From: Streptomyces europaeiscabiei
GTDB taxonomy: Bacteria > Actinomycetota > Actinomycetes > Streptomycetales > Streptomycetaceae
Direction: 5' to 3'
Length of the DNA: 64,000 nt
NCBI RefSeq assembly: GCF_036346855.1
Contig: NZ_CP107841.1
Coordinates: forward strand, 1 to 64,000
This document shows, piece by piece, positions 1 to 64,000 of this stretch. The stretch's first letter is position 1; each line of letters starts with the position of its first letter. The notes under the pieces were generated by a model. The model saw nothing but the letters and a program-made list of their open reading frames with translations. It was not told where the DNA came from and made no database searches. The position numbers and the translations under genes are program-made.

Positions 1-155
1 TACCACATCGCTGCGCGATGTGCAAGCGAACACCCGTGCTGCGCACGGTGTTGCGCTTCGCTCCGCGGAAGCGCTGGCGATGGGCTGCGCCCATCGCAGC
101 AACTCAATTGCTGCGCAATCGAGTTGGGTCACATCGCTGCGCGATGTGCAAGGAG
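1..155. other. Streptomyces-type telomere (terminal palindromes)
   Basis: The first bases, TACCACATCGCTGCGCGATG, match what I remember of the archetypal Streptomyces telomere from about base 13 inward, so the true terminus is probably only about a dozen bases outside the window. Visible hairpins: 4-22 (arms CACATCGC/GCGATGTG, loop TGC), 34-48 (CCGTGC/GCACGG, loop TGC), about 55-75 (CGCTTC/GAAGCG), 78-96 (CGATGGGC/GCCCATCG, loop TGC), 102-124 (10-bp arms, one mismatch, loop TGC), and 130-148, which repeats the first hairpin. Arm sequences differ from my remembered reference while pairing is preserved, which suggests folded structure is under selection. In the family, the 3' overhang folds into these hairpins and is patched by Tap/Tpg-primed synthesis. 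Confidence 0.88.
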
Positions 156-443
156 GGCGGTCGCTGCGCTCCCGCTGCCCACGCGATGCGTGGGCGGATC
201 CCTTCGCTGTGCTCCGGGATCGGGTGGGGCCGGCCGCTGCGCGGTCGGCACGGCGTGCGGTGCGCGCCCCTGGCTGAGGGCATGTCAGGTGCGGCTAGTC
301 GGGTGTGTGGTTGGGGAGTTGGGGAGTCCTGCGGACTCCCGGGGCGGGTCCGCTACGCTCCCCCGCCTGACGGTTCTTCCGGCTGCGCCTCCAGAACCCT
401 GGGGCCCGCTGACGCGGGCCAGGCTGGCTACGAGGGGTGGGGG
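156..443. repeat. Subterminal hairpin array
   Basis: The hairpin pattern continues past the core telomere: CCCACGC/GCGTGGG around 178-194, GGATCCC...GGGATC around 197-221, an imperfect GCCGGCCGC/GCGGTCGGC pair with TGC loop around 230-250, GGGAGTCC/GGACTCCC with TGC loop around 324-343, GGTTCT...AGAACC around 372-399, and GGCCCGC/GCGGGCC around 402-420. No credible coding frame crosses the region; open frames here are shadows of the GC-rich palindromes. Likely role: part of the replication-patching region or a barrier to end degradation. Confidence 0.65.
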
Positions 444-579
444 TCGCTCGTTCGCGTGGGTTCCAGTGTGGTGGCTGCATCAGGTTGATGCAGCATGTAC
501 CGTTGGCGGAAACACAGGACACCCGCCAACCATCACACGGGCGGAATCCGATACTCGGCAAAAAGGAAAGGGAAACCGT

Positions 580-1113
580 ATGTGGTGCGCTCAGGATGCG
601 GCACGGGAACAAGTTAGGCGCCAGGCAAACGGTCTCGACATGGCCGCCGTTGCGGAGAAGGTCACGGAGGCTGCTGCCCGCGAGCGCGAGACAGCGGAGC
701 AGTTGAGGCGGGGCGATTCCTTCTCCGAGTTCGAGATGGATCCGGAGCGACTGGCTTCCGTGTGGGCTGCCAAGCATGTGGAGTGGCGGCGCGTCAGGGA
801 CTTGATGGCTCAGGCCGGTTGGGGAGCGTACAAGGCGGAGCGGGACACTCCAGGCTCCAAATGGGCTCAGGAGCGCGAGGAGCAGCGCGACGGCGCTCTC
901 GCTGCCCAGGCCGCCTTCGAGGCGCGGCGGCGGGAGGAGGCGGATGACCTGCGGGCGGAGCTGTGGCTGTCTGCCGCACCCGGCCGGCTGATCCGCGCGG
1001 CGGCCGATCGGGCCGGGCTCATGCCTGCCCAGGTCCTGGCGCAGCTCGCCGAGCGAGTCGTGGTCACCGAGGACGGTACGGTTTCAGTCCCGCCCTTCAC
1101 GCCGTCCCGGTGA
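580..1113 (+). CDS. Telomere-proximal hypothetical protein (177 aa)
   Basis: First real gene from the telomere. The start is the ATG at 580, preceded by the purine-rich GGAAAGGG; the same frame is open further upstream, but only through the telomeric hairpins, so that extension is rejected. The protein is charged and mostly helical, rich in Glu, Arg and Ala (for example EREEQRDGAL and EARRREEADDLR), consistent with a coiled-coil or DNA-associated protein. I recognise no catalytic motif. It lies 44 bp before the helicase and is probably co-transcribed. A small hypothetical gene followed by a helicase is, as I recall, also the gene order at the S. coelicolor chromosome ends. Function unknown. 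Confidence 0.7.
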   Translation: MWCAQDAAREQVRRQANGLDMAAVAEKVTEAAARERETAEQLRRGDSFSEFEMDPERLASVWAAKHVEWRRVRDLMAQAGWGAYKAERDTPGSKWAQEREEQRDGALAAQAAFEARRREEADDLRAELWLSAAPGRLIRAAADRAGLMPAQVLAQLAERVVVTEDGTVSVPPFTPSR

Positions 1114-1157
1114 TTTCCCGAAACGGTCAGAAAACGAGTCAGGGGGAGGATTGCTAA

Positions 1158-4079
1158 ATGCCGGGTATTCAGCTTCGGGAACACCAGGTTGACCAGAGGT
1201 CTGCTTTCCGTAGGTGGGTGGGATTCCCTTCAAGGTCATCTGTGCCCCCGCAGGGCGCCCGGGGCACGATCGTGTCAGCGACCGGCTCGGGCAAGACGAT
1301 CACGGCCGCAGCGTGCGCGCTGGAGTCGTTCGCGGACGGCCGGATCCTCGTCACCGTGCCCACCCTGGACCTGCTCGCGCAGACCGCCCAGGCGTGGAGT
1401 CTGGTCGGTCACCGGGCCCCGATGGTCGCGGTGTGCTCGCTGGAGAACGACCCGGTGCTGAAGGAGCTGGGCGTGCGGACCACCACCAACCCGATCCAGC
1501 TGGCCCTGTGGGCCGGGTCCGGGCCGGTGGTCGTGTTCGCCACGTACGCCTCGCTCGTGGACCGCGAGGACATCGACGCACCCGAGGGCCAGCGCAAGGT
1601 TCGCGGGCCGCTGGAGGCCGCTCTGACAGGCGGAGACCGCCTGTACGGCCAGCGCATGACCGGCTTCGACCTCGCCATCGTGGATGAGGCCCACGGCACC
1701 GCCGGTGATCTCGGGCGGCCTTGGGCTGCCATCCACGACAACGCCCGCATCCCCGCCGCCTTCCGGCTCTACCTGACCGCCACGCCGCGCATCCTCGCCG
1801 CCGCCCGCCCACAGAAGGGCGCGGACGGCCAGGAGGCGGAGATCGCGACCATGGCCGACGACCCGGACGGCACCTACGGCACGTGGCTCGCAGAGCTCGG
1901 ACTCTCGGAGGCGATCGATCGCGAGATTCTCGCCGGGTTCGAGATCGACGTCCTGGAGATCCGCGACCCCTCCCCCGTCGTCGGGGAGTCCGAGGAAGCC
2001 CGGCGCGGCCGGCGCCTGGCGCTCCTGCAAACCGCGCTCCTGGAGCACGCGGCGAAGTGGAACCTCAAGACCGTCATGACGTTCCACCAGAAGGTGGAGG
2101 AGGCCGCCGCGTTCGCGGAGAAGCTGCCCGAGACGGCGGCCGAGCTGTACATGAACGACACCTCTGACGACGACCTGGCCGCCGCCGACCGGCTGCCGAA
2201 GTCCTCGATCGACGCGGAGTTCTACGAACTCGAGGCCAGCCGCCACGTACCCCCGGACCGCGTCTGGTCGGCGTGGCTGTGCGGCGACCACCTCGTAGCC
2301 GAACGCCGCGAGGTGCTGCGGCAGTTCGCCAACGGCATCGACGCCACCGGGCGCCGGGTCCACCGCGCCTTCCTCGCCAGCGTTCGCGTGCTCGGAGAAG
2401 GCGTCGACATCACCGGCGAACGGGGAGTCGAGGCCATCTGCTTCGCCGACACCCGCGGCTCGCAGGTGGAGATCGTGCAGAACATCGGCCGCGCGCTGAG
2501 GTTGAACCGCGACGGCAGCACGAAGATTGCCAGGATCATCGTGCCGATCTTCCTGGAGCCGAACGAGGACCCCACCGACATGGTCGCCAGCGCCAGTTTT
2601 CGCCCCCTTGTAGCCGTTTTGCAAGGGCTCCGCAGTCATGATGAACGACTTGTCGAGCAGCTCGCCTCCCGCGCCCTCAGCCGGGGCAAGCACGCCCGCA
2701 AGATCCACGTGCAGCGCGATGAGGAGGGCCGGATCGTCGGCGCGGACGGCGAGGGCGACGGCGAGGACCAGGAGCACGACGACACCCAGGCCGCCGCCGA
2801 ATCCGCCCTGCTCCACTTCTCCACTCCCCGCGACGCGGCCACGATCGCCACTTTCCTGCGCACCCGCGTCTACCGGCCGGACTCGCTGGTGTGGCTCGAG
2901 GGATACCAAGCCCTCATCCGCTGGCGGAAGGAGAACCACATCACCGGCCTCTACGCCGTCCCCTACGACACCGAGACGACGGTGGGCGTCACGAAGGACT
3001 TTCCCCTGGGCAGGTGGGTGCACCACCAGCGAAAGGCACTACGGGCCGGGGAACTGGAACCGCGGCGCAAGGAGCTCCTGGACGCTCCCGAGGCCGGGAT
3101 GGTGTGGGAGCCGGGCGAGGAAGCCTGGGAGACCAAGCTCGCCGCGCTGCGGTCGTACCGGCGGTCCACCGGGCACCTTGCTCCGCGTCAGGACCAGATG
3201 TGGGGCGAGGGCGAAGCGATGGTGCCGGTCGGGCAGCATGTCGCCAATCTCAGGCGGAAGGGCGGTCTCGGGAAGGACGCTGAGCGGGCGGCGGAGCGCG
3301 CCAAGCAGCTGGCGGCGGTCGACCCGGACTGGAACTGCCCCTGGCCGCTCGACTGGCAACGCCACTACCGCATCCTCGCCGACCTCGTCGACGCCGACGG
3401 CCACCTGCCCGACATCGCACCCGGCGTACTCATGGACGGCGACGACCTCGGACGGTGGCTCCAGCGGCAGACCCAGCCGGGCACCTGGGCGCAGCTGTCC
3501 ACCGAGCAGCAGGAGCGGCTGTCCCAGCTGGGCGTACAGCCACTTGAAGCGCCGTCTCCCGCCCCGGCGGCCACGCGTACGGCGAAGGGTCCGAGCAAGG
3601 CGGAACAGGCGTTCCAGCGAGGGCTGGCGGCCCTCGCGCAGTGGGTCGAACGGGAAGGCGCGGACAAGCCCACGCCGCGCGGGCACAGCGAGCAGATCAT
3701 GGTCGACGGCGAGACGGAACCGGTGATCGTGAAACTGGGCGTATGGAACTCGAACACCCGTGCCAGGTGGGACAAGCTCACCTCCGAACAGCAGGCCGCC
3801 CTCGCCGCCTTGGGCGTGCCCTGGGCGAAGGCAGCGGTGCCGGCCCCGTCCAGCCCGGCATCGGTCGACGACGGTCCCGTCCAGCCCACGCCGTCGGACG
3901 CGCAGGCGCAGAAGGAGCACGACCAGGGCGACACCGTGACGGAGGAAGAGCGCCAGGCGGCGCGGGGCAGGGCGCGGATGTCGCGCAAGAACAAGCTGAT
4001 GCGCAAGCACACCAAAGCCGAACTGCTGCGCATGGCCTACGCGGGCGGTCTGGTGAACCACAACTCCCCCGAGAAGTGA
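1158..4079 (+). CDS. ttrA: TtrA-like telomere-linked superfamily 2 helicase
   Basis: DEAD/DEAH-type helicase of 973 aa. The ATG follows a strong GGGGGAGG site. Visible motifs: Walker A GSGKT (motif I, N-terminal ~50 residues), VDEAH (motif II), TATPR (motif III) and QNIGRALR (motif VI). After the two RecA-like lobes come Trp-rich helicase-associated repeats (for example around residues 660-800). It is the second gene from the telomere, where Streptomyces linear replicons often carry TtrA, a helicase linked to conjugal transfer of linear DNA; the symbol rests on this position and fold. The frame ends at TGA 4077-4079 inside what looks like a SAP/Rho-N-like helix-extended-helix segment (AELLRMAYAGGLVNH...), and coherent coding continues in frame beyond the stop. 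Confidence 0.85.
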   Translation: MPGIQLREHQVDQRSAFRRWVGFPSRSSVPPQGARGTIVSATGSGKTITAAACALESFADGRILVTVPTLDLLAQTAQAWSLVGHRAPMVAVCSLENDPVLKELGVRTTTNPIQLALWAGSGPVVVFATYASLVDREDIDAPEGQRKVRGPLEAALTGGDRLYGQRMTGFDLAIVDEAHGTAGDLGRPWAAIHDNARIPAAFRLYLTATPRILAAARPQKGADGQEAEIATMADDPDGTYGTWLAELGLSEAIDREILAGFEIDVLEIRDPSPVVGESEEARRGRRLALLQTALLEHAAKWNLKTVMTFHQKVEEAAAFAEKLPETAAELYMNDTSDDDLAAADRLPKSSIDAEFYELEASRHVPPDRVWSAWLCGDHLVAERREVLRQFANGIDATGRRVHRAFLASVRVLGEGVDITGERGVEAICFADTRGSQVEIVQNIGRALRLNRDGSTKIARIIVPIFLEPNEDPTDMVASASFRPLVAVLQGLRSHDERLVEQLASRALSRGKHARKIHVQRDEEGRIVGADGEGDGEDQEHDDTQAAAESALLHFSTPRDAATIATFLRTRVYRPDSLVWLEGYQALIRWRKENHITGLYAVPYDTETTVGVTKDFPLGRWVHHQRKALRAGELEPRRKELLDAPEAGMVWEPGEEAWETKLAALRSYRRSTGHLAPRQDQMWGEGEAMVPVGQHVANLRRKGGLGKDAERAAERAKQLAAVDPDWNCPWPLDWQRHYRILADLVDADGHLPDIAPGVLMDGDDLGRWLQRQTQPGTWAQLSTEQQERLSQLGVQPLEAPSPAPAATRTAKGPSKAEQAFQRGLAALAQWVEREGADKPTPRGHSEQIMVDGETEPVIVKLGVWNSNTRARWDKLTSEQQAALAALGVPWAKAAVPAPSSPASVDDGPVQPTPSDAQAQKEHDQGDTVTEEERQAARGRARMSRKNKLMRKHTKAELLRMAYAGGLVNHNSPEK

Positions 4080-4304
4080 CGCAAGGACGAAATCGCCTCC
4101 GCTGTCGTGGACATCGAGTTCCGCACTGCCGACCAGACTGCCCCGGCCCGGCCCGCCGCAGTCAGCTCGCGGCCCGTTCCGGCGAAGCCGCTGCTGGAGC
4201 GGGACCACCATGACGAGTGCGACAAGATGCTGTACGCGGGCGGCACCTGCACCTGCGACCTCATCGAGCAGTACGGACCGCCCTCCGAACGGGACGACTA
4301 CTGA
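4080..4304 (+). pseudogene. In-frame continuation of the helicase beyond TGA
   Basis: The helicase frame runs on for 74 codons after its TGA, starting RKDEIASAVVDIEF, which completes the amphipathic pattern begun before the stop; a Trp (TGG) in place of TGA would give EKWRKDEI, typical of such domains. The tail then has a Cys/His cluster (HHDEC...CTC) that could bind zinc and ends SERDDY. Either the helicase suffered a TGG-to-TGA nonsense change, or the stop is read through, or the distal part is a separate 65-aa gene starting at GTG 4107. I see no good ribosome site before 4107, which favours the first two. Confidence 0.55.
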
Positions 4305-4336
4305 GAAGGCTCTGCCTGCTCCCGCCCCACCACGCC

Positions 4337-4372
4337 AGACCCCGGACCCTCTCTTCGAGAGGCCTGGGGTCT
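4337..4372 (+). terminator. Hairpin terminator after helicase
   Basis: Strong inverted repeat AGACCCC...GGGGTCT with an inner CTCTC-ttc-GAGAG stem, 32 bp after the tail ORF. It has no U-run, which is usual for actinobacterial terminators. It separates the helicase unit from the DUF4238 gene. Confidence 0.7.
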
Positions 4373-4484
4373 CGTGCTGTCGGCTGGCAGATAGCCGCCG
4401 CACCTACGCGTCCCAGCCCGTGAGCGATCGGCGGACAGCGGAAAACCCAAGCGCGGTCCTTCCCGGTTCGCGACCATAGATCCC

Positions 4485-5456
4485 GTGAACGTCAAAATCA
4501 CCGGGCCCGGAAGCAGAGATCCGGAACGGATCGCCGAACTCACTCCCCAGGCGAACGAGAACGTGACGGGCCAGCACGTCGTTTCGAAGGTGCTGTTGCG
4601 TGAATGGGCCGCCGCCGTGAAGCACACCACCGTTGAGCACGTGCAACCCTACGATCTGCAACACCCGGAGCGCCGACTCAACACCCGGCCGCCTCGGGGC
4701 ATCGGAAAGGTCGAGAACTTCGTGCCGTGGGCTTCCACGTCGCTGGAGACCAAGTGGAACCTGGTCGAGCAAGAGCTACGCGACGCCCTCGCCTCGGTCA
4801 AAGCGGGGACCGCACTTGGAGAGCCGCGTACCGCCGGGATTCTGCGTGACCTGATCGCATTGCACTACATCCGGTCCCACCACTACCGCGAGGCCTTCAA
4901 CCGCGTTTTCACCGACTTCTTGCCGCGGCAACGGGAGTGGCTCCTCACCGAGCGTGCTGGCCAACTGGAAGCTGCCTACTTGCAGCACACAGGGCGGCCC
5001 GCGGCCGGACCGGAGGACTTGGCTGCCATCGCCGACGAGATATTCAGCCCGATGCTTGACCAGTTCCACGACGGATCACTGCTTCGCGTGCGCATTGAGG
5101 CCTCCTTCGACCAAGCCCGCCAGCTCATGGCTCAGTATGCCCTGGCGATCCTGGAGCCCGAAGAGGGTGAATTCCTGATCGGCGACAACCCTGCTCTGAC
5201 CGTACGCAAGGAAGGCGACAGCCTCTCCCACGGCATGGCCCTTCTCGACTCGCACATCACCGTCCTCCCTATCGGCCCCCACCACATGCTGGCTCTGAGG
5301 CCGACTCCCCTTTACGGCCGCCTCGCCAAGTCCGCGGTCGACAAGATGAACGTGCTGCAGATCAAAGCCGCCCGCGAATACGTGTACACCCGCCCGAACA
5401 GCTCCCTCGCCGCGCTAGTCCGAGAAGAAGCCACCTCAAGATCACCGAGGCTATAG
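4485..5456 (+). CDS. DUF4238 domain-containing protein
   Basis: A 323-aa protein with GTG start at 4485. It carries the DUF4238 pattern: an early QHVVSKVLLREWA segment (family consensus QHyvPr.yLk.F), a central helical region, and the late IGDNPALTV and HITVLPIGPHHMLAL strands. Members are widespread hypothetical proteins, some found near defence genes; no biochemical activity is assigned to the family to my knowledge. There is no obvious ribosome site and the start lies just after a TAGAT-like element, so the message may be leaderless. It is isolated: a terminator lies upstream and convergent genes downstream. Confidence 0.7.
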   Translation: MNVKITGPGSRDPERIAELTPQANENVTGQHVVSKVLLREWAAAVKHTTVEHVQPYDLQHPERRLNTRPPRGIGKVENFVPWASTSLETKWNLVEQELRDALASVKAGTALGEPRTAGILRDLIALHYIRSHHYREAFNRVFTDFLPRQREWLLTERAGQLEAAYLQHTGRPAAGPEDLAAIADEIFSPMLDQFHDGSLLRVRIEASFDQARQLMAQYALAILEPEEGEFLIGDNPALTVRKEGDSLSHGMALLDSHITVLPIGPHHMLALRPTPLYGRLAKSAVDKMNVLQIKAAREYVYTRPNSSLAALVREEATSRSPRL

Positions 5457-5677
5457 ATCAGGCACCTGTTACTCGAGCGGCTGCCGGTCGATGTCTGCGT
5501 ACGCAGTGGCCTCCTGTGCGCCCTGTCGGCACGGTCGGTTGAGCCTCTGTGCGGCCGTAGTCGGCTGGTCACGTGCTGGGCGGGGAGATGACGGGCTGCC
5601 ACCCTCGCCCGGTTGAACTGATCACTGCACGGCCGTGGCGCCGTACGCAGAAGTCCAGGGGTCGGGGTCTCGCGCCT

Positions 5678-6197
5678 TCAGGGTGGAGGCGTGAGTCGGT
5701 GCCAGATGAAGATGCAGCTCTCCAGGCTGGCGAGTGACGGCCGGCGCAGCACGGACCGGATCCGCTCGGGTCCCACCAGGACGACAGGCATGCGGCGTTC
5801 ACGGTCCTGGAACAGGCTCCACAGCCCGTAGATGTACTGAAGGGCCTCGGTCCGCAGCAGATGGGCATCGCGTACAACCACCACCGGCCAGGAGCGGCGG
5901 CCGAGTTCGTTCTCGACAGCCCGCTGTGCGTCGGCCAGCCGTCGCGGCCGGACACCGAGGTGCAGGGCGGCGTGGAACGCGTCCAGGAGCGCCGCGAGGT
6001 TGCCCGGCGCGGCGGTCGTGACCACGACGGAGTCGGCCCCGTCGCAGCGGCTGAGGGAAGCCTCCACCACGGCCGCACCCTGGACGTCCTTCGGCGCGAT
6101 GACGCACAGCAGCGCGCGGGTCTCAAAGGATGTGGCCCAGGTTCTCGGCAAGTGCGGAGAACGCTTCGTCGGACACGGCCGTGGCGGCCTCGCCCAT
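5678..6197 (-). pseudogene. Frameshifted TniB-like AAA protein without P-loop
   Basis: Starts at ATG 6197 behind GGAGGGACC, reads MGEAATAVSDEAFSALAENL and stops at TGA 6125-6123; the family-like sequence continues in the +1 frame (ETRALLCVIAPKD...) to 5678. It is related to the TniB-like protein at 16840-17583: both contain a VGxExxxxVLRR segment and an IFIW motif near the equivalent position. The nucleotide-binding loop is replaced by APKDVQGAAVV and Walker B is VVVVRDAHLL, so ATP hydrolysis is unlikely. The junction CTT TGA G resembles the release-factor-2 +1 slip site. Decayed gene or programmed shift cannot be decided here; decay is the default. Confidence 0.6.
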
Positions 6198-6389
6198 GGT
6201 CCCTCCCCGGGGAGTTGCGTACGGGACGCCACCAGTCCAACACGTTCGTCGGCGAAGGCGGAGGCGTGGACGTCATCACGGCGCAGATTGACCGGGCACG
6301 TTCGGGGCGTGAGCGGCTGTGCGCCTCCACGATGAGTCACATCTGCTCGCGCGGGCGATCCGACACAGATGGAGCTCCGTCCTGGCGCG

Positions 6390-7322
6390 TCAGCCCCCTG
6401 TCGGCAGTCCAGGCAGCACGACTCCGAGGTAGGCGGCGAGAACGCTGCCCAGCGCACCACTGGCAACGGGCGACAGGACGGCCAGCGTCTGGGCACCCCA
6501 CCGCTGGAGACGGCTTGGATCGGGGCTAACGCTGGTGGCTTCCTCTTCCATGCGCGTCGCCAGTTGGGTGATCTCAGCGGCATCGTCTTCGGGCAGCCCC
6601 AGAATCGGCACGGCCTGGCGGAGTGCGCGGGCGGCCATGACGACCTGGGCGAGGTCGACGCCGCTGTTCGTGGTCGCGTTCAGCGTGAAGTCGCGGCTGT
6701 TCGCGGCGATGTTGCCCGTGTTCTGCCCGATGTGGAAAGTGGTGTTCCCACTGGTGTTGCGGCGTTCGTACGCGCCGATGTCACCCTGGTAGTTGTCCAC
6801 GCAGTCTTCTCCTTCGGCGGTGATCTCGGCTTGCACGGGCCCGTCCGAGCTCCCGTTCCGGTCCCCCTTGATCAGGCCCTTGGCGCTCAGGTAGGCGGAG
6901 GCCCGGTCGATGTCCCTGTCGGTGAGGCGTTCGCCCTCGAAGAGGGACAGCGGATCGTTCAGCACGTCCGCGACGGCAGGCAGCAGGATGTCGTCGTGTT
7001 TGCGATGCCACAGCCAGACCAGCAGGCCCTTGCGTGCGGCGGCGGCCCGCGCGGCCGGGTCGGCGCGCCGGCGCCTGCGCTCCTCCATCCATTCAAGGCC
7101 GCGCGGGGTCAGGTTGGCTTCCGGGCCGTCGTGGGTGGTGTCACGGTCGCCCAGGAGCCGTTGGACCTTGCAGAACTGCAGGAGCCGGTAGGTCTGGTTC
7201 TCGGTGAGGCCATGCGACTGCCCGAACTCGGTGATCGGCACTCCGCCCAGCGGATCAGTTCTCGTGCGGTCGTAGACCCACTCCACGAGCGGTTCGTGCA
7301 GGGTGGAGAAGTCGGCGGACAC
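6390..7322 (-). CDS. Winged-helix protein with C-terminal hydrophobic segment (unknown)
   Basis: A 310-aa protein. The N-terminal ~170 residues look like two winged-helix modules (VPITEFGQSHGLTENQTYRLLQ, then LTDRDIDRASAYLSAKGLI). A Gly/Asn/Thr-rich stretch follows (NTSGNTTFHIGQNTGNIA), of the type seen as a linker in predicted phage-conflict proteins. The C-terminus holds a helical segment and a hydrophobic stretch (LSPVASGALGSVLAAYLGVV) that could insert in a membrane. It follows the PIN-domain gene by 39 bp on the same strand, so the two are probably one transcript. A DNA-sensing module coupled to a membrane-active end is an inference from layout only. Confidence 0.6.
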   Translation of the reverse strand: MSADFSTLHEPLVEWVYDRTRTDPLGGVPITEFGQSHGLTENQTYRLLQFCKVQRLLGDRDTTHDGPEANLTPRGLEWMEERRRRRADPAARAAAARKGLLVWLWHRKHDDILLPAVADVLNDPLSLFEGERLTDRDIDRASAYLSAKGLIKGDRNGSSDGPVQAEITAEGEDCVDNYQGDIGAYERRNTSGNTTFHIGQNTGNIAANSRDFTLNATTNSGVDLAQVVMAARALRQAVPILGLPEDDAAEITQLATRMEEEATSVSPDPSRLQRWGAQTLAVLSPVASGALGSVLAAYLGVVLPGLPTGG

Positions 7323-7361
7323 AGGGTGCTCCCTTGCTCGGTACGACGGGCTTGCTGGTGC

Positions 7362-8246
7362 TCATGGCTTTTTGATGAAGGGCAGTCCGACGGCGGCGAG
7401 TTTCGTCTGAAGGTTGATGTCCCTGGTGGCCACGTAGACGGCGGAGCCGGGGTGCCGGGACTGCAGCAGCAGGGTGGAGGCCACGAAGCGGTCGTCGGGC
7501 ACGTCGAGGTCGAGCCAGTTGGGCAGTCCGTCGCCCTTGGGTTCGATGTGCTCGAAGAGGGCGTGCACATCGCCGGCCACTCGTACGCCGCGCAGAACGT
7601 CGCCGTTGGTCCGAAGCCCTTTCAGTCGGCGGTCGGCCTTCTTCGCCGCGTCGCGGATGTCGGGGTTGCGGCCGGCGAGCTTGTGGTCGTCCAACTCCCG
7701 CAGGACAACGGGCAGCAGGTGGACCATGTACCGATTCCCGAGCAGCGGCGTGTAGACCGCCACGTCGGGGTCATCGAGCAGCACGTTCGTGTCGACCGCT
7801 ACACGCACCGCCCAGGCGTCATCCGGCAGGAGCTCGCCCAGCTTCCGGAGCGTGGCTGCGGCCGCATTGACCTTGTCGACGGCCTTGTCGATGCTGGCCG
7901 GCACGGTGGTGTCCCGGGGGCGTACAAGCCAGCGCTGCAACAGGCCGAGGGTCCCGTCGAGGCGCTTGGTGACCTCCGGGGTCGGGTGCGGGAACAGCAG
8001 CCGGAACAACGGCTCCCACTCCCGTACGCGCCCCAGCAGTTCCATCCTTCGCGTCTCGAGCTCGGGGCCACTGGGTACCCAGCCCCACTTCGCGGCACCG
8101 ACGTACAAGATGCCGCCGGATGGGCGGTTCGGGTCGATGTTCCGGATCTGCGAGTCCGCGAGAGCCTTGAGGAAATCCGCTTCGATCAGGTCCAGGTCGG
8201 AGCGGAGGCGTTCCAGGTACGTCGGCGGGGCTTGTGTGGCGGCCAT
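7362..8246 (-). CDS. PIN-domain ribonuclease-like protein
   Basis: A 294-aa protein; ATG 8246 is chosen because the frame upstream lacks family-like sequence. The C-terminal half is a PIN domain: AVDTNVLLDDPD holds the first acidic pair, VLRELDDHK the second, and VPDDRFVASTLLLQ and VATRDINLQTKLAAVGLPF supply the remaining acidic residues and closing strand, as in the PIN_4/PhoH-associated type. The N-terminal ~170 residues are helical and unassigned. PIN domains cleave RNA and serve as toxins or effectors. There is no adjacent VapB-type antitoxin; instead it pairs with the winged-helix gene downstream, which might play a regulatory role. Confidence 0.75.
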   Translation of the reverse strand: MAATQAPPTYLERLRSDLDLIEADFLKALADSQIRNIDPNRPSGGILYVGAAKWGWVPSGPELETRRMELLGRVREWEPLFRLLFPHPTPEVTKRLDGTLGLLQRWLVRPRDTTVPASIDKAVDKVNAAAATLRKLGELLPDDAWAVRVAVDTNVLLDDPDVAVYTPLLGNRYMVHLLPVVLRELDDHKLAGRNPDIRDAAKKADRRLKGLRTNGDVLRGVRVAGDVHALFEHIEPKGDGLPNWLDLDVPDDRFVASTLLLQSRHPGSAVYVATRDINLQTKLAAVGLPFIKKP

Positions 8247-8493
8247 CTGCCGATGATGCCGCACACCTCTGACAACCCATTCCCGTTCCGCCTGGGACCT
8301 CTTCTCCGTTACCACTTCCCCCACGAGCCCACCGCTGTGTCGCGGGCTACCACAGGGCTCGCCGATGCACACGGTCGGGATGCCCCGAACTCCCGGCTGC
8401 GTCTGCATCACGCCCACGGCCGGGAGTCGGTGTGCACCGAGCACCAGGTAAGACGCCCCACAGCATCACTGGGGGCGTCTTACCGCACACGCG

Positions 8494-8919
8494 TCAGGAG
8501 GTGAGTACGAACCAGTCGTCGGCAGGCGGCCACCTCCGCGGCCGCATCACATCCCGGATCCGCAGGAGGTCAGCGCACCGGCCCTCGATCGCGTCCACGG
8601 CCTCCGGCGGCGTGTGATCGGTGAGCCTCAGGACGCGGATCCGGGCGAAGACCCTGCGTTTCGCCGGATTGTTGTCGTGCCTGTCCAGCCGTCCGAGCAG
8701 GCCGTCCGCACGGTTGGCCTGCCCCAGCCAGCGGAGACGGTGCTCCGTGTCTGAGATCAGGTAGATCGCGGTGGTGATGTCCAGTTCCTCGTACCGCCAC
8801 CGCTCGGCCCAGCGCACGGGCCGGAAGAGAACCTCGTCGAGGTACCGGCCGGCTGCTCGGGGCAGGGCACCCAGGCGGCCGTCGGTCAGGACCGGGCCGG
8901 TCGGCAGGGCTCCGCTCAC
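8494..8919 (-). CDS. GIY-YIG-like small protein
   Basis: A 141-aa protein whose ATG overlaps the stop of the upstream 741-aa gene in ATGA, implying translational coupling. The core reads TTAIYLISDTEHRLRWLGQA, then GLLGRLDRH and a later AIEGRC. This follows the spacing of GIY-YIG nucleases (GIY replaced by AIY, YIG by WLG, then a conserved Arg and a late Glu). If correct it would be a small nicking nuclease or a degenerate relative. The assignment is by pattern only; the ending PRRWPPADDWFVLTS is unassigned. Confidence 0.5.
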   Translation of the reverse strand: MSGALPTGPVLTDGRLGALPRAAGRYLDEVLFRPVRWAERWRYEELDITTAIYLISDTEHRLRWLGQANRADGLLGRLDRHDNNPAKRRVFARIRVLRLTDHTPPEAVDAIEGRCADLLRIRDVMRPRRWPPADDWFVLTS

Positions 8920-11141
8920 AGGGCGTCACCCTCCTCCGTGAACTCCTCCTCGAACTCCGCCAGGTCGTCGTCCTCGTCGGAGTCGCTGGCCTCCGTGAGG
9001 AACTTCTCCGACGCGGACTCCTCGATGGTCGGGTTGCCGTACTGCATGTCGATGATGGCCGACTTCAGCATGCCCACGTCGGAGTGCACCACGGACAGAG
9101 CGCGGAGAAGAGCGGCGATTTCCTGCTCCACGGCTCCGTGCAGAGGCCGCTGACCGGCCCCCTGCGCGTCGGACAGAAGGGACCGCGCTGTCTTGAGCAC
9201 CTCGACCAGGGCCGCGGGCAGATCGCCGGTGACTGCGTCGTAGAAGCGGCCACGGGTGTCGTTAAAGATCTCCAGGGGGGTGGGGTCCGGAGGCTGCGGG
9301 GTCGTCCCATCGGTGCTGCTGCCCCGGGGCGTGAACGTCGGCGGGCGCTTGGTCTGGGCCTTCGGGAAGACCGTATCGAACCAGGACTTGTCCGCCTTGG
9401 TGTCTTCGATAGGAAGGCCTTCGGGGTCCACCTGCCGGGGCGTGGTGTTCTTGGCCGTTGCCCTGGCGAGCTCGTTCATCAGCCCGACCGTCCGGCGGGG
9501 CTGGCTGAGCATGGCCTTGCGGGCGTTGATCGTGCTCCGGCGGATCTTCTTGTCAGCGACGGTTTCGCCGTCCTCGAGCTCCCCGCTGCCGCTCTGTGCA
9601 CCGATCGACCCACGGTCCGCCTCGATGATCTTGCACTCGGCGAGCCAGTGGATGCCGCGGGTCGTCAGGAAGCGGTCGAGCGCATCGAGATCGAGCGGCT
9701 GACCGGCCGTACTGACGGCGCCGATCACCTTGTCCCACGCGGGTTCCTCGGCGAGGTGCCCCTGGGACTTGATGAAGGTGCTGCTCAGCAGGCCGTCCAG
9801 GACGCGAGGATTCCAGCGGAAGCTGTATCCCTCGCCGATCACCGAGGAGACCATGCGCAGGCGGTGCCAGACGTGGTCCTTGCTCGTGGCGTAGCGGGCC
9901 GGCTCGCCCAGCACCCGGCGCAGGGCCCTGGCCCGGGCGGGGTCCTTGGGGAAGACGACGGCGTACAGGGCGCGGTCGCGCCGGTCGCGGGCAGTGACGA
10001 TGCCTTCGCCGGGACGGTGCTCGGGATCGGGACCCTCCCCGGCGAGCCAGGCACGCTCCTCCTCGCTGATCCATCCGCGCTGCTTCGCATCCCGCAGAAC
10101 GGCACGCAGGTCGGAGGCCGCCTTCTCGACCAGGGTGTAGCCCAGGGGCGGGCGCCGGTGGTCGGCCCGATTCGGGTCGAAGACGACGTTGTGGAAGTCC
10201 TCCGGGGCGGAGGTCCCCACGATGATCTGCATCCTGACCGTGGCGACCATGGCGGCCTGCTTCGCCTGGCCATGGAGGGAGTGCCGCTCGTCGTCGAAGG
10301 CGACGCGCAGCCTCTCCGCGAACGCCGGCACCCACACCGCGGGGTCGGCCACCTTCGCGGGAACGCCGTCGACACCGTCGAGTCCGAGGAGACCGCGATC
10401 GATGCCGAAGATGATGTCCTTCGGCACCAGGCCGTGAAGCGCGAGGCGGGCCCGGCTCCGGTTCGCGCCCTTGACGGCGGTCGCGTCGAGAACCCGGCGC
10501 ACCTGGGCAGTGATGCCACCGTCCAGTTCCTTGACCGGTTCCCGGACCTGACGCAGCAGCAGGGCGTGCAGGGTGGTCTCGTTCTGCCCGTAGACCTGCA
10601 TGTCGTCGATCAGCTTGTAGCCGCGGTCCCCATCAGCCTGGTCGAGGGCATCGGTCATGGTGCCGATCAGCCCGCTCAGCGTCTGGCTGTCCACCGGGGC
10701 CGCGGTCGTCAGGAATGCCGCCGGCAGCGCGCCCTCGTGTCGGCCGGTGACCAGACGCGGAAGCATGCGGGCCGGGTCAGGGTTGTGGCGCGCGGGAGAG
10801 TGGAAGAAGCGGCGGATGCGCTCGTTGTACTCGCCGGGAGTGCCGGCGAACCCATGGACGGTGACCTCCATGATGTCGAGGCCGGTGCTCGGGTCGCGGT
10901 TGATCACTCCGGGCTTGATCCGGTACTCGGCACCGTCTTCGCCGCGCTGCCTGAGGAGGTAGTCCTTGGGGTGGACGATGTAGGGGGCGAGACCGTCGGT
11001 GATTTCCAGGGGGAGCCCGGTGGTCTCGTGCAGCGCGACGGAGAAGGTGCGCGTCCACGTGACCTTGTCGGCGCCCGGGAACGGATTGCTCTGGGGGTGG
11101 TCCTCGTCGGACTCGTAGTCCTCGATGATGTCAGGATTCAT
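8916..11141 (-). CDS. Large unknown protein (741 aa), lead gene of a defence-like operon
   Basis: The start is ATG 11141 with GGGAGG seven bases upstream. I do not recognise the family. The first third has a mixed alpha/beta pattern; residues ~290-330 (VRMQIIVGTSAPEDFHNVVF...DPNRADHRRPPL) faintly recall the N-R-P segment of DGQHR/DndB-like proteins, too weak to use. A central region mentions WHRLRMVSSVIGEGYSFRW. The C-terminus is strongly acidic (DSDEDDDLAEFEEEF), as in DNA-mimic or partner-binding tails. It is coupled by a 4-bp overlap to the GIY-YIG-like gene, so the two likely act together. A pair of inverted repeats lies upstream at 11321-11356. Confidence 0.65.
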   Translation of the reverse strand: MNPDIIEDYESDEDHPQSNPFPGADKVTWTRTFSVALHETTGLPLEITDGLAPYIVHPKDYLLRQRGEDGAEYRIKPGVINRDPSTGLDIMEVTVHGFAGTPGEYNERIRRFFHSPARHNPDPARMLPRLVTGRHEGALPAAFLTTAAPVDSQTLSGLIGTMTDALDQADGDRGYKLIDDMQVYGQNETTLHALLLRQVREPVKELDGGITAQVRRVLDATAVKGANRSRARLALHGLVPKDIIFGIDRGLLGLDGVDGVPAKVADPAVWVPAFAERLRVAFDDERHSLHGQAKQAAMVATVRMQIIVGTSAPEDFHNVVFDPNRADHRRPPLGYTLVEKAASDLRAVLRDAKQRGWISEEERAWLAGEGPDPEHRPGEGIVTARDRRDRALYAVVFPKDPARARALRRVLGEPARYATSKDHVWHRLRMVSSVIGEGYSFRWNPRVLDGLLSSTFIKSQGHLAEEPAWDKVIGAVSTAGQPLDLDALDRFLTTRGIHWLAECKIIEADRGSIGAQSGSGELEDGETVADKKIRRSTINARKAMLSQPRRTVGLMNELARATAKNTTPRQVDPEGLPIEDTKADKSWFDTVFPKAQTKRPPTFTPRGSSTDGTTPQPPDPTPLEIFNDTRGRFYDAVTGDLPAALVEVLKTARSLLSDAQGAGQRPLHGAVEQEIAALLRALSVVHSDVGMLKSAIIDMQYGNPTIEESASEKFLTEASDSDEDDDLAEFEEEFTEEGDAL

Positions 11142-11320
11142 GGCTGCCTCCCGAGATGGGGGTACGCGGCTGCCTGGGCCGGCTGGTCCGGGCAGAGCAC
11201 GAAGGCGCCCGGACACCCGCACTTTCTCGGGGGTCATCAGTCTCAGCTGCCGCACGCATACGCGATATGAGCGCTGAACCCGTCCGCTCGTCGGCCCTCT
11301 GCCGCGACGCGGTGGTCGTC

Positions 11321-11356
11321 ACGATCCGAAGATCGTGTCGCGATCCGGGGATCGCG
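11321..11356. promoter_or_regulatory. Tandem inverted repeats upstream of the 741-aa gene
   Basis: Two adjacent dyads, ACGATC-cgaa-GATCGT (11321-11336) and CGCGATC-cggg-GATCGCG (11339-11356), repeat every 18 bp; outer bases GTCAC...GTGAC pair across both. The 445-bp gap 11142-11587 holds no credible gene, so this is the only clear structure between the 741-aa gene and the converging-transcription end of tpg. It could be a two-site operator for the minus-strand operon or a cruciform/terminator element. Confidence 0.5.
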
Positions 11357-11587
11357 TGACCAGACGGTCATTGCGGACGCCCCCGACCCGGATGGGCCAC
11401 TGGGGGTTCAGGAAGACTCACGGCATGGAGCCGAATGCTGTCGTCCAGAGTACCGGGGCCCACCGACAACGCCGCCCTCTTTCGGTGACGCCGCTTTGTG
11501 AAGGCGCCGTAACTACTGCAGCAAGTCGCCGCTGCGTGAGCGAGCTACAGGCCGACGGCCCGGGGCTCGCCTCGTCACGGCCGTTCT

Positions 11588-12145
11588 CTACAGGTCGAAC
11601 TCGAGGTGTTCAATGCCGGTGAGGCGGACCTCCTCCAGCTGGCCTGCGCGGCGGCCGCTGTCCTGGAAGTACACCTCCTTGAGGGCTTCGGCGGCGATCT
11701 GCTGGAGCTGCTGGTCGGTGGCGCCCTGCTCCTGGGCGTCGAAGAGGCGGGCGGCGTACTGGGGAGGCAGCGCGACCGTCAGGTGCCGCAGCCGGTCTTC
11801 GTCCGTCGTCCCGATCGGCGCGGTGTAGCCGATCCGGGCGCGGGTGTCGATGACGATGCCGCCGGTGGTCGCCGCCTTCTGCCGCGCCTGGGCACGGATC
11901 TGCGGCTGCCACCGCTTCTTCACCTCCCGCTCCAGGCGGGCTGCGAGGTCCGGGCGGGGCTTCTTGATCTGGTCCTTCACGTACCGCTCGACCGTGCGCT
12001 GCGAGATCCGCAGCATCTGGGCGACCGCCTTGGTGCCCTTGAGCTGTTTGACCAGGTACCGCATCTGCGCGGGCGCGCTCTTGGGCACCGGGCGGGTGAA
12101 CGCCTTCTGCACCGCGGCGTCCAGGCCGTCCCCGAACATGCTCAT
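11588..12145 (-). CDS. tpg: Tpg telomere terminal protein
   Basis: A 185-aa protein with the hallmark sequence of the Streptomyces terminal protein: AQMRYLVKQLKGTKAVAQML, then ISQRTVERYVKDQIKKPRPD (a helix-turn-helix), KRWQPQ, IVIDTRARIGYTA, and the ending ...EHLEFDL. Tpg is covalently attached to the 5' ends of linear replicons and primes end-patching synthesis. Length is normal for the family (~184 aa). It starts 6 bp after the tap stop, behind GGAG, giving the usual tap-tpg operon. Confidence 0.95.
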   Translation of the reverse strand: MSMFGDGLDAAVQKAFTRPVPKSAPAQMRYLVKQLKGTKAVAQMLRISQRTVERYVKDQIKKPRPDLAARLEREVKKRWQPQIRAQARQKAATTGGIVIDTRARIGYTAPIGTTDEDRLRHLTVALPPQYAARLFDAQEQGATDQQLQQIAAEALKEVYFQDSGRRAGQLEEVRLTGIEHLEFDL

Positions 12146-12151
12146 CGCGGT

Positions 12152-14374
12152 CTACTCCCCGGTGTCCTGAACGGTAACGGTGCCGTCCTTGATGTACCGG
12201 GCGAGGTTGAGCTCCGGAGCGTTGAACTGCTCGCGCACCCCCTCGCCCCACAGCACGCTCTGGGTGCCCTCGTGCTTCACCAGCCCGGGGTTCACGCCGA
12301 GCTTGAAGCCGCCCGGCAGCGGCTTGCCGTCCCGGTAGGGCAGGAAGTCCAGCGGGGAGGGCCCGTCGGAGGCGTAGACGGCGCAGTCCGAGAGGACCGC
12401 GACCGGGTACTGCCCGGTGAAGGCGGCGTGCTTGACGATCTTGCGGTGCATGTTGATCCGCGTGCGGGAGATGACGGCGGCGCGGATGTCCGGGCGCCAG
12501 GTGGGCCGGGCAAGGGCCCGCCACGGCTGCCCGGGCTTCCAGCCCTCCCCGCGCGGGCGCTCGCGCAGCTTGCCGATGCCGCCCTTCACGGTCGCCTTGA
12601 TCGCGGACACCACGATCGCCAGCTGAGGGTCACGCTGCCGGTAGCCGTCCATCGCCGCGAGGAAGTCGGCTGGCGGCATGTCCGCGTGCACGCCGAGGTC
12701 GGCCATCGTGGCGAGGTAGGCGTCACGCAGCCGGTTGTACCAGCCGTCCAGGTAGCGGCCGTTGTCGTGACGGACGTACGCCTCGACCGGCGCGACGTCG
12801 TAGCCGAGCTCCACCGCGTACGCCACGGTCGGCGTGGCGTACCAGGCCGGTCCTGCCGGGCGCTCGCCTTTCGGTGTGAACGGACTGGGCAGCAGCTCGC
12901 CGTCCAGGTCCGTCCACTCCTTGCCGAGCTTCACGCGGGACAGGTCGACGTGGCTCAGGTCGACCAGCCAGGAACCGGGCAGTTTCGCGTCGAAGACGGG
13001 GTTCTTGACGTGCGTCGGCGCGCCTAGGCCGACCGTGAGGCCGTTGGCGCCGGCGGCGAAGGCCATGTTCACGTCGATGCCCACCAGATGGGGGCGAAGG
13101 CATTCGGCGTCGGTGAGCGGGCGCGCCCAGTCGTACGCCTCCTCCACCAGGACCTCCGCCGGGGTGCGGTGGTGGAAGCGCGGAAGGTCTTTCAGCAGCG
13201 GGTGCCCGTCGGGGGCCTCGCCCGGCGCGCAGTCCACCGGACCCTTCCCCAGTGAGCCGGGGTTGTGTTCGGAGTGCCGCTTGCCGTCGGCATCGGGCTC
13301 GGATGCGCGGGTCGGCGGGTGCAGCGCGGTCATCAGCTCCAGGCCGGTCACGGCGGTCGATCCGCGCGGCGTCATCACCCGGGCCGCATACGTGCCCAGC
13401 AGCCGGGCCAGATCCGCCGGCGGCAGCTGCCCCGCGTTGGCCCAGTGCCGGATGTCGAGCGCGTCCCACGACGGAATGCACAGCTGCACGCAGGATCGCT
13501 CCGAACCCTGCGCGGGGCGGTAGATCCTCGCCCACGGCCCGAAGCCGCGCTTGGTCAGCTGCCAGTTGGCACGCGTCAGCTGCTTGATGACCTTGTGGCC
13601 CTCCGGGATCCGGCCGGCCAGACGCTCCTGCTGTGTCAGCGTGACGGGCAGGCCGTAGTGCTCGCACGCGGCCTCGGTCAGCACGATCAGCGGGTCGGCG
13701 TCCTTGCCCGGCCCGGACAACTTCGGCTGTCCGAGCCGCCCTTCGCGGAGCGTCCACTCCACCAGGGCCGGGATCGACTTGGCCGGTACGTCCAGGACCA
13801 GGCCGCCGACGCAGTACGCCAGCACCTGACCGTCGACGTCAACGTCGACGACCGCGAGCGGACCGTTCTCGAACCGCCGATCGGCGCCGCACGTCGGTGT
13901 GCCTGCGGGGGCGGCCTTCTTCGCGGCCGGACGGCGCGGCGTCGGCCTGGTCGTGGCCGTCGGGCCCGGTACGGCGGCAGGGGCAGCGGGGCGGAGTGCG
14001 GTGTTCGCAGGCTCAGCAGCCGGGTCTGTAGGTGCGGTGCGGGCTTGGGCCGGCTCAACTTCCGATGGCGCAGGAGCGGCCGCGACGGCAGGCGTCTTGG
14101 GAATCGCCGTGTCCACAGGGGGCACCGGACCGTTGGCGGGGTAGAGCTGGGCGAGCTGCTTGAGCATGCGGGCGTATGCGTCACGCTCCGGCGGCCGTGG
14201 CTCGGTCTTGCCGGCCTCCCAGCCGCTGACCGTCGCGCGCCGCACCTGCAGTGCGGCGGCCACCTCATCCAGCGTCAGGCCGTGCGCCTGGCGCAGCCGC
14301 TTGCGTTCCGCCGGGGGCGGCAACGGGGAGCGGGACGCGATGAGCGCGTCGACCGCGTCGAACAGCTCGGACAT
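12152..14374 (-). CDS. tap: Tap telomere-associated protein
   Basis: A 740-aa protein, with start ATG 14374 behind AGGAGG. It begins MSELFDAVDALIASRSPLPP and has an N-terminal helix-turn-helix (LTLDEVAAALQVRRATVSGW), exactly as in Tap proteins, followed by a Pro/Ala-rich linker (~residues 85-170) and a large conserved C-terminal domain (e.g. VGIDVNMAFAAGANGLTVGLG). Tap binds the telomeric 3' overhang and recruits Tpg. With tpg immediately downstream, this is a complete end-replication operon about 12-14 kb from the telomere. Four 11-bp-spaced repeats lie in its promoter region and may be an autoregulatory site. Confidence 0.95.
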   Translation of the reverse strand: MSELFDAVDALIASRSPLPPPAERKRLRQAHGLTLDEVAAALQVRRATVSGWEAGKTEPRPPERDAYARMLKQLAQLYPANGPVPPVDTAIPKTPAVAAAPAPSEVEPAQARTAPTDPAAEPANTALRPAAPAAVPGPTATTRPTPRRPAAKKAAPAGTPTCGADRRFENGPLAVVDVDVDGQVLAYCVGGLVLDVPAKSIPALVEWTLREGRLGQPKLSGPGKDADPLIVLTEAACEHYGLPVTLTQQERLAGRIPEGHKVIKQLTRANWQLTKRGFGPWARIYRPAQGSERSCVQLCIPSWDALDIRHWANAGQLPPADLARLLGTYAARVMTPRGSTAVTGLELMTALHPPTRASEPDADGKRHSEHNPGSLGKGPVDCAPGEAPDGHPLLKDLPRFHHRTPAEVLVEEAYDWARPLTDAECLRPHLVGIDVNMAFAAGANGLTVGLGAPTHVKNPVFDAKLPGSWLVDLSHVDLSRVKLGKEWTDLDGELLPSPFTPKGERPAGPAWYATPTVAYAVELGYDVAPVEAYVRHDNGRYLDGWYNRLRDAYLATMADLGVHADMPPADFLAAMDGYRQRDPQLAIVVSAIKATVKGGIGKLRERPRGEGWKPGQPWRALARPTWRPDIRAAVISRTRINMHRKIVKHAAFTGQYPVAVLSDCAVYASDGPSPLDFLPYRDGKPLPGGFKLGVNPGLVKHEGTQSVLWGEGVREQFNAPELNLARYIKDGTVTVQDTGE

Positions 14375-14404
14375 GCAGCACCTCCTGCCCGACCCTAGCG
14401 TGAA

Positions 14405-14442
14405 GCGCACATTTCGCGTACCAAATGCGTACGGGCTGCGTA
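14405..14442. promoter_or_regulatory. 11-bp iterons in the tap promoter
   Basis: GCGCA at 14405 and GCGTA at 14416, 14427 and 14438 are spaced exactly 11 bp apart, one helical turn, so a protein could bind all four on one face of the DNA. They lie 31-68 bp upstream of the tap ATG, just upstream of a TAGGGT (-10-like) hexamer at 14398-14393. Placement suggests control of tap-tpg, possibly by the helix-turn-helix of Tap itself (inference). Confidence 0.55.
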
Positions 14443-14516
14443 AGATACGGTTGCGTCGCCCGGGCTGTCGCAGGTGCCCCATCTCACCGAACTATGGGCG
14501 CACCCCAGTGAAGCTG

Positions 14517-14873
14517 TCAGGCGTCGCGGTATTGGTTCCGTGCAACGCGGACGACGCGGCCAGCCTTAAGCAGACCGTCTATGTAGACAGAGACGCCGTT
14601 GCGGTTGGCCTGCTTGCCGGCGGCGGTCAAAGCGTCCGCAATATCACCGAGAGACATGGGCTGAGGCGACACCCTGAGGATCTTGACGATGGCATCCGCC
14701 TTGGTGAGGTCTTGGATCGCCGACCCCGGCTCGGATACCGCTGCGCTCAGCTTCTTGAAGGCGTCCAGCTTGGCCTTGAGCCCCTCGATATGAGCGCCGA
14801 GTCGGTCACGCTCGAGTTCGGCTTCATGGAGTTCACGCTCGACGCTGGCGAGGTCCTCGCTGTAGGAGTTCAC
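14517..14873 (-). CDS. Coiled-coil winged-helix regulator (118 aa)
   Basis: Residues 1-50 form a heptad-rich coiled coil (VERELHEAELERDRLGAHIE), and the C-terminal half reads like a winged helix (DAIVKILRVSPQPMSLGDIA, then GVSVYIDGLLKAGRVVRV). It is likely a dimeric DNA-binding protein. The GTG start at 14873 lies only nine bases after a good -10 hexamer TATAGT with no ribosome site, so translation is probably leaderless. Its promoter carries an 8-bp-arm dyad, suggesting autoregulation. It sits between tap and the second tpg. No known function. Confidence 0.65.
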   Translation of the reverse strand: MNSYSEDLASVERELHEAELERDRLGAHIEGLKAKLDAFKKLSAAVSEPGSAIQDLTKADAIVKILRVSPQPMSLGDIADALTAAGKQANRNGVSVYIDGLLKAGRVVRVARNQYRDA

Positions 14874-14882
14874 GAGGAGAAG

Positions 14883-14915
14883 ACTATAGAAACCTAGTAG
14901 AAGTTAGCTAGGTTT
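14883..14915 (-). promoter_or_regulatory. Promoter with operator dyad
   Basis: On the minus strand, TATAGT at 14888-14883 is a near-consensus -10. Directly upstream is a perfect dyad, AAACCTAG (14890-14897) and CTAGGTTT (14908-14915), with a 10-bp spacer, covering the -35/spacer region. A protein bound there would block RNA polymerase. The region is strikingly AT-rich compared with its surroundings. Confidence 0.6.
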
Positions 14916-15146
14916 TCTTAAAGATGGACGCTGCTCGACCGGCTGCGTGGGCGCGCGAGCTACGGAGCGGCGATCAGGTTCAGTGAGACGAGCTCAGGCT
15001 CAGTGCGATAGGAGCAGGTCCTCTAGTCGAGGACCCGCAGGGATGTCTCACGTACGCCGGAACTAGCCAGAGACAGCGCGCGGGTGTGAAAGACCTGAGG
15101 GCGCAGACGCCCGCTGTGCGGCGGGCAGAGCGGCTCGGGGGCAGGC

Positions 15147-15701
15147 ATGGAGGAGATCGTCAAGGGGCTTGAGCGAGCGCTGCTGACCCGTCCCGTGCCC
15201 ACTGGTGACGCCGCTGTGCGTTTCCTGCTCAGGGCGGAGAAGGGCTCCACGAAGAACGTGGCTGCCCTCCTGGGAATCTCCCAGCGCACGGTACAGCGAT
15301 GGGTCACCGCCCGGCCGGCAGTGCGCCGCCGCCCCAGCGTTGTACACGTGGGGTTGATCGAAGAGGCCGTCAGGGCACGGTGGCAGCCCCGGGTGCGGGC
15401 CCGCCAGCGGGCCCGGGCCGAGGCCGACGGCTTTGTCCTCCACACCAGGGCGCGGTTCGGATTCGCCGCTCCGGCAGGATCGTCCGACGATCCGCGGGTA
15501 CGGCTGATCACCCAGTACCTGTCGGGAGAAGTGGCCCGCGAGCTGTTCGCCGCCCGGGACGCCGGCGGGGGTGAGCAGCAGCAGATGGTGATCCTCGCCC
15601 GAGCTTTGGGGCATGCCTACTTCCGTGATGGAGGCCTGCGTGCCCACGGTCTGGGGATCGCCTTCACCGATGTGGAGTTCGCCGAGTTCTCCATCGACTG
15701 A
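15147..15701 (+). CDS. Divergent Tpg paralogue
   Basis: A 184-aa protein with the Tpg layout: an N-terminal segment ending KGSTKNVAALLG, ISQRTVQRWV helix-turn-helix, RWQPRVRARQRARAEADGFV, HTRARFGFAAPAGSSDDPRV, and ending FTDVEFAEFSID. Its length equals that of tpg, but the KKPRP-type linker is replaced by RRRPS and overall similarity is clearly lower. It is on the opposite strand and has no tap partner. It could be a second terminal protein, a diverged copy from another linear replicon, or a regulator using the HTH. Key residues for DNA attachment cannot be judged here. Confidence 0.8.
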   Translation: MEEIVKGLERALLTRPVPTGDAAVRFLLRAEKGSTKNVAALLGISQRTVQRWVTARPAVRRRPSVVHVGLIEEAVRARWQPRVRARQRARAEADGFVLHTRARFGFAAPAGSSDDPRVRLITQYLSGEVARELFAARDAGGGEQQQMVILARALGHAYFRDGGLRAHGLGIAFTDVEFAEFSID

Positions 15702-15721
15702 CCGTGTACCAAGGTTCGGGC

Positions 15722-16822
15722 TCAGGGCGAGGGCGGGGTCTGGTGCCGTGTCAGCATCGCGTCGTAGTACTGGGCTTCCTTTCGTTCGCGCCAGTCCCAC
15801 TGGATGCGGCCGACAGGGCCGGTGCGCTGACCGACGGGCGGCTGGGGCGGGCGCATCCTGGCCGCCTCGGCCACGAGCAGCAGGTGGGTGCGGTCGTGGG
15901 GGCCGGCCAGCAGGTGCTGGTCCTGGCCGGGCGCGAGCCGGGCGAAGCACACTGCGGCTTTCAGGAAGACGCGCGCCCACGGCGGCACCCGGTGGGTGGC
16001 GCAGCCGTCGGTGTAGCGAGCGCGGTCGTGCAGGGCCAGGGTAGCCGCGGCGTCGTCGTAGTCGCCGGGGCGGGCGGTGGCAAGCTGCTGGAAGGAGGCG
16101 CCGGTGAAGAGCGCGGCGGCGAGGGCGGTGGCCAGGCGGGGGTGGGCGGTCACGGTGGAGAGGCGCCGGGTGACTTCCCGGGTTGTCTGCCCGGTGAGGG
16201 GTGCGGGTGGCGGGCGGTGCCGGAAGGTGATCGGCGGCGGTGTGCACGGGGCGGTACAGGGGATGGGGCTGTCGTAGGAGACGAGGCGGTCCAGCACGGA
16301 CAGGGTGAGCCACCGGTCTGGCGACCGGGCGGGCTCCTCTGCAGGCGGGGGTACGGGAGCAGTCGCGCCGTAGTAGTGGCGGCGGGCTGCCTGGAAGTCT
16401 GTGGTGACGGCGTAGTCGGCCGTCCGCAGCGCCTGGTGCAGGGCGGCGGGCAGATGGGGGCGGTGGCAGACCAGCGTCAGGCGGATGCCGGTGAGGGCGC
16501 GCAACTGCAGGAGGCGCATCGTGCGGCGGGCGGTGAGGCGGTGGGCGCGCAGGACGGTCAGCCGGGTGACGGGCAGGGCCGTGATCCAGGCGGTGGCGGC
16601 TTCCCAGGCGGGCTGACGGCCGGCGGGGAAACGCCCCGGGAGCAGGGGCGGTTTGCCCAGGGCGGCGAGAAGGTCGTGGGCGAGGCCGGTCTCGCTGGTG
16701 GTGCCCGGGCCGGGGTGCAGGGTGATCCGGCCGGACGGCGGATGGTGGGCGGCCAGGGCGGTGTGCGTGTGGACCGCGTCGTCGCCCGGGTCGATGACCA
16801 CGGCAACGGGTGTCGGCGACAC
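15722..16822 (-). CDS. Fourth protein of the TniAB-like operon (degenerate AAA plus unknown C-terminus)
   Basis: Last gene of the operon; the GTG at 16822 is the likeliest start (366 aa), 17 bp after tniB. The N-terminal half has an AAA-like skeleton without nucleotide-binding motifs: VAVVIDPGDD opens it, and LTVLRAHRLTARRTMRLLQL sits where Walker B (LVDEAQ..) would be, followed by IRLTLVCHRPHLPAALHQAL. The C-terminal part (LATALAAALFTGASFQQLAT, later RVPPWARVFLKAA) vaguely recalls the helical start of a tyrosine-recombinase catalytic domain, but no R-H-R-Y set is visible. It occupies the place TniQ holds in Tn5053 but has no zinc fingers. Function unknown; target selection is a guess. Confidence 0.55.
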   Translation of the reverse strand: MSPTPVAVVIDPGDDAVHTHTALAAHHPPSGRITLHPGPGTTSETGLAHDLLAALGKPPLLPGRFPAGRQPAWEAATAWITALPVTRLTVLRAHRLTARRTMRLLQLRALTGIRLTLVCHRPHLPAALHQALRTADYAVTTDFQAARRHYYGATAPVPPPAEEPARSPDRWLTLSVLDRLVSYDSPIPCTAPCTPPPITFRHRPPPAPLTGQTTREVTRRLSTVTAHPRLATALAAALFTGASFQQLATARPGDYDDAAATLALHDRARYTDGCATHRVPPWARVFLKAAVCFARLAPGQDQHLLAGPHDRTHLLLVAEAARMRPPQPPVGQRTGPVGRIQWDWRERKEAQYYDAMLTRHQTPPSP

Positions 16823-16839
16823 GGCAGGCGGCGTGGTGG

Positions 16840-17583
16840 TCAGGCGAGGCGGCTGAAGGCCCAGCGCAGCAGCTCCTGATCGACACGGGAGCGGCCGGTG
16901 CGGGTCAGGGCGGTGCGGGTGTGGGCGGTCAACTGGGCCCAAGCGCGGAAATTGCCGTGTGCGGCGTGCTGGTCGGCGAAGGCGATGTCGTCGGGATCGG
17001 CGTCGGCCCACACCGGATGGAACAAGGGGATGGCCTCCAGGACCTCGCCGGGGGTGAGACGGGTGAAGTGCTGCCAGATGAAGATGCGGGAGGACAGCAT
17101 CGGTTCGCGGCGCAGCACGGTGTGGCAGCCCTCCCCACCGACGAAGATGATCGCGAGCTGGGTTGAGGGTTCGTCCCACAGGTAGCGGAAGTACTCGAAC
17201 GCCTCCCCGTTGAGCCACTGGGCCTCGTCCACCAGGAAGGTGCGGGGGCGTTCGGCCAGGGCGGTTTTCAGCAGGCGGTCGAACTCGCTGGGGTGGCGCG
17301 GCGGTTCGCCGGCCAAGTCGAGCGCGGTGAACAGTTCGTAGCGCACCGCGCGAGCGGTGGGCCGGGCCCGGAAGGTGATCTTGCGGACGTCCTCACCGGG
17401 CTCGAGTGCGCGCAGGCAGGTGTTGACAGCGAGGGTCTTGCCGAAGCCGGCGCCGCCGTGGATGCACATCATGGCGCGGGCGGCGACCGTGTCGGAGATG
17501 TTCTCCCGGGCGGTGAGCAGGGCGCGGGTGGTGACCACGGACGCATCGGGCAGGTCGACGTACTGGTAGGTGGCCGCGGTCAC
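16840..17583 (-). CDS. TniB/TnsC-like AAA+ ATPase
   Basis: A 247-aa protein. Walker A is IHGGAGFGKT (~residues 41-50), Walker B TFLVDEAQWL, with a sensor segment IIFVGGEGCHTVLRRE and a conserved GNFRAWAQL near the C-terminus. TniB-type ATPases form filaments on target DNA and activate the DDE transposase. The GTG start overlaps the stop of the transposase gene (GTGA), so translation is coupled. Motifs are intact, so it is predicted active. It is similar to the AAA half of the protein at 19289-20518 and to the broken gene at 5678-6197. Confidence 0.85.
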   Translation of the reverse strand: MTAATYQYVDLPDASVVTTRALLTARENISDTVAARAMMCIHGGAGFGKTLAVNTCLRALEPGEDVRKITFRARPTARAVRYELFTALDLAGEPPRHPSEFDRLLKTALAERPRTFLVDEAQWLNGEAFEYFRYLWDEPSTQLAIIFVGGEGCHTVLRREPMLSSRIFIWQHFTRLTPGEVLEAIPLFHPVWADADPDDIAFADQHAAHGNFRAWAQLTAHTRTALTRTGRSRVDQELLRWAFSRLA

Positions 17584-19292
17584 GAGGCGTCTCCGTCTTC
17601 GTCGGTGGTGGGACGTGCGGCCCGCCCGTTGCGGCCGTACGGGGCGGAAGCGCCATCACGGCCGGGCGGGTGCGGGACGCGCGGGCCCGGCGTGGTCAGC
17701 GCGGCCAGGGAAGCAGGGGTGCGCCAGTCGGCCGGGGGCGCGGCGGGCGGGATGAGGTCCGGCATTGCGAGCTGCGCGAGGTCGGTGTCGGCAGTCTGGG
17801 CGAGTTCGGCCTCGGCCTGCGCGGTGGTCAGCGCGCCGAGCCGCTGAGGTGCCTCGGGCTGGATGGCGGCGGCGTAGCGCTCGCGCTGGGAAGCCTCCAG
17901 GTCCTTCTTCAGACGGCGCGCACGGGCGGCCCGTGCTCGCCGTACGGCGCTGACCTGTTCCTCGGTGGCATGGTCGGCCAGGTCCGCGGGACCCAGATAG
18001 CGGCCAGTGGCCGCGTGGTACACCTCGATGCGGTGGTCGTGGTGGGGCATGAAGCGGATGCGGACCTGGATCCCGGTCTGGCCGGTCATCCACGGCCCCA
18101 CGTAGTCGCGTTTCCTGAAGCGGATGCCGCGGGTGGTCAGCGTGCGGGTGCCGGCGTCCTCCAGGGTGAACGTCCACAGATCCGTCGCGGGCACGTCCCG
18201 CAGCGGGGTGGGATCCCCCTGCCACGCCTCGAGCGGAGTCTTGCCCCGCAACGGCGCCGGGCGGTGCTCGGTGTTCCACCAGAGCGTCCAGGCCAGCAGC
18301 CGGGCGGTGAAGTCCTCGAAGCCGAGCAGTACTTCGTCCTTCGGGCGGGAAGCCCGTTTGCCGGGGCGCGGCTGGCGGGCATAGCCGGGCAGCGCGGCCA
18401 GGAACATACTCTCCACCGCACGGTTCAGGCCCTCCACGGTGCCCTTGAGGTGGGGGGTGTAGGCGGGCAGGTCCTCCACCGTCACGTCCAGGAGATCAAA
18501 CGCTGCGGTCACCGTCCGGGACAGGAAGTCCTTACCGCGGTCGACCCGTACTTTCTCGGGCAGGCCGCCGATCGGGCCGTAGGGGTCCTCGCGCAAGACC
18601 GCGGAGCGCAGCGCGGCCAGTACCGACTCCCGCGACGGATCCCCCGGCGTGACCGCGACACCGGTGATCGCGTTCGTCGCGCAGTCGGTGAACCAGGTGA
18701 TCCACGGCCTGCGGGCCTTGCCCTCGACGTCGACCAGCACCGCCGCTTGGACGTGGTCGGTCTCCCACACCTGGTTGCGCCAGCCGCGCGGCCGGGCCAG
18801 GAACACATCGTGCTTGCGTGCCGCACGTTCCCCTCCCGCAAGCCCCGCCCGCTCCCCCGGCGTCAGATCCCGCTGGATCGCCCGGTGCAGCGTCGGGATC
18901 GACGGAGGAGGCTCCCCCTCGCCCTTGGCCGCGCGAGCGATCAGCTCACGATGGACCGCCGCGACGTTGCCCTTCCACAAAGCCAACAGGCGGCGCACCT
19001 CCGGAGTGACGGAGAAGCGGTCTTTGCTCTGGGCCCGCGCCCCGGGCTCCGCAGCCGCGGACTCGTCACGCTCGGCAGCGGCAAGCCACCGCCACACCGT
19101 GCGCTCGGTCACCTCCAACGACTCCGCCATCAGCCGTACATGGCGGGACGTCAGTTTCTGGTCCTGTCGCAGGGCGAGCAGCCGGCGCACAGCAGGGCCG
19201 CGCAGCGCCGACAGGGAGGAAGAAGGCAGACCTCCCCGCGCGTGCCCGTCCTCGTGGCTGCCAGCCTCTCCCGTCCCGGAGGCGCCGGTCAC
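17580..19292 (-). CDS. TniA/TnsB-like DDE transposase
   Basis: A 570-aa protein starting at GTG 19292, overlapping the previous stop (GTGA). The N-terminus has two helix-turn-helix modules (ERTVWRWLAAAE and ...LHRAIQRD), then an rve-type integrase core: D in VWETDHVQAAVLVD, D in KVRVDRGKDFLS, E in KGTVEGLNRAVES, then a Mu-type C-terminal beta-barrel (RKRDYVGPWMTGQTGIQVRIR) and a basic helical tail. All three catalytic acids are present. In Tn5053/Tn7-type elements this protein cuts and joins transposon ends. I see no obvious terminal inverted repeats near the operon, so a domesticated or immobilised state is possible. Confidence 0.87.
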   Translation of the reverse strand: MTGASGTGEAGSHEDGHARGGLPSSSLSALRGPAVRRLLALRQDQKLTSRHVRLMAESLEVTERTVWRWLAAAERDESAAAEPGARAQSKDRFSVTPEVRRLLALWKGNVAAVHRELIARAAKGEGEPPPSIPTLHRAIQRDLTPGERAGLAGGERAARKHDVFLARPRGWRNQVWETDHVQAAVLVDVEGKARRPWITWFTDCATNAITGVAVTPGDPSRESVLAALRSAVLREDPYGPIGGLPEKVRVDRGKDFLSRTVTAAFDLLDVTVEDLPAYTPHLKGTVEGLNRAVESMFLAALPGYARQPRPGKRASRPKDEVLLGFEDFTARLLAWTLWWNTEHRPAPLRGKTPLEAWQGDPTPLRDVPATDLWTFTLEDAGTRTLTTRGIRFRKRDYVGPWMTGQTGIQVRIRFMPHHDHRIEVYHAATGRYLGPADLADHATEEQVSAVRRARAARARRLKKDLEASQRERYAAAIQPEAPQRLGALTTAQAEAELAQTADTDLAQLAMPDLIPPAAPPADWRTPASLAALTTPGPRVPHPPGRDGASAPYGRNGRAARPTTDEDGDAS

Positions 19293-20518
19293 AGCGGCCC
19301 CATGAGCCGTGCGCAGGCCCGCTCCAGCATCCGGCGGTCCACTACCGCACGGCTCTTGCCGTAGACCTCGGCGGTCAGGTGCGAGGTGAGCTTCGCCCAG
19401 GTCCGGAAATTGCCGTGGCCCACATGCTCGTCCACCCACGCGACATCGTCCTCGCTCACGTCCTCCCACAGCGGGTGGAAGGCCGCCATCACGGTGGCCA
19501 CCTCGTCCGGGCGAAGACGAGGCACCAACTCCCAGGTCAGCACCCGAGAGGCCAGCGCGGGCACCCGGCGCAGCGCCCGTTCGCTGCCCGCGCCCGCCAG
19601 CACGAGTGCCGTGTCCGTGTCCGGGTGGTCCCACAGCCCGCGCAGAAACTCCAGCGCCGGCCCCGGAAGACGCTGTGCCTCGTCCAGCACCAGCACGCGC
19701 GGCTGCCGTAGCGCGTTCACCAGCATCAGGTCGGCCTCCCCCGCCCCGCGCGGCAGACGCCTGCCCAGCTCAAGGGCATCCGCGAGCACCCGGCGCAGTT
19801 CCGGCACCGTCGGATGCACACCGACATGGACCCGACGGACCCTGGCCGGGTGCGGCAACTGGGACAGGGCGTACTGCAGCGCGACGGTCTTGCCCTGGCC
19901 GGCGTCGCCGTACAAACACACCACCGCCCCCACCGCGGCCGCGTGCGCGACCGTCCGCAGCACCGACCGCACAGCAGACGTGTGCACCACCTGCGCGCCC
20001 GGCACCAGGACCGGAACCTGCGCCAGATGCTTCTGCTCCCGCAGGATCACCTGCCCGCCTGTGCCTTGGCCTGCCACGACGTTCAGGCCGAGCTCGCTGA
20101 GCGGATCAGGCCTGCGTGGCCCGGCCACCACGGGCTCCCGCTCGACCATCAACGCCCGGCCCGCCCGGCGGTCCCTGCGGATCACCCGGTGCAGTGTCGA
20201 CGCCGACGGAACCGACGCCCCGCCAGCCGCGGCCAGCCGGCGTCTCAGCTCAGCGACATTCCCTCCCACCTCGCCCAGCAGCGCCCACACCTCGTCCGAC
20301 ACCGCATACCCCTGCCGGACCGGCGCCTCCACCTGCCCGGTCGTCTTGGCCTGCTCCAGCCAGCGCCACACCGTACGCTCCGAGACACCCACCGTCTCCG
20401 CGACCGCACGCACATGCCGCGTGGCCAGTTCCCCCGCCTGCTGCCGCTCCAGCAGACGACGCACCACCAACCCCCGGGGCAGCACGGGCCCACGACCGGC
20501 CCTTACCTCTTGGTCCAC
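19289..20518 (-). CDS. HTH-AAA+ fusion protein (TniA N-terminus joined to TniB)
   Basis: A 409-aa protein leading the operon. Residues ~15-130 duplicate the DNA-binding N-terminus of the neighbouring transposase: both have SERTVWRWL/TERTVWRWL and LHRVIRRD/LHRAIQRD at the same spacing. The rest is an AAA+ ATPase with Walker A YGDAGQGKT, Walker B VLVLDEAQRL, sensor LVLAGAGSERALRR and a GNFRTWAKL segment shared with the TniB-like protein. It would therefore combine end-sequence recognition with ATPase activity, an arrangement I do not recognise from Tn7 or Tn5053. GTG start at 20518. The overlap with the transposase gene suggests fixed stoichiometry. Confidence 0.82.
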   Translation of the reverse strand: MDQEVRAGRGPVLPRGLVVRRLLERQQAGELATRHVRAVAETVGVSERTVWRWLEQAKTTGQVEAPVRQGYAVSDEVWALLGEVGGNVAELRRRLAAAGGASVPSASTLHRVIRRDRRAGRALMVEREPVVAGPRRPDPLSELGLNVVAGQGTGGQVILREQKHLAQVPVLVPGAQVVHTSAVRSVLRTVAHAAAVGAVVCLYGDAGQGKTVALQYALSQLPHPARVRRVHVGVHPTVPELRRVLADALELGRRLPRGAGEADLMLVNALRQPRVLVLDEAQRLPGPALEFLRGLWDHPDTDTALVLAGAGSERALRRVPALASRVLTWELVPRLRPDEVATVMAAFHPLWEDVSEDDVAWVDEHVGHGNFRTWAKLTSHLTAEVYGKSRAVVDRRMLERACARLMGPL

Positions 20519-21143
20519 CCCACGATCACACCGACCGGGCCAACCTCAGCGCATAAGAACTCTCGAATCTGAGACAACATCAGCTGCCATGCGATAAAGC
20601 CCCACGACAGCGATCCCACCCATTAATCTCTCACCTCATGACAGCGGCCTGCCCACCCGTAAACAGCCGCTGACCAGCCCCGTAACACCCACCCCTGGAC
20701 CAGCACGACCGACTCTCACCACCACCGACACCAACCCGAGAGATCGCAGCTACACCCAGGTCCGCCGCACGGCCTCGCCCTCCCGAAACGGGCGCACGGT
20801 GCAGTTCCTCCTGGAGGACCGGTACGAGCTCGGCACGCTCGCAGTTCAGTTGGCGGCAAAGGCTGGCGGTTCGAACTCAAGCAGGCGGATGTCTTCCACG
20901 TCATGGCCATAGAAAGACCACTCGTGGACATTTCGCGCCCTCGCGTACGCGGGGATGACCCCGGGTGACCTACGACGCGGTCATCGGCCGGACCAGGCAT
21001 CAGCAAGTGCTGTGGTCGTCGGGAAGCGCGCGAGGGAAAGCCAACGGCCGCCACCCGCTACGACGTCGGCCAGACCGGCAAACGCCCCAAGCCCCCAGAG
21101 GCCATCGGCAGGCCTGACAGATCATGGTCGACGATGAACAAGC
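20519..21143. other. Intergenic region upstream of the TniAB-like operon
   Basis: No gene of normal codon use is visible on either strand. The first ~180 bases are less GC-rich and should hold the operon promoter. Around 20790-20880 a short frame (FLLEDRYELGTLAVQLAAKAG) looks like a remnant of a coding sequence, family unknown. No clear inverted repeats matching transposon ends were found by eye. Confidence 0.4.
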
Positions 21144-22676
21144 TCAGGCGGTGCGGCCCGCCGTGGAGAGGACGGGGTCGGTCGGCTCGAGGGCCAGGTA
21201 ACTCTCTGCCGTGGCGGCTTCGAGGAGCAGGGGCTTGTCGGGGTCGTCCACGCGTACGGGAAGAAGTGGGCCCGTGAGCCAGCTGTCCTCCGGGTGTTCC
21301 TCAGCCAGCCGGAAGGCCGTGCTCACCGCCTCACGAACGCGCGTCCGATACCGCTGCTCCTGCTCGTGGTGGGCTTGGCGAGCCCGACGCGCGTACTGCT
21401 CACGGGCCTCGTCGTCGTCCTGGTCCTGACCGAAGCCGGGGTCGTTCAGACGGGGGCCGTCGGCGAAGGCCACGGTGTCGGGCATGTCGGTCTGCTGGAG
21501 GTACAGGGCCTCACACGCCGCGTAGAGGCGGCGGGAGAGACCAAGGTGGATGCCGGTGCCGGGGATGCGGGCGGCGATGAACGCGGTGGCGTCCGTGTGT
21601 GACGCCAGGCTCCCCTTGGTGTCCACCTGCTGTGCGCGCAGCCGACGGCGCAGGCCGGTGGTGGATTCGTCGTGTTCCAGCAGTGTCAGGGAACCGGTGC
21701 GGTGACGCCCGCGCTCCGTACGGTCGCGGCGCATCGGGACGACGCGCAACTGCTCCACGGCCCCGAAGGCCAAGGCCTGGTACGTCAGGAGCTGCTGCCG
21801 GGTGACGGCCATCAGGGCCTCGGAGTCATCGGCGACGTAATCCTCCGCGTCGCCTTGCGGACTGCCGGCCGGGGAGGCGCCGGTCTGCGGCCCGCCGTGG
21901 GGGTGGGCCGTATGCAGGGCCAGGAACAGGTGGTCCTGCTCCCACTGGCCGGGCTTATTGCCGGGCAGCGACGTGCCGCAGAGGACCTGCCGGTGTGCCA
22001 TGCCGGGCATGAGGGCGCTACCACCGTCCAGCTGGATTCTCCCGTTCTTCAGCACGCCTGCGCCGAGTGCACGGGCTGCCTTCGCCTCGATCAGCCAGGG
22101 CAGGCCGGCGGCGTGGTGGTTGCCCCACAGGTCGGGCAGCTTGGCAGCCGGGTCGGTGAAGCCGGGCAGGCCGCCCGGACCTCGGGCTTCGAGATGCCAG
22201 GTGCTTCCCAGGCCGGCCATCCCGGCGCAGAGCCAGTGCGCCATCGTCATGCCCAAGTGGTAGCCGAAGGCCGAGTGGGCGCTGCGCTCACTGCCGTACT
22301 GGTAGAGGGCGTTCACGAAGAGCCTGCGGCCGGCCGCGGGCGCGGGTGCGGGCACGTCCTTGAGCTGGAGGTAGGCCTGGAGGGGGGCGATACGGGAGAT
22401 GAGCTCGTTGACGGCGAGCCAGGGGGTGCGGCGCAGCCACGGGGTCAGGTCGCGCCCGACGCCCTTGGCCGCGAGGAGGACCTGCCGCCAGGTCGTGGTC
22501 GCCAGGTAGGTCCCGTACGAAGGCATGTCGGCCACCCCCGGCCACGGCTGTGTGGCACCCCTCCACAGAGGTTCGGAGGGCCGCCGCAGCGAGCTGAAGT
22601 CGCGTACGACGACGGGTATGTCCAGGGCGTCGGTCGGGCTGAAGGCGAAGTCGGCCGCGTCGTGAGGGGGCTGCAT
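21144..22676 (-). CDS. Unknown protein with PD-(D/E)XK nuclease motif
   Basis: A 510-aa protein with start taken at ATG 22676 (no strong ribosome site; other starts nearby are possible). It contains PDLWGNHHAAGLPWLIEAK: P-D, 14 residues, then E-A-K, the classic active-site pattern of restriction-type nucleases, placed between predicted strands. It also carries a hydrophobic/aromatic N-terminal half and an acidic linker (DQDDDEAREQ). The C-terminus is helical and charged. I do not recognise the whole family. Upstream lies the wreck of an integrase gene, so its native promoter may have been lost or replaced. Possibly a restriction or anti-phage nuclease (inference). Confidence 0.6.
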   Translation of the reverse strand: MQPPHDAADFAFSPTDALDIPVVVRDFSSLRRPSEPLWRGATQPWPGVADMPSYGTYLATTTWRQVLLAAKGVGRDLTPWLRRTPWLAVNELISRIAPLQAYLQLKDVPAPAPAAGRRLFVNALYQYGSERSAHSAFGYHLGMTMAHWLCAGMAGLGSTWHLEARGPGGLPGFTDPAAKLPDLWGNHHAAGLPWLIEAKAARALGAGVLKNGRIQLDGGSALMPGMAHRQVLCGTSLPGNKPGQWEQDHLFLALHTAHPHGGPQTGASPAGSPQGDAEDYVADDSEALMAVTRQQLLTYQALAFGAVEQLRVVPMRRDRTERGRHRTGSLTLLEHDESTTGLRRRLRAQQVDTKGSLASHTDATAFIAARIPGTGIHLGLSRRLYAACEALYLQQTDMPDTVAFADGPRLNDPGFGQDQDDDEAREQYARRARQAHHEQEQRYRTRVREAVSTAFRLAEEHPEDSWLTGPLLPVRVDDPDKPLLLEAATAESYLALEPTDPVLSTAGRTA

Positions 22677-22678
22677 GA

Positions 22679-23215
22679 TCACGCCGACAGCCTGACATGG
22701 GGCACGGACATCAGTCGCAGCTTTGGCCGAACGGTCGGTGAGGAGAGCGGGCACCGGGAGAATTTGGCCAAGGAGTGACGCATGCGGTGATCGTTGACTG
22801 TCTGTACGCCCTGACGTTGGAGTCCGCGGAAGAGCGCTGTCACGTTGGCTGAGCGGGTAGCAAGGTGCTCCAGCAGCAGGGCGGTGACCGGCGCGGGAAC
22901 GGGCGACGCCGGCTCGCCGAGTCGTAGCAGCACGGCGTCGCCGTCGTGGACGACGTCGTCCGCGGTTAGCCGGACGACGCGGCTCAGAGGTTGCGCGTAG
23001 AGAAGAACGATGACGCCGACGGCGCGGAGCCGCATCGGTATCTCCGTATCAGTCAGCAGGCACCCAAGGGCGGCGAGACGTTCGTCCTCGCTCAGCGCGG
23101 GCCGGCGGGAGATCTTCATCGCGGGGACGTCCAGGGAACGTGGGCAGTGGCGGCCCTGCATGGCCCAGTTGAGGAAGCCTCTCAGGCGGGTGCGGGCAGG
23201 GGGCGTTGACCGCCC
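22679..23215 (-). pseudogene. Integrase/recombinase-like fragment
   Basis: The frame GFLNWAMQGRHC...SEDERLAALGCLLTDTEIPM then RAVGVIVLLYAQPLSRVVRL followed by PVPAPVTALLLEHLATR resembles the middle of tyrosine-recombinase-like proteins common in Streptomyces. There is no plausible N-terminus. The similarity stops at codon ~100, exactly where a 21-bp IS6-type end occurs (22834-22854), so the 3' part was removed by an IS event. The remaining C-terminal codons are read-through sequence. Non-functional. Confidence 0.6.
22834..22854 (+). repeat. Solo IS6-type terminal repeat
   Basis: The 21 bp beginning GCGCTGTCACGTTGGC are identical to the left end of the IS6-family element at 26625-26645, but no transposase follows. 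It marks the breakpoint of the integrase fragment, consistent with an IS-mediated deletion or a past insertion that was lost. Confidence 0.7.
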
Positions 23216-23492
23216 CGGCGCCGGGCCGGGCTGTCGTTGAACTCGGCGACGTCCCGTCGGTCGGCGTGGACCGAGCGCCGAGGCCTTGGTGACGCCCGGT
23301 CAGGCCAGCAAGACGCGTTTTACGTGGGCGTTCGAATCCTCCGCGGCCGAACGCACCTCCCAGACCGACGGGGCAGCCTGCCCTGCGGTCGACTCCAGCG
23401 GTTCCTGCCGGTACGGCGTGCTTCTCGGAACACGCCCGTCCCGGCGACTGCGCAGCGGGACGGGGACGGACACGTCGTGGTGCGGGACCCGT

Positions 23493-24314
23493 TCAGCCAG
23501 GGGCGATACGGCTGAGGTGCTCCCAGGACCGGTACAGATCCGCTTGAGCCTGGTCCATCTCCAAGACGTGATCAAAGGACTGGCTGCCGACTATCAGCCG
23601 TCGGGGCGGGTCCGGCAGTGCGGCCAGCTTCATGATGACCGGGGCAGCGGTGTCCGGCTCCGGGGCGACGGAGTCGCCCCACATCGCCTCCATCTCGGTG
23701 CGCAGGGACTGATACTGCGCCAGGGGTTCGGTGGTCGTGGTGCCAGCGGTGAACAGGCCGGTGTTGTAGCCGCCCATCTGCACGATGGTGACCTTGACGC
23801 CGAACCCTTCGACCTCCATCGCCAGTGCCTCGCTGACCGAGTCCAGCGCGGCCTTGCCTGCGCCGTAGAAGCCGACGGTGGCCATGCCGCCGCCGCTACC
23901 CATCGAGGTGACCTGGAGGAGCCGTCCCCCGCCTTGGGCGCGCAAGTGAGGAAGGACCGCCTGAGCCACCCACACGGCGCCGAAGAAGTTCACATCCATA
24001 TGCGCCCGGATCTGTTCCTCCGTGGCTTCCTCCACCATGCCGTAGAGCATTCCGCCTGCGTTGTTGACGACCACGTCCAGTCTGCCGAACGCAGCTGCCG
24101 CCCGCTCCACCCCGTCGAACACGCTCTGACGGTCGGCGACGTCCAACGAAAGCGGGACCAGGTGGCCGGGATACCTCTCGGTCAGTTCCTCCAGGGGCCC
24201 GACGTTGCGGGCGGCAGCCACTACCCGGTCGCCGCACGCCAAGGCGGCCGCGGCGAAAGCCCTGCCCAGGCCGCGGGATGCACCGGTGATGAGCCAGACT
24301 CTTGGATTCGTCAC
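23493..24314 (-). CDS. SDR-family oxidoreductase
   Basis: A 273-aa classical short-chain dehydrogenase/reductase. TGASRGLG (~residues 10-17) binds NAD(P); NNAG stabilises the fold; the catalytic Ser lies in VTSMGS and Tyr/Lys in YGAGK. The Arg pattern after the first strand (AAARN) suggests NADP preference. Substrate unknown; YGAGK replaces the common YxASK. It is divergent from a TetR-type regulator with two operator-like repeats between them, so it is almost certainly its target. The ~280 bp downstream (23216-23492) hold no gene. Confidence 0.88.
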   Translation of the reverse strand: MTNPRVWLITGASRGLGRAFAAAALACGDRVVAAARNVGPLEELTERYPGHLVPLSLDVADRQSVFDGVERAAAAFGRLDVVVNNAGGMLYGMVEEATEEQIRAHMDVNFFGAVWVAQAVLPHLRAQGGGRLLQVTSMGSGGGMATVGFYGAGKAALDSVSEALAMEVEGFGVKVTIVQMGGYNTGLFTAGTTTTEPLAQYQSLRTEMEAMWGDSVAPEPDTAAPVIMKLAALPDPPRRLIVGSQSFDHVLEMDQAQADLYRSWEHLSRIAPG

Positions 24315-24335
24315 GGCGCCTCACTATCAGTAAAG

Positions 24336-24410
24336 AAAACGGTTCGTCTCGATTCGTTTTGAGTCTAGGGCATCACATGAGTCACCACAATACGGATCGT
24401 CTCGTTTTAT
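24336..24410. promoter_or_regulatory. Two TetR-type operators between SDR and regulator
   Basis: Two copies of ACGG(T/A)TCGTCTCG occur at 24339-24351 and 24392-24404, each embedded in an AT-flanked dyad (AAAACG...CGTTTT in the first). One lies just upstream of each divergent start, as expected for a regulator repressing both itself and the SDR gene. Confidence 0.65.
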
Positions 24411-24430
24411 TGCGGAGGTAGGCTGGACGC

Positions 24431-25030
24431 ATGTCCAACAAGAAGGGGCCGGACCACTCCCGGCGCAAGGAACGGTCCCGGCAGGCGATCCTCGCGGCGG
24501 CCCGCGCGCTGGTCGCAGAGGAGTCGTACGAGAAGGTCACTGTCGAAGCCATCGCTGCCCGTGCCGGCGTCGGCAAGCAGACAATCTATCGGCGGTGGCC
24601 GTCGAAGAGCGCGGTCGTCTTTGCCGCCATTCTGGCTTTGAGTGAGGATACGGACGGGCAGTCGGTCGCGCTGCCGAACACAGGCGACCTTGAGGCAGAC
24701 CTCAAGTTCGTTATGCGTGCCACGGCGGAGGAGTTCGCCGATCCGTCCTTCGACAGGCTGATCCGGGCCCTCAACACCGAGATCGCCAGCGATGCCGCGC
24801 TGGCGGCCGAGTACCGCGAGAAGCTGGCCCAACCGCTGGAAGAAGCGAAGAAAGCACGGTTGCGCAGCGCCCAGGAAGTCGGCCAGCTCGACGCCGACGC
24901 CGACCTCGACCTGGTCCTCGAAGTGCTCTACGCCCCTCTCTTCCAGCGGTGGCTGCACCGCAGCGGTCCGCTGAACGCCGCATACGCCGACTCACTTGTC
25001 GACGCGACCCTCAGAGCTTTCGGCCCCTGA
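24431..25030 (+). CDS. TetR-family transcriptional regulator
   Basis: A 199-aa protein, ATG behind GGAGG. The N-terminal helix-turn-helix reads RQAILAAARALVAEESYEKV, then IAARAGVGKQTIYRRWPSKS, the standard TetR signature with YRRW. The C-terminal domain (TetR_C type with EFADPSFDRLIRALN) binds an unknown ligand. Divergent from the SDR gene and flanked by two matching operator repeats, it is most simply an autorepressor and local repressor. Confidence 0.92.
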   Translation: MSNKKGPDHSRRKERSRQAILAAARALVAEESYEKVTVEAIAARAGVGKQTIYRRWPSKSAVVFAAILALSEDTDGQSVALPNTGDLEADLKFVMRATAEEFADPSFDRLIRALNTEIASDAALAAEYREKLAQPLEEAKKARLRSAQEVGQLDADADLDLVLEVLYAPLFQRWLHRSGPLNAAYADSLVDATLRAFGP

Positions 25031-25166
25031 GCAGGAGTGAATCCACACCCGCAGAGCTCGGCCCGGTCGGCTCCTGACCCCTGAGCACCCGTCATTAAGC
25101 GTTCCAGCCCGGAGACGTAGGTGGTGACTGCGGGACCGGACCGCTTTTGATCGCACACGCCTGCGG

Positions 25167-25430
25167 CTATCCGTCCTCGGCGTCGTCCGTCCCGTCATCC
25201 GTGTGCGGGTCGCGCAGTGGCCGCAGGCCCGGCGCCGGCGGGCGGGTGAAGACGTACCGGCCGAGGAAGTCGATGTGGTCGTACTGGAGTGGGGAGAGCC
25301 GGGCGAGGAGGTCGTCGGTGACGGGGAAGCCGTCGGCCGCGAGCTGCTTGACGGCGGCGTCGATGTAAAGGCTGTTGAAGAGCACTACGGCGTTCAGGGC
25401 CAGGCCGAGCGCGCCGAGCTGGTCCTCCAT
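25167..25430 (-). pseudogene. Tn3-family transposase, C-terminal fragment
   Basis: The last ~87 codons of a Tn3-type TnpA: EDQLGALGLALNAVVLFNSL, YIDAAVKQLAADGFPV, then LARLSPLQYDHIDFLGRYVF. These closely follow the conserved TnpA end (GNQEDQLGALGLVLN...LSPL...HINFLGRY). The upstream part is gone. No Tn3 inverted repeat was found by eye. Confidence 0.85.
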
Positions 25431-25795
25431 GCCCTGATCCTTTGCTCCGTCTGCCGCCGACGGCAAGGGTGCGGGCCGGTGAGCAGGCGTGGACCCGATC
25501 GGCGTGCCTTGCACATTCTTCCTCGCATGATCACAACACAAGGGGGGTCGGTGCCCGCGGTGCAATTCACAGCCCGCCCCCGTACGCCGGTGCCGGGTAG
25601 TACGGTGCCGCTCACTGTCCGTGCTGCGCAGGTGGGGAATGGCATACGGTTGCCCCGTTTCTCGGGACCCCAGGGCGCCGGGCCCGACGGGCTCGTCCCA
25701 TCCGTCTCGAACACTATCTGGGGGTTCTCTCCCCATGTGCGGCCCTCCTTCCCCGTCGATGCTTGATCGCAGGCACCGTACTGACTGGAGGAACA

Positions 25796-26416
25796 GTGGG
25801 AACCTCGATGCGCAAGGGTTTACAGGCCGTGGTGATGGCAGGCGCGATGGGCGCGGCGCTGGCTTTGTCGGCCGGGCAGGCCCACGCCGCCACCGGTGTG
25901 ACCGCGAACTCGGCCTTCATCAATATCAACGCCGCGGCCGACAAGGCGAACCAGATCATCATCAACCCGTCCGGCAGCAACATCACCGTCATCGACAACG
26001 GTGACACCGTCACCGCGGGGGCGGGTTGTACCCAGCTCAGCGCCAACTCGGTGTCCTGCCCGGCGGGCACACGGACGATCCTCCTCAGCGCGGGCGACCG
26101 CAATGACACGGTCATCCTGCGGGCGAGCCTGCGGGCCACGCTCAACGGCGACGCGGGCGGCGACACTCTCCAGACGATCGACAGCACGCAACGCGCTGTC
26201 CTGGTCGGGGGCGACGGCAACGACATCCTGATCGGCGGTGCGGGCGACGACGAGATCGTCGGTGGGGCTGGCCGGGACATCATGGACGGCAACGCCGGAA
26301 ACGACCGGCTGGGCGCCATCGACGGTGTGGGAGGCAACGACTCCTCCAACGGCGACACTGGCACGGACATCTGCCCGGGGGACGTGGGCGACCAGGAGTT
26401 CGACTGCGAGAGCTGA
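25796..26416 (+). CDS. Secreted RTX-like calcium-binding protein
   Basis: The start is taken at GTG 25796, four bases after GGAGG; ATG 25808 is the alternative. A Sec signal peptide (MRKGLQAVVMAGAMGAALAL then AHA|A) is followed by Gly/Asp nonapeptide repeats typical of hemolysin-type calcium-binding proteins: VGGDGNDILIGGAGDDEIVG and AGRDIMDGNAGNDRLG. Two Cys pairs may form disulphides. The repeats fold into a Ca-bound beta-roll outside the cell. There is no associated enzyme domain and no type I secretion gene, so the role is unknown. Confidence 0.82.
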   Translation: MGTSMRKGLQAVVMAGAMGAALALSAGQAHAATGVTANSAFININAAADKANQIIINPSGSNITVIDNGDTVTAGAGCTQLSANSVSCPAGTRTILLSAGDRNDTVILRASLRATLNGDAGGDTLQTIDSTQRAVLVGGDGNDILIGGAGDDEIVGGAGRDIMDGNAGNDRLGAIDGVGGNDSSNGDTGTDICPGDVGDQEFDCES

Positions 26417-26624
26417 GCCGCTCATCCGCAGGGCCGGGACCTGGTATCGGGTGCCGGCCCTCTGCCGGTTCGGTTCTGCACCGAGCGCCGCCTCTTGCAC
26501 CGGGTCGGCCACAGGATGGCCGCCGCGTCCGTAAACGCATTATCGGGAGTGCTGCCCACCCGCGTGATCACGCAGGCCGTCGCGGCCGTAGCCAGGTACG
26601 GCTCCTCCAGCAAGGCCTTCTGGG

Positions 26625-27487
26625 GCGCTGTCACGTTGGCTGAGCAGGTGGGATGATCTTCTGGTTGATCGTGCTGGAGGGGGCTGTCCGTGGGGGCCGT
26701 GTCGCCGTCGTACAAGGGGTACCGGTACCCGGTCGCGGTCATCTCCCACTGCGTGTGGCTGTATCACCGCTTCCCGCTGTCGTTCCGAGAGGTCGAGGAG
26801 CTGATGCTCGAGGGCGGGATCGTCCTCTCCTACGAAACGGTGCGCCGCTGGTGCGCCAAGTTCGGGCAGCGGTACGCCGATTCGCTGCGCCGCTGCCGGC
26901 CCCGGCCTGGTGACAAGTGGCACTTGGACGAGGTCTTCATCAAGATCAATGGGGAACAGAAGTATCTGTGTCGGGCGGTCGACCAGGACGGCAACGTCCT
27001 GGACATCGTGGTACAGAGCCGCCGGGACAAGGCTGCGGCCAGGCGCTTCTTGCGCAGGCTGATGAAGAAGACCCGCACGGTGCCGCGGGTGATCGTCACC
27101 GACAGGCTCCGCTCCTACGGCGCGGCCCACCGCGAGGTCATGCCCTCCGTCGAGCACCGCTCCCACAAGGGCCTGAACAACCGGGCGGAGAACAGCCACC
27201 AGCCAACACGGCAGCGCGAACGGGCGATGAAAGGCTTCCGCGGCACCGGCGCAGCCCAGCGGTTCTTGTCCGCGTTCAGCGGCATCTCACCCCACTTCCG
27301 ACCCCGACGTCATCTGATCCCCGCATCCGACTACCGCACCGAGATGACCATCCGCTTCGCGATCTGGGAGCAGATCACCGGAGTTGCCGGCCTGCCCACC
27401 GCGCCGTAAGTACACAGCCGGAACCCGACTCCACCACCGCCCCGGCACACCGTCAGACAACCCCACACCCAACAACGTGACAACGGC
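26625..27487 (+). mobile_element. IS6-family insertion sequence
   Basis: Left end GCGCTGTCACGTTGGC... at 26625 and right end ...AACGTGACAACGGC at 27487 form imperfect inverted repeats around one transposase gene (~0.86 kb, normal for IS6/IS26-like elements). No flanking target duplication is evident, so the element may have come by replicative cointegration or its flanks were rearranged. The 200 bp to its left (26417-26624) carry no intact gene. Confidence 0.78.
26690..27409 (+). CDS. IS6-family DDE transposase
   Basis: A 239-aa protein. It opens YKGYRYPVAVISHCVWLYHRF and FPLSFREVEELMLEGGI, then SYETVRRWCAKFG. Catalytic acids: D in KWHLDEVFIKI, D in IVTDRLRSY, E in NNRAENSHQPTRQRER, as in IS26/IS6100 relatives. 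Full length for the family and apparently intact. It is the only complete transposase of a simple IS in the window. Confidence 0.93.
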   Translation: MGAVSPSYKGYRYPVAVISHCVWLYHRFPLSFREVEELMLEGGIVLSYETVRRWCAKFGQRYADSLRRCRPRPGDKWHLDEVFIKINGEQKYLCRAVDQDGNVLDIVVQSRRDKAAARRFLRRLMKKTRTVPRVIVTDRLRSYGAAHREVMPSVEHRSHKGLNNRAENSHQPTRQRERAMKGFRGTGAAQRFLSAFSGISPHFRPRRHLIPASDYRTEMTIRFAIWEQITGVAGLPTAP

Positions 27488-27564
27488 ACTGTCGGACTTC
27501 GCAGCCTGCTGCGGGGCAGGCGCGGCATTCTCCAGCGGCAAGGAACTCGGCACCGAGGATCACG

Positions 27565-27690
27565 CCCACCGCAGCCCAGCGGTTCCTGTCCGCCTTCTGT
27601 TCGCCGATGATCGTTGAAGGAGACGTCGTGGCGGGGCACCGCACCCGTCTTCTTGAGAAGGCGACGAAAGAAGCGCCTGGCCGCGGCAGC
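27565..27690. pseudogene. Rearranged IS6 transposase scraps
   Basis: Two short pieces related to the adjacent IS6 transposase in opposite orientations: plus strand TAAQRFLSAF (27569-27600; the intact gene has GAAQRFLSAF), and minus strand AAARRFFRRLLKKTGAVPR (27690-27630; the intact gene has AAARRFLRRLMKKTRTVPR). This shows an earlier, diverged IS6 copy that was inverted and deleted. Confidence 0.7.
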
Positions 27691-27915
27691 GCGTCCAGGC
27701 TCTCGGCCAACTCCCACAGCCGCCCGAACCGGCCCGTTCCCCGCGACTCCGGCAAGATCAGCGGCGACCTCCGCCGCCCACGACGCTACAACCGCCGACT
27801 CCAACGAGTCTTCTACATCACTGCGTTGTTCAGCATCCGACACTGCGAGGACTCCCGCCGGTTCTACGACCGCAAACGCTCCGAGGGCAAGCGCGAGCGT
27901 CACCCCCACAAGCCT
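27690..27915 (+). pseudogene. IS110-family transposase fragment
   Basis: The frame PVPRDSGKISGDLRRPRRYN followed by RRLQRVFYITALFSIRHCED and SRRFYDRKRSEGKRERHPHK is the conserved C-terminal (transposase_20) region of IS110/IS116/IS902 proteins, without the N-terminal DEDD domain. It runs out into unrelated sequence after ~60 codons. Nothing coding can be supported between 27916 and the GH115 gene. Confidence 0.8.
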
Positions 27916-28284
27916 CCAGCTGTGATGATCAGCCGTGTGCCCACCGGACGGCGGTGCGCTCAGCCGCCCTCACTCCATTCCTCCCTTTCCCGCGCCCACG
28001 CGATCGGTGACACCGGGTTCGCAGTCGAGGCGCCCCGTGGTGCGCCGGGCGGGATCGAGGCCGCGCGCGACGATCACGGTTTCCCGTGGCCGGCGCTGCA
28101 GCCGCATCGCCTCGCCGGCCCGCGTGCCGGCCACGCGAGTTCGGGCAAGTGCCGTGCGGCAAGCCCGAGATCGGCGAACAGAGGGTCCGCATGCTCGTCT
28201 CCCGTGACGGCGTACCACGGCGGCCGTGCGAGAAGGCTCCCCCGCGTCTGGACGCGTCCGCTTGCCTGACCTAGGGTACGCAGC

Positions 28285-28431
28285 AAGCGCTTTCTGGCCT
28301 GGTCATGCCAACCTGTGACCCGGGCCGTGCCCCACTCCCCGCGCCGACAGCACCGCTCCCCGCCTCCCGCCAGCGAGTCATGCGTCAGCCCTGCGCGACG
28401 GCCCGGACGTGGCGTCGGGCAGGGCTGACGC
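28285..28431 (+). promoter_or_regulatory. LacI-type operator and leader hairpin of the GH115 gene
   Basis: AAGCGCTT at 28285-28292 (within GCAAGCGCTTTC) matches the core of LacI-family sugar-regulator operators common before Streptomyces glycosidase genes. Downstream, GCGTCAGCCCTGC (28382-28394) pairs perfectly with GCAGGGCTGACGC (28419-28431), extended by CGACG/CGTCG inside. This stem ends right before the GGAAAGG ribosome site, so folding could affect translation. Confidence 0.6.
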
Positions 28432-28447
28432 GGAAAGGCAGCGCCCC

Positions 28448-31438
28448 GTGCCGCACGACGAACCACAGAGCCCGTCGACCGCGTGGACCCGTAAGTCGTT
28501 CCTCCGGGGAATGACGGCAGTCGGTGTGGCCCCGCTGCTACCCGGGGTGCTGCCCTCGCCGGCCCGGGCCGTCTCGTCGGACGATGCCGCCGGCTTCCCT
28601 CTGCTGCGGGACGGCGTGGTCGTCGACCTGTTCGTCGACCCGGCCGCCGATCCCGCCGTGTCCCGCGCGGCCGGGGATCTCCAGGCGGACATGGAGCGGG
28701 TCGGCGGGGTGCGTCCGCGGCTGCTGCGCGCCCTGCCCCAGGAGGCCTCACTCCTTGTCCTGGTGGGCACCATCGGCGCGAGCCCGGCCATCGACCGGCT
28801 CATCGCGGACCGGCGGCTGGACGTCTCCCGGGTGAAGGGCCGTTGGGAGGCGTCCGTGACCCAGGTCGTGGACCGCCCGCTGCCCGGCGTGGAACGCGCC
28901 CTGGTGATCGCCGGCAGCGACCGGCGCGGCACCGTCTACGGCGTCTACGACACCTCGGAGCGCATCGGGGTGTCGCCGTGGCACTGGTGGGCCGACGTTC
29001 CGGTCGAACGCCGCGACACGGTGACGGTCCCGTCGGGCACGCAGAAGCGGTACGAGCCGTCCGTCCGCTACCGGGGCATCTTCATCAACGACGAGCAGAA
29101 CCTCACCACCTGGTCCCACCGGATGCAGGAACCGGACAAGCACATCGGCCCCGAAACCTACCGACGCGTCTTCGAGCTGCTGCTCCGCCTCAAGGCCAAC
29201 TACCTGTGGCCCGCCATGCATCCGTACTCCGACTTCTTCAACAAACACCGCGCGAACCCCGAACTGGCCGACCACTACGGCATCGTCGTCGGATCCAGCC
29301 ACCCCGAGGCCATGCTGCGCAACGGCGTCCACGAATGGGACCCCTGGGCCAAGGATCACCCGGCCGCCGACGGCAGCCTGCCGGTGTACGACTACACGGT
29401 GAACCCCGCTGTCATCTCGGACTACTGGCGGGCGAGGGCGCGGCAGAACGCCGGCTACGAGAGCAGCTGGACCCTGGGGATGCGCGGTCTGCACGACAGC
29501 GCGCTGGAGACGAAGCACGCCACCACCCTCGCGGAGAAGGTCGTGGTGATGAACGACATCATCGCGGACCAGCGCCGCCTTCTGGCCGAGGAGGTGGGCA
29601 CCGCGGCCGAACCGCAGATCTTCATCCCGTACAAGGAGGTCCTGGACCTGTACAACGCGGGTGTCCAGGTGCCCGACGACGTCACGCTGATCTGGCCGGA
29701 CGACAACCACGGCAACATGCGCCAACTGCCCGACGAGGCCGAGCGGCGGCGACCGGGCGGCAACGGCATCTACTACCACCTCTCCTACTGGGGCCGCCCC
29801 AAGAGCTATCTGTGGCTGGACACCACCCAACTCGCCAAAATCTGGCAGGAGTTGCGTCGGGTGCACGAGCACGGCGCCGACCGTATGTGGATCTTCAACG
29901 TGGGAGACATCAAGTCGATCGAGACCGGGCTGTCCTTCTCCATGGACATGGCCTGGGACGTGGACCGGTGGAACGCCGACGAGGTGGAGGGCTTCCTCGT
30001 CGAATGGGCCGGGCGGCAGTTCGGGCACCGCCACGGCGCGGAGATCGCCGCGATCCGCACCGAGTACTACCGCCTCGCGGCGGAGCTGCGGCCGGAGTTC
30101 GTCGCCCGCGGTCTGCTCTCCGTGGTCCACCACGGCGACGAGGCGGGCCGCCGGATGTCCGCGTACGACCGCCTCCTGCAGCGGGTCCGCGCGCTCGGCG
30201 CCAAGCTGCCGGAGGCCTACCGTGACGCCTTCTACGAACTGGTCGAATACCCGGTCCACGGCGCCTACTTGATGAACCTGAAGTTCTACTGGGCGGAGCG
30301 CAACGCACTCGCGGTCCGTCAGGGGCGCGGGGCCGGCACGAACCGTTTCGCGGACCTGTCCGACGCCGCCCACGCCGAGGAGGCGGCGATCACCAGGCGC
30401 TACAACACCGAGGTGGCCGGCGGAAAGTGGAACGGGATCGTCAACCCCTACCCCTCGCAGATCCCCAAGGCGCCGGGCCGTCCGAGCGTCACCAGGGTCG
30501 CCCGGAAGGAGACCTCGGGTCTGGGCGTGGCGGCCGAGGGCAACGAGACCGGCACCGGGCGGCCGCTGTCCTTCTCCTCCTACACCCGTGACCGGCGCTT
30601 CGTCGACGTGTTCAACACCGGCTTCCTCCCCCTGGACTGGGCCGCGGAGGCGAGCCACCCCTGGGTACGGCTGAGCACCTCCGGCGGCACGATGACCGAA
30701 CAGACCCGGGTGTCGGTGGAGATCGACTGGGAGCGGGTGCCCGAGGGCGCACACGAAGCCACGGTGACCGTCACCGGTGCAGGCAACAGGTTCGACGTAC
30801 CCCTACGGGTGCTCAACGACGGGAGGCGGGCGCGCCGGCGGGCGCGCGGCTTCGTCGAGGCCCACGGGTATGTCTCGATAGACGCCGCGCACCACGACCA
30901 CCGGGTGGCGCGCGGCGGGGCCCGTTGGCGGACGGTACGCGGGCTCGGCCGCCGTACGGCCGCCATGGAGGCGGCGCCTTCGACGGCAGCCCCGATCACC
31001 GAGGAGTTCACCACTCGGGCACCGGAGTTGAGCTACCGAGTCCGTTTCGCCGGCACCGGGGACTTCCGGGTCACCGTCTTCAGGCTCCCCTCCCTCGACG
31101 AACGCGGCCGTCGCCGGGTCGCCCTGGCCCTCGACGACCAGCCGGTCGCCGTCCTGGCGGGACAGGCCGTCGCCACGGGCAACCGCGGCGACGCGTGGGC
31201 CCGCAACGTCGAGGACGGCATCGAGAAACTGACCACCACCGTGACAGTCACCGAACCCGGCGAACACGTCCTGCGGCTCTTCATGGTCGATCCCGCGATC
31301 GCCGTGGACCAGATCGTCATCGACACCGGCGGGCTGCCCGTCACCTACCTCGCGCCGCCGGAGAGCTACCACCACTCCTTCAACGCCGATCCCGTGCCGG
31401 AGGACGCGCCGGGGCTGCCGGGCACGCCGGGCCGGTAG
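28448..31438 (+). CDS. Secreted GH115 alpha-glucuronidase
   Basis: A 996-aa protein from GTG 28448. The signal region TRKSFLRGM then VAPLLPGVLPSPARA resembles a Tat leader, with RK rather than the twin RR. The catalytic part matches glycoside hydrolase family 115: RGTVYGVYDTSERIGVSPWH, YRGIFINDEQNL, LKANYLWPAMHPYSDFF and IWPDDNHGNMRQLPDEAE. The C-terminal ~250 residues form the family's beta-rich accessory domain. GH115 enzymes remove 4-O-methyl-glucuronic acid side chains from xylan, so this is a plant-biomass gene. Likely controlled by a LacI-type repressor through the AAGCGCTT site. Complete, normal length. Confidence 0.9.
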   Translation: MPHDEPQSPSTAWTRKSFLRGMTAVGVAPLLPGVLPSPARAVSSDDAAGFPLLRDGVVVDLFVDPAADPAVSRAAGDLQADMERVGGVRPRLLRALPQEASLLVLVGTIGASPAIDRLIADRRLDVSRVKGRWEASVTQVVDRPLPGVERALVIAGSDRRGTVYGVYDTSERIGVSPWHWWADVPVERRDTVTVPSGTQKRYEPSVRYRGIFINDEQNLTTWSHRMQEPDKHIGPETYRRVFELLLRLKANYLWPAMHPYSDFFNKHRANPELADHYGIVVGSSHPEAMLRNGVHEWDPWAKDHPAADGSLPVYDYTVNPAVISDYWRARARQNAGYESSWTLGMRGLHDSALETKHATTLAEKVVVMNDIIADQRRLLAEEVGTAAEPQIFIPYKEVLDLYNAGVQVPDDVTLIWPDDNHGNMRQLPDEAERRRPGGNGIYYHLSYWGRPKSYLWLDTTQLAKIWQELRRVHEHGADRMWIFNVGDIKSIETGLSFSMDMAWDVDRWNADEVEGFLVEWAGRQFGHRHGAEIAAIRTEYYRLAAELRPEFVARGLLSVVHHGDEAGRRMSAYDRLLQRVRALGAKLPEAYRDAFYELVEYPVHGAYLMNLKFYWAERNALAVRQGRGAGTNRFADLSDAAHAEEAAITRRYNTEVAGGKWNGIVNPYPSQIPKAPGRPSVTRVARKETSGLGVAAEGNETGTGRPLSFSSYTRDRRFVDVFNTGFLPLDWAAEASHPWVRLSTSGGTMTEQTRVSVEIDWERVPEGAHEATVTVTGAGNRFDVPLRVLNDGRRARRRARGFVEAHGYVSIDAAHHDHRVARGGARWRTVRGLGRRTAAMEAAPSTAAPITEEFTTRAPELSYRVRFAGTGDFRVTVFRLPSLDERGRRRVALALDDQPVAVLAGQAVATGNRGDAWARNVEDGIEKLTTTVTVTEPGEHVLRLFMVDPAIAVDQIVIDTGGLPVTYLAPPESYHHSFNADPVPEDAPGLPGTPGR

Positions 31439-31513
31439 GTAGGCGTCACCAAGCGCACCCACAGCTAGGCCTGCGGCCCGGCCGGCCTGCCGCGAGCGAC
31501 GCCGACAGAGGCG

Positions 31514-31605
31514 GTGCCTCAGCCGTTCCGCTACAGCGGCGCCCACCCGGACCCGACGGGCCTGTACAGGATGGGCGCCCGTTACTACGGCCCCACATCG
31601 GCAGC
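31514..31605 (+). pseudogene. Rhs-repeat core fragment
   Basis: PFRYSGAHPDPTGLYRMGAR then YYGP is the conserved Rhs-core end motif (PfrYaGqy.DpeTGLy...RYYdp). About 30 codons remain; it joins directly to an MFS fragment. The rest of the polymorphic toxin gene is absent. Confidence 0.75.
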
Positions 31606-31611
31606 GAGAAC

Positions 31612-31938
31612 GTGCCGCCTCCCAACGCCGCCCGCGACCAGGATGGATGGCTCACTCCGGGCGTCAAGGGCATCGGCTCCGCCAGCTTCCTTGCTGATGT
31701 CGGCCATGAAAGTCCTCCCGCACTGCTGCCCTCTTTGCTTACATCCCTCGGCGCTCCGGCGGCGGCTTTGGGCGTGATCGAAGGGGTCTCCGACGCCCTG
31801 GCCTGCGCGGCCAGGTTCGGTGGCGGCGTCCTGGCGGATGATTCGTCCCGGCGCCGCAAGGTCGCCGTGGGTGGCTATGCGGCCACTGCCGTTCTCGGCG
31901 CCGTGACTGAGCTTCCCCCGGTGTGCGGGAGGTGCTGA
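31612..31938 (+). pseudogene. Truncated MFS transporter (N-terminal part)
   Basis: Frame from GTG 31612: RDQDGWLTPGVKGIGSASFL, ADVGHESPPALLPSLLTSLG, then GAPAAALGVIEGVSDALACA and RFGGGVLADDSSRRRKVAVG, the first two to three membrane segments and the cytoplasmic loop motif of an MFS exporter family. It stops at ~109 codons where an IS3-type fragment abuts, so the IS probably truncated it. Confidence 0.75.
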
Positions 31939-32262
31939 TCAGCTGTTCAGGGCGGGTTGACGGGGTTTCAGGTTCGTTCGTTCGGTCGTTGCCTGGTCGG
32001 CGTAGTGCTTCTCCTCGAACTCGACCGGGCTGAGGTAGCCGAGCCGTTTCTGGATGCGCCGGGAGTCATAGAAGCCGTCGATGTACTCGAAGAGCGCGAG
32101 GTTCGCCTCGGCCCTGGTCGCGAAGGCGCGGTCGCGGATGCACTCCGTCTTGATCAGCATCCACACATGCTCCGCGAGAGCGTTATCGTACGAGTCCCCG
32201 ACCGAGCCCATGGACGCGTGAACTCCCGCACGCACCAGGCGAGTTGTCAGTTCACTCCGCAC
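31939..32262 (-). pseudogene. IS3-family transposase, C-terminal fragment
   Basis: GVHASMGSVGDSYDNALAEH is the strongly conserved last DDE segment of IS3-type OrfB, followed by LFEYIDGFYDSRRIQKRLGY and LSPVEFEEKHY. The upstream catalytic part is missing. Between 32263 and 32739 I find no gene; a few short dyads are present but no coding bias. Confidence 0.9.
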
Positions 32263-32739
32263 GAGCGGCGGGACAGATGAACAGCGCGGTCAACCGCTGC
32301 AGCAATCTGGTGGACGAATCCAGAGCGCGGATATAACCGGCTATACCATCAGCATGCGCCCCACCGCGGCAATCCGCATCTCAGCGAGCAGGATGCTCAG
32401 CGCCTAGGTATCCCCGCACACAGACGGGGAGTTGAAAGTCGGAATACCGGCACAGCCGGCTGGTCATATCGGCTGCGCAGGCAGCGGAAACGTCCCTTGG
32501 CCCAGCGCGCATGACCGCCTGTCTGACGCCCCCAGGGCGAATCCCCGCCGGACGGCACCCGTTACAGAGTCGCGGCGCACCAGACGTACAGGACTCGATC
32601 AGACCGTTGCAGAATCGTGGTACCCAACTCCCCTCAATGCAGTGGGGGTTGTATGCCGATTTCCTGCATGGCGCAAAAGGCCAGACCGCCTTCAGTGCCG
32701 ACGCATGATCGCGTGCAGCGGTCAGGCTGTGGCCGGGGG

Positions 32740-32938
32740 CACCCATCTCATCGAGCAGGCTCCGCACTCGTGCCTCGATCGCGTCACGGATGGGGCGTAC
32801 GGCATCGACACCGTGACCGGCCGGGTCGTCAGGCTGCCAGTCGAGGTACCGCTTGCCGGGGAAGACGGGGCAGGTGCCGCCGCACCCCATGGTGATGACC
32901 ACGTCGGATGCCTGGCCGGCCTCCACCGTGAGGACCAT
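32740..32938 (-). pseudogene. Arsenate reductase (ArsC, LMW phosphatase type) fragment
   Basis: EAGQASDVVITMGCGGTCPV then FPGKRYLDWQPDDPAGHGVD and AVRPIRDAIEARVRSLLDEM match the C-terminal half of low-molecular-weight-phosphatase-type arsenate reductases. The N-terminal CxxxxxR catalytic loop is absent and the 3' end runs into unrelated sequence. No other ars gene is nearby, so an arsenic operon was lost from this site. Confidence 0.75.
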
Positions 32939-32958
32939 GGACAGGGAGGTGGTTCACC

Positions 32959-33339
32959 ATGGGCAAGGCAAACGCAGGCGATCGGGTGCCGATACCGATG
33001 ACACCGAAGGTGGCCTCGCGAGTGCAGCCCGCAGCCGCGAGGAACTCCTTTATCCACAGGCCCGAACGCGATCGGCGGTTCCTTCGTACGCTGCTGCCCG
33101 AGTCGATCACACGGGGGTGTGCGGAATGCGGTACGGGCGTGGTGGTGGAGGAACCCTCGGTGGAGGTCATGGCGCAGCTGCCGGACGACCGGGCCCGGAA
33201 GGAGGTGATGGCGCTGGTGGAGGCCCGCGGATGGATCCGCGGGCCTGGCGCGACGTCCGGGACCCTGGCTCCGTGGAGGAGATCCGGGAGGCGTTCGGGC
33301 GACGATGCTGGATCCAGTACATGCCGCACGCCTCAGTAG
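32959..33339 (+). CDS. Small hypothetical protein
   Basis: ATG 32959 has a strong GGGAGG site nine bases upstream. The first ~30 residues (MGKANAGDRVPIPMTPKVAS RVQPAAARN) resemble short basic proteins common in Streptomyces, but the remaining part (including CAECG) does not obviously belong, so the gene may be a fusion or frameshift product. Function unknown. Confidence 0.4.
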   Translation: MGKANAGDRVPIPMTPKVASRVQPAAARNSFIHRPERDRRFLRTLLPESITRGCAECGTGVVVEEPSVEVMAQLPDDRARKEVMALVEARGWIRGPGATSGTLAPWRRSGRRSGDDAGSSTCRTPQ

Positions 33340-33547
33340 GTGATTTTCTTCCTGCGCTTGGGACATCTGCGGCCCGGCCGTGGGGGCGGCAAGACCGATG
33401 CGGCGCTGGAGTTCCCGCTTGGGGCCTGCCGGACGTTGGTGCGCTTCCGCAGGAGTCACAACTCCCGTACAACCAGGCCTCTGTTTCGTGCATCTGAATC
33501 AGTGACCGCTTGAAGCGGCACCGGATTCCGGCGATCAGGAGGAGAGA

Positions 33548-33664
33548 GTGCGTAGAGCCGTACTCGGTTTGTTCGTGGCACTGGCGGCGGTGCTTGCGGT
33601 GGTGCCGCTCGCCGGCGCCGACCAGAGCGAGACCGTCGCCTGCTGCGGCCATGCCCCGAAGTAA
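33548..33664 (+). CDS. Secreted CCG micropeptide 1
   Basis: A 38-codon gene starting at GTG 33548 right behind AGGAGGAGAGA. It encodes a signal peptide (MRRAVLGLFVALAAVLAVVP then LAGA) and a mature tail of about 14 residues, DQSETVACCGHAPK. A near-identical copy lies 98 bp downstream. The adjacent cysteines in VACCG are the notable feature. No modifying enzyme or transporter is adjacent. Function unknown; a signal or structural peptide is possible. Confidence 0.65.
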   Translation: MRRAVLGLFVALAAVLAVVPLAGADQSETVACCGHAPK

Positions 33665-33762
33665 TGGGTACTCACCGCTGGCGCGACCGGCCCGACGATG
33701 TGACGGGCACGGCCATCGCCAGCGGAAGTACTGGACACGTTCCCCTTCGACAAGGAGATGTG

Positions 33763-33879
33763 ATGCGTAGAGCCGTACTCGGTTTGTTCGTGGCACTGGC
33801 GGCTGTGCTCGCCGTAGTGCCGCTCGCCGGCGCCGACCAGACCGAGACCGTCGCCTGCTGCGGCCAGACCCCGAAGTGA
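33763..33879 (+). CDS. Secreted CCG micropeptide 2
   Basis: A second 38-codon copy, ATG 33763 behind AAGGAG. The leader is identical to copy 1; the tail is DQTETVACCGQTPK, differing at three positions (S/T, H/Q, A/T). The sequence after each stop (GGGTACTCACCGCT) is also repeated, so the unit arose by tandem duplication of ~215 bp. Retention of frame, start, ribosome site and CCG motif in both copies argues for function. Confidence 0.65.
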   Translation: MRRAVLGLFVALAAVLAVVPLAGADQTETVACCGQTPK

Positions 33880-34017
33880 TGGGTACTCACCGCTAGCCTC
33901 GCCGTTTCGCCCGAGTACGGCGGCAGCTGAGGCAGAAACACGAAAGTGCCTTCCTGACCTGGGAACGATGAACCTTGCTGAGGGGTTCTGTCGGTCCAGG
34001 CGGAGGGCACTTTCTAC

Positions 34018-34560
34018 GTGCAGGGTATCGGGTTGCGTCCCAAGGTCCATGTCAGTGCCGATGGTTCGGGGGTGATCGGGCATGCCGGGGCGCGGCTGCT
34101 GGCGGATCTCGCTGATGCCACCGGTCTGAGCGCCGCGTACTCCGCCGTCCTCAGGCCGCTTCGGCCGCGCGGGACCGGACATGATCCGGGCCGGATCGCC
34201 ACCGACCTTGCGGTGATGCTCGCCGACGGTGGTGAGGCCATCGCGGATCTGGCCGTACTGCGGGACCAGCCAGCAGTCTTGGGCCCTGCCGCCTCGACAC
34301 CGACGGCCTGGCGGCTGCTCGCCTATGTTGACGACAGTGCCCTCGCCTCGCTGGCTTCCGCCCGTGCCCGGGCCCGGGAAGTCGCCTGGCTGCAGGCCGC
34401 CGAGCACGGTGAGGGCATACCCGCGGTTCGGGCCGCGGGACGCATGCTGCCCGGTCTGGTCCTGGACCTCGACGCCACGCTGGTCACCTGCCATTCCGAG
34501 AAAGAGCAGGCCGCTCCACCCTATAAGGGCGGCTTCGGGTTCCACCCGCTGCTGTGCTTC
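34018..34560 (+). pseudogene. IS1380-family transposase, N-terminal fragment
   Basis: Frame GLRPKVHVSADGSGVIGHAG, then LLADLADATGLSAAYSAVL, VMLADGGEAIADLAVLRDQ and LVLDLDATLVTCHSEKEQAA PPYKGGFGFHPLL, the start and first catalytic Asp (DLDATLV) of IS1380-type transposases. Similarity breaks after HPLLCFL. The remaining ~370 bp to 34931 hold no gene I can support. Confidence 0.8.
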
Positions 34561-34931
34561 CTGGCGAGGGGCGGCGGCGCAAAGACATCGTCGCCCGCCA
34601 TGCTCGCCCGGCTCGCGGGGCACGCGACTGGCTGGCACGACGGCACATCGCGCGGCGGGCTGTCGCTGCCAGGAGCCGGCCGCCGGGGCCCGCTCCGGCC
34701 CTCCCGCACACGGATGTTGGCGTTTTCCAGCCACGGTCTGTTGCTGTGGCTGATTTGGGTGCATGGTGTGAGGGCGGGTACCGAGCCACCTCCGGGTGAG
34801 GTGTCCCCTCTGCCGGGTCCTGCCGTCGCCGACGGCAGAACCCGCCGCGCCTCCCGGCTCTCCACGCGAGGGTCTGCGGCTGCCCGCACTCCGGCGGGCC
34901 TCACCACGCCCACAGCGCCCATGATGGATCC

Positions 34932-35048
34932 ATGGCGATGGTGACGGCGTTACGCCGGTACCCGGTGAAGTCCATGCTCGGCGAGGCTCTGACAAGCGTG
35001 GCCATCACCGAACGCGGGCTGTGCGGAGACCGGGTGTCCGCCGTCTGA
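34932..35048 (+). pseudogene. MOSC N-terminal domain fragment
   Basis: VTALRRYPVKSMLGEALTSV then AITERGLCGDRVSAV ends at TGA 35046-35048. It is the first beta-strands of a MOSC-N (molybdenum-cofactor-related) protein, of ~38 codons out of ~250. On the other strand, a frame reading EQNEHLRELVDHLDGLAAAV (about 35220-35050), just downstream of the oxidoreductase, might be another remnant; it is not annotated separately. Confidence 0.65.
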
Positions 35049-35237
35049 CGGCGCTCCGGGTGGCCGGGGTCGACCGGCAGCGCACCGCCCCAGCCGTTGA
35101 CGGCCCCCTGGATGCCGTCGAGGTACTGCGTCATCCGCTGCGATCCGTGGGCATCGGTGACCGCGGCCGCCAAGCCGTCGAGGTGGTCGACCAGCTCCCG
35201 CAAGTGCTCGTTCTGCTCAGGAACGGCGTCTTCCGAA

Positions 35238-36362
35238 TCATGCGCATCGAGTGGCCTCTGACCTGCCACCCCAGTCCTCGGCGGCCGTCAGCGGTACGGG
35301 GGCGGGCGGCTGCGCCGACGTCGTCAGCTCGATGCGCCGTCCCTCGGCCGACGAACGCAGCAGCGCGGTCATCGTCTCCATTACGTGCAGGGCGAGTTCG
35401 CCGTTCGCGCGCGATGCCCGCTGCCCGTCGGCGGCGATGAAGTCGAGCAGCCCCACTCCCCGTGCGCCGTCGACGTAGCCCGCGGACGGAGGGAGCGTGC
35501 GCCACTGCGTGTCGCCGAGTCCGAAGAGCCGTACGTCGCCGTCGAAGCGGTTCGGATCCGGGACGGCGAGGGTTCCCACCTCGCCGTGGACCTCGATCGG
35601 GGACGCCGTGGTGGCCACCCCGTCGAAGCTCGTCGTGATCGTCGTCAGCGTTCCGGCCACGTGCTCCAGCACACCGGAGACATGACTGTCCACCTCCACC
35701 GGTATCCGCTCTCCCCTGCGCGGGCCCGAACCGATGACCCGCTCGGCGCGCAGCCGGCTGGACGCCCCCGTCACGGCCCGCACCGGGCCCAGCAGATGGA
35801 CAAGGGAGGCGAGGTAGTACGGCCCCATGTCCAGCAGGGGGCCGCCGCCCTCGGTGTAGTAGAAGTCGGGGTGCGGGTGCCAGCGTTCGTGGCCCGGGGT
35901 GACCATCACGGCCGAGGCGAACAGCGGGCGTCCGATGCTCCCGGCGGCCAGGGCCGCCCGCGCCGTCTGCACTCCGGTGCCCAGCACGGTGTCCGGCGCG
36001 CACCCCACTCCGACTCCCGCCCGCGCGGCGGCCGCCATGACGGTGTGGGCGTCGGCGAGCGTGGCGGCGAGCGGCTTCTCCCCGTAGACGTTCTTGCCGT
36101 GGCCGATGGCCCCGAGGGCGATTTCGGCGTGCGCCCCGGGGGTGGTGAGGTTCAGTACCGTGTCCACGTTCGGGCTGCTCAGCAGCTCCTCGACGGTCAG
36201 CGCCCGGACGCCGGGCAGTCCGGCGGCGACCGCTGCCGACCGGGAGGCGTCAAGGTCGGCGACCGCGGTCACGCGCACGGCGGGATGACCGGCCAGCGTG
36301 TCCAGGTACGCGCGGGAGATGACTCCGAGCCCTACGACGCCGACGCGGTGCGCGTCGCCCAC
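35238..36362 (-). CDS. Gfo/Idh/MocA-family oxidoreductase
   Basis: A 374-aa protein; GTG 36362 is preceded by GAGAGGGG. The N-terminal Rossmann fold shows GVVGLGVISRAYLDTL and AVADLD; EKPLA (the family's conserved EKP) and the GGGPLLDMGPYYLASLVHL segment (D...H region) are present. Such NAD(P)-dependent enzymes oxidise or reduce sugars and sugar-like compounds. It overlaps the ThuA-like gene by 31 bp on the same strand, a common pairing for sugar utilisation. Confidence 0.9.
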   Translation of the reverse strand: MGDAHRVGVVGLGVISRAYLDTLAGHPAVRVTAVADLDASRSAAVAAGLPGVRALTVEELLSSPNVDTVLNLTTPGAHAEIALGAIGHGKNVYGEKPLAATLADAHTVMAAAARAGVGVGCAPDTVLGTGVQTARAALAAGSIGRPLFASAVMVTPGHERWHPHPDFYYTEGGGPLLDMGPYYLASLVHLLGPVRAVTGASSRLRAERVIGSGPRRGERIPVEVDSHVSGVLEHVAGTLTTITTSFDGVATTASPIEVHGEVGTLAVPDPNRFDGDVRLFGLGDTQWRTLPPSAGYVDGARGVGLLDFIAADGQRASRANGELALHVMETMTALLRSSAEGRRIELTTSAQPPAPVPLTAAEDWGGRSEATRCA

Positions 36363-37042
36363 AGCATGCCCCTCTCGATGATGGTGCGGACGTTGGGGTT
36401 CTCCAGCACGTCGAGGCTGTGCCCCGGCGTCGTCACCACGATCCGCCCGGCCCCCCACCGACGGGTCCAGACCGCCGGTGAGGTGACCGGCCGGTGCCAG
36501 GGCTCCCACGGCCGGGTGGGATGCGTGGTGGTGGCCAGGACGTCGATGAGGTCGTCGTGGAGCACCCAGTACTGCTCGGTGTGCAGCTCGAAGTCCCCGA
36601 TGCCCGCGGTGACGGGGTGCTCGCGGCCGGCTTCGGTGACGGCGATGGTATGCGGCAGGAAGTTGTCCTCCGGCCCGCCCCGGCGCTCGCACGGTTTCCT
36701 GCCCGGGTGCGTGGCGAACTGCCCACCCACCAGGTGGAGATAGTCGGAGGAGGCGCGGAACGAGTCGGCGATGCCGCCGTGCCAGCCGGTGAACCCGGTG
36801 CCGGCCACGACCGCGGAGGTCAGCCCCGTGAGCTGCTCGCCCGTGATCTCCGACATCGTGACGCACTGCACGATCAGGTCGGTGCCGGCCATCTCGGCGG
36901 TGTCGGCGTAGACGTCGGTCGAATCCTCAACCCGGACGGCGTATCCGTTGCTCCGCAGGAAGGGCAGGAACAGTTCCGTCGCCTCGACCGGCTGGTGCCC
37001 TTCCCAACCGCCGCGGACCACCAGGGCTTTCTTCAGCGTCAT
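36332..37042 (-). CDS. ThuA-like domain protein
   Basis: A 236-aa protein from ATG 37042. The glutamine-amidotransferase-like ThuA fold is recognisable in ALVVRGGWEGHQPVEATELF, GFTGWHGGIADSFR, and PGHSLDVLENPNVRTIIERG. ThuA-like proteins take part in trehalose and related disaccharide metabolism with Gfo/Idh enzymes, and the overlap with the oxidoreductase gene fits. No transporter is present in the window, so the pathway here is partial or the substrate differs. Confidence 0.85.
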   Translation of the reverse strand: MTLKKALVVRGGWEGHQPVEATELFLPFLRSNGYAVRVEDSTDVYADTAEMAGTDLIVQCVTMSEITGEQLTGLTSAVVAGTGFTGWHGGIADSFRASSDYLHLVGGQFATHPGRKPCERRGGPEDNFLPHTIAVTEAGREHPVTAGIGDFELHTEQYWVLHDDLIDVLATTTHPTRPWEPWHRPVTSPAVWTRRWGAGRIVVTTPGHSLDVLENPNVRTIIERGMLWATRTASAS

Positions 37043-37093
37043 CGTGATCTCACCATGCGCCGGGCGCCCGCGCTCACGCAAGAGGGCCGGGCC

Positions 37094-37954
37094 TCAGCAA
37101 AATTCCGCTGACGAGGCTAGGGCGCCGACCGTCCAACAGGCCGCGGTGAAGCGGACTTCCGTGCCGTGCACGAAGGGCTCGAAGGCGGCACGGACCGTCT
37201 CGACGACCCGTCCGCAGGTCTGCTCGTCCACCTCGGGCAGGTACATGCCCACCGGACCGAGCCGGGTGAAGTAACGAACCAGCTCCTGCTCGGGCAGGGT
37301 GCAGACCACGTCGACCGGCCGGATGTCGATCCCGGCCCAGCCGCTCTCCGCCAGGATGCGCCGGACGTTGTCCGCGTCCGCGAAGGCGAACTGTCCCGGC
37401 TCGTCCGGCCGGCGGACGGGCAGGTCCGGGAGCAGCGGTGACGCGGCGCGCTGGGCCGTCGTCATGAACGGGTTCTCGGCCGGATCACGCCAGACGACGC
37501 ACTGCAGCGCGCCCTCGTCCCTGACAGCGCGCCGGAGGTTGGCGAAGGCCCGGACGGGATCGAGGAAGAACATGACACCGAACCGCGAGATGACGGCGTC
37601 GAAGGCGCCGGGTTCAAAGGCGTGGTCCTGTGCGTCGGCGCAGACGAACGACGCCGGTACGTCCTCCTGTTCGGCGTCCTCCCGGGCCGTGCTGATCATC
37701 GGTTCGGAGATGTCGACGCCGACACAGCGGCCCCCCGGACCCAGCCGTCGCGCCACGGCCAGCGTGAGGCCGCCCGTACCGCAGCCGACATCGAGCACAT
37801 GCCGAGCCTGTTCGGCGGCGACGGCATCGACGAGAAGCTCCTCGATGGGCCTGAACATCTCGTCCAGTACTCCCTTCAGCTCGCCCCACGCCTGACCGGC
37901 GGGCCCTTTCCAGCGGGCTGTCTGCTCGTCGTCGGCACTGCGCGCAGAGTCCAT
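37094..37954 (-). CDS. Class I SAM-dependent methyltransferase
   Basis: A 286-aa protein. SAM-binding motif I is VLDVGCGTGGLTLA (~residues 53-66), with an acidic residue ending strand 2 (VGVDIS), motif post-I FVCADAQ and a DAVISRFGVMFF strand 4. The substrate is unknown; similarity is to small-molecule methyltransferases. It is divergent from a MerR-family regulator with a palindromic operator between them, so it is probably induced by that regulator's ligand. Confidence 0.85.
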   Translation of the reverse strand: MDSARSADDEQTARWKGPAGQAWGELKGVLDEMFRPIEELLVDAVAAEQARHVLDVGCGTGGLTLAVARRLGPGGRCVGVDISEPMISTAREDAEQEDVPASFVCADAQDHAFEPGAFDAVISRFGVMFFLDPVRAFANLRRAVRDEGALQCVVWRDPAENPFMTTAQRAASPLLPDLPVRRPDEPGQFAFADADNVRRILAESGWAGIDIRPVDVVCTLPEQELVRYFTRLGPVGMYLPEVDEQTCGRVVETVRAAFEPFVHGTEVRFTAACWTVGALASSAEFC

Positions 37955-38005
37955 GACTTTCTCTCCTTCTGGTTGCCTTCGTCGTGCCGGGATGACAGCG
38001 TTCTA

Positions 38006-38023
38006 CTTCAAGTCGACTTGAGG
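38006..38023. promoter_or_regulatory. MerR-type operator/promoter dyad
   Basis: CTTCAAGTCGACTTGAGG contains a perfect 14-bp palindrome, TCAAGTCGACTTGA (38008-38021), 12 bp before the MerR-family ATG and 52 bp before the divergent methyltransferase start. SoxR/MerR-class regulators bind such dyads within the promoter spacer. Confidence 0.7.
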
Positions 38024-38032
38024 TCAAGCAGA

Positions 38033-38461
38033 ATGGCAGAAGTGGACATCGCCGATGTGTCGCACCGCGCCGGGGTCCCAGCATCGACCCTGCGCTATTA
38101 CGAGGAGAAAGGTCTGATCTCCTCGACGGGCCGACGGGGCCTGCGCCGCCAGTACGACGCGGGCGTACTGGAGCGGCTGGCGCTGATCGCGCTGGGGCGG
38201 ACGGCCGGGTTCTCGCTCGACGAGATCGCGCTCATGTTCGCGCCGGACGGGCAGCCGCGTATCGACCGGCAGATGCTGGCGGCCAAGGTGGAGGAACTGG
38301 ACCACAGGATCCGTGAACTGGGCGTACTGCGCGACTCCCTGCGCCATGCCGCCGCGTGCCCCGCGCCGAGCCACATGGAGTGCCCCACCTTCCGCTGCCT
38401 CCTCGACGCCGCGGCGTCCGGCGGTGTCGCGGTTCCGGGCAGGCGGGCTCCCGGCAGATAA
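38033..38461 (+). CDS. MerR-family transcriptional regulator
   Basis: A 142-aa protein. N-terminal winged helix: DIADVSHRAGVPASTLRYYE EKGLISSTGRRG, then an antiparallel dimerisation helix. The C-terminus has a four-Cys pattern (AACPAPSHMECPTFRC) that could bind metal or sense redox/thiol state. The start at ATG 38033 lies very close to its operator, so the message may be nearly leaderless. Predicted to control itself and the divergent methyltransferase. Confidence 0.88.
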   Translation: MAEVDIADVSHRAGVPASTLRYYEEKGLISSTGRRGLRRQYDAGVLERLALIALGRTAGFSLDEIALMFAPDGQPRIDRQMLAAKVEELDHRIRELGVLRDSLRHAAACPAPSHMECPTFRCLLDAAASGGVAVPGRRAPGR

Positions 38462-38804
38462 GGGACGTCAGCGCTCTTGGTCCAATCGTGGTTCGTGCTT
38501 TGCCCGATTCCCGGTCCCGTGGCTTCGAACGAGTCCATTGGCCCCAGGGGAACGCTTGAGTTCTAGCGATCGTCGCAACACCCCAGCGCAAGGGTGCGAT
38601 GTTCGAGATCCGCAAGACCCGGACGGGGCCCGGACCGGCCGCCCTAACGGGGGTGCCTGCGACTGGCCCGGGGGCTCTTACGGTGGCACGAGCAGCTGCA
38701 CGTGAGCGTCTCCAGCGGCACCTCCCACGCGGGTGCGCCCTCACGCCGTACCTCGAGCGGCCCGGCGCAGCGCCACCTGCCACGGGCGTCTCGGCCTCGG
38801 CGTA

Positions 38805-39089
38805 GAGGCCGTCTCTCTGTGGGGCCAAGTCCTCGACGTCGTCCCCGAGACGGCGCGCCGTGACCGCGGCGTGTACCTCGCCCGGCACGCCACCGCGGCG
38901 GCCGGCGTGGGCGAGCCGGACCGGGCGTTGGAGATCGCCCGTGCGGTGGCGGACATCGCCGTCGAGACCCGGTCGGCCCGGATGGCGCGGGAGTTGGTCA
39001 CCCTTCAGCGGGCGATGCGGCCGTGGCAGGATGCCCCGGTCGGCCGGGACCTGGCGGAGGTTCTGGCGCCTGTGACCGAGGGGAGCTGA
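38805..39089 (+). pseudogene. C-terminal TPR fragment of a regulator
   Basis: VEAVSLWGQVLDVVPETARR, then ARHATAAAGVGEPDRALEIA and RAVADIAVETRSARMARELV: helical TPR-like repeats as in the C-terminus of XRE-type Streptomyces regulators. No N-terminal helix-turn-helix or start is present. The preceding 343 bp (38462-38804) carry only uncoordinated short frames. It ends one base before the dehydratase start. Confidence 0.5.
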
Positions 39090-39090
39090 C

Positions 39091-39410
39091 GTGGCAGAGG
39101 CACCGGTGCCGCTGACCGAGGACGAGATCACGGCCGCCCTGGCGACGGTGCCGGGGTGGCGGCGCGAGGGGGATGAGATCACCCGCTCGTACGGGATCCG
39201 GTATCACGGTGGCGTGGCGATGATCGTGCACGTCGCGGACGTCGAGCGGCTGATCGGCCATCACGCGGACATCGATCTGCGGTGGGGAAGCTGCGGTTCG
39301 GGATCACCACGCACGACGTCGGCCACAAGCTGACGGAAGCGGACTTCGACCTCGCCCGACGGATCGACGTGGTCGCGCAGGCGCACCTCGCCGAGCCGCT
39401 CGACAAGTAG
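39091..39410 (+). pseudogene. Pterin-4a-carbinolamine dehydratase, frameshifted
   Basis: GTG 39091 behind GAGGGGAGC opens LTEDEITAALATVPGWRREG and later RLIGHHADIDLRWG, the N-terminal half of a PCD/PhhB-type protein. After the GGGG run at 39284-39287 the family sequence continues one frame over (KLRFGITTHDVGHKLTEADF DLARRIDVVA) to TAG 39408-39410. A one-base loss in the G-run explains it. The enzyme recycles pterin cofactor; this copy should be inactive unless the shift is a sequencing error. Confidence 0.8.
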
Positions 39411-39640
39411 AGGGTCCTCACTGGTGTGGTGAGTACCCGGCGGTGACCAGCGGCCGGACCATCACACGATCAGGGTCACAACCCGGACACACATGTTCCA
39501 GATGGCCTTCACGCGGCGCATGATGCGGACGACAGGTCGGCCTGCCTGCCGGTCCGGGAGCAAGCGCGTTCGGCCTTGGGGATCAGTGGACATCTCCGTC
39601 GGCCAGGGCCGTTGTCAGTGGCGGCGGCTAGCCTGCGGGC

Positions 39641-40168
39641 ATGATCGAGACGACCGGCGACGACCGCCGCTTCCCGCCCGCCCTGGCCGCCGTCGCCCAG
39701 GTGGAGTTTGACTACGACGACGGCGAGGGCGTGGACTTCGAGCCCTACGACGCCTTCGACTCCGCTGAGGAGACCACCGACTGGATCCGCAACTGGACCG
39801 GCAACCACGAACTGGACAACGACGCCTACCGGGTCTTCGGACAGGACGGCACCGGCGGCCTCGTCGCCCTGTGGCGTGTGCGCCCGGGCCGGCCCCTCGC
39901 CGAACAGCCCGTGGTGTTCCTGGGCTCGGAGGGCGGACGCGGCGTCGTGGCCGGAAACCTGTCCGACTTCCTGTGGCTGCTGGCCGACGGCCTCGGCCCG
40001 ATGGAGGTCGTCGAGTACGAGCAGCGCGAAGCGCGACCGAACCCGGCACTGACCGAACTCGCCGAGCGCCACGCCACCACGGCGCGCCGACCCGCCCGGG
40101 ACATCATCACCGAGGCACAGGCCGAGTTCCCGTCCTTCTCGGAGGACCTGGACAAGCTCTGCCGCTGA
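39641..40168 (+). CDS. SMI1/KNR4-like (SUKH) protein
   Basis: A 175-aa acidic protein (early DYDDGEGVDFEPYDAF). The mid-region GGLVALWRVRPGRPLAEQPV and VFLGSEGGRGVVAGNLSDFL WLLADG has the order of strands and the late hydrophobic helix seen in SUKH-superfamily proteins, which often act as immunity proteins to polymorphic toxins. No toxin gene is adjacent, though an Rhs scrap lies 8 kb away. The assignment is tentative. Confidence 0.5.
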   Translation: MIETTGDDRRFPPALAAVAQVEFDYDDGEGVDFEPYDAFDSAEETTDWIRNWTGNHELDNDAYRVFGQDGTGGLVALWRVRPGRPLAEQPVVFLGSEGGRGVVAGNLSDFLWLLADGLGPMEVVEYEQREARPNPALTELAERHATTARRPARDIITEAQAEFPSFSEDLDKLCR

Positions 40169-40306
40169 CGCGGTCCCTCCAATCGGGTTGCGTGACTTCC
40201 TATCGACGCAGCAGAACGAAACACACATGACACGCGCGTGTCGCCGCCTATGGCGGTCGGCAGGCCATCCCCTGGGGAGGCCCGAAGGCCCTGACTGAAG
40301 GTGTGT

Positions 40307-40699
40307 TCAGCCCTCGGGGACGGGAGTGCCCTGGTGGTAGTAGAGCCGCCATCCGGTGTCGCCCTGGCCCTTGCGCCACAGGGAGCTGCGGCGCGCCCGG
40401 CGTCCGGCGATGACGCTCTTGTATGTCAGGTGCACGAGGTCCGCGGTGAGGAGCACCCCGCGCATCCCGGAGGCCTCGATGTGCGGGCTGTCCACTCCGC
40501 CGTGCAGGGTGGGCAGGGCCGCGACCATCTCCTCGTACGTCCAGCGCCGCCCGGAGGCGCCGATCTCGACGAACTCGGGGTCGAACAGCCGGACGCCGAC
40601 GGCGGAGGCCCGGACGGCGGGGTCATGCAGGCGGAGTTCACCGTCCTTCGCCGCGGCGATCGCGGCCTGTTTCTCGGGTTTCTCATTCGTGTCGATCAT
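40307..40699 (-). CDS. DUF4440/NTF2-like protein
   Basis: A 130-aa protein with the cone-shaped NTF2-like pattern: an N-terminal helix, DPEFVEIGASGRRWTYEEMV, then strands VLLTADLVHLTYKSV and GWRLYYHQGTPV. Members are ligand-binding or small-enzyme proteins; the family's DUF4440 subset has no general function. Monocistronic between unrelated genes. Confidence 0.75.
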   Translation of the reverse strand: MIDTNEKPEKQAAIAAAKDGELRLHDPAVRASAVGVRLFDPEFVEIGASGRRWTYEEMVAALPTLHGGVDSPHIEASGMRGVLLTADLVHLTYKSVIAGRRARRSSLWRKGQGDTGWRLYYHQGTPVPEG

Positions 40700-40821
40700 G
40701 GACGCATCCTCTCCCGCCCCGGAGTCCCCGACAAAGGGTCTTCGGGGCCTCGTCCGTTGACCAAAGTGGAGACCATGCCGTTCCGGGCCGCGGCGCGCCA
40801 GGCCGCCTCTACAGTTGCGTC

Positions 40822-41193
40822 ATGGAGTTCAACTGGGGTGACTCGATCAGGGAACTGATGCTGGTAGAGCATCCTTCCGACACACACCTCTCGCAGTCGA
40901 GCACTCCGGGCGGAAAGAGCCCGCTGGCGCGGAATGACGACAACACGCTCAACACGCACGCCGTGCTGTTCGACGGAACCAAGGCGGCTCTGGTGATCCT
41001 CGGCACGGGCGTCGCGCTGGGGGCCGTTGCGGTGAAGGCCGCGCCGCAAGTCAAGAGCGGGCTGATCAGCCTTAGGTCGAAGCTGCGCCGCCGGGCGGAG
41101 GAGACCACCGACACCGAGGCCCCCGTTCCCCTCACGGTTGTTGCGGAGGCCGAGCCGGAGCAGCCTGACCCCCCTCGACTGCGCGCCGTCTGA
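40822..41193 (+). CDS. Hypothetical membrane-anchored protein
   Basis: A 123-aa protein with a polar N-terminus (MEFNWGDSIRELMLVEH), one central hydrophobic segment (AALVILGTGVALGAVAVKAA), and a basic then acidic C-terminal tail (RSKLRRRAEETTDTEAPVPL). Looks like a single-pass membrane protein of a Streptomyces-specific family. No function assigned. Confidence 0.6.
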   Translation: MEFNWGDSIRELMLVEHPSDTHLSQSSTPGGKSPLARNDDNTLNTHAVLFDGTKAALVILGTGVALGAVAVKAAPQVKSGLISLRSKLRRRAEETTDTEAPVPLTVVAEAEPEQPDPPRLRAV

Positions 41194-41400
41194 CCGTCAG
41201 GCCAGGCGTCGGCGCGGATTCGGGTAGATCCGCATCACGGACTGTCCAGCACACTTGTGGTACCCGCATCATTGCAACTGGCGCGGTGCGGGCGGTAGGT
41301 CTCCGTACTCCCACGCCAGGGCATCGGCCCCAGCCCGTACGTCTTTGGCACGGTGGCTCTGTCCGCGAGAACGGGCTCTGGTCCACTTCGTGTGGCGCGG

Positions 41401-41817
41401 TTACTGCTCGTGACCGATCGGTCCCAGGGCCTCCGCGATCCGTTGGACTTCGTGGCGCCACTGAGCGGCGTCGGCACTGTCCACCCAGCCGGTCAGCAGT
41501 TCCGATCCGTCTTGGAGTACGCACTGCAGAGCGAGCACGGCTGACGTGCGGAGAGCCAACGGGAGCTGCGGCAGAGGTTCTCTGGGTCCGTCATCAGGGG
41601 CGATCACAATCCCGCTGCCCGGGATTGTGCTGGCAACGAGAGCCGCGGCGGCCACCGCATCGGTGCCGTCGCCGCCATCCACGCGTCCTCCGGGAGTGAC
41701 TCGCTGGAATGCTCGCTCGAGCACTTCGATGACCTTCTGAGGAGTCAGTCCCTCGAGTTCATCGACGAAGTCGGCAGCGAGATCGCTGTCGAATGGGCCT
41801 GTTCCCCACGTTCCCAT
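41401..41817 (-). CDS. DUF4259 domain protein
   Basis: A 138-aa protein from ATG 41817, opening MGTWGTGPFDSDLAADFVDE, the signature start of DUF4259, followed by helical AAAALVASTIPGSGI and a C-terminal helical stretch. The family is common in actinobacteria and has no known activity; several members occur near toxin-immunity loci. Short, acidic, cytoplasmic. Confidence 0.8.
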   Translation of the reverse strand: MGTWGTGPFDSDLAADFVDELEGLTPQKVIEVLERAFQRVTPGGRVDGGDGTDAVAAAALVASTIPGSGIVIAPDDGPREPLPQLPLALRTSAVLALQCVLQDGSELLTGWVDSADAAQWRHEVQRIAEALGPIGHEQ

Positions 41818-41879
41818 GCACGGCTCCTGGTATCGCTCTCGCGGACGAAGCCAGCATTCCAGCAGACACTGACAAACGC

Positions 41880-41990
41880 TCACGTGGCCAGGAGGACTCG
41901 TTTGCGAAGCAAGGCGAATCCCGCACGGCCGAACATCTGGCGCTTGAGCATTTTGATCCGGTTGACATGACCCTCCACGACGCCGGGGGT
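41880..41990 (-). pseudogene. ISL3-family transposase tail
   Basis: The minus-strand frame GVVEGHVNRIKMLKRQMFGR AGFALLRKRVLLAT ends in TGA 41882-41880. It is the conserved last ~35 residues of ISL3-type transposases. Nothing more of the element remains; the next bases lead into an IS110-type gene. Confidence 0.8.
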
Positions 41991-42130
41991 CGGTCCCGGA
42001 GGCATCGACGGACCGCTGATGAGGGGCTTGAGCACCGGCTTCACCCGGGCCCGAAGAGCTCTCCGTAACGTGGATGTGGCAGCTCGGTGCCGTGGCAGGC
42101 CGGACGAAAGCGTGATGGAGGGGCCTGCAC

Positions 42131-42652
42131 GTGATCGACACCGGCGACATCGACGTCTTCCTCGGCCTGGACGCCGGCAAGGGCGAACACCATGCCACCG
42201 CCGTCACACCGGCCGGGAAGAAGGCGTTCGACAAGCGCCTGCCCAACACTCTTTCGAAGGTCCTGACGTCGATGCCGGGAGTCGGTGTCAGGACCGGAGC
42301 CCGGATCCTGATCGAGGCCGGTGACGGCAGCGCCTTCCCGACCTCCGGCCACCTCGCCGCCTACGCAGGACTTGCCCCGGCGACCCGGAGCTCGGGCTCA
42401 TCGATCCGCGGCGAACAGCCCTCCAGGAGAGGAAACAAGCAGCTCAAACGGGCCTTCTTCCTCTCCGCGTTCGCCGCCCTGGGCGACCCGGCCTCCCGGG
42501 CCTACTACGACAGGAAGACCGCGCAGGGCAAGCATCACACCCAGGCCCTGCTCTGCCTCGCCAGGCGTCGGGCCGACGTCCTGTTCGCGATGCTCCGCGA
42601 CGGAACCTTCTACGAACCCCAGCCTGTCCGGGCCGCCGCTCAGCAGATCTAG
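42131..42652 (+). pseudogene. IS110-family transposase with internal in-frame deletion
   Basis: Opens IDVFLGLDAGKGEHHATAVT PAGKKAFDKRLPN (start of the DEDD domain) and then jumps, in frame, to LTSMPGVGVRTGARILIEAG and the full C-terminal domain ending RADVLFAMLRDGTFYEP. At 173 aa it is under half the normal ~400. The middle of the RuvC-like nuclease domain is missing, so it cannot catalyse transposition; it could still bind the bridge RNA or DNA ends as an inhibitor. GTG start at 42131; the stop overlaps the convergent gene by 4 bp. Confidence 0.82.
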
Positions 42653-43113
42653 ACCATGGTCAGGAGGTGATCCGTGGGTCCGTAGTCGATCTTCCAGTCG
42701 GCATAGACGCCGGAGAATCCGTCCTTGATGCACTGCAGGCCAAGGGTCACCCAACGGACGGATCCGTCGTCGGCGAGTGAGAACGCGACCGCGGCCTCGA
42801 ACTCCTCGCTGCCGCACGGGCAGCCGGCCGCACCGGGCTCGTCGTCCTCCCAGGACTCCTCGTTCCAGTACTCCTCACTGTCCGCGATGAACGCACGGCT
42901 GCCGCAGCCGGAACACTCGCGTTCCGCTCCGGACGTGTTGACCAGCACGAAGAACACACGACCGCCGCACCCCTCGCAGATGGAAGGAGCGATCTTCACC
43001 GGGCGGCCGTCGACCGCACCCCGCAGGAATGCCGCGAGCTCCGCGGGGACACCCTCGCCAACCTGATCATCAGCATGCACGGACACATCGTTCCAGACGT
43101 CCCGAACCCACAC
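42649..43113 (-). CDS. Zinc-ribbon hypothetical protein
   Basis: A 154-aa protein, start uncertain (GTG 43113 used). Three cysteine clusters (CEGCGG, CSGCG, CPCG) with intervening acidic linker EEYWNEESWEDDEPG suggest zinc binding. The C-terminal strands (VRWVTLGLQCIKDGFSGVYA DWKIDY) look like a small beta domain. No catalytic motif. The 600 bp between 43114 and 43716 carry no intact gene. Confidence 0.6.
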   Translation of the reverse strand: MWVRDVWNDVSVHADDQVGEGVPAELAAFLRGAVDGRPVKIAPSICEGCGGRVFFVLVNTSGAERECSGCGSRAFIADSEEYWNEESWEDDEPGAAGCPCGSEEFEAAVAFSLADDGSVRWVTLGLQCIKDGFSGVYADWKIDYGPTDHLLTMV

Positions 43114-43716
43114 CCGACCAGCTTGACCAAAGACATAGGGGCACCCCCCGGCGCCGTCGCCGAAGCGATGACTTCCCGCTCCGAAGACCCCGTCGCGGTC
43201 ACCGTCCCCACCCTGCTGCCCGAGCAGCCCCGCCCGTTTCCCCTTCGGCAAGACCACCCGCGCGAGGATCTCCGGCTGGGCGCAGAAAGCTGTGGGTGAC
43301 CGGAAGATCCGCGAGAAAAAGGGCCACCGCGGCGGCACTCGCCTCCTGGCCCTGTACGCCGCCGCCCGCACTCGCCCCGACGGGCGCCTCGGGCACGCCC
43401 AGGATGGCGGACTCCACTTGGACCAGGCCGCCACGTTCTGTGCCCTGACACCCGGCCAAGCAGCCGGTGGTCGTTCATCTATGCGGGCATCAGCCAGAAG
43501 CCGGCGCAAACTCCTGGATCAGGTCGAACCCGTACACCACTTCCCTGGACGCAACCACACTTGCTGTAGGACCTTTCGCCAAGACGTCGATTGCTCCTGC
43601 AGCGGGCTGGAGGCAGTGCTTGTTCAGGCAGCCCGATGGGTCATACCCAGGTCTGACCCTGGGGTTCAGCTCCTGGTCCGACGCCCCGCAGGGAAGACGC
43701 GGGCATCGTCATCGGT

Positions 43717-44505
43717 ATGACGAACCCGACGACATCCATGTCCACCCCGGTGACAACGATCGGCGCCCGACTGCGGGGCGCGCTGCCTGTGGAACGGTTG
43801 GAGGCCACCGGCTTCCCCGGACGTTGGGTGGGCGGCACTGCCATGGTGCTCGGCCCACTCCTGATGCTGACCGGCGCGTTATTGCGGGCCCGCTTCCACT
43901 TCTTCTACCCCGATCAACTCACCGCGTACGAGCGGCACCCCACCCTGATGGCCACCGCATACGGCCTCTTTGGCGCGGGTAGCCTGCTGCTCTGGCCCGC
44001 CGTGGCCGTGGTGGCCGCACGGATCGGGGTACGCAGCGCCGGCTGGGGACTGTGGGGCGGGGTGCTGGTCATGTTCGGGCTGTTCGCCCGCACCTTCCAC
44101 GCGGGGGTGGACCATCTGGCTTTTCAGCTGGTGCGTTCCGAGGGGGTCGGGCCCGCCACCGAAGCGGTCTCCGCCGGCTACGGCGCCCTTCACGTCTTCG
44201 CCACGCTGAACGTCGCCATCCTCGCCGGGTGGTTGGTCCTTGCCCTCGGTGCCTGGCGTACCCGGGTGCTCGGCCCGGTCCGCGCTGCCGCACTCGGCCT
44301 CACCGCGGCACTGCCTCTCGGGGTGCTCAAGGGGACCACTCCTCTGTCGCTGGTGGCCCTGGCCGGACTGTGCGTCGCGCTGGTGCCGCTGGGCCTGGCG
44401 CTGCTGTGTGAGGCGCCCCGTCCCAGCCGGGCAGCGGTGCTGCGCTGGGTGCCGCTGACACTGGTGACGCTCGGGCTGATGGTGCTGCTGGGACAGGCCG
44501 GTTGA
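43717..44505 (+). CDS. Polytopic membrane protein of a two-component locus
   Basis: A 262-aa protein with six to seven hydrophobic segments (e.g. AMVLGPLLMLTGALL, GAGSLLLWPAVAVVAA, GLWGGVLVMFGLFA, AILAGWLVLALGAW, VALAGLCVALVPLGLALL) and short loops. It ends one base before the first possible start of the sensor-kinase gene. No transporter motif is visible. Likely functions with the kinase/regulator pair, as a signal-handling or regulated membrane protein. Confidence 0.75.
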   Translation: MTNPTTSMSTPVTTIGARLRGALPVERLEATGFPGRWVGGTAMVLGPLLMLTGALLRARFHFFYPDQLTAYERHPTLMATAYGLFGAGSLLLWPAVAVVAARIGVRSAGWGLWGGVLVMFGLFARTFHAGVDHLAFQLVRSEGVGPATEAVSAGYGALHVFATLNVAILAGWLVLALGAWRTRVLGPVRAAALGLTAALPLGVLKGTTPLSLVALAGLCVALVPLGLALLCEAPRPSRAAVLRWVPLTLVTLGLMVLLGQAG

Positions 44506-44532
44506 GTGCCCGCCTACAGGTACGGTCGGGCC

Positions 44533-45687
44533 ATGAAGTCCAAGGGGCAACGCCATCTGTACGCCCTCGACCTCAGCGCGGCCCTGGCTCTGACCGCCGT
44601 GTACGTCGGCTTCGCCCGGCTGACCGCCGACGACGGCCAACCCGCCTTCACAGGGCCGCCCTGGCTCGGCTGTCTGATCGCCGCCGCGGTCGGCCTGCCG
44701 ATCGCCGTACGCCGCCGTTGGCCGCTCCCGGTTCTGATGGCCGTGCTGGCCGCCCTGGCCACGGCGTCGCTCCTCGACATCCCCCGTGAGCCGTACGCGG
44801 CCGCCGGGCTCGCGGCCTACCTCGTCGGACTGGCCGAGCCCGCCCGCCAGTCCGTGCTCGCACTCGCGGTGACGCTGCCGGTGGCGGGCGGTGCCGTCTA
44901 CCTGAGCGAGGCGGTGGTCACTCCCGCCGAAGACCAGCAAGGCGCCGTCGGGATGGCCGGGCTTGTGCTCCTGGTCATCGGTGGGGCCTGGGCCGTGGGG
45001 TTCACTGTGCGCGGTCGCCGAGCCGAGGCGGCCCGTGAACTGCGGCGCCGGTCGAAGCGCGCACTGGACGAGGAGCGTCTGAGGATCGCCCGTGAACTGC
45101 ATGACATCGTCTCGCACAACCTCAGCCTGATCGCCGTCAAGGCGGGCGTCGCCGGGCATGTGGCGGAGGCCGACCCGCGGGAGGCACGGGCCGCCCTCAA
45201 GGTCATCGAGGAGACAAGCCGTTCCGCACTGACCGAGATGAGGCGCACGCTCGGCGTGCTGCGTACCGAGGGCGCGCCTCTGGGACCCGTACCGGATCTC
45301 GACCGCCTCGACTCGCTCGCCGCGGAGGCACACCGGGCAGGGGTGGACGTCGACCTGACGGTGCATGCCACGGAAGGTCTGGCCGAGGGCACACAGCTGA
45401 CCATCTACCGGATCGTCCAGGAGGCCCTCACCAACGCGGTCCGCCACGCAGCACCGACCCGCTGTCAGGTCACGGTCGAGGCCGATGCGCGAGAGGTCCG
45501 CATCGATGTCGCGGACGAGGGACCGCCGTCCGCACGCGGGCGGTCCGGCGGTGAACTGCCGGGCGGGCATGGACTCCTGGGGATGCGGGAGCGGGCGATG
45601 ATGTACGGCGGCAGCTTCGAGGCGGGGCCCCGGCCGGAGGGCGGCTTCGCGGTGTCCGTCCGCCTGCCCGTCGAAGGGAACCAATGA
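44533..45687 (+). CDS. NarL-type sensor histidine kinase
   Basis: ATG 44533 is used (384 aa); GTG 44506, nine codons upstream, is also possible. The N-terminus has about five membrane segments; the dimerisation domain shows the phospho-acceptor box RELHDIVSHNLSLIAVKAG; the ATPase has EALTNAVRHA, VADEGPP and GGHGLLGMRERA. This is the HisKA_3/HATPase architecture typical of actinobacterial kinases sensing membrane stress or antibiotics. It overlaps the response-regulator gene by four bases. Confidence 0.92.
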   Translation: MKSKGQRHLYALDLSAALALTAVYVGFARLTADDGQPAFTGPPWLGCLIAAAVGLPIAVRRRWPLPVLMAVLAALATASLLDIPREPYAAAGLAAYLVGLAEPARQSVLALAVTLPVAGGAVYLSEAVVTPAEDQQGAVGMAGLVLLVIGGAWAVGFTVRGRRAEAARELRRRSKRALDEERLRIARELHDIVSHNLSLIAVKAGVAGHVAEADPREARAALKVIEETSRSALTEMRRTLGVLRTEGAPLGPVPDLDRLDSLAAEAHRAGVDVDLTVHATEGLAEGTQLTIYRIVQEALTNAVRHAAPTRCQVTVEADAREVRIDVADEGPPSARGRSGGELPGGHGLLGMRERAMMYGGSFEAGPRPEGGFAVSVRLPVEGNQ

Positions 45688-46376
45688 CCATGACCGACGT
45701 GACCCCGGTCCGGGTACTGATCGTCGACGACCAGGCGATGGTGCGCGGCAGTTTCCGGGTCCTCGTCGACCACACGCCCGGCATGACGGCCGTAGGCGAG
45801 GCCGCGAACGGAGCGGAGGCCGTCGAACTCGCCCGCCGCGAACGGCCGGACGTCGTGCTGATGGACATACGCATGCCGGACCTTGACGGCATTGAGGCGA
45901 CCCGGCAGATCTGCGCAGACCCGGCCCTGTCCGGCGTCCGCGTCCTCATCCTCACCACCTTCGACCTGGACGAGTACGTCTACGCCGCCCTGCGCGCCGG
46001 CGCCGCGGGCTTTCTGCTCAAGGACACCCCGCCGTCCGAGGTCCTCACCGCCGTCGGCGTCGTTGCCGCGGGCGAGGCACTGCTCGCTCCCTCGGTGACC
46101 CGCCGCCTGATCGCGGAGTTCGCCCGCCGTCCGGAGCCTGCGCGCCCGCCCAGCCGCTCGCTGGACGGGGTCACCGACCGGGAGCTGGAGGTGCTCGGTC
46201 TGATCGCGCGAGGGTTGTCCAACACAGAGATGGCAGAGCACCTCCATCTGAGCCTGGCCACGGTCAAGACCCACATCGGACGCTTGCTCAGCAAGCTGCG
46301 TGCGCGCGACCGTGCCCAGCTCGTGATCGTCGCCTACGAGACCGGGCTCGTGGGCGAGCGTCGGCGTGGAGTGTGA
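45684..46376 (+). CDS. NarL/LuxR-type response regulator
   Basis: A 230-aa protein with ATGA overlap on the kinase stop. Receiver domain: VLIVDDQ acidic pair, phospho-acceptor Asp 61 in VVLMDIRMPD, Thr in ILTTF and Lys in FLLKDTPP. C-terminal LuxR helix-turn-helix: LTDRELEVLGL variant (VTDRELEVLGLIARGLSNTE), then LHLSLATVKTHIGRLLSKL. Cognate regulator of the upstream kinase; probably controls the membrane protein gene 43717-44505. Confidence 0.95.
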   Translation: MTMTDVTPVRVLIVDDQAMVRGSFRVLVDHTPGMTAVGEAANGAEAVELARRERPDVVLMDIRMPDLDGIEATRQICADPALSGVRVLILTTFDLDEYVYAALRAGAAGFLLKDTPPSEVLTAVGVVAAGEALLAPSVTRRLIAEFARRPEPARPPSRSLDGVTDRELEVLGLIARGLSNTEMAEHLHLSLATVKTHIGRLLSKLRARDRAQLVIVAYETGLVGERRRGV

Positions 46377-46453
46377 GGTTCACAGAACGGGCTGCCCTCA
46401 TCATCGAGCTCGCCACCTATCCCGAGACCATTACCCTGTCCAGCCTGTTCGCC

Positions 46454-47077
46454 TCACCTCACTGGCGCGGGCATCACGTTGAGGGGTCCGAACTCGTCCA
46501 TGCAGAAGACGACTTCGGGTTCGCCGTCCTCGGGTATGACCTCGCCGTCGGCGATGGCGTAGAGGTGCTCGACGCGGGCCTTCTTGGCCGCGTAGTCCGG
46601 ATCGCGGGAGGTCTTCCACGTCTTCAGGCGTTGAAAGGAGACGCCTTCCTCGCGGAGTAGGATGTGCAGGCCCTCGTGGCTGATGTCGTCGACCACCCCC
46701 TCGGCGACCAGGAAGTCCGCCAGCTTGGCCAGGCTCCAGGTGGAAAAGGGCAGGTCGTGTTCCGTCGGCCTGGACTTGGCGATCTTCTTGATCTCACGGC
46801 GCTCGGGCAGCGTGAACGTCCTGGGCCGCCCGCCCTTGTACTTCGGATACAGCGAGTCGAAGCCGTCGGTGTTGAAGTTGTGGATCACATCGCGGACCCG
46901 GTCGTCACTGGTGAACGACACCTCGGCGATCCTCGCCACCGGCATGCCCTGCGCGGAGAGCAGCACCATCTGGGCCCGCCGCCACGTCACCACCGACCCG
47001 GTCCCCCTGCGGATGATCCGCAGAAGCCGCCGGCCCTCGTCATCGTCGATCTCTCGGACTCGTACTCGCTCTGCCAC
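46454..47077 (-). pseudogene. IS630-family transposase, 5' two-thirds
   Basis: Begins MAERVRVREIDDDEGRRLLR with helix-turn-helix (ARIAEVSFTSDDRVRDVIHN), a RPRTFTLPERREI segment, a second winged helix, then the first catalytic motif FCMDEFGPLN. It runs out directly after this Asp, so the remaining acids are missing. A separate IS630 C-terminal scrap lies at 55872-56045. Confidence 0.85.
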
Positions 47078-47157
47078 TCGGACAGGCTGTCGGACACGCG
47101 CCGCCCTGCGGGACGGCGCGTCACATCACAACAGGGCCAACGTTGCTTGATGCGGCA

Positions 47158-47340
47158 CTAGCAGGGGCCTTTGTCCTGGCCCGTGCCGCACACCGGGCCG
47201 GGGTCGTCAGCGATGTAGATGAGGAAGCAGAACCAGGCTATGAGGGCGACCGCGAAGCCGATGCGCCAGAGCGTTTCCGCACGACGCCTGGAGTGTTGGT
47301 CGTGGTCGTCCCGCTTGTCGCTGTCGCTGTCGCTGCTCAT
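47158..47340 (-). CDS. Small single-pass membrane protein
   Basis: A 60-aa protein from ATG 47340 behind GGGGGAAG. Very acidic/basic N-terminus (MSSDSDSDKRDDHDQHSRRR), one hydrophobic helix (RIGFAVALIAWFCFLIYIA) and a short Cys-containing tail (DDPGPVCGTGQDKGPC). Good start signals make it credible. Function unknown. Confidence 0.6.
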   Translation of the reverse strand: MSSDSDSDKRDDHDQHSRRRAETLWRIGFAVALIAWFCFLIYIADDPGPVCGTGQDKGPC

Positions 47341-47663
47341 GACTTCCCCCGGATCGTAAGCCTGTTCAACACGGTAGCGGCGGTCATTGCTCTGCGCGAC
47401 GTCGTCGAGGAGAGCGCGCGTCTGCGTCATGTCCGCTTCGCCCAGAAGGATCGCGCGACGGCTCCCGTCACACCTGCGGTTTGTCCACGCTGCGCTCGGC
47501 CTGGCGCCGAGCCGTGCAGCTCCGTCATGGTCGCCTACGGGTGGGACTACCGTGATCCCGGCGCGCAACGCGCAGCCCGTGCTGGCATGCCCTGACTCTA
47601 CGATTGCAGAGGCAGGGCTCTGCGGCTGGAGAGGGTGCTCGAACCGAACGGAAGTGGTGCTCC

Positions 47664-48854
47664 ATGCCGAAACGTCACGCGGTGGTGGCCGGGGCCGGAA
47701 TCGGCGGCCTCACCGCCGCCGTAGCACTGCACCGCCGCGGCTGGCACGTCACCGTCTGCGAACGCGCCCCCGAACCCCCGGCCACCGGCGCCGGCATCGG
47801 CCTCGCCCCCAACGCCCTGCGCGCACTCGACACCATCGGCGTCGACGCCGCCCGCGCCGCCGGCAGCGCCGTACCCACGACGATGGGCGTACGCCGCTCC
47901 GACGGCCAGTGGCTCACCCGGACCGACACCGCCGACATGGCAGCCCGCTACGGCATGCCCCCGATCGCCGTCCCGCGCCCGGCCTTCACCGCCGCCCTGG
48001 CCGCCTCCCTGCCGCCGGAGGCCCTGCGCTACGGCACCGCCGTGACCGCCGTCGACGACGCCGCGGGCCGCCCGACCATCCGTACGGCAGTCGGCCCGGA
48101 CCTTCCCGCCGATCTGGTCGTCGCCGCCGACGGCATCCACAGCCCGCTGCGCCGCGCGTACTTCCCCGCCCACCCCGGCCTGCACTACATCGGCGAGACC
48201 GCCTGGCGGACCATCGTGGACGCCCCGGACCTCCGGATACCGGCCATGAGCGAGACCTGGGGGCGGGGCGAGCGGTTCGGCGTCACCCCGCTCTCCGACG
48301 GCCGGTTCTACCTCTACGCCACCGCGGTCCTCCCGGCCGGCACCCGGTCGGCCGACCCCCGCGCCGAACTCCGGCGCCGCTTCGGCTCGTGGCACGACCC
48401 GATTCCAGCCCTGCTGGACCGCATCCGCCGCCTCGACCCTGCCGACGTCCTCCAGAACGACCTCTACGACCTGGCCGCCCCGCTCCCCACCCTGCACCAC
48501 GGCCGGATCGCCTGGCTGGGCGACGCCGCCCACGCCATGGCCCCCAACCTGGGCCAGGGCGGCTGCCAGGCCATCGAGGACGCGGTGCTCCTCGCGCACC
48601 TGCTTCCCGCCGGAGACAGCGCAGACGGCACAGACAGCACAGACTCCGTCCCGGCCGCCCTCGCCGCGTACACCGCCGCCCGCCGCGGGCGTACCGACGC
48701 CGTGCGCGTCCGCGCCCGCCGGGTCGGCCGCCTGGGCGCCCTGCGTAACCCGCTCGTAGTGGCGGCCCGCGACCTCGCTGTCCGTGCCACCCCTGCCCGC
48801 CTGGCCCTGCACGCCATGGACGACCTCTTCAACGGCTTCCGCCTCCCCGGGTAG
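47664..48854 (+). CDS. FAD-dependent monooxygenase
   Basis: A 396-aa protein with ATG 47664 chosen at MPKRHAVVAGAGIGGLTAA (GxGxxG FAD-binding motif at ~residues 9-14). The conserved DG region (DLVVAADGIHSPLRRAYF) and the GD motif (LGDAAHAMAPNLGQGGCQAI) mark a class A aromatic hydroxylase-like monooxygenase. It uses NAD(P)H and oxygen to hydroxylate aromatic or similar substrates; the actual substrate is not evident. Stand-alone gene. Confidence 0.9.
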   Translation: MPKRHAVVAGAGIGGLTAAVALHRRGWHVTVCERAPEPPATGAGIGLAPNALRALDTIGVDAARAAGSAVPTTMGVRRSDGQWLTRTDTADMAARYGMPPIAVPRPAFTAALAASLPPEALRYGTAVTAVDDAAGRPTIRTAVGPDLPADLVVAADGIHSPLRRAYFPAHPGLHYIGETAWRTIVDAPDLRIPAMSETWGRGERFGVTPLSDGRFYLYATAVLPAGTRSADPRAELRRRFGSWHDPIPALLDRIRRLDPADVLQNDLYDLAAPLPTLHHGRIAWLGDAAHAMAPNLGQGGCQAIEDAVLLAHLLPAGDSADGTDSTDSVPAALAAYTAARRGRTDAVRVRARRVGRLGALRNPLVVAARDLAVRATPARLALHAMDDLFNGFRLPG

Positions 48855-48939
48855 CAGGGACCGCGAGTCTCTGTCGTCAAGGTCCCGCTGGGCCGCGCGG
48901 CCCAGCACCGCTGCTCGCTTCGACGTCGGACCGCCCAAC

Positions 48940-49080
48940 TGCGTCCAGTACTCGAGCAGATGAAACTGCGCGCCTCTTCGAGCAGGCCCTGGTGGAGACC
49001 GGCGCGTCGCTCGTAGCGGATGTGGAGCCGCTCGAACCACCTCCGCCGCAGTACGTGATGACCTCGACGTGCACGGCGCC
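48940..49080 (-). pseudogene. IS5-family transposase scrap
   Basis: The minus strand reads RRWFERLHIRYERRAGLHQG then LLEEARSFICS, the usual C-terminal RLRIRYERRADLHxGLLxLA..IICxR pattern of IS5-type transposases. Frameshifts on both sides. The 375-bp gap 48855-49230 has no other coding signal. Confidence 0.6.
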
Positions 49081-49230
49081 GACGGCAGCACCTGTTGGAC
49101 CAGCTGGACCGTAGGATCGGGCACCCTCTGTGAGAAGTGCCCGTGCCTGCTCTGATCACCCAAGCCGGCGATCATGTGCCTCTGCGTGACGTCGTTGCCG
49201 TCAGAGTCGCCGTCAATGGCCCTGCATGCG

Positions 49231-49731
49231 CTACTGGAGGGCGCCGCTGCGCCTGCCCTCGTCGAGCAGAGCCTGCACCAGGGCGGACTTCACTCCCGGC
49301 GCCATGAACCAGAGGGGCGTGGCGGAACGGCTTCTGAAGATTTCGATGCGGTGGCAGCCCAGGACGAGACCCACCAATGCCGTCTGCTGCACCCCGGTCA
49401 CCTCGTCCCACGCCACGGAGTCGCGTAGCCGGCCGAACCGGTTGGTGACGGCGACGCCGTCCGCGCACAGGTAACACCTGTTCACACCAAGCCGGGCGGT
49501 CAGCCGACGCCATCCGAACTTCAGGGCGTAGACCGCGGCCACGACCGCTGTCGTGACAACGGCATTGTCGTCGACTGCGGACGGGTTGACGACAGTGGCG
49601 ACGAGCAGGGCGATCCAAAGGAGCAGTAAGAATCCCCGCAGCACCTGCGCCATGGCGCCTGTCGCCGGGTTGATGATGGCGTAATCGCCGCGGATTTCAC
49701 CGAGCCCCAGGCCAGCTGTTCCGTTTCGCAC
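49231..49731 (-). CDS. Membrane protein with PH-like domain
   Basis: A 166-aa protein. After a short N-terminal strand come two adjacent hydrophobic segments (QVLRGFLLLLWIALLVATVV and AVVTTAVVAAVYALKF), then a beta-rich domain: CYLCADGVAVTNRFGRLRDS, VAWDEVTGVQ, RIEIFRS. This order (two TM helices plus a small PH-like barrel) is typical of bacterial PH-domain membrane proteins. Role unknown. Confidence 0.7.
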   Translation of the reverse strand: MRNGTAGLGLGEIRGDYAIINPATGAMAQVLRGFLLLLWIALLVATVVNPSAVDDNAVVTTAVVAAVYALKFGWRRLTARLGVNRCYLCADGVAVTNRFGRLRDSVAWDEVTGVQQTALVGLVLGCHRIEIFRSRSATPLWFMAPGVKSALVQALLDEGRRSGALQ

Positions 49732-49839
49732 TGACGCCCCTCGGCCGAAGCTGGATCCGCGCTCGTGGCATGCGCGCGGCAGAACATGGCATACCCGTGC
49801 CGCCGATGCCCCGAACTACGACTTCGACGAGCACCGCCG

Positions 49840-50345
49840 CCTGCGCACCTCTCCTGGTGGACCGGCTACAAGATCCACATCAGTGAGTCCAGAGACCGGT
49901 GCCTGGCCGGTAGCTGAGTCCTGATCATCGGCATCGTCGCAGGAAGTCCGTGGCGGGCGTCGGTGTCGTACGGAGAGGCCAGCCTCATTCTGCCCGGGCG
50001 GGAGGTCTTTGCTCTCCCGCCGCTTCACCTCCGCTCCGGCCTCGGTTGCGGTGCGGTGGTAGTTCTGCACCCGCATCGTGCGCAGGACCTGCACCGCCGG
50101 GAGTTCGCGCAGCCAGGCCGGGGCATCAGGGGCATGTACCGCCTCCAGCAGCGTGAATGCGTCCCGGCCGTAGACCAGGGCCATCTCCTCGCGCTGGCTC
50201 GCAGAAGCCGGCGGATGCCGGGAGTGGGTCCGCGGGCCGTAGCGTTCGGCCCATTCCCGGACGGGCACCGCCCCGGTCAGCCAGTCCGGGGCCGCGCAGG
50301 CCAGCGCCTCCAGCGTGGCCCGCGGTGTTTCCCCCTCACATGGCC
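49840..50345. pseudogene. IS1182-family transposase remnants (two orientations)
   Basis: Minus strand, about 50340-49950: ETPRATLEALACAAPDWLTG, VREWAERYGPR, YGRDAFTLLEAVHAPDAPAW, LRELPAVQVLRTMRVQNYHR, LPPGQ, the recognisable central part of IS1182-type transposases. Plus strand, about 49848-49886: SWWTGYKIHISES, the following conserved block (WxGYKxHxTE) from the opposite orientation. Thus one element was broken and partly inverted. No intact element remains between 49732 and 50464. Confidence 0.7.
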
Positions 50346-50464
50346 GAAACCACGCCTCTCAATACGTCATGTGACGCCTTGACCCCACAGCGCCATCACG
50401 GTTGCATGCTTGTGGGCCTCCGGTGGGGAACTGGAGGAGAGGCCGTGTCCTGCATGGGGGGAAG

Positions 50465-51580
50465 ATGAGGGGAAACACGAACTGGAGCACCACCAGACGT
50501 GTGCGGGCCGCCCTGACCGCGGCGGTCGCGGTTTGCGCGGTCACGGCGGTGCCGCACGGAGCGGCCTCAGCCGAGTCCACGGGCATCGCGGGCGACGGCG
50601 GTGCCGGTGTCGAGAGGATCAGTGTCGCGGCCGACGGCACCCAGGCCGACGACAACTCCGTAGGCGCCTCGATCACGACCGACGGCCGCCGTATCGTCTT
50701 CACGTCGTCGGCAAAGAACCTGATACCCGGCGACACGACGGTAGGCGACAGGGTGTTCCTCCGCGACCAGCGGACGAGGCAGACCAATCGGATGGGGACC
50801 CAGAGCCCACTCCAGCCCCCGGTGATCAGCGGGGACGGGGAATATCTCGCCTATCCGCACGTGTGGTTCAACAACAATCGGATTCGCCAGGTTCAGGTGA
50901 GGACGACATCCGAGATCTCCGCCAACTGCTGGTACAACTGCAACCAGCCGTCGCTGAGCGCGGACGGCCGCTACATCGCCCTCGTCGAACGCCGCTACAA
51001 GCCACAGTCGTCCAGTCAGAGCATCGAGATTCTGGACTATGACGACTACAACACCAAGAAGTCCATCGCCAACTTCGACCACACTCTCCCGTCCTGGCCG
51101 TCCATCAGCGGTGACGGCCGCCATCTCGCCTACCAGGACGGCAAGGCGGAGGACGTCTTCGTGTGGGACCGGACCGACGGCACCACATCCGACCCGATCG
51201 AGGGCCCGTCCAAGGCGGCGGCTCTCGTCCAGCTCAGCGAGGACGGCAGCAAGGTCGTCTACCTCTCGGGCTCCGACACCTACGTCCACGACGTGAGCTC
51301 GGGCACCGACCAACTGGTGCCGAACGTGCGGGGCGTGGCCATTGATCCCACCGGCCGCTATCTGCTGTACGCCCCTCACGACACGAACGGACCGTCGCTC
51401 ACGCTGCGCGACCTGGAGACGGGCACCGACGAGATCGTCTCGAACCAGCCCGCCTCGGCCGGGACCGACGCGGTCAGCGCTGGTGGGCGCGACGTGGTGT
51501 TCCAGTCCACGGCCGACGACATCGTGCCCGGCGACACCAACGGCAAGTCGGACGTCTTCGTTCGCCGCTTCTACCTCTGA
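50465..51580 (+). CDS. Secreted TolB-like beta-propeller protein
   Basis: A 371-aa protein, ATG 50465 behind GGGGGGAAG. Signal peptide: basic start NWSTTRRVRAAL, hydrophobic TAAVAVCAVTAV, cleavage near GAASA. The mature part repeats SxDGRYIALxE/SGDGxYLAY-type blades (ITTDGRRIVFTSSAKNLIPG, ISGDGEYLAYPH, LSADGRYIALVE, ISGDGRHLAYQD, LSEDGSKVVYLSG), i.e. a WD40/PD40-like propeller of about six blades, and ends TADDIVPGDTNGKSDVFVR. An extracellular binding protein, partner unknown. Confidence 0.88.
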   Translation: MRGNTNWSTTRRVRAALTAAVAVCAVTAVPHGAASAESTGIAGDGGAGVERISVAADGTQADDNSVGASITTDGRRIVFTSSAKNLIPGDTTVGDRVFLRDQRTRQTNRMGTQSPLQPPVISGDGEYLAYPHVWFNNNRIRQVQVRTTSEISANCWYNCNQPSLSADGRYIALVERRYKPQSSSQSIEILDYDDYNTKKSIANFDHTLPSWPSISGDGRHLAYQDGKAEDVFVWDRTDGTTSDPIEGPSKAAALVQLSEDGSKVVYLSGSDTYVHDVSSGTDQLVPNVRGVAIDPTGRYLLYAPHDTNGPSLTLRDLETGTDEIVSNQPASAGTDAVSAGGRDVVFQSTADDIVPGDTNGKSDVFVRRFYL

Positions 51581-51594
51581 TCTTGCGCAGTGCT

Positions 51595-51853
51595 CCGTCC
51601 TTCAGGGCGGAGGTGTAGCGCATCCTTGGCCCGGAGGCCCGGAGGCCCGGAGGCCCGGAGCGCCGGAGTTCACTGCGCCTTGGGTCACCGGCTCACACGG
51701 GCCGCTGCTGGTTCTCGATGTACTGGCGGACGACGGTCAGGGGTGCGCCGCCGCAGGAGCCTGCGAAGTAGGAGCCGGACCAGAAGTGTCCGCCCCATAG
51801 GTAGCGGCGGACGTGGGTATCGTACTCCTGGCGGAGGTCCTTCATGCACGCAG
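51595..51853 (-). pseudogene. IS200/IS605-type transposase remnant and end structure
   Basis: Minus strand, 51853-51693: HVRRYLWGGHFWSGSYFAGS CGGAPLTVVRQYIENQ is the C-terminal part of TnpA (Y1 transposase). Beyond it, CCGTCCTTCAGGGCGGAGG at about 51597-51615 has the small hairpin typical of IS605-group right ends. Only this portion remains. Confidence 0.75.
51628..51659. repeat. 4 x 8-bp tandem repeat
   Basis: GGCCCGGA is repeated four times exactly in direct orientation between the beta-propeller gene and the IS200-type scrap. It is probably a slippage-prone microsatellite; a role as an IS-end feature cannot be excluded. Confidence 0.8.
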
Positions 51854-51996
51854 CCGCCCGTCAGCTGGCCTCCACCGGCGCCTGGCCGCCTGGTGCAGCC
51901 CCCGACCTGCTCGAATGCGCGCTGTTCAGCGCCGGATGGGAGTGATCCCCCTCTCCCCTGCTGGCTGGGGTGTTGCCCAGCCGCCGGTCATCCGCT

Positions 51997-52330
51997 TCAG
52001 GGGACGCGCGCAAGGACGAGTCCGCGGACGTCGGCGGCGCCGGATGCCCGGAGCCGGAGTGCGACCTGCTGAAGCTGCGACCCGCTGGTGAAGATGTCGT
52101 CGACGAGCAGGATCGTGGCTGCCTTGATGTCGCCCGTTTCGCCGGTCCATGTGAGGGCAGCAGCATGTGCGGCCGCGGCCGCCCGTTTGTCGTCCAGGCT
52201 CCGGTTTCGGATCGGGGCGTCTCGCTCCCTTTGACGAGGCGGGGCGCGCCCGGGGGGCTGAGCGGGAAGGAGCGGGTGATGTCCTCGGTGTAGGCGGCGT
52301 CCGTGATCGCCTCGATGTGCTGGTAGCCGC
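51997..52330 (-). pseudogene. Phosphoribosyltransferase (ComF-like) fragment, frameshifted
   Basis: The frame ATILLVDDIFTSGSQLQQVA then LRASGAADVRGLVLARVP carries the PRPP-binding signature (VDDxxTSG) and the usual ending of ComF-type proteins, stop at 51999-51997. Upstream, RNRSLDDKRAAAAAHAAALT is in the same frame, but the preceding YQHIEAITDAAYTEDITRSF is in another, so at least one frameshift occurred near 52215. No start is credible. Confidence 0.6.
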
Positions 52331-52459
52331 AGGCGGACCGTGCCGACGCGAGCTGTGAGGGCGGCCGGTGCGGGCGCGTTACGGTCGCCCAGGTGCGCGG
52401 CCGCGCGTTCGGCGGTGGTGCCCGGGGCGCGCGGTGGGGTGTGCTCGGCGCCGGCCGGG

Positions 52460-54604
52460 TCAGGGGCAGCCGGAGCGCGTCGTCGGGGGCGAGGTGGGCG
52501 GACCAGCCGGCGCTTGGGGATCGAGCCGGGCGATGAGGGTACGACTGACCTGCTGGAGTTCCTCGTCGTGGTCGATGCTCTGGAACCTGCCGCCGCGCCG
52601 GGGCTGGGCCAGTTGCTCGCGGAGCAGGGGCAGGGCCGGTGCCGCGAGGGGGCCCATGCGGTCCAGGCAGTTCACGACGTGGTTGGCCGTTGCGGGGTTC
52701 TTGGCCATGGCCTGCAGCAGGGTGTCCAGGACGGGCGGTGCCTCGGCCTCGCCGGCGATCTCCCAGAGCGCGGCCGCGCAGTGCACCCTGACCCATTCGT
52801 TGTCGTGTGTCAGGAGGCCTCGCAGGCGCGGAAGTGCGGTGGAGGCGGGCGGGCCTATCTGTCCGAGCAGATCAGCCGCGTCGCTGATCCGGAAGGTGAT
52901 CGGGTCGTCGAGGAGGCCGAGCAGGAGCGGCATGACCTCGGCCAGGTCGCCGCCGGTGGCCCACAGCGCGGCGACAGCGGCGGGCCGTACGTGTGTGTCG
53001 GTGGCGGTGGTCAGCGACCGGATCGTGGCCCGTGCTCCGGTTGCCGCCGGGCCGAACGCCCTCAGTGCCTTCAGGGCTGATCGCGTGACGCCGTGCTGCT
53101 CATGGCGCGCCGCAGCGCCGAGCGTGTCCACCAGCACAGGAACCGAGGCCGGATCGTCGAGGGCGGCCAGGGCGGTCAGGATCGCGGCGGCGCTCATCTC
53201 GTTCCGCTGCTGGGAGAGGTCGAGCCGGTGCAGGTGGTCGCGGAGCCGGGGCGCCAACTGGTTCGCCGCCTGCGGCAGATGCCCTGCGCACTGGATCGCG
53301 CGCCAGGCGTCGACGTCGCTGTCCAGTGCGGCCAGCAGACTCGGAAGCGCGCGTGCGTCGCCGAGTCGCGCCAGGGCCCGGACGGCCTCCTGGTGGCTTC
53401 TGCGCAGCAGTACGTCGGGGGTCGCCCATACGTGGGGTCCGTACGCGGCGCGTTGGGCGTCGATGTGCGCGGCGAGTGCCTCCCGGGCCGGGGCTGCGAT
53501 CGCGTGGCATGCCTCCAGGACGGCCGTAGCCTCGGCGGCGACCTCGTGGTCAGCCGTGGTGAGCTGGCCGGCGACCAGCAGGAGGAGCCTGGTGTGACCC
53601 CCGCGCCAGGTGCGCATCAGCTCGCCGCTCATCCGGACTGCGTCCAGGCGTGAGCCGGGGTCGGGGCTGCTCAGTTGCTCGGCCAGCACTGCGGTGCGCT
53701 CGGGGACCCGGGCTCCCAGGGCTTCGTGAAACGTACGCAGCAGGGCTGTGGTCGGTGCGTACACGCGCGTGTGCCGGTCGAGATCTTCGAAGGCGGCGAT
53801 GATCTGGGGCGCGACTGTGTCCGTGGGTGCCGCCGGGCGGCTCGGGGCCGGTGCGATCGGCTGCACGGGTAGGGCGTGGGCGGTCTCGCGCAGCAGGCCG
53901 ACGGCGACCGGCACGGCATCCTCACCGATCTCATCCGGGGCGCAGCGGGCTCGCTGGACCACGGCCGCGAGCCGGGTCACCGGGCCATGGGCCGGGTCGG
54001 CGGCGAGCCCGGAGAGCCAGCCCGTCACCTGTTGCGTGGCCGCCGGCAGGCGCAGTGCCAGGGTGGCCGCCGCCTGAACGATCCACAGCCGCGCCGCGAT
54101 ATCTTGCTCGGCGGCCAGCCGCTCGCGCAGCACGGCGGCGGCCCGGTCGGTGTCGTCGAGGAAGAGTCCGAGCCCGCCGATCGCGGCCAGGCGCACGTCC
54201 GGGTCGGGGTCGCGGGCGAGTTCGGCGAACTGCGCACCCCGCTCGCGCAGGAAGGCGACGGCCTGCCCGCAGCCCATCGGTGGGTAGTACTCGATCTCGG
54301 TGCCGTCGTCCTCGAAGCCCAGGTCGAGGGACTCCCGGCCGATGCTGACCAGCAGCGCGACGACGGCGGCCCGCTCAGACGTGGTGCCGTCGGCGGCCAG
54401 CTCGAACAGGAAGGGCAGGCTGGCCGCCGTCGACGGGTACACGCTGCCCTGATGATGGACCGCGCCGTAGAAGCGGTCGAGGGCCGTGCGGCGTTCCTCG
54501 GTGTGCGGGGAACGCAGCGCCCACAGCAGTGCCGGTACCTCCTCGGCGGTGCCGTACGCGTGCTCCATCGATGCCCAGTCGATGTCATCAAGTCCCTCGA
54601 ACAT
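52460..54604 (-). CDS. HEAT-repeat protein
   Basis: A 714-aa protein; ATG 54604 (MFEGLDDIDWASMEHAYG) fits family starts best, with in-frame alternatives at 54616 (ATG) and 54634 (TTG). Long runs of two-helix repeats dominate: ARDPDPDVRLAAIGGLGLFL, RRSHQEAVRALARLGDARAL, TATDTHVRPAAVAALWATGG, LTHDNEWVRVHCAAALWEIA. Such alpha-solenoids act as protein-binding scaffolds; no enzymatic domain is present. The last ~40 residues are Pro/Thr-rich. Confidence 0.85.
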   Translation of the reverse strand: MFEGLDDIDWASMEHAYGTAEEVPALLWALRSPHTEERRTALDRFYGAVHHQGSVYPSTAASLPFLFELAADGTTSERAAVVALLVSIGRESLDLGFEDDGTEIEYYPPMGCGQAVAFLRERGAQFAELARDPDPDVRLAAIGGLGLFLDDTDRAAAVLRERLAAEQDIAARLWIVQAAATLALRLPAATQQVTGWLSGLAADPAHGPVTRLAAVVQRARCAPDEIGEDAVPVAVGLLRETAHALPVQPIAPAPSRPAAPTDTVAPQIIAAFEDLDRHTRVYAPTTALLRTFHEALGARVPERTAVLAEQLSSPDPGSRLDAVRMSGELMRTWRGGHTRLLLLVAGQLTTADHEVAAEATAVLEACHAIAAPAREALAAHIDAQRAAYGPHVWATPDVLLRRSHQEAVRALARLGDARALPSLLAALDSDVDAWRAIQCAGHLPQAANQLAPRLRDHLHRLDLSQQRNEMSAAAILTALAALDDPASVPVLVDTLGAAARHEQHGVTRSALKALRAFGPAATGARATIRSLTTATDTHVRPAAVAALWATGGDLAEVMPLLLGLLDDPITFRISDAADLLGQIGPPASTALPRLRGLLTHDNEWVRVHCAAALWEIAGEAEAPPVLDTLLQAMAKNPATANHVVNCLDRMGPLAAPALPLLREQLAQPRRGGRFQSIDHDEELQQVSRTLIARLDPQAPAGPPTSPPTTRSGCP

Positions 54605-54742
54605 GATCCGAACCATGCCATGCGGCACTGACAACGAGGGCCGTTCCAGGCGCAGGGCCGCAGGACGCCATCAGTGCGGCCAGGACCGAAGGGGTGAGAC
54701 GTGCTGCGCCAGATCACGGCAAGCGGCCGGCCCCTCGCACCT

Positions 54743-55109
54743 TTACAAGACGGTGGAGGGAGCCGTCGGGCTTGGGGCGTTGCGCGGTGTGCTCAGGGAG
54801 GATGCGGGCGCCTGGCGCAGAACGCGGGCCAAGTCGTGTCGTATGCGTTCGGCCTCGCCCCGTACCTGGGCGGGGACGTCGCCGCGCTCGTCGACTAGGC
54901 GGCTGAAGATGGGGGTCTCCTGGAACACGGCGGGATCTGCTCTCTGTCGGGCTTTCCGGACAGCGGTGCGGGCCGGGGGTGGTGACAACTGCGGGTCGAG
55001 GCCGATGACGTGCCACGCCCGGCACCTTACGGCGGGGCACTGACAGCGCGCTGTCCTCGGCCGTCCAGTCGCCGTCGAAGAGCACGGCGGCCAGGCGGTT
55101 AGTGCTCAT
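54743..55109 (-). pseudogene. Hypothetical gene with frameshift
   Basis: Starts ATG 55109 overlapping the lipoprotein stop (ATGA): MSTNRLAAVLFDGDWTAEDS ALSVP. Near 55030 the sensible sequence moves to another frame (RCRAWHVIGLDPQLSPPPAR, RKARQRADPAVFQETPIFSR, LVDERGDVPAQVRGEAERIR). A single-base indel restores one continuous ~120-aa protein. Family unknown. Confidence 0.55.
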
Positions 55110-55564
55110 GTCCCTCGGGGAGCGGTCGGCTCTTCGATCTCCTCGTCGCCCGGCCCCTGGTGTTCCTGCACCAACTGCTCGATCTCCCCGGGCACCTCGT
55201 ACAGCGCCGCGGTCGGAGCACCGTCATCGATCGGCGGAAGTTTCACCCTTTCCTTCTCGGCTTTCTCCTTGCCGAGCACGTACAGGGTCGCCCAGGTGTC
55301 TCCCAACTGCCCTGGGCACTCTTCGGGCGTTTCCTCCAGACCCGGACTCCAGTGCCTGGGGTGGGCGAGGACGGCCTTGGCCCACGCGTCAATGCATGCC
55401 TTGCGCCCGGCTGTTTCGCTCGGATCAGGCGCGGACGTGACGATGTCGGTGGGCTGCGCGGTCCCACCGTCCGTTGCCCTGCTGCATCCGGCTGTTGCGG
55501 CGGCAAGGGCAAGCAGTGCCGTACAGACGGCACTTCGGGCGTACCTGCCCCCTCCAATGATCAT
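55106..55564 (-). CDS. Putative lipoprotein
   Basis: A 152-aa protein with basic start, hydrophobic segment (AVCTALLALAAATAGC) ending in a lipobox LAAATAGC, so predicted to be lipid-anchored at Cys ~27. The mature part has CIDAW...CPG cysteines, a central helical region and an acidic Gln/Glu/Pro-rich tail. It overlaps the downstream frameshifted gene by four bases, suggesting they formed an operon. Confidence 0.75.
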   Translation of the reverse strand: MIIGGGRYARSAVCTALLALAAATAGCSRATDGGTAQPTDIVTSAPDPSETAGRKACIDAWAKAVLAHPRHWSPGLEETPEECPGQLGDTWATLYVLGKEKAEKERVKLPPIDDGAPTAALYEVPGEIEQLVQEHQGPGDEEIEEPTAPRGT

Positions 55565-55573
55565 CCGGATACT

Positions 55574-55845
55574 TTATGCGTGCCTCGCCCCGGCGTCGCA
55601 GGCCGGGAAGCCCGGCTGGTCGAGCAGTGTGCTGAAGAGGTCTTCTGCGAAGGTCTCGTGTGAGCACAGCAGTTCTTCGATCCTGGCTGACTTCGGCGTG
55701 ACGGGGATGCCGGCGGATGCAGCCCAGGCAACGGCACCCTCGGCGCCCTGGCACTCCTCGCCGATCCGGCTCACGTGATGCGTCGCAGGATGCGGTCCTT
55801 GCCGCGGGTGTAGGTACGCAGCCGGCCACGACTGACCCACCATCG
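55574..55845 (-). CDS. Hypothetical protein (uncertain)
   Basis: The frame VSRIGEECQGAEGAVAWAAS AGIPVTPKSARIEELLCSHE and FAEDLFSTLLDQPGFPACDA has natural composition, but the N-terminal part (LHPRQGPHPATHH) does not, and the start is unclear. It may be the end of a truncated gene rather than a complete one. Confidence 0.3.
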
Positions 55846-55871
55846 CCCAACTTCCTTTCTGCAGAGCGGAC

Positions 55872-56045
55872 TTGAACCCGGTGGAAGGTGTCCGGCCCCT
55901 GTTACGGTGCGGGTGGACGGCCAGCACCGCATTCAGCGATCCCGAGCACCTCACCCGCACCCTCCGCCGAGGCCTCGCCCACATCCAGTGCCATCCCGAA
56001 CCCATCAACGGCTGCCTCACCGAAACCGGTCCGACCCTTGCCCCC
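55872..56045 (+). pseudogene. IS630-family transposase, C-terminal scrap
   Basis: NPVEGVRPLLRCG, then SDPEHLTRTLRRGLAHIQCH PEPINGCLTETGPTLAP resembles the final Glu-containing segment of IS630-type transposases (NPVEgvWs.lk...L..LvrtrLkriQyRPdlldGflaeTGL). The N-terminal two-thirds are absent. It may or may not come from the element whose start is at 47077. Confidence 0.7.
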
Positions 56046-56156
56046 GGCGCCCGAGGACAATCCGAAAGGAGGTCAGTAGTGGTTCTTCAGGTACAGGCGG
56101 GAGCGGGACCGACAGGGCACTGGACAGGACGTCCGACTGCGTACACGATCGTGCCC

Positions 56157-56930
56157 ATGACACTCGAGGGGGCCATTGTCGCCACTGCCGACCGGATCGC
56201 GGTGCTGCTCGAGGCGGGAGCCGACCCGCGGACGCCGTTGCCCGGCGCGGAGTGGACGGTGGGGGAGGCGGCGGCGCACCTCGCGCTGGCAGGGAAGCTG
56301 ATGGGGGACATCGGGGCGGGCGAGGACCGTCCCTACGGCGATGGGACGCCGAGCGGTCTCGCGGCGGCCAACCGTGCGGCTCTGGCCGTCTTCCCGCAGC
56401 GGGATCCGGCGGTCCTCGGCGCGGAGATCGCGGACAGGGCCCGGGCCTTCGTTGCGGCCGCGGCCGGTTGCAGTCCGCGGGAGGCGGTGCTGACGCCGAT
56501 GGGGCCGATGGATAGGGCCACCCTGGGCTCGTACCTGCTCACGCACCTGCTCGGGCACGGATACGACATCGCGGTCGCGCTGCGCGGGCCGCACATGGTC
56601 GACCGAGAAGTGGTCGCGTTCACGCTGCCCTTCATACGACTGGCCATGCCGCGTGTAGTGAACCCCGGCGCGGCCGGCCACCATGCGTGCTATCTGTTGC
56701 GGATCGGCCGCGACCGCTTCGCCGTCACCTTCGCGGACGGCGTGCCCACGGTCACCGACACCCCGCCCAGGCGCCCCGATTGCACGATAGCCATCGACCC
56801 CGTGGCCTTCCTCCTCCTCGCCCTGGGCCGCTGGACCGTCCCCACCGTCATGGCCCGCGCCAAGGTTGTCGTCTGGGGCCGCAAACCGTGGCTGGGCCTG
56901 CGCTTCCCGCTGCTCTTCACAGCACCATAG
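56157..56930 (+). CDS. Mycothiol-dependent maleylpyruvate isomerase N-domain protein
   Basis: A 257-aa protein with DinB-like four-helix N-terminus: ADRIAVLLEAGADPRTPLPG AEWTVGEAAAHLALAG (metal-ligand His in AAHLA), and a later LLTHLLGHGYDIAVAL with His residues typical of the family. The C-terminus (CTIAIDPVAFLLLALGRWTV) matches an SCP2-like domain. Such proteins use mycothiol in detoxification or aromatic catabolism; the specific reaction is unknown. Confidence 0.8.
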   Translation: MTLEGAIVATADRIAVLLEAGADPRTPLPGAEWTVGEAAAHLALAGKLMGDIGAGEDRPYGDGTPSGLAAANRAALAVFPQRDPAVLGAEIADRARAFVAAAAGCSPREAVLTPMGPMDRATLGSYLLTHLLGHGYDIAVALRGPHMVDREVVAFTLPFIRLAMPRVVNPGAAGHHACYLLRIGRDRFAVTFADGVPTVTDTPPRRPDCTIAIDPVAFLLLALGRWTVPTVMARAKVVVWGRKPWLGLRFPLLFTAP

Positions 56931-56982
56931 CTATAACGGCTCCGCGTCACGAGTGCCTCGACCACGTCGAGCACCTTCTCCA

Positions 56983-57098
56983 AGCAGTCGACGACCTTCA
57001 CGACGGGGGCAGGTGTGACGGCCGCCCGCATCTACTGCCACCTCGTCCCCGGAACGGGCGACGGCTACTGCGACGAGGTCACCCTGACCGAGCAGTGA
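56983..57098 (+). pseudogene. C-terminal scrap of a secreted binding-domain protein
   Basis: STTFTTGAGVTAARIYCHLV then PGTGDGYCDEVTLTEQ and TGA: the last strands of a carbohydrate-binding jelly-roll domain (consensus vYxyx..G.GyfDdVsL). No start or upstream domain survives. From 57099 to 57689 I find no further gene; short frames there lack codon bias. Confidence 0.5.
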
Positions 57099-57689
57099 TC
57101 GACTGCGCCGACGGCAGGTGCCGCCGTCCAGGGCCAACCGGTGAGTGTGGGCGTGCCCGGCTGAACACGGACCGAGTCCGTGTCGGGGGCCCACGCTCTC
57201 CGCCTGCTCCCCCACGCCAGTCCTCGCACGCGACTCACTCCGGGGAGGGCTGTACTGATCCCCGGCGTGGAATCCTCAGGACGGCGGCGGTATCGGTGGG
57301 GGGGGGCCGCCTCGGCTGGGCCTCGTGGGTTCGGCAGGGGCCCACGCGGCCGACGCCGCCATGACCGCCACCTCACCGGACGGCGCACAACAGGATCACT
57401 CGAAGGGGCGATCTTCGCCGCCGCACTGGCGCGGAGCACGGAGCGCGGAAGACACGTGCCTGCTTCGAGAGGGCGGCCAACGGGATGGAGAGGGGAGCGC
57501 CGGCCCTTCGGGCAATGGCGAACGCTCACACGCGGGTGGTCTCGACACGCCCCGAAACGTTTCTGATGCACATGCAGATGCAGGGATGTGCCGCCGTGGC
57601 GGCCGCCGGGACACAGGCCGGCGGCCTGATCGGCGAGGTCGTCCGGGCGGGCCCGACGAGGATCCGGGAAACGCGGGAAGGACGAGGCG

Positions 57690-58259
57690 TCAGCGCACGC
57701 CTGCCGTGTCGAGCAGGGTGACCACGGTGGGGGCGATGAGTCCCGTGATGGTGTCGGCTCCGATCCCCGCGCGGGCGCTGGCGCCGTCGAAGACCAGGAT
57801 GAGCTGCCGGGCCAGCAGGTCGGGGTCGCTCGCGCCGCCCTGTTCTGCCTCGGCACGGAAGAAGGCCGTCAGTTTCGCCTTGATCTGGTGTGCCACCCGG
57901 CTCGCGGGGTGGGTCTGATCCTTGAGCTCGATCTGCACAGCCAGGTACCGGCAGCCCTGGAAGTCGGGCGCGCCCGACTGCGACTCCAGTTGCTCGAAGA
58001 CGTGCAGGATCCGTTCGCGGGGGGTGCGGCCGTCGTCCGCCGGGGGCAGGAGAGCGGCCACGAAGGAGGCAGTGTGCTCCTTCAGACTTGCCGCCAGCAG
58101 GTCGTCCTTGCTCTCGAACAGCTGGTACATGGAGCGCTTCGACACTCCCGCCGCCTTGCACAGGGCCTCGACGCCGACGTTGACACCGTCTCGGTAGGTG
58201 AGCGTGGCCGCTGCCTCCAGCAGCCGCTCTCTGGAACTTGGCTTCACTTCGGTGGTCAT
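57690..58259 (-). CDS. TetR-family transcriptional regulator
   Basis: A 189-aa protein: RERLLEAAATLTYRDGVNVG, then LCKAAGVSKRSMYQLFESKD is a standard TetR helix-turn-helix. The C-terminal domain includes FQGCRYLAVQIELKDQTHPA, like QacR/AcrR-type regulators with a buried ligand pocket. A membrane exporter fragment follows upstream at 58493-58887, presumably its former target. Confidence 0.9.
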   Translation of the reverse strand: MTTEVKPSSRERLLEAAATLTYRDGVNVGVEALCKAAGVSKRSMYQLFESKDDLLAASLKEHTASFVAALLPPADDGRTPRERILHVFEQLESQSGAPDFQGCRYLAVQIELKDQTHPASRVAHQIKAKLTAFFRAEAEQGGASDPDLLARQLILVFDGASARAGIGADTITGLIAPTVVTLLDTAGVR

Positions 58260-58492
58260 ATCGCGAGGGTAACTCGAATCGGACGAAATAAAAACCGATC
58301 AGTTTCCATGGGTGCCGGGAGCCGCCCCGCGCCGTGCGGGCACCTCGCGTCCACCCAGAGGCTCGGCGACGGCCCCGGGAGAAAGACCCTCGCCGAGCCC
58401 TGACGGTGCGCCCGCCCTCCGTCCCCACGGGCCACGCACACGGGGCCACTCCGCACCACAGCCCCGCCCCAAGTGATGCGGGAGCGGATGCG

Positions 58493-58887
58493 CTACACCG
58501 GGGCGGCGCTCTTCCCGGGCTCCGTCTCGACCGGGATGCGGTGCAGTCCCTTGCGGTCGTACCAGCCCAGCACGCCGAAGCCGAACAGTACGGCCGCCAG
58601 GAGGCCGGCGGCCATCATCACCCAGCCCCGGGTCGGGCCCGCGTCGCCCTGCGCGTCGAAGCAGAGGATCGAGCGGATGCCGCCGGTGATCTGCCGCAGT
58701 GGCTCGAACTCCGCGAGGAAGCGGAAGAAGCCGGGCAGCGCCTCGATCGGGGTGGTGGCCCCGGCCGTCGGCACCGCCATCCCGATGAAGACCAGCGTGA
58801 CCACCAGCATGCCGGGCGTGCCGAACACGGCGAGGAGGGTGAGCGCGCCGATCCCGCAGACCGCGATGGCGCACAGACCAGCCCGGG
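58493..58887 (-). pseudogene. Exporter-like membrane protein, C-terminal fragment
   Basis: CAIAVCGIGALTLLAVFGTP, GMLVVTLVFIGMAVPTAGAT, GFFRFLAEFEPLRQITGGIR, GWVMMAAGLLAAVLFGFGVL and YDRKGLHRIPVETE: the end of a YhgE/DUF3533 or ABC-2-type membrane protein. The N-terminal half is missing. Next to a TetR gene, which is the usual partner of such proteins. Confidence 0.65.
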
Positions 58888-59798
58888 CTCGGGGCGCGCA
58901 TGCCTCGCACACCACCCCACCGTCGCGGCAAGGCCGCATGGGCATGCTCGCGCAACCACCCCGGCCGACGACGGCCGACGACGACGGCCGACGACGACGG
59001 TTGCCGCCGGCCGGGAGGTGCACGGCCTGCCGCCGACCGGAGCCGGAGGAGACTGCCATCGTGGCTCGCAGCACGGCGCCTTCCTGTTGTTCCGGCCGAG
59101 GGGCCCTGAGCACCGGCCCCATGAGGGCGGACACCTTCATCGGTTGACGGCCGACGAACGCGGAGCCGGTCCTGGGAGGCGCCGGGACCCCGGCAGACGT
59201 CCGCAGCCATGCCTGGCCGGGCAGGGCGAGCTGCTCCTCGTCGGCGAACCTCGCGAGCGCGGTCTCCAGGAGCCGCCGATCATGCGTCGCCTCCGGCAGC
59301 AGACACAGAGTCAGGTCACCCGGCACCGGTCTCGGCAGCAGGCTTTCGTACGGTCGGTCCTCTCCTCGATGCGCCCCATGGGCCGGATCGCAAGCAGCCC
59401 CAGGTGGCGAACGCCACGGGGCCTGGTCACAACGCCACGGGGCCAGGCCACCACGGCGATCGTCTCGATCTCCGGCCAGGCGTACGCGGTCTCCCGTGCG
59501 CCCCGGGTCAGGGTCGGCCCGGCCGGTCAGCGCGGACACCGCCCTGCAGCTCCTCAGGGACGCGCACGGTGAGCCGGACACCGTCCCCAGGCCGTCCGCG
59601 GCCTTCCCGGGAACGGTGTCCGGCATGGTGGGGCCCCGACCGCGGCGTGCACCGCCGCCGAGGCCCCCATGCCCTCTGCCGCCCAGCAGTTCGCAGCTCT
59701 GGCCGAACAGACCGCAGCCCGCCTTGTCCGCGGCCGCGGGCGGGGAGCTGTCGCCGGCGCAGTGCGTGCTGTACGCGGGCGTTGCCGGGCCCTGCGCG
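58888..59798. other. Gene-poor region with short GAC repeats and a hairpin
   Basis: No intact gene on either strand. It includes a run of GGCCGACGACGA-type repeats at about 58962-59001 and a minus-strand frame (VPGDLTLCLLPEATHDRRLL ETALARFADEEQL) that may be a decayed coding fragment of unknown family. An inverted repeat with perfect 12-bp arms, GCCGGACACCGT (59573-59584) and ACGGTGTCCGGC (59613-59624), could end transcription coming from the subtilase gene. Confidence 0.5.
59573..59624 (-). terminator. Hairpin downstream of the subtilase gene
   Basis: Perfect 12-bp arms with a 28-bp GC-rich loop, 175 bp past the subtilase stop. No T-run, as usual for this genus. Confidence 0.5.
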
Positions 59799-61598
59799 CT
59801 AGAAGGTCAGGTTCCAGGCGTCGATCTTGCCCGTGTCGGAGGCGGCGTTGTCGTTGACGCGCAGCTTCCAGGTGCCGTTCGCGACCTCCGAGGAGGCGTT
59901 CACGGTGTAGGTCTGGGCGATGTTGTCGGCGCCGGCGCCGGCGCGGTTGTGCAGCGTGTAGACGGTGCCGTCCGGCGCCACCAGGTCGACCTTCAGGTCA
60001 CCGATGTAGGTGTGCTTGATGTCGACACCCACCTTGAGGGTGGCCGGTGCGTTGCCGGTCACGCCGGTGACGGCGATCGGGCTCTCGACGGTCGCGTTGT
60101 CGTTGACGGCGAAGTCCGCGAGGTTCTCGAAGTACTTGCCGGGCGGCGGGGTGGCCCCGACGGCCTTGAGGGCGTCGGTCTGTCCCTCGCCGAAGAACGC
60201 GTTGTCGGCCGTCGTGCCCGTGCAGCGGCTGTCCGAGGGGCAGGCGATGTCGTTGGCCTGGGCGGCCAGCTTGGCGCGGATCTGCGCCGGGGTGATGCCC
60301 GGGTCGGCGCTGGCGATGAGTGCCGCCACGCCGGCCACGTGCGGGGCGGCCATCGAGGTGCCGCTCTTGCTGCCGTAGCCGCCGCCGGGGACGGTGGAGT
60401 ACACGCTGCTGCCCGGCGCCGCGATGTCGATGACGCCCTGCCCGTAGTTGGAGAACGAGGCCTTGGTGACGCCCGTGCCGTTGGCCGCGACCGTGACCAC
60501 GCCCGGCAGCTCGGTCGGGATGTCGAGGCAGGCGTTGGTGATGGTGCGGGTGACCGGCGTCGAGTCGTTCGGGCTCGCGGAGTCGGTCGTCTTGTGGGCG
60601 AGGTCGTAGTTCTCGTTGCCCGCGGCGGCGACCTGGAGGGAGCCCTTGCTTTCGGCGTACTCCTGGGCGCGCTTGACGCCCTCGATGATGGCGGCCTGGT
60701 CGATGTTGTCCGGGCAGTTGAACTGCCACGGGTCCGTGTAGTAGCTGTTGTTGGTGACCTTGAAGCCGTGGTCACCGGCCCAGACGAAGCCGCAGATGGT
60801 GTTCTCGGCGAAGAAGAAGGCGTTGCCCGGCTCGGCGACCCGGACCGCGGCGATCGTCACCCCGGGGGCCACGCCGACGACGCCCTTGCCGTTCTTGGCC
60901 GCGGCGACGGTGCCCGCCACGTGGGTGCCGTGCGTGTCGACGTCCCGCCAGGCGCCGGCACGGGTGTCGGGCTTGCCGTAGGCGCAGGAGACCGAGTCGG
61001 CCGCGTTGAAGTTGGGCGCCAGGTCCTGGTGCCGGTCGTCCACACCGGTGTCCAGGATGCCGACCTTGACCGAGGCGGAGCCCGGGTTCACGGCCCAGGC
61101 CTGGTCGGCCTTGATCTGGCTCATGTCGGCCCGGACCGGTTCTCCGGCCGGGGTCGAGGCCTGAGCCGGATTGGCCGGGAGCGCCGGGTTGTAGGCGTCG
61201 GCCGGGACGTCCGAGGTGCGCGTGGCGCCGACCTGCTGCACGCCGGCGACGGCGCGCATGGTGGCGGCGAATCCGCTGGACGCCGAGTGGGCGACGATCA
61301 CGCCGATGGCGTCGAAGTTCGAGAAGACGGTGCCGCCGCCTGCCGCGATCGCGGAGCGGACCGCCGAACTGTCACCGGGGGCGGTGATCACGAGGTAGGC
61401 ACGCGTGCCGGCCACCCAGGTCGCGCTCTGGGAAGCCGGCACGGCGGCCGGAGCGTGGGCCTTGGCGGCCGGCGCGGTGGAGGGGGCGACGGGGAGCGTG
61501 CCCGCGAGGGCGCCCGGGGCGCCGAACGCGAGGGCGGTGCCGAGCGTGGCCGCCAGCACCAGCGTGCGTCTGGATCGGCTGGATATGTGGGGTATCAA
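59799..61598 (-). CDS. Secreted S8 subtilisin-like protease with P-domain
   Basis: A 599-aa protein read from TTG 61598, six bases after GGAGG; no ATG/GTG fits as well. A signal peptide (SRRTLVLAATLGTALAFGAP) is followed by an inhibitor-like prosegment and the S8 domain: Asp in ILDTGVDD, His in DTHGTHVAGT, Asn in AAAGNENYD, Ser in GTSMAAPHVAG. The C-terminal ~115 residues form a P/Homo-B domain (IAVTGVTGNAPATLKVGVDI ... GKIDAWNLTF), which assists folding or substrate binding. A complete extracellular protease. Confidence 0.93.
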   Translation of the reverse strand: MIPHISSRSRRTLVLAATLGTALAFGAPGALAGTLPVAPSTAPAAKAHAPAAVPASQSATWVAGTRAYLVITAPGDSSAVRSAIAAGGGTVFSNFDAIGVIVAHSASSGFAATMRAVAGVQQVGATRTSDVPADAYNPALPANPAQASTPAGEPVRADMSQIKADQAWAVNPGSASVKVGILDTGVDDRHQDLAPNFNAADSVSCAYGKPDTRAGAWRDVDTHGTHVAGTVAAAKNGKGVVGVAPGVTIAAVRVAEPGNAFFFAENTICGFVWAGDHGFKVTNNSYYTDPWQFNCPDNIDQAAIIEGVKRAQEYAESKGSLQVAAAGNENYDLAHKTTDSASPNDSTPVTRTITNACLDIPTELPGVVTVAANGTGVTKASFSNYGQGVIDIAAPGSSVYSTVPGGGYGSKSGTSMAAPHVAGVAALIASADPGITPAQIRAKLAAQANDIACPSDSRCTGTTADNAFFGEGQTDALKAVGATPPPGKYFENLADFAVNDNATVESPIAVTGVTGNAPATLKVGVDIKHTYIGDLKVDLVAPDGTVYTLHNRAGAGADNIAQTYTVNASSEVANGTWKLRVNDNAASDTGKIDAWNLTF

Positions 61599-62077
61599 GG
61601 CGTCCTCCGGAGACGGCCCGGCCGTGCTGAGGGCACCGGCCGGGCCGTACGAAACGAGTGGTGGATGCAAGATGTCAGACGGGTCCTCCTGTACGGAAGT
61701 ACCTTTCCGTGCCGCGACGTTACGACGGTGCAGCGCGGTGCTGCGGGGAACGGGTGCGGCCGACGGCGGACGAGACGTGCGGCCCTTGGCCGCTCACCTC
61801 CGCGCCACCTGGGATGTCTGCCGGGCAAGCCGCACCGTGCGGCGACGATGGCGCTCCGGCAGTCCGGACATATGGGTGGCAGCCGCTGCGACATCGACGA
61901 CCTTGCAAGCCGCTTCTTCGAGCCCGCCGACGCGCTGCTCCACGCCGACACTGTGGAACTGCCGCAATGCCAGCGGGACTTGTTCACCCTCGGCTCGTGA
62001 CGGTCAGTCAGTACGACGGGGCAGGGCCCGCCGCGTGCGTCGCGGCGGGCCCTGCCCGGTACCGGGGTCGGTGCGTG
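61599..62077. other. Intergenic, probable remnant
   Basis: No intact gene. A plus-strand frame ending CDIDDLASRFFEPADALLHA DTVELPQC (stop at 62000) has normal composition for ~45 codons, but no family or start; it is probably the tail of a lost gene. The subtilase promoter should lie near 61620-61700 on the minus strand. Confidence 0.4.
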
Positions 62078-62527
62078 TCAGTAGCTCGACGTGCGCCCCG
62101 TGTAGGTCCGCGCGCCGCTGTCCCACTCGCCCTTGGCGTACGAGGTCACGTTGACGTCGTTGACCATCCGGGTGTAGCAGCCCGTGGCGCCGCGCTGCAC
62201 GGCGCAGGTGTACTCGCGCCCGTCGGAGTTGCGGTGGACGGTCACGAACGGGGTGAACTGGCCGTTCCCGTAGCTCGCGTCAGAGATGCGCGCCCACGCC
62301 GCCCGGCAGCTCGGGCTGTAGCGCAGCTCCACGTACGCCTGGCCTATCCGCACCCCGCCCACGGGGGACCTCGCGTCGTCCGCGCAGTAGACGTCGGGGT
62401 CCTTGCCCTCGCAGGACGCGCCGTAGCAGCCCGCGGCCGGGGCCGCATGAGCGGGGGCGGCGACGGCGGTGCCCGCCCCGGCCATCATCAGGACGGACGC
62501 GGCCGCGGCCCAGCGCCGAAGGTTCAT
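62078..62527 (-). CDS. Secreted DUF2690 protein
   Basis: A 149-aa protein with a clear signal peptide (MNLRRWAAAASVLMMAGAGT then AAPAHA). The mature part begins CYGASCEGKDPDVYCADDAR and continues VELRYSPSCRAAWARI, the signature of DUF2690, with six cysteines that likely form disulphides. The family is found in secreted or membrane-linked actinobacterial proteins; function unknown. Confidence 0.88.
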   Translation of the reverse strand: MNLRRWAAAASVLMMAGAGTAVAAPAHAAPAAGCYGASCEGKDPDVYCADDARSPVGGVRIGQAYVELRYSPSCRAAWARISDASYGNGQFTPFVTVHRNSDGREYTCAVQRGATGCYTRMVNDVNVTSYAKGEWDSGARTYTGRTSSY

Positions 62528-62793
62528 GTTCTGTCTCCTCTTGGGGTGTTTCTGGGTCCAGGCCGACCCGGGCCCCTGCCGAACCCCGCACGACAGGGGA
62601 CCCGGCGGCGGTGATGCGACGCCCCGTCAGGATGCTTTCCTGTGGGGCTGGTTCGTGCGGTGGAACGCCCGACGACCTGCGCCGTGAGGATCTACGGTGG
62701 ACCTTGCGAAAACCTTGTGACGTCCGGCGCTGTGCCGACCGGTCACGGAGGTGGCGGATCGATCGGAGGACCAGTGGAAGCGCGGCGTCAACG

Positions 62794-64000
62794 GTGAGAC
62801 TGCACTTGCTCGGCCCCCTGGAGCTGCGGGTCGGGGGGCGGGTGCGCGAGGTGGGGCAGCCGCGCCGGCGGGCTGTCCTCGCGGCGCTGGCGACCGACGC
62901 CGGGCGTCCCGTCCCCGTGGACACCCTGATCGACCGCGTGTGGGACGCCGATCCGCCGGACGGGGCCAGGTCGGTCCTGTACGCGCACATCAGCCGACTG
63001 CGACGGCTCCTGGAGGACGCCGCGGCGGCCGAGTCGGAGGGTGCCCCGCGGGACGGGGAGGGCGGAGCGCTCCGTATCGTCAGGGCCTCCGGTGGCTACG
63101 TCCTGGAAGCGGACGAGAACGCCGTCGACCTGCTGCTTTTCCGTGCGCTCGTCGCCCGGGGCCGGGTGTGCCCCACCGAGGCCGAGCGGGTGCGTGTGCT
63201 GGAGGAGGCGCTGCGGCTGTGGCGGGGTGCGCCGCTGCCGGAGCAGGCCGGGGCCTGGATCGAGCGCATGCGGACCGTGTGGACCGGCGAGCGGATCGAG
63301 GCGGCGCTCGCCTGGGCCGGGGCCCTCCTGCGCGAGGGGAGGCCGCAGGAGGTGCCCGCCCTGCTCCGCCCCCTGGCGGCCGAGCACCCCCTGTCGGAAC
63401 CCTTGGCCGTCATGCTCGTCCGCGCCCTGGGCGAGGCCGGGCGGACGGCGGAGGCGGTGCACGCCTACACCGGGATCCGGCGGCAGCTGGCCGACGAACT
63501 CGGTGTACCTCCGGGACGTGAACTGCGGGCCATGTACGCGGAGTTGCTGAGCGAGAGCGACACCGGGCAGCCGTCCGCCGAACCGCGCCCCGCGCCCGCC
63601 CCGGCCGTCGCCGCCCCCGCGCCGATCCCGACCCAACTCCCCATGGACGTGCGTCCCTTCACCGGCCGTGACGAGCAACTCGCCGAACTGACAGAGCATC
63701 TGCTCGCCGGGGAGGACGTCCGCCGAACGGCGGCGGTGGCCGTCTCCGCCGTCTCCGGCACCGCGGGCGTCGGCAAGACCGCGCTGGCCGTCCACTGGGC
63801 GCACCGGATGCGGGACGCCTTTCCCGACGGGCAGCTCTACGTCGATCTGCGGGGCTACGACCCGGAGGAGCCGGTGTCCGCGGCCCAGGCGCTCGCCGGG
63901 TTCCTCACCGCGCTCGGGGTTTCCGGGCCGGAGATCCCGCTGCGGCTCGACGACCGGGCGGCGCGCTACCGGACGGCCGTCGACGGACGGCGGCTGCTCG
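62794..64000 (+). CDS. SARP/AfsR-type regulator (partial, runs off the window)
   Basis: An open frame from GTG 62794 to the window end (402 codons seen). N-terminal OmpR-like DNA-binding domain: LHLLGPLELRVGGR, RRRAVLAALATDAGRPVPVD TLIDRVW, YAHISRLRRLLED. It continues into the bacterial transcriptional-activator domain (LFRALVARGR...LRLWRGAPLPEQAGAWIERM, HPLSEPLAVMLVRALGEAGR, YTGIRRQLADELGVPPGREL), then an NB-ARC ATPase with Walker A SGTAGVGKTALAVHWAHRM. This AfsR-like layout activates secondary-metabolite or developmental genes. The ribosome site before the GTG is weak; the 3' end is outside the window. Confidence 0.88.
   Translation, partial: MRLHLLGPLELRVGGRVREVGQPRRRAVLAALATDAGRPVPVDTLIDRVWDADPPDGARSVLYAHISRLRRLLEDAAAAESEGAPRDGEGGALRIVRASGGYVLEADENAVDLLLFRALVARGRVCPTEAERVRVLEEALRLWRGAPLPEQAGAWIERMRTVWTGERIEAALAWAGALLREGRPQEVPALLRPLAAEHPLSEPLAVMLVRALGEAGRTAEAVHAYTGIRRQLADELGVPPGRELRAMYAELLSESDTGQPSAEPRPAPAPAVAAPAPIPTQLPMDVRPFTGRDEQLAELTEHLLAGEDVRRTAAVAVSAVSGTAGVGKTALAVHWAHRMRDAFPDGQLYVDLRGYDPEEPVSAAQALAGFLTALGVSGPEIPLRLDDRAARYRTAVDGRRLL

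Follow-up and report, generated by a model that had tools for sequence, protein, structure and literature searches.

The window (the whole stretch of 64,000 nucleotides analysed here, positions 1-64000) is the left end of the 10,755,582 bp linear contig NZ_CP107841.1 of Streptomyces europaeiscabiei. The two ends of this contig were alike over at least 79.58 kb at 99.997% identity, so the operon described below is present in two copies, the second of which sits in the right terminal repeat. From its end inward the window carries palindromes that presumably resemble, from base 1, the archetypal Streptomyces telomere, a helicase gene that is ttrA-like by position and type, a tpg and a tap gene, a second tpg, the operon and one transposon end abutting target DNA (Table 1). 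Thus tpg-type genes adjoin the operon, as had been stated in the original prediction, which was made from the DNA letters alone. The two tpg proteins were 41% identical, and the second tpg was present in 8 of 22 element maps (the window's own element counted, and some of the maps covering partial stretches only).

Table 1. Features of the terminal element and its junction (window positions).
Feature	Position	Strand	Basis
Whole element	1..20748	.	telomere as outer boundary, single transposon end as inner boundary
Telomere-like palindromes	1..300 (about)	.	by-eye reading of sequence at contig end
Helicase, telomere-proximal (HA repeats, ResIII/DEAD)	1158..4079	+	Pfam; relatives at other ends
tpg, terminal protein	11588..12145	-	NF047541, 298.3 bits (cut-off 90)
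tap, telomere-associated protein	12152..14482	-	NF047542, 1131.5 bits (cut-off 600)
Second, diverged tpg beside the operon	15147..15701	+	NF047541, 182.9 bits
Gene 4, 366 aa: N-terminal domain of TnsC/MuB fold, Walker motifs absent; C-terminal part with no Pfam match	15722..16822	-	
Gene 3, 247 aa: MuB/TnsC-like AAA ATPase with Walker motifs	16840..17583	-	AAA_22, E 3e-16
Gene 2, 570 aa: TnsB/MuA-like DDE transposase	17580..19292	-	
Gene 1, 409 aa: second MuB/TnsC-like ATPase, joined to an HTH region of transposase type	19289..20518	-	
Transposon end: tip and conserved subterminal blocks	20519..20748	-	junction comparison; tip 5'-TGCGATCTCTCGG
Target DNA at junction	20749..20857	+	found uninterrupted in three other genomes

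The four predicted reading frames of the operon are real and lie on the minus strand at 15722..20518. GTGA overlaps tie genes 1 and 2 (19289-19292) and genes 2 and 3 (17580-17583), and the likely start of gene 4 is 17 nt past the gene 3 stop. For the transposase, the start at 19292 (570 aa) is more likely than the ORF start at 19634, and for gene 4 the start at 16822 (366 aa) is likely to be preferred to that at 17218. The fusion of an HTH region to an ATPase, which had been read from the lead protein, is real as well: the motifs ERTVWRWL and LHRxIxRD are common to this protein and the transposase, and gene 1 matched the transposase at 46% over 112 positions (BLASTP, E 3e-17). The catalytic residues of the transposase are intact, as predicted: its DDE triad (D293, D365 and E401 in the numbering of the 684-aa ORF) aligned with that of TnsB 8rdu/7svw, which we take to be from ShCAST. 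At the sequence level the transposase matched this TnsB (E 1.4e-14), PADLOC TnsB_0_V-K (E 7e-15) and the Pfam families rve (E 6.1e-7, just under its cut-off) and Mu-transpos_C (E 2.1e-11).

Genes 1 and 3 both encode an AAA fold with Walker motifs, as in MuB/TnsC-type ATPases. The gene 1 model matched MuB (E 1.9e-7) and ShCAST TnsC (E 1.8e-5); by sequence, gene 3 matched MuB 8xvb weakly (E 0.036), ranking below DotB 6geb (E 0.0062). In gene 4, Walker A and B motifs were looked for and are absent; its families were those listed by VIA-align, and a by-eye suspicion that its C-terminal part was tyrosine-recombinase-like was dropped when Pfam gave no match. The window's element holds no tniQ, and within its own genome TniQ matches were found only at 1.68 and 2.81 Mb. 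No TnsA family was found in the 15 element ORFs scanned with Pfam or in the other ORFs profile-scanned (together a subset of the ORFs), no Cas protein scored above its family cut-off among the element ORFs scanned, and no transposase relative was found in phage records at E<=1e-5.

The operon had been thought to lack terminal repeats. This is correct for a second end, which was not found; on the other hand, one sharp transposon end is present at 20748. Among 24 related loci (all from genome contigs titled Streptomyces), homology halted at 20748-20750 in 11 and within ~30 bases or earlier in others, and the layout of the junction was that of an unrelated flank followed by the tip. The 230-bp end was matched in 70 of 392 genus genomes (E<=0.001), many over part only. 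A junction scan of the loci other than L001-L017, L048, L049 and L078-L107 returned 64 junctions, 13 of which were dropped as duplicates or for a flank under 300 bp; the remaining 51 were distinct, with a flank of at least 300 bp (junctions in L043 and L118, below the scan threshold, are outside the 51). Among them, 47 resembled the window's end and four came from strain G067. The 51 flanks were mostly unlike, with three similar pairs over 300 bp and none at equal offset from the tip. Moreover all 51 tips, whose positions were extrapolated up to 11 bases beyond the alignment, start with TG, i.e., they are of the Mu/Tn7 type (5'-TG...CA-3').

No further copy of the 14-base tip was present in the window at up to two mismatches. 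A search of six elements, one of them covered in its inner 9.2 kb only, gave no convincing second end: the best match was at chance level (13 bases, E 0.010). The many alignments that stop at 15012-15083, upstream of the second tpg, suggested an outer end at about 15.0 kb; this was ruled out because the alignment had no common boundary there and several relatives ran on into tap. A conventional two-ended Tn5053/Mu-like transposon that lies near the telomere by chance, its second end decayed or overlooked, is very unlikely given that none of the six elements offers a convincing second end and that the outer side has no shared sharp boundary.

The position of relatives bears on the same question. 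Gene 3 had plasmid matches in 104 records, and 38 of the 60 matches listed were at least 69% identical. Among the matches listed, 36 of these 38 plasmid rows lay within 45 kb of a record end (~11.6 expected) and all 36 were transcribed toward that end; the corresponding numbers among the matches listed were 11 of 14 near an end and 7 of 11 pointing toward it at 52-69% identity, and 7 of 8 near an end and 0 of 7 pointing toward it below 52%. At 80% identity or above there were 28 plasmid records, 23 of which were listed and scored. The other two of the 38 close rows among the matches listed lie far inside, and one of these records is palindromic mid-record. For the transposon end, 28 of 35 matches were no more than 110 kb from a contig end (27 pointing toward it and one facing away), and seven lay farther inside; the 35 are those of 87 listed matches whose contig extent is known, short matches included, but a 29-base G067 match that lies 962 kb inside a contig of known extent omitted. 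Both limits, 45 kb and 110 kb, were picked after the data were seen. In the more distant gene 1 group all 17 were near a contig end and 16 pointed toward it. The end matches far from contig ends would suit the two-ended transposon, while the uniform orientation toward the replicon end argues against it. The element sits at the replicon end and includes the end.

Three records near these results deserve a separate description. The S. aurantiacus plasmid NZ_CP114282.1 (L169) has a palindrome around mid-record and holds two inverted copies of gene 1; it is a record of fused or misassembled ends. In a plasmid of Streptomyces sp. KMM 9044 (L167), a gene 2-3 relative of about 50% identity lies near the end but points away from it, tpg- and tap-like genes being located farther in; perhaps this is a second lineage with the reverse layout. 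In G007:C1 (4.98-5.28 Mb), both end copies lie mid-contig and face to face, with an N run ~2 kb from the midpoint; artificially joined chromosome ends were considered and rejected, as the sides of the N run were not alike in inverted orientation and did not match the window's element.

Several observations indicated that the element has moved. In strain G067, a terminal ~11.9 kb of identical type occupied all four ends of two contigs (9,507,903 and 222,614 bp). These blocks were 99.94-99.98% identical in four comparisons (one end compared without its outermost 614 bp), and identity halted at a related tip, TGTGATTGGG, beyond which lay four different flanks. In strain NBC_01727, the 16,219 bases from tip to record end were 100% identical on two plasmids whose flanks differ; this full identity could partly be an assembly effect. 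Identity from tip to replicon end in such multi-copy strains is a further point against a two-ended transposon. Two short elements, with 3,765 and 3,878 bp from tip to contig end, had no gene 2 match and presumably moved in trans. At six of the 51 junctions the tip stood within 3 bp of a fragment of the telomeric helicase gene, of which the inner part was always retained; counted on the homologous helicase of the window, these fragments started between residues 35 and 813. If the helicase lay where the window's lies, the old telomere was ~1.3 to 3.6 kb away from the insertion point. Two further candidates were set aside: two S. globisporus plasmids as a fresh transposition, since they cease to be identical at an unrelated ~310-bp repeat and not at the tip, and the NBC_01237 plasmids, which are uninformative as the whole 29 kb compared is shared. 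The repeat at the S. globisporus breakpoint (L042/L043, about 16320-16630) has inverted ends, GAACCTGTTTTC.

Could homologous recombination between replicons have exchanged the ends, with the operon as a passenger? The shared ends of the window's contig (at least 79.58 kb) and the 9.8 kb shared by the two S. globisporus plasmids up to a repeat other than the tip both agree with it, and recombination may copy ends within one chromosome. As a general account it is nevertheless highly improbable: at the four G067 ends and on the two NBC_01727 plasmids identity was lost at the tip with differing flanks, and 51 distinct flanks abut such tips. The original prediction had also allowed for a domesticated machine, here a host system for telomere recombination or maintenance that is no longer mobile. 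Linkage of the operon to tap and two tpg genes is in its favour, but the idea is scarcely credible in the face of patchy presence (gene 1 in 29 of 392 genus genomes at E<=1e-80), near-identical copies on separate replicons in G067 and NBC_01727, and the broken or partial copies seen in element maps. Some elements lacked gene 1 or gene 4, G067 being among those without gene 4.

The DNA entered by the element was compared with genomes in which it is uninterrupted. The first 94-109 bases of the window's flank matched three other genomes, among which homology runs outward across the junction point, and in one of them (G292) an ORF crosses that point. The outer half of the target had no match in the element's own genome (a weak test, with 510 bases searched). 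At the junctions, the five bases outside the tip favoured CCNGG (111 versus 70.3, sd 7.0; none of 274 control offsets reached it), a pattern derived from the same junctions on which it was scored. CYSRG, which we take to be the Mu-type target pattern, scored 153 versus 121.3 (control maximum 142) and beat all 274 controls; a plain 5-base dyad was reached by 6 of the 274. Mu and Tn7 make a 5-bp staggered cut, which such a 5-base target pattern would fit. As for a 5-bp target duplication, each copy here offers one junction.

A transposition system tied to the ends of linear replicons, as the original prediction had proposed, is supported: the element has one tip, the telomere forms its other boundary, and no convincing second end was found in six elements. 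By comparison of loci, the Mu/Tn7-type tip beside the operon is the inner boundary and the replicon end the outer one, and close relatives have passed from one replicon end to another, on chromosomes and plasmids alike, taking the place of the DNA formerly there and leaving the tip joined to new DNA. It is thus highly probable that the terminal 20,748 bp constitute a mobile, one-ended telomeric transposon that swaps chromosome ends and is presumably moved by its own transposase.

For the chemistry, for the fork step and for what genes 1 and 4 do, we infer the following. The DDE transposase would join the 3' CA strand of the single end to target DNA near another telomere, a target which the gene 3 ATPase would mark. 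Gene 1 would bind the end through its transposase-like DNA-binding region and tether the ATPase assembly there, and gene 4, as a dead ATPase, would stand in for TniQ by capping or adapting that assembly. Because no TnsA was found among the ORFs scanned, a single strand is proposed to be joined to the target. The outward fork from oriC would then copy the chromosome into the element and on to the element's telomere; one daughter would acquire a telomere, tap and tpg as its new end and lose the DNA beyond the junction, and the donor copy would be retained. Neither a second end nor a resolvase would be required. More tentatively, and with rather less chance of being right than not, the window's element may stand for a family of one-ended elements, in which the outward fork completes the new end and an HTH-tethered ATPase together with a dead ATPase replaces the partner otherwise provided by a second end. 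We know of no HTH-tethered ATPase or catalytically dead ATPase in such a role.

Divergence among relatives bears on how the end is read. Across nine Streptomyces elements, gene 3 was 92-99% and the catalytic core of the transposase 92-95% identical to the window's (in G067 the core was at 64%); between end types, by contrast, identity fell to 51-75% for the transposase HTH and to 50-54% for gene 1. Since both diverge between end types while gene 3 and the core stay, gene 1 and the transposase HTH probably both read the end. By eye, two or more further end types, TGCGATGTGCCGG and TGTGATTGGGCGG, were recognised in 22 distant gene 1-group loci or duplicates, several of which had no clear tip. 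TniQ-type matches occurred inside the terminal blocks of two relatives, at the right ends of G348 (C1:7976765-7977169, with a stop) and G165 (C1:12003778-12004194), so the absence of TniQ is not general; these matches would also agree with a two-ended transposon. A separate Tn7-like set (TnsA-like protein, Mu transposase, ATPase and TniQ) lies just inside the element of an S. cynarae plasmid, beside a helicase gene (L047, 5988-10805), and is perhaps another, nested telomeric transposon.

Also in favour of a two-ended transposon are three Rhodococcus plasmids (L170, L171 and L172), in which a transposase, an ATPase and a gene-4 homologue lie between inverted tips, TGAGACTCTGCA..., ~4.08 kb apart. 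The units were 87-97% alike and their left flanks unrelated; their right flanks had a 113-149 bp stretch in common, 70-79% identical, which starts ~40-75 bases past the right tip and spans about 40-200 bases to its right. As this shared stretch is far less alike than the units themselves, the units may have a preferred target site; they had no 5-bp duplication. Rhodococcus/Nocardia plasmid units resemble the window's element in the transposase core (53-54%), gene 3 (54%) and gene 4 (41-45% over 124-146 aa), but differ in that the three Rhodococcus copies have inverted tips and occur on two circular records and one linear one, and that the annotation displayed includes no gene 1, tap, tpg or telomere. 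It would seem that the telomeric form is a relative in which one end was lost and a telomere acquired.

Compared with other known systems, the element is like type V-K CAST (TnsB/TnsC) and phage Mu (MuA/MuB) in its transposase and gene 1 ATPase, and differs in having no TniQ, three ATPase-fold proteins and a single end; unlike Tn7/Tn5053-like elements, it has neither TniQ/TnsD nor two inverted terminal ends. The earlier suggestion of an undescribed system is weakened by the publication in 2025 of telomeric transposons of linear bacterial genomes (Hsieh et al., Science 387 eadp1973), to which the window's element is likened here by that paper's title and the passages citing it. No description of the four-gene set was found in a literature search that missed most subscription papers. 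According to a review citing the same work, one class of telomeric transposon carries a CAST (I-E5) lacking TniQ-TnsD (Science 387 eadp1973); as far as these passages go, the window's element is like it in being telomeric and without TniQ, and differs in that no Cas protein was found in its scanned ORFs. Horizontal transfer of telomeres had been inferred earlier (PMC8743542). The element offers a mechanism by which telomeres and their maintenance genes could spread among Streptomyces chromosomes and linear plasmids, and one-ended transposition can be put to a direct test with multi-copy strains, small transposase-free elements and uninterrupted targets. If the fork model is true, a transposon needs no second end to install DNA of any length, up to the chromosome end.

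Other contents of the window and of one relative are recorded here. Between the helicase and tpg, the window holds cargo-like ORFs (4485-11255), including one for a DUF4238 protein and two large ones (711 and 779 aa) that matched nothing in NCBIfam or Pfam under the thresholds applied. A 301-aa ORF at 5678-6583 (minus strand) has a partial AAA_22 domain and 27% identity to gene 3 over 145 positions, and may be cargo or what is left of an older element. At 33540-33894 lies a ~142-bp repeat in two direct copies, 92% identical. In one relative (L044, 25709-28019), genes annotated as TIR-domain and HEPN-domain lie between tpg and the record end, and possibly represent defence cargo.
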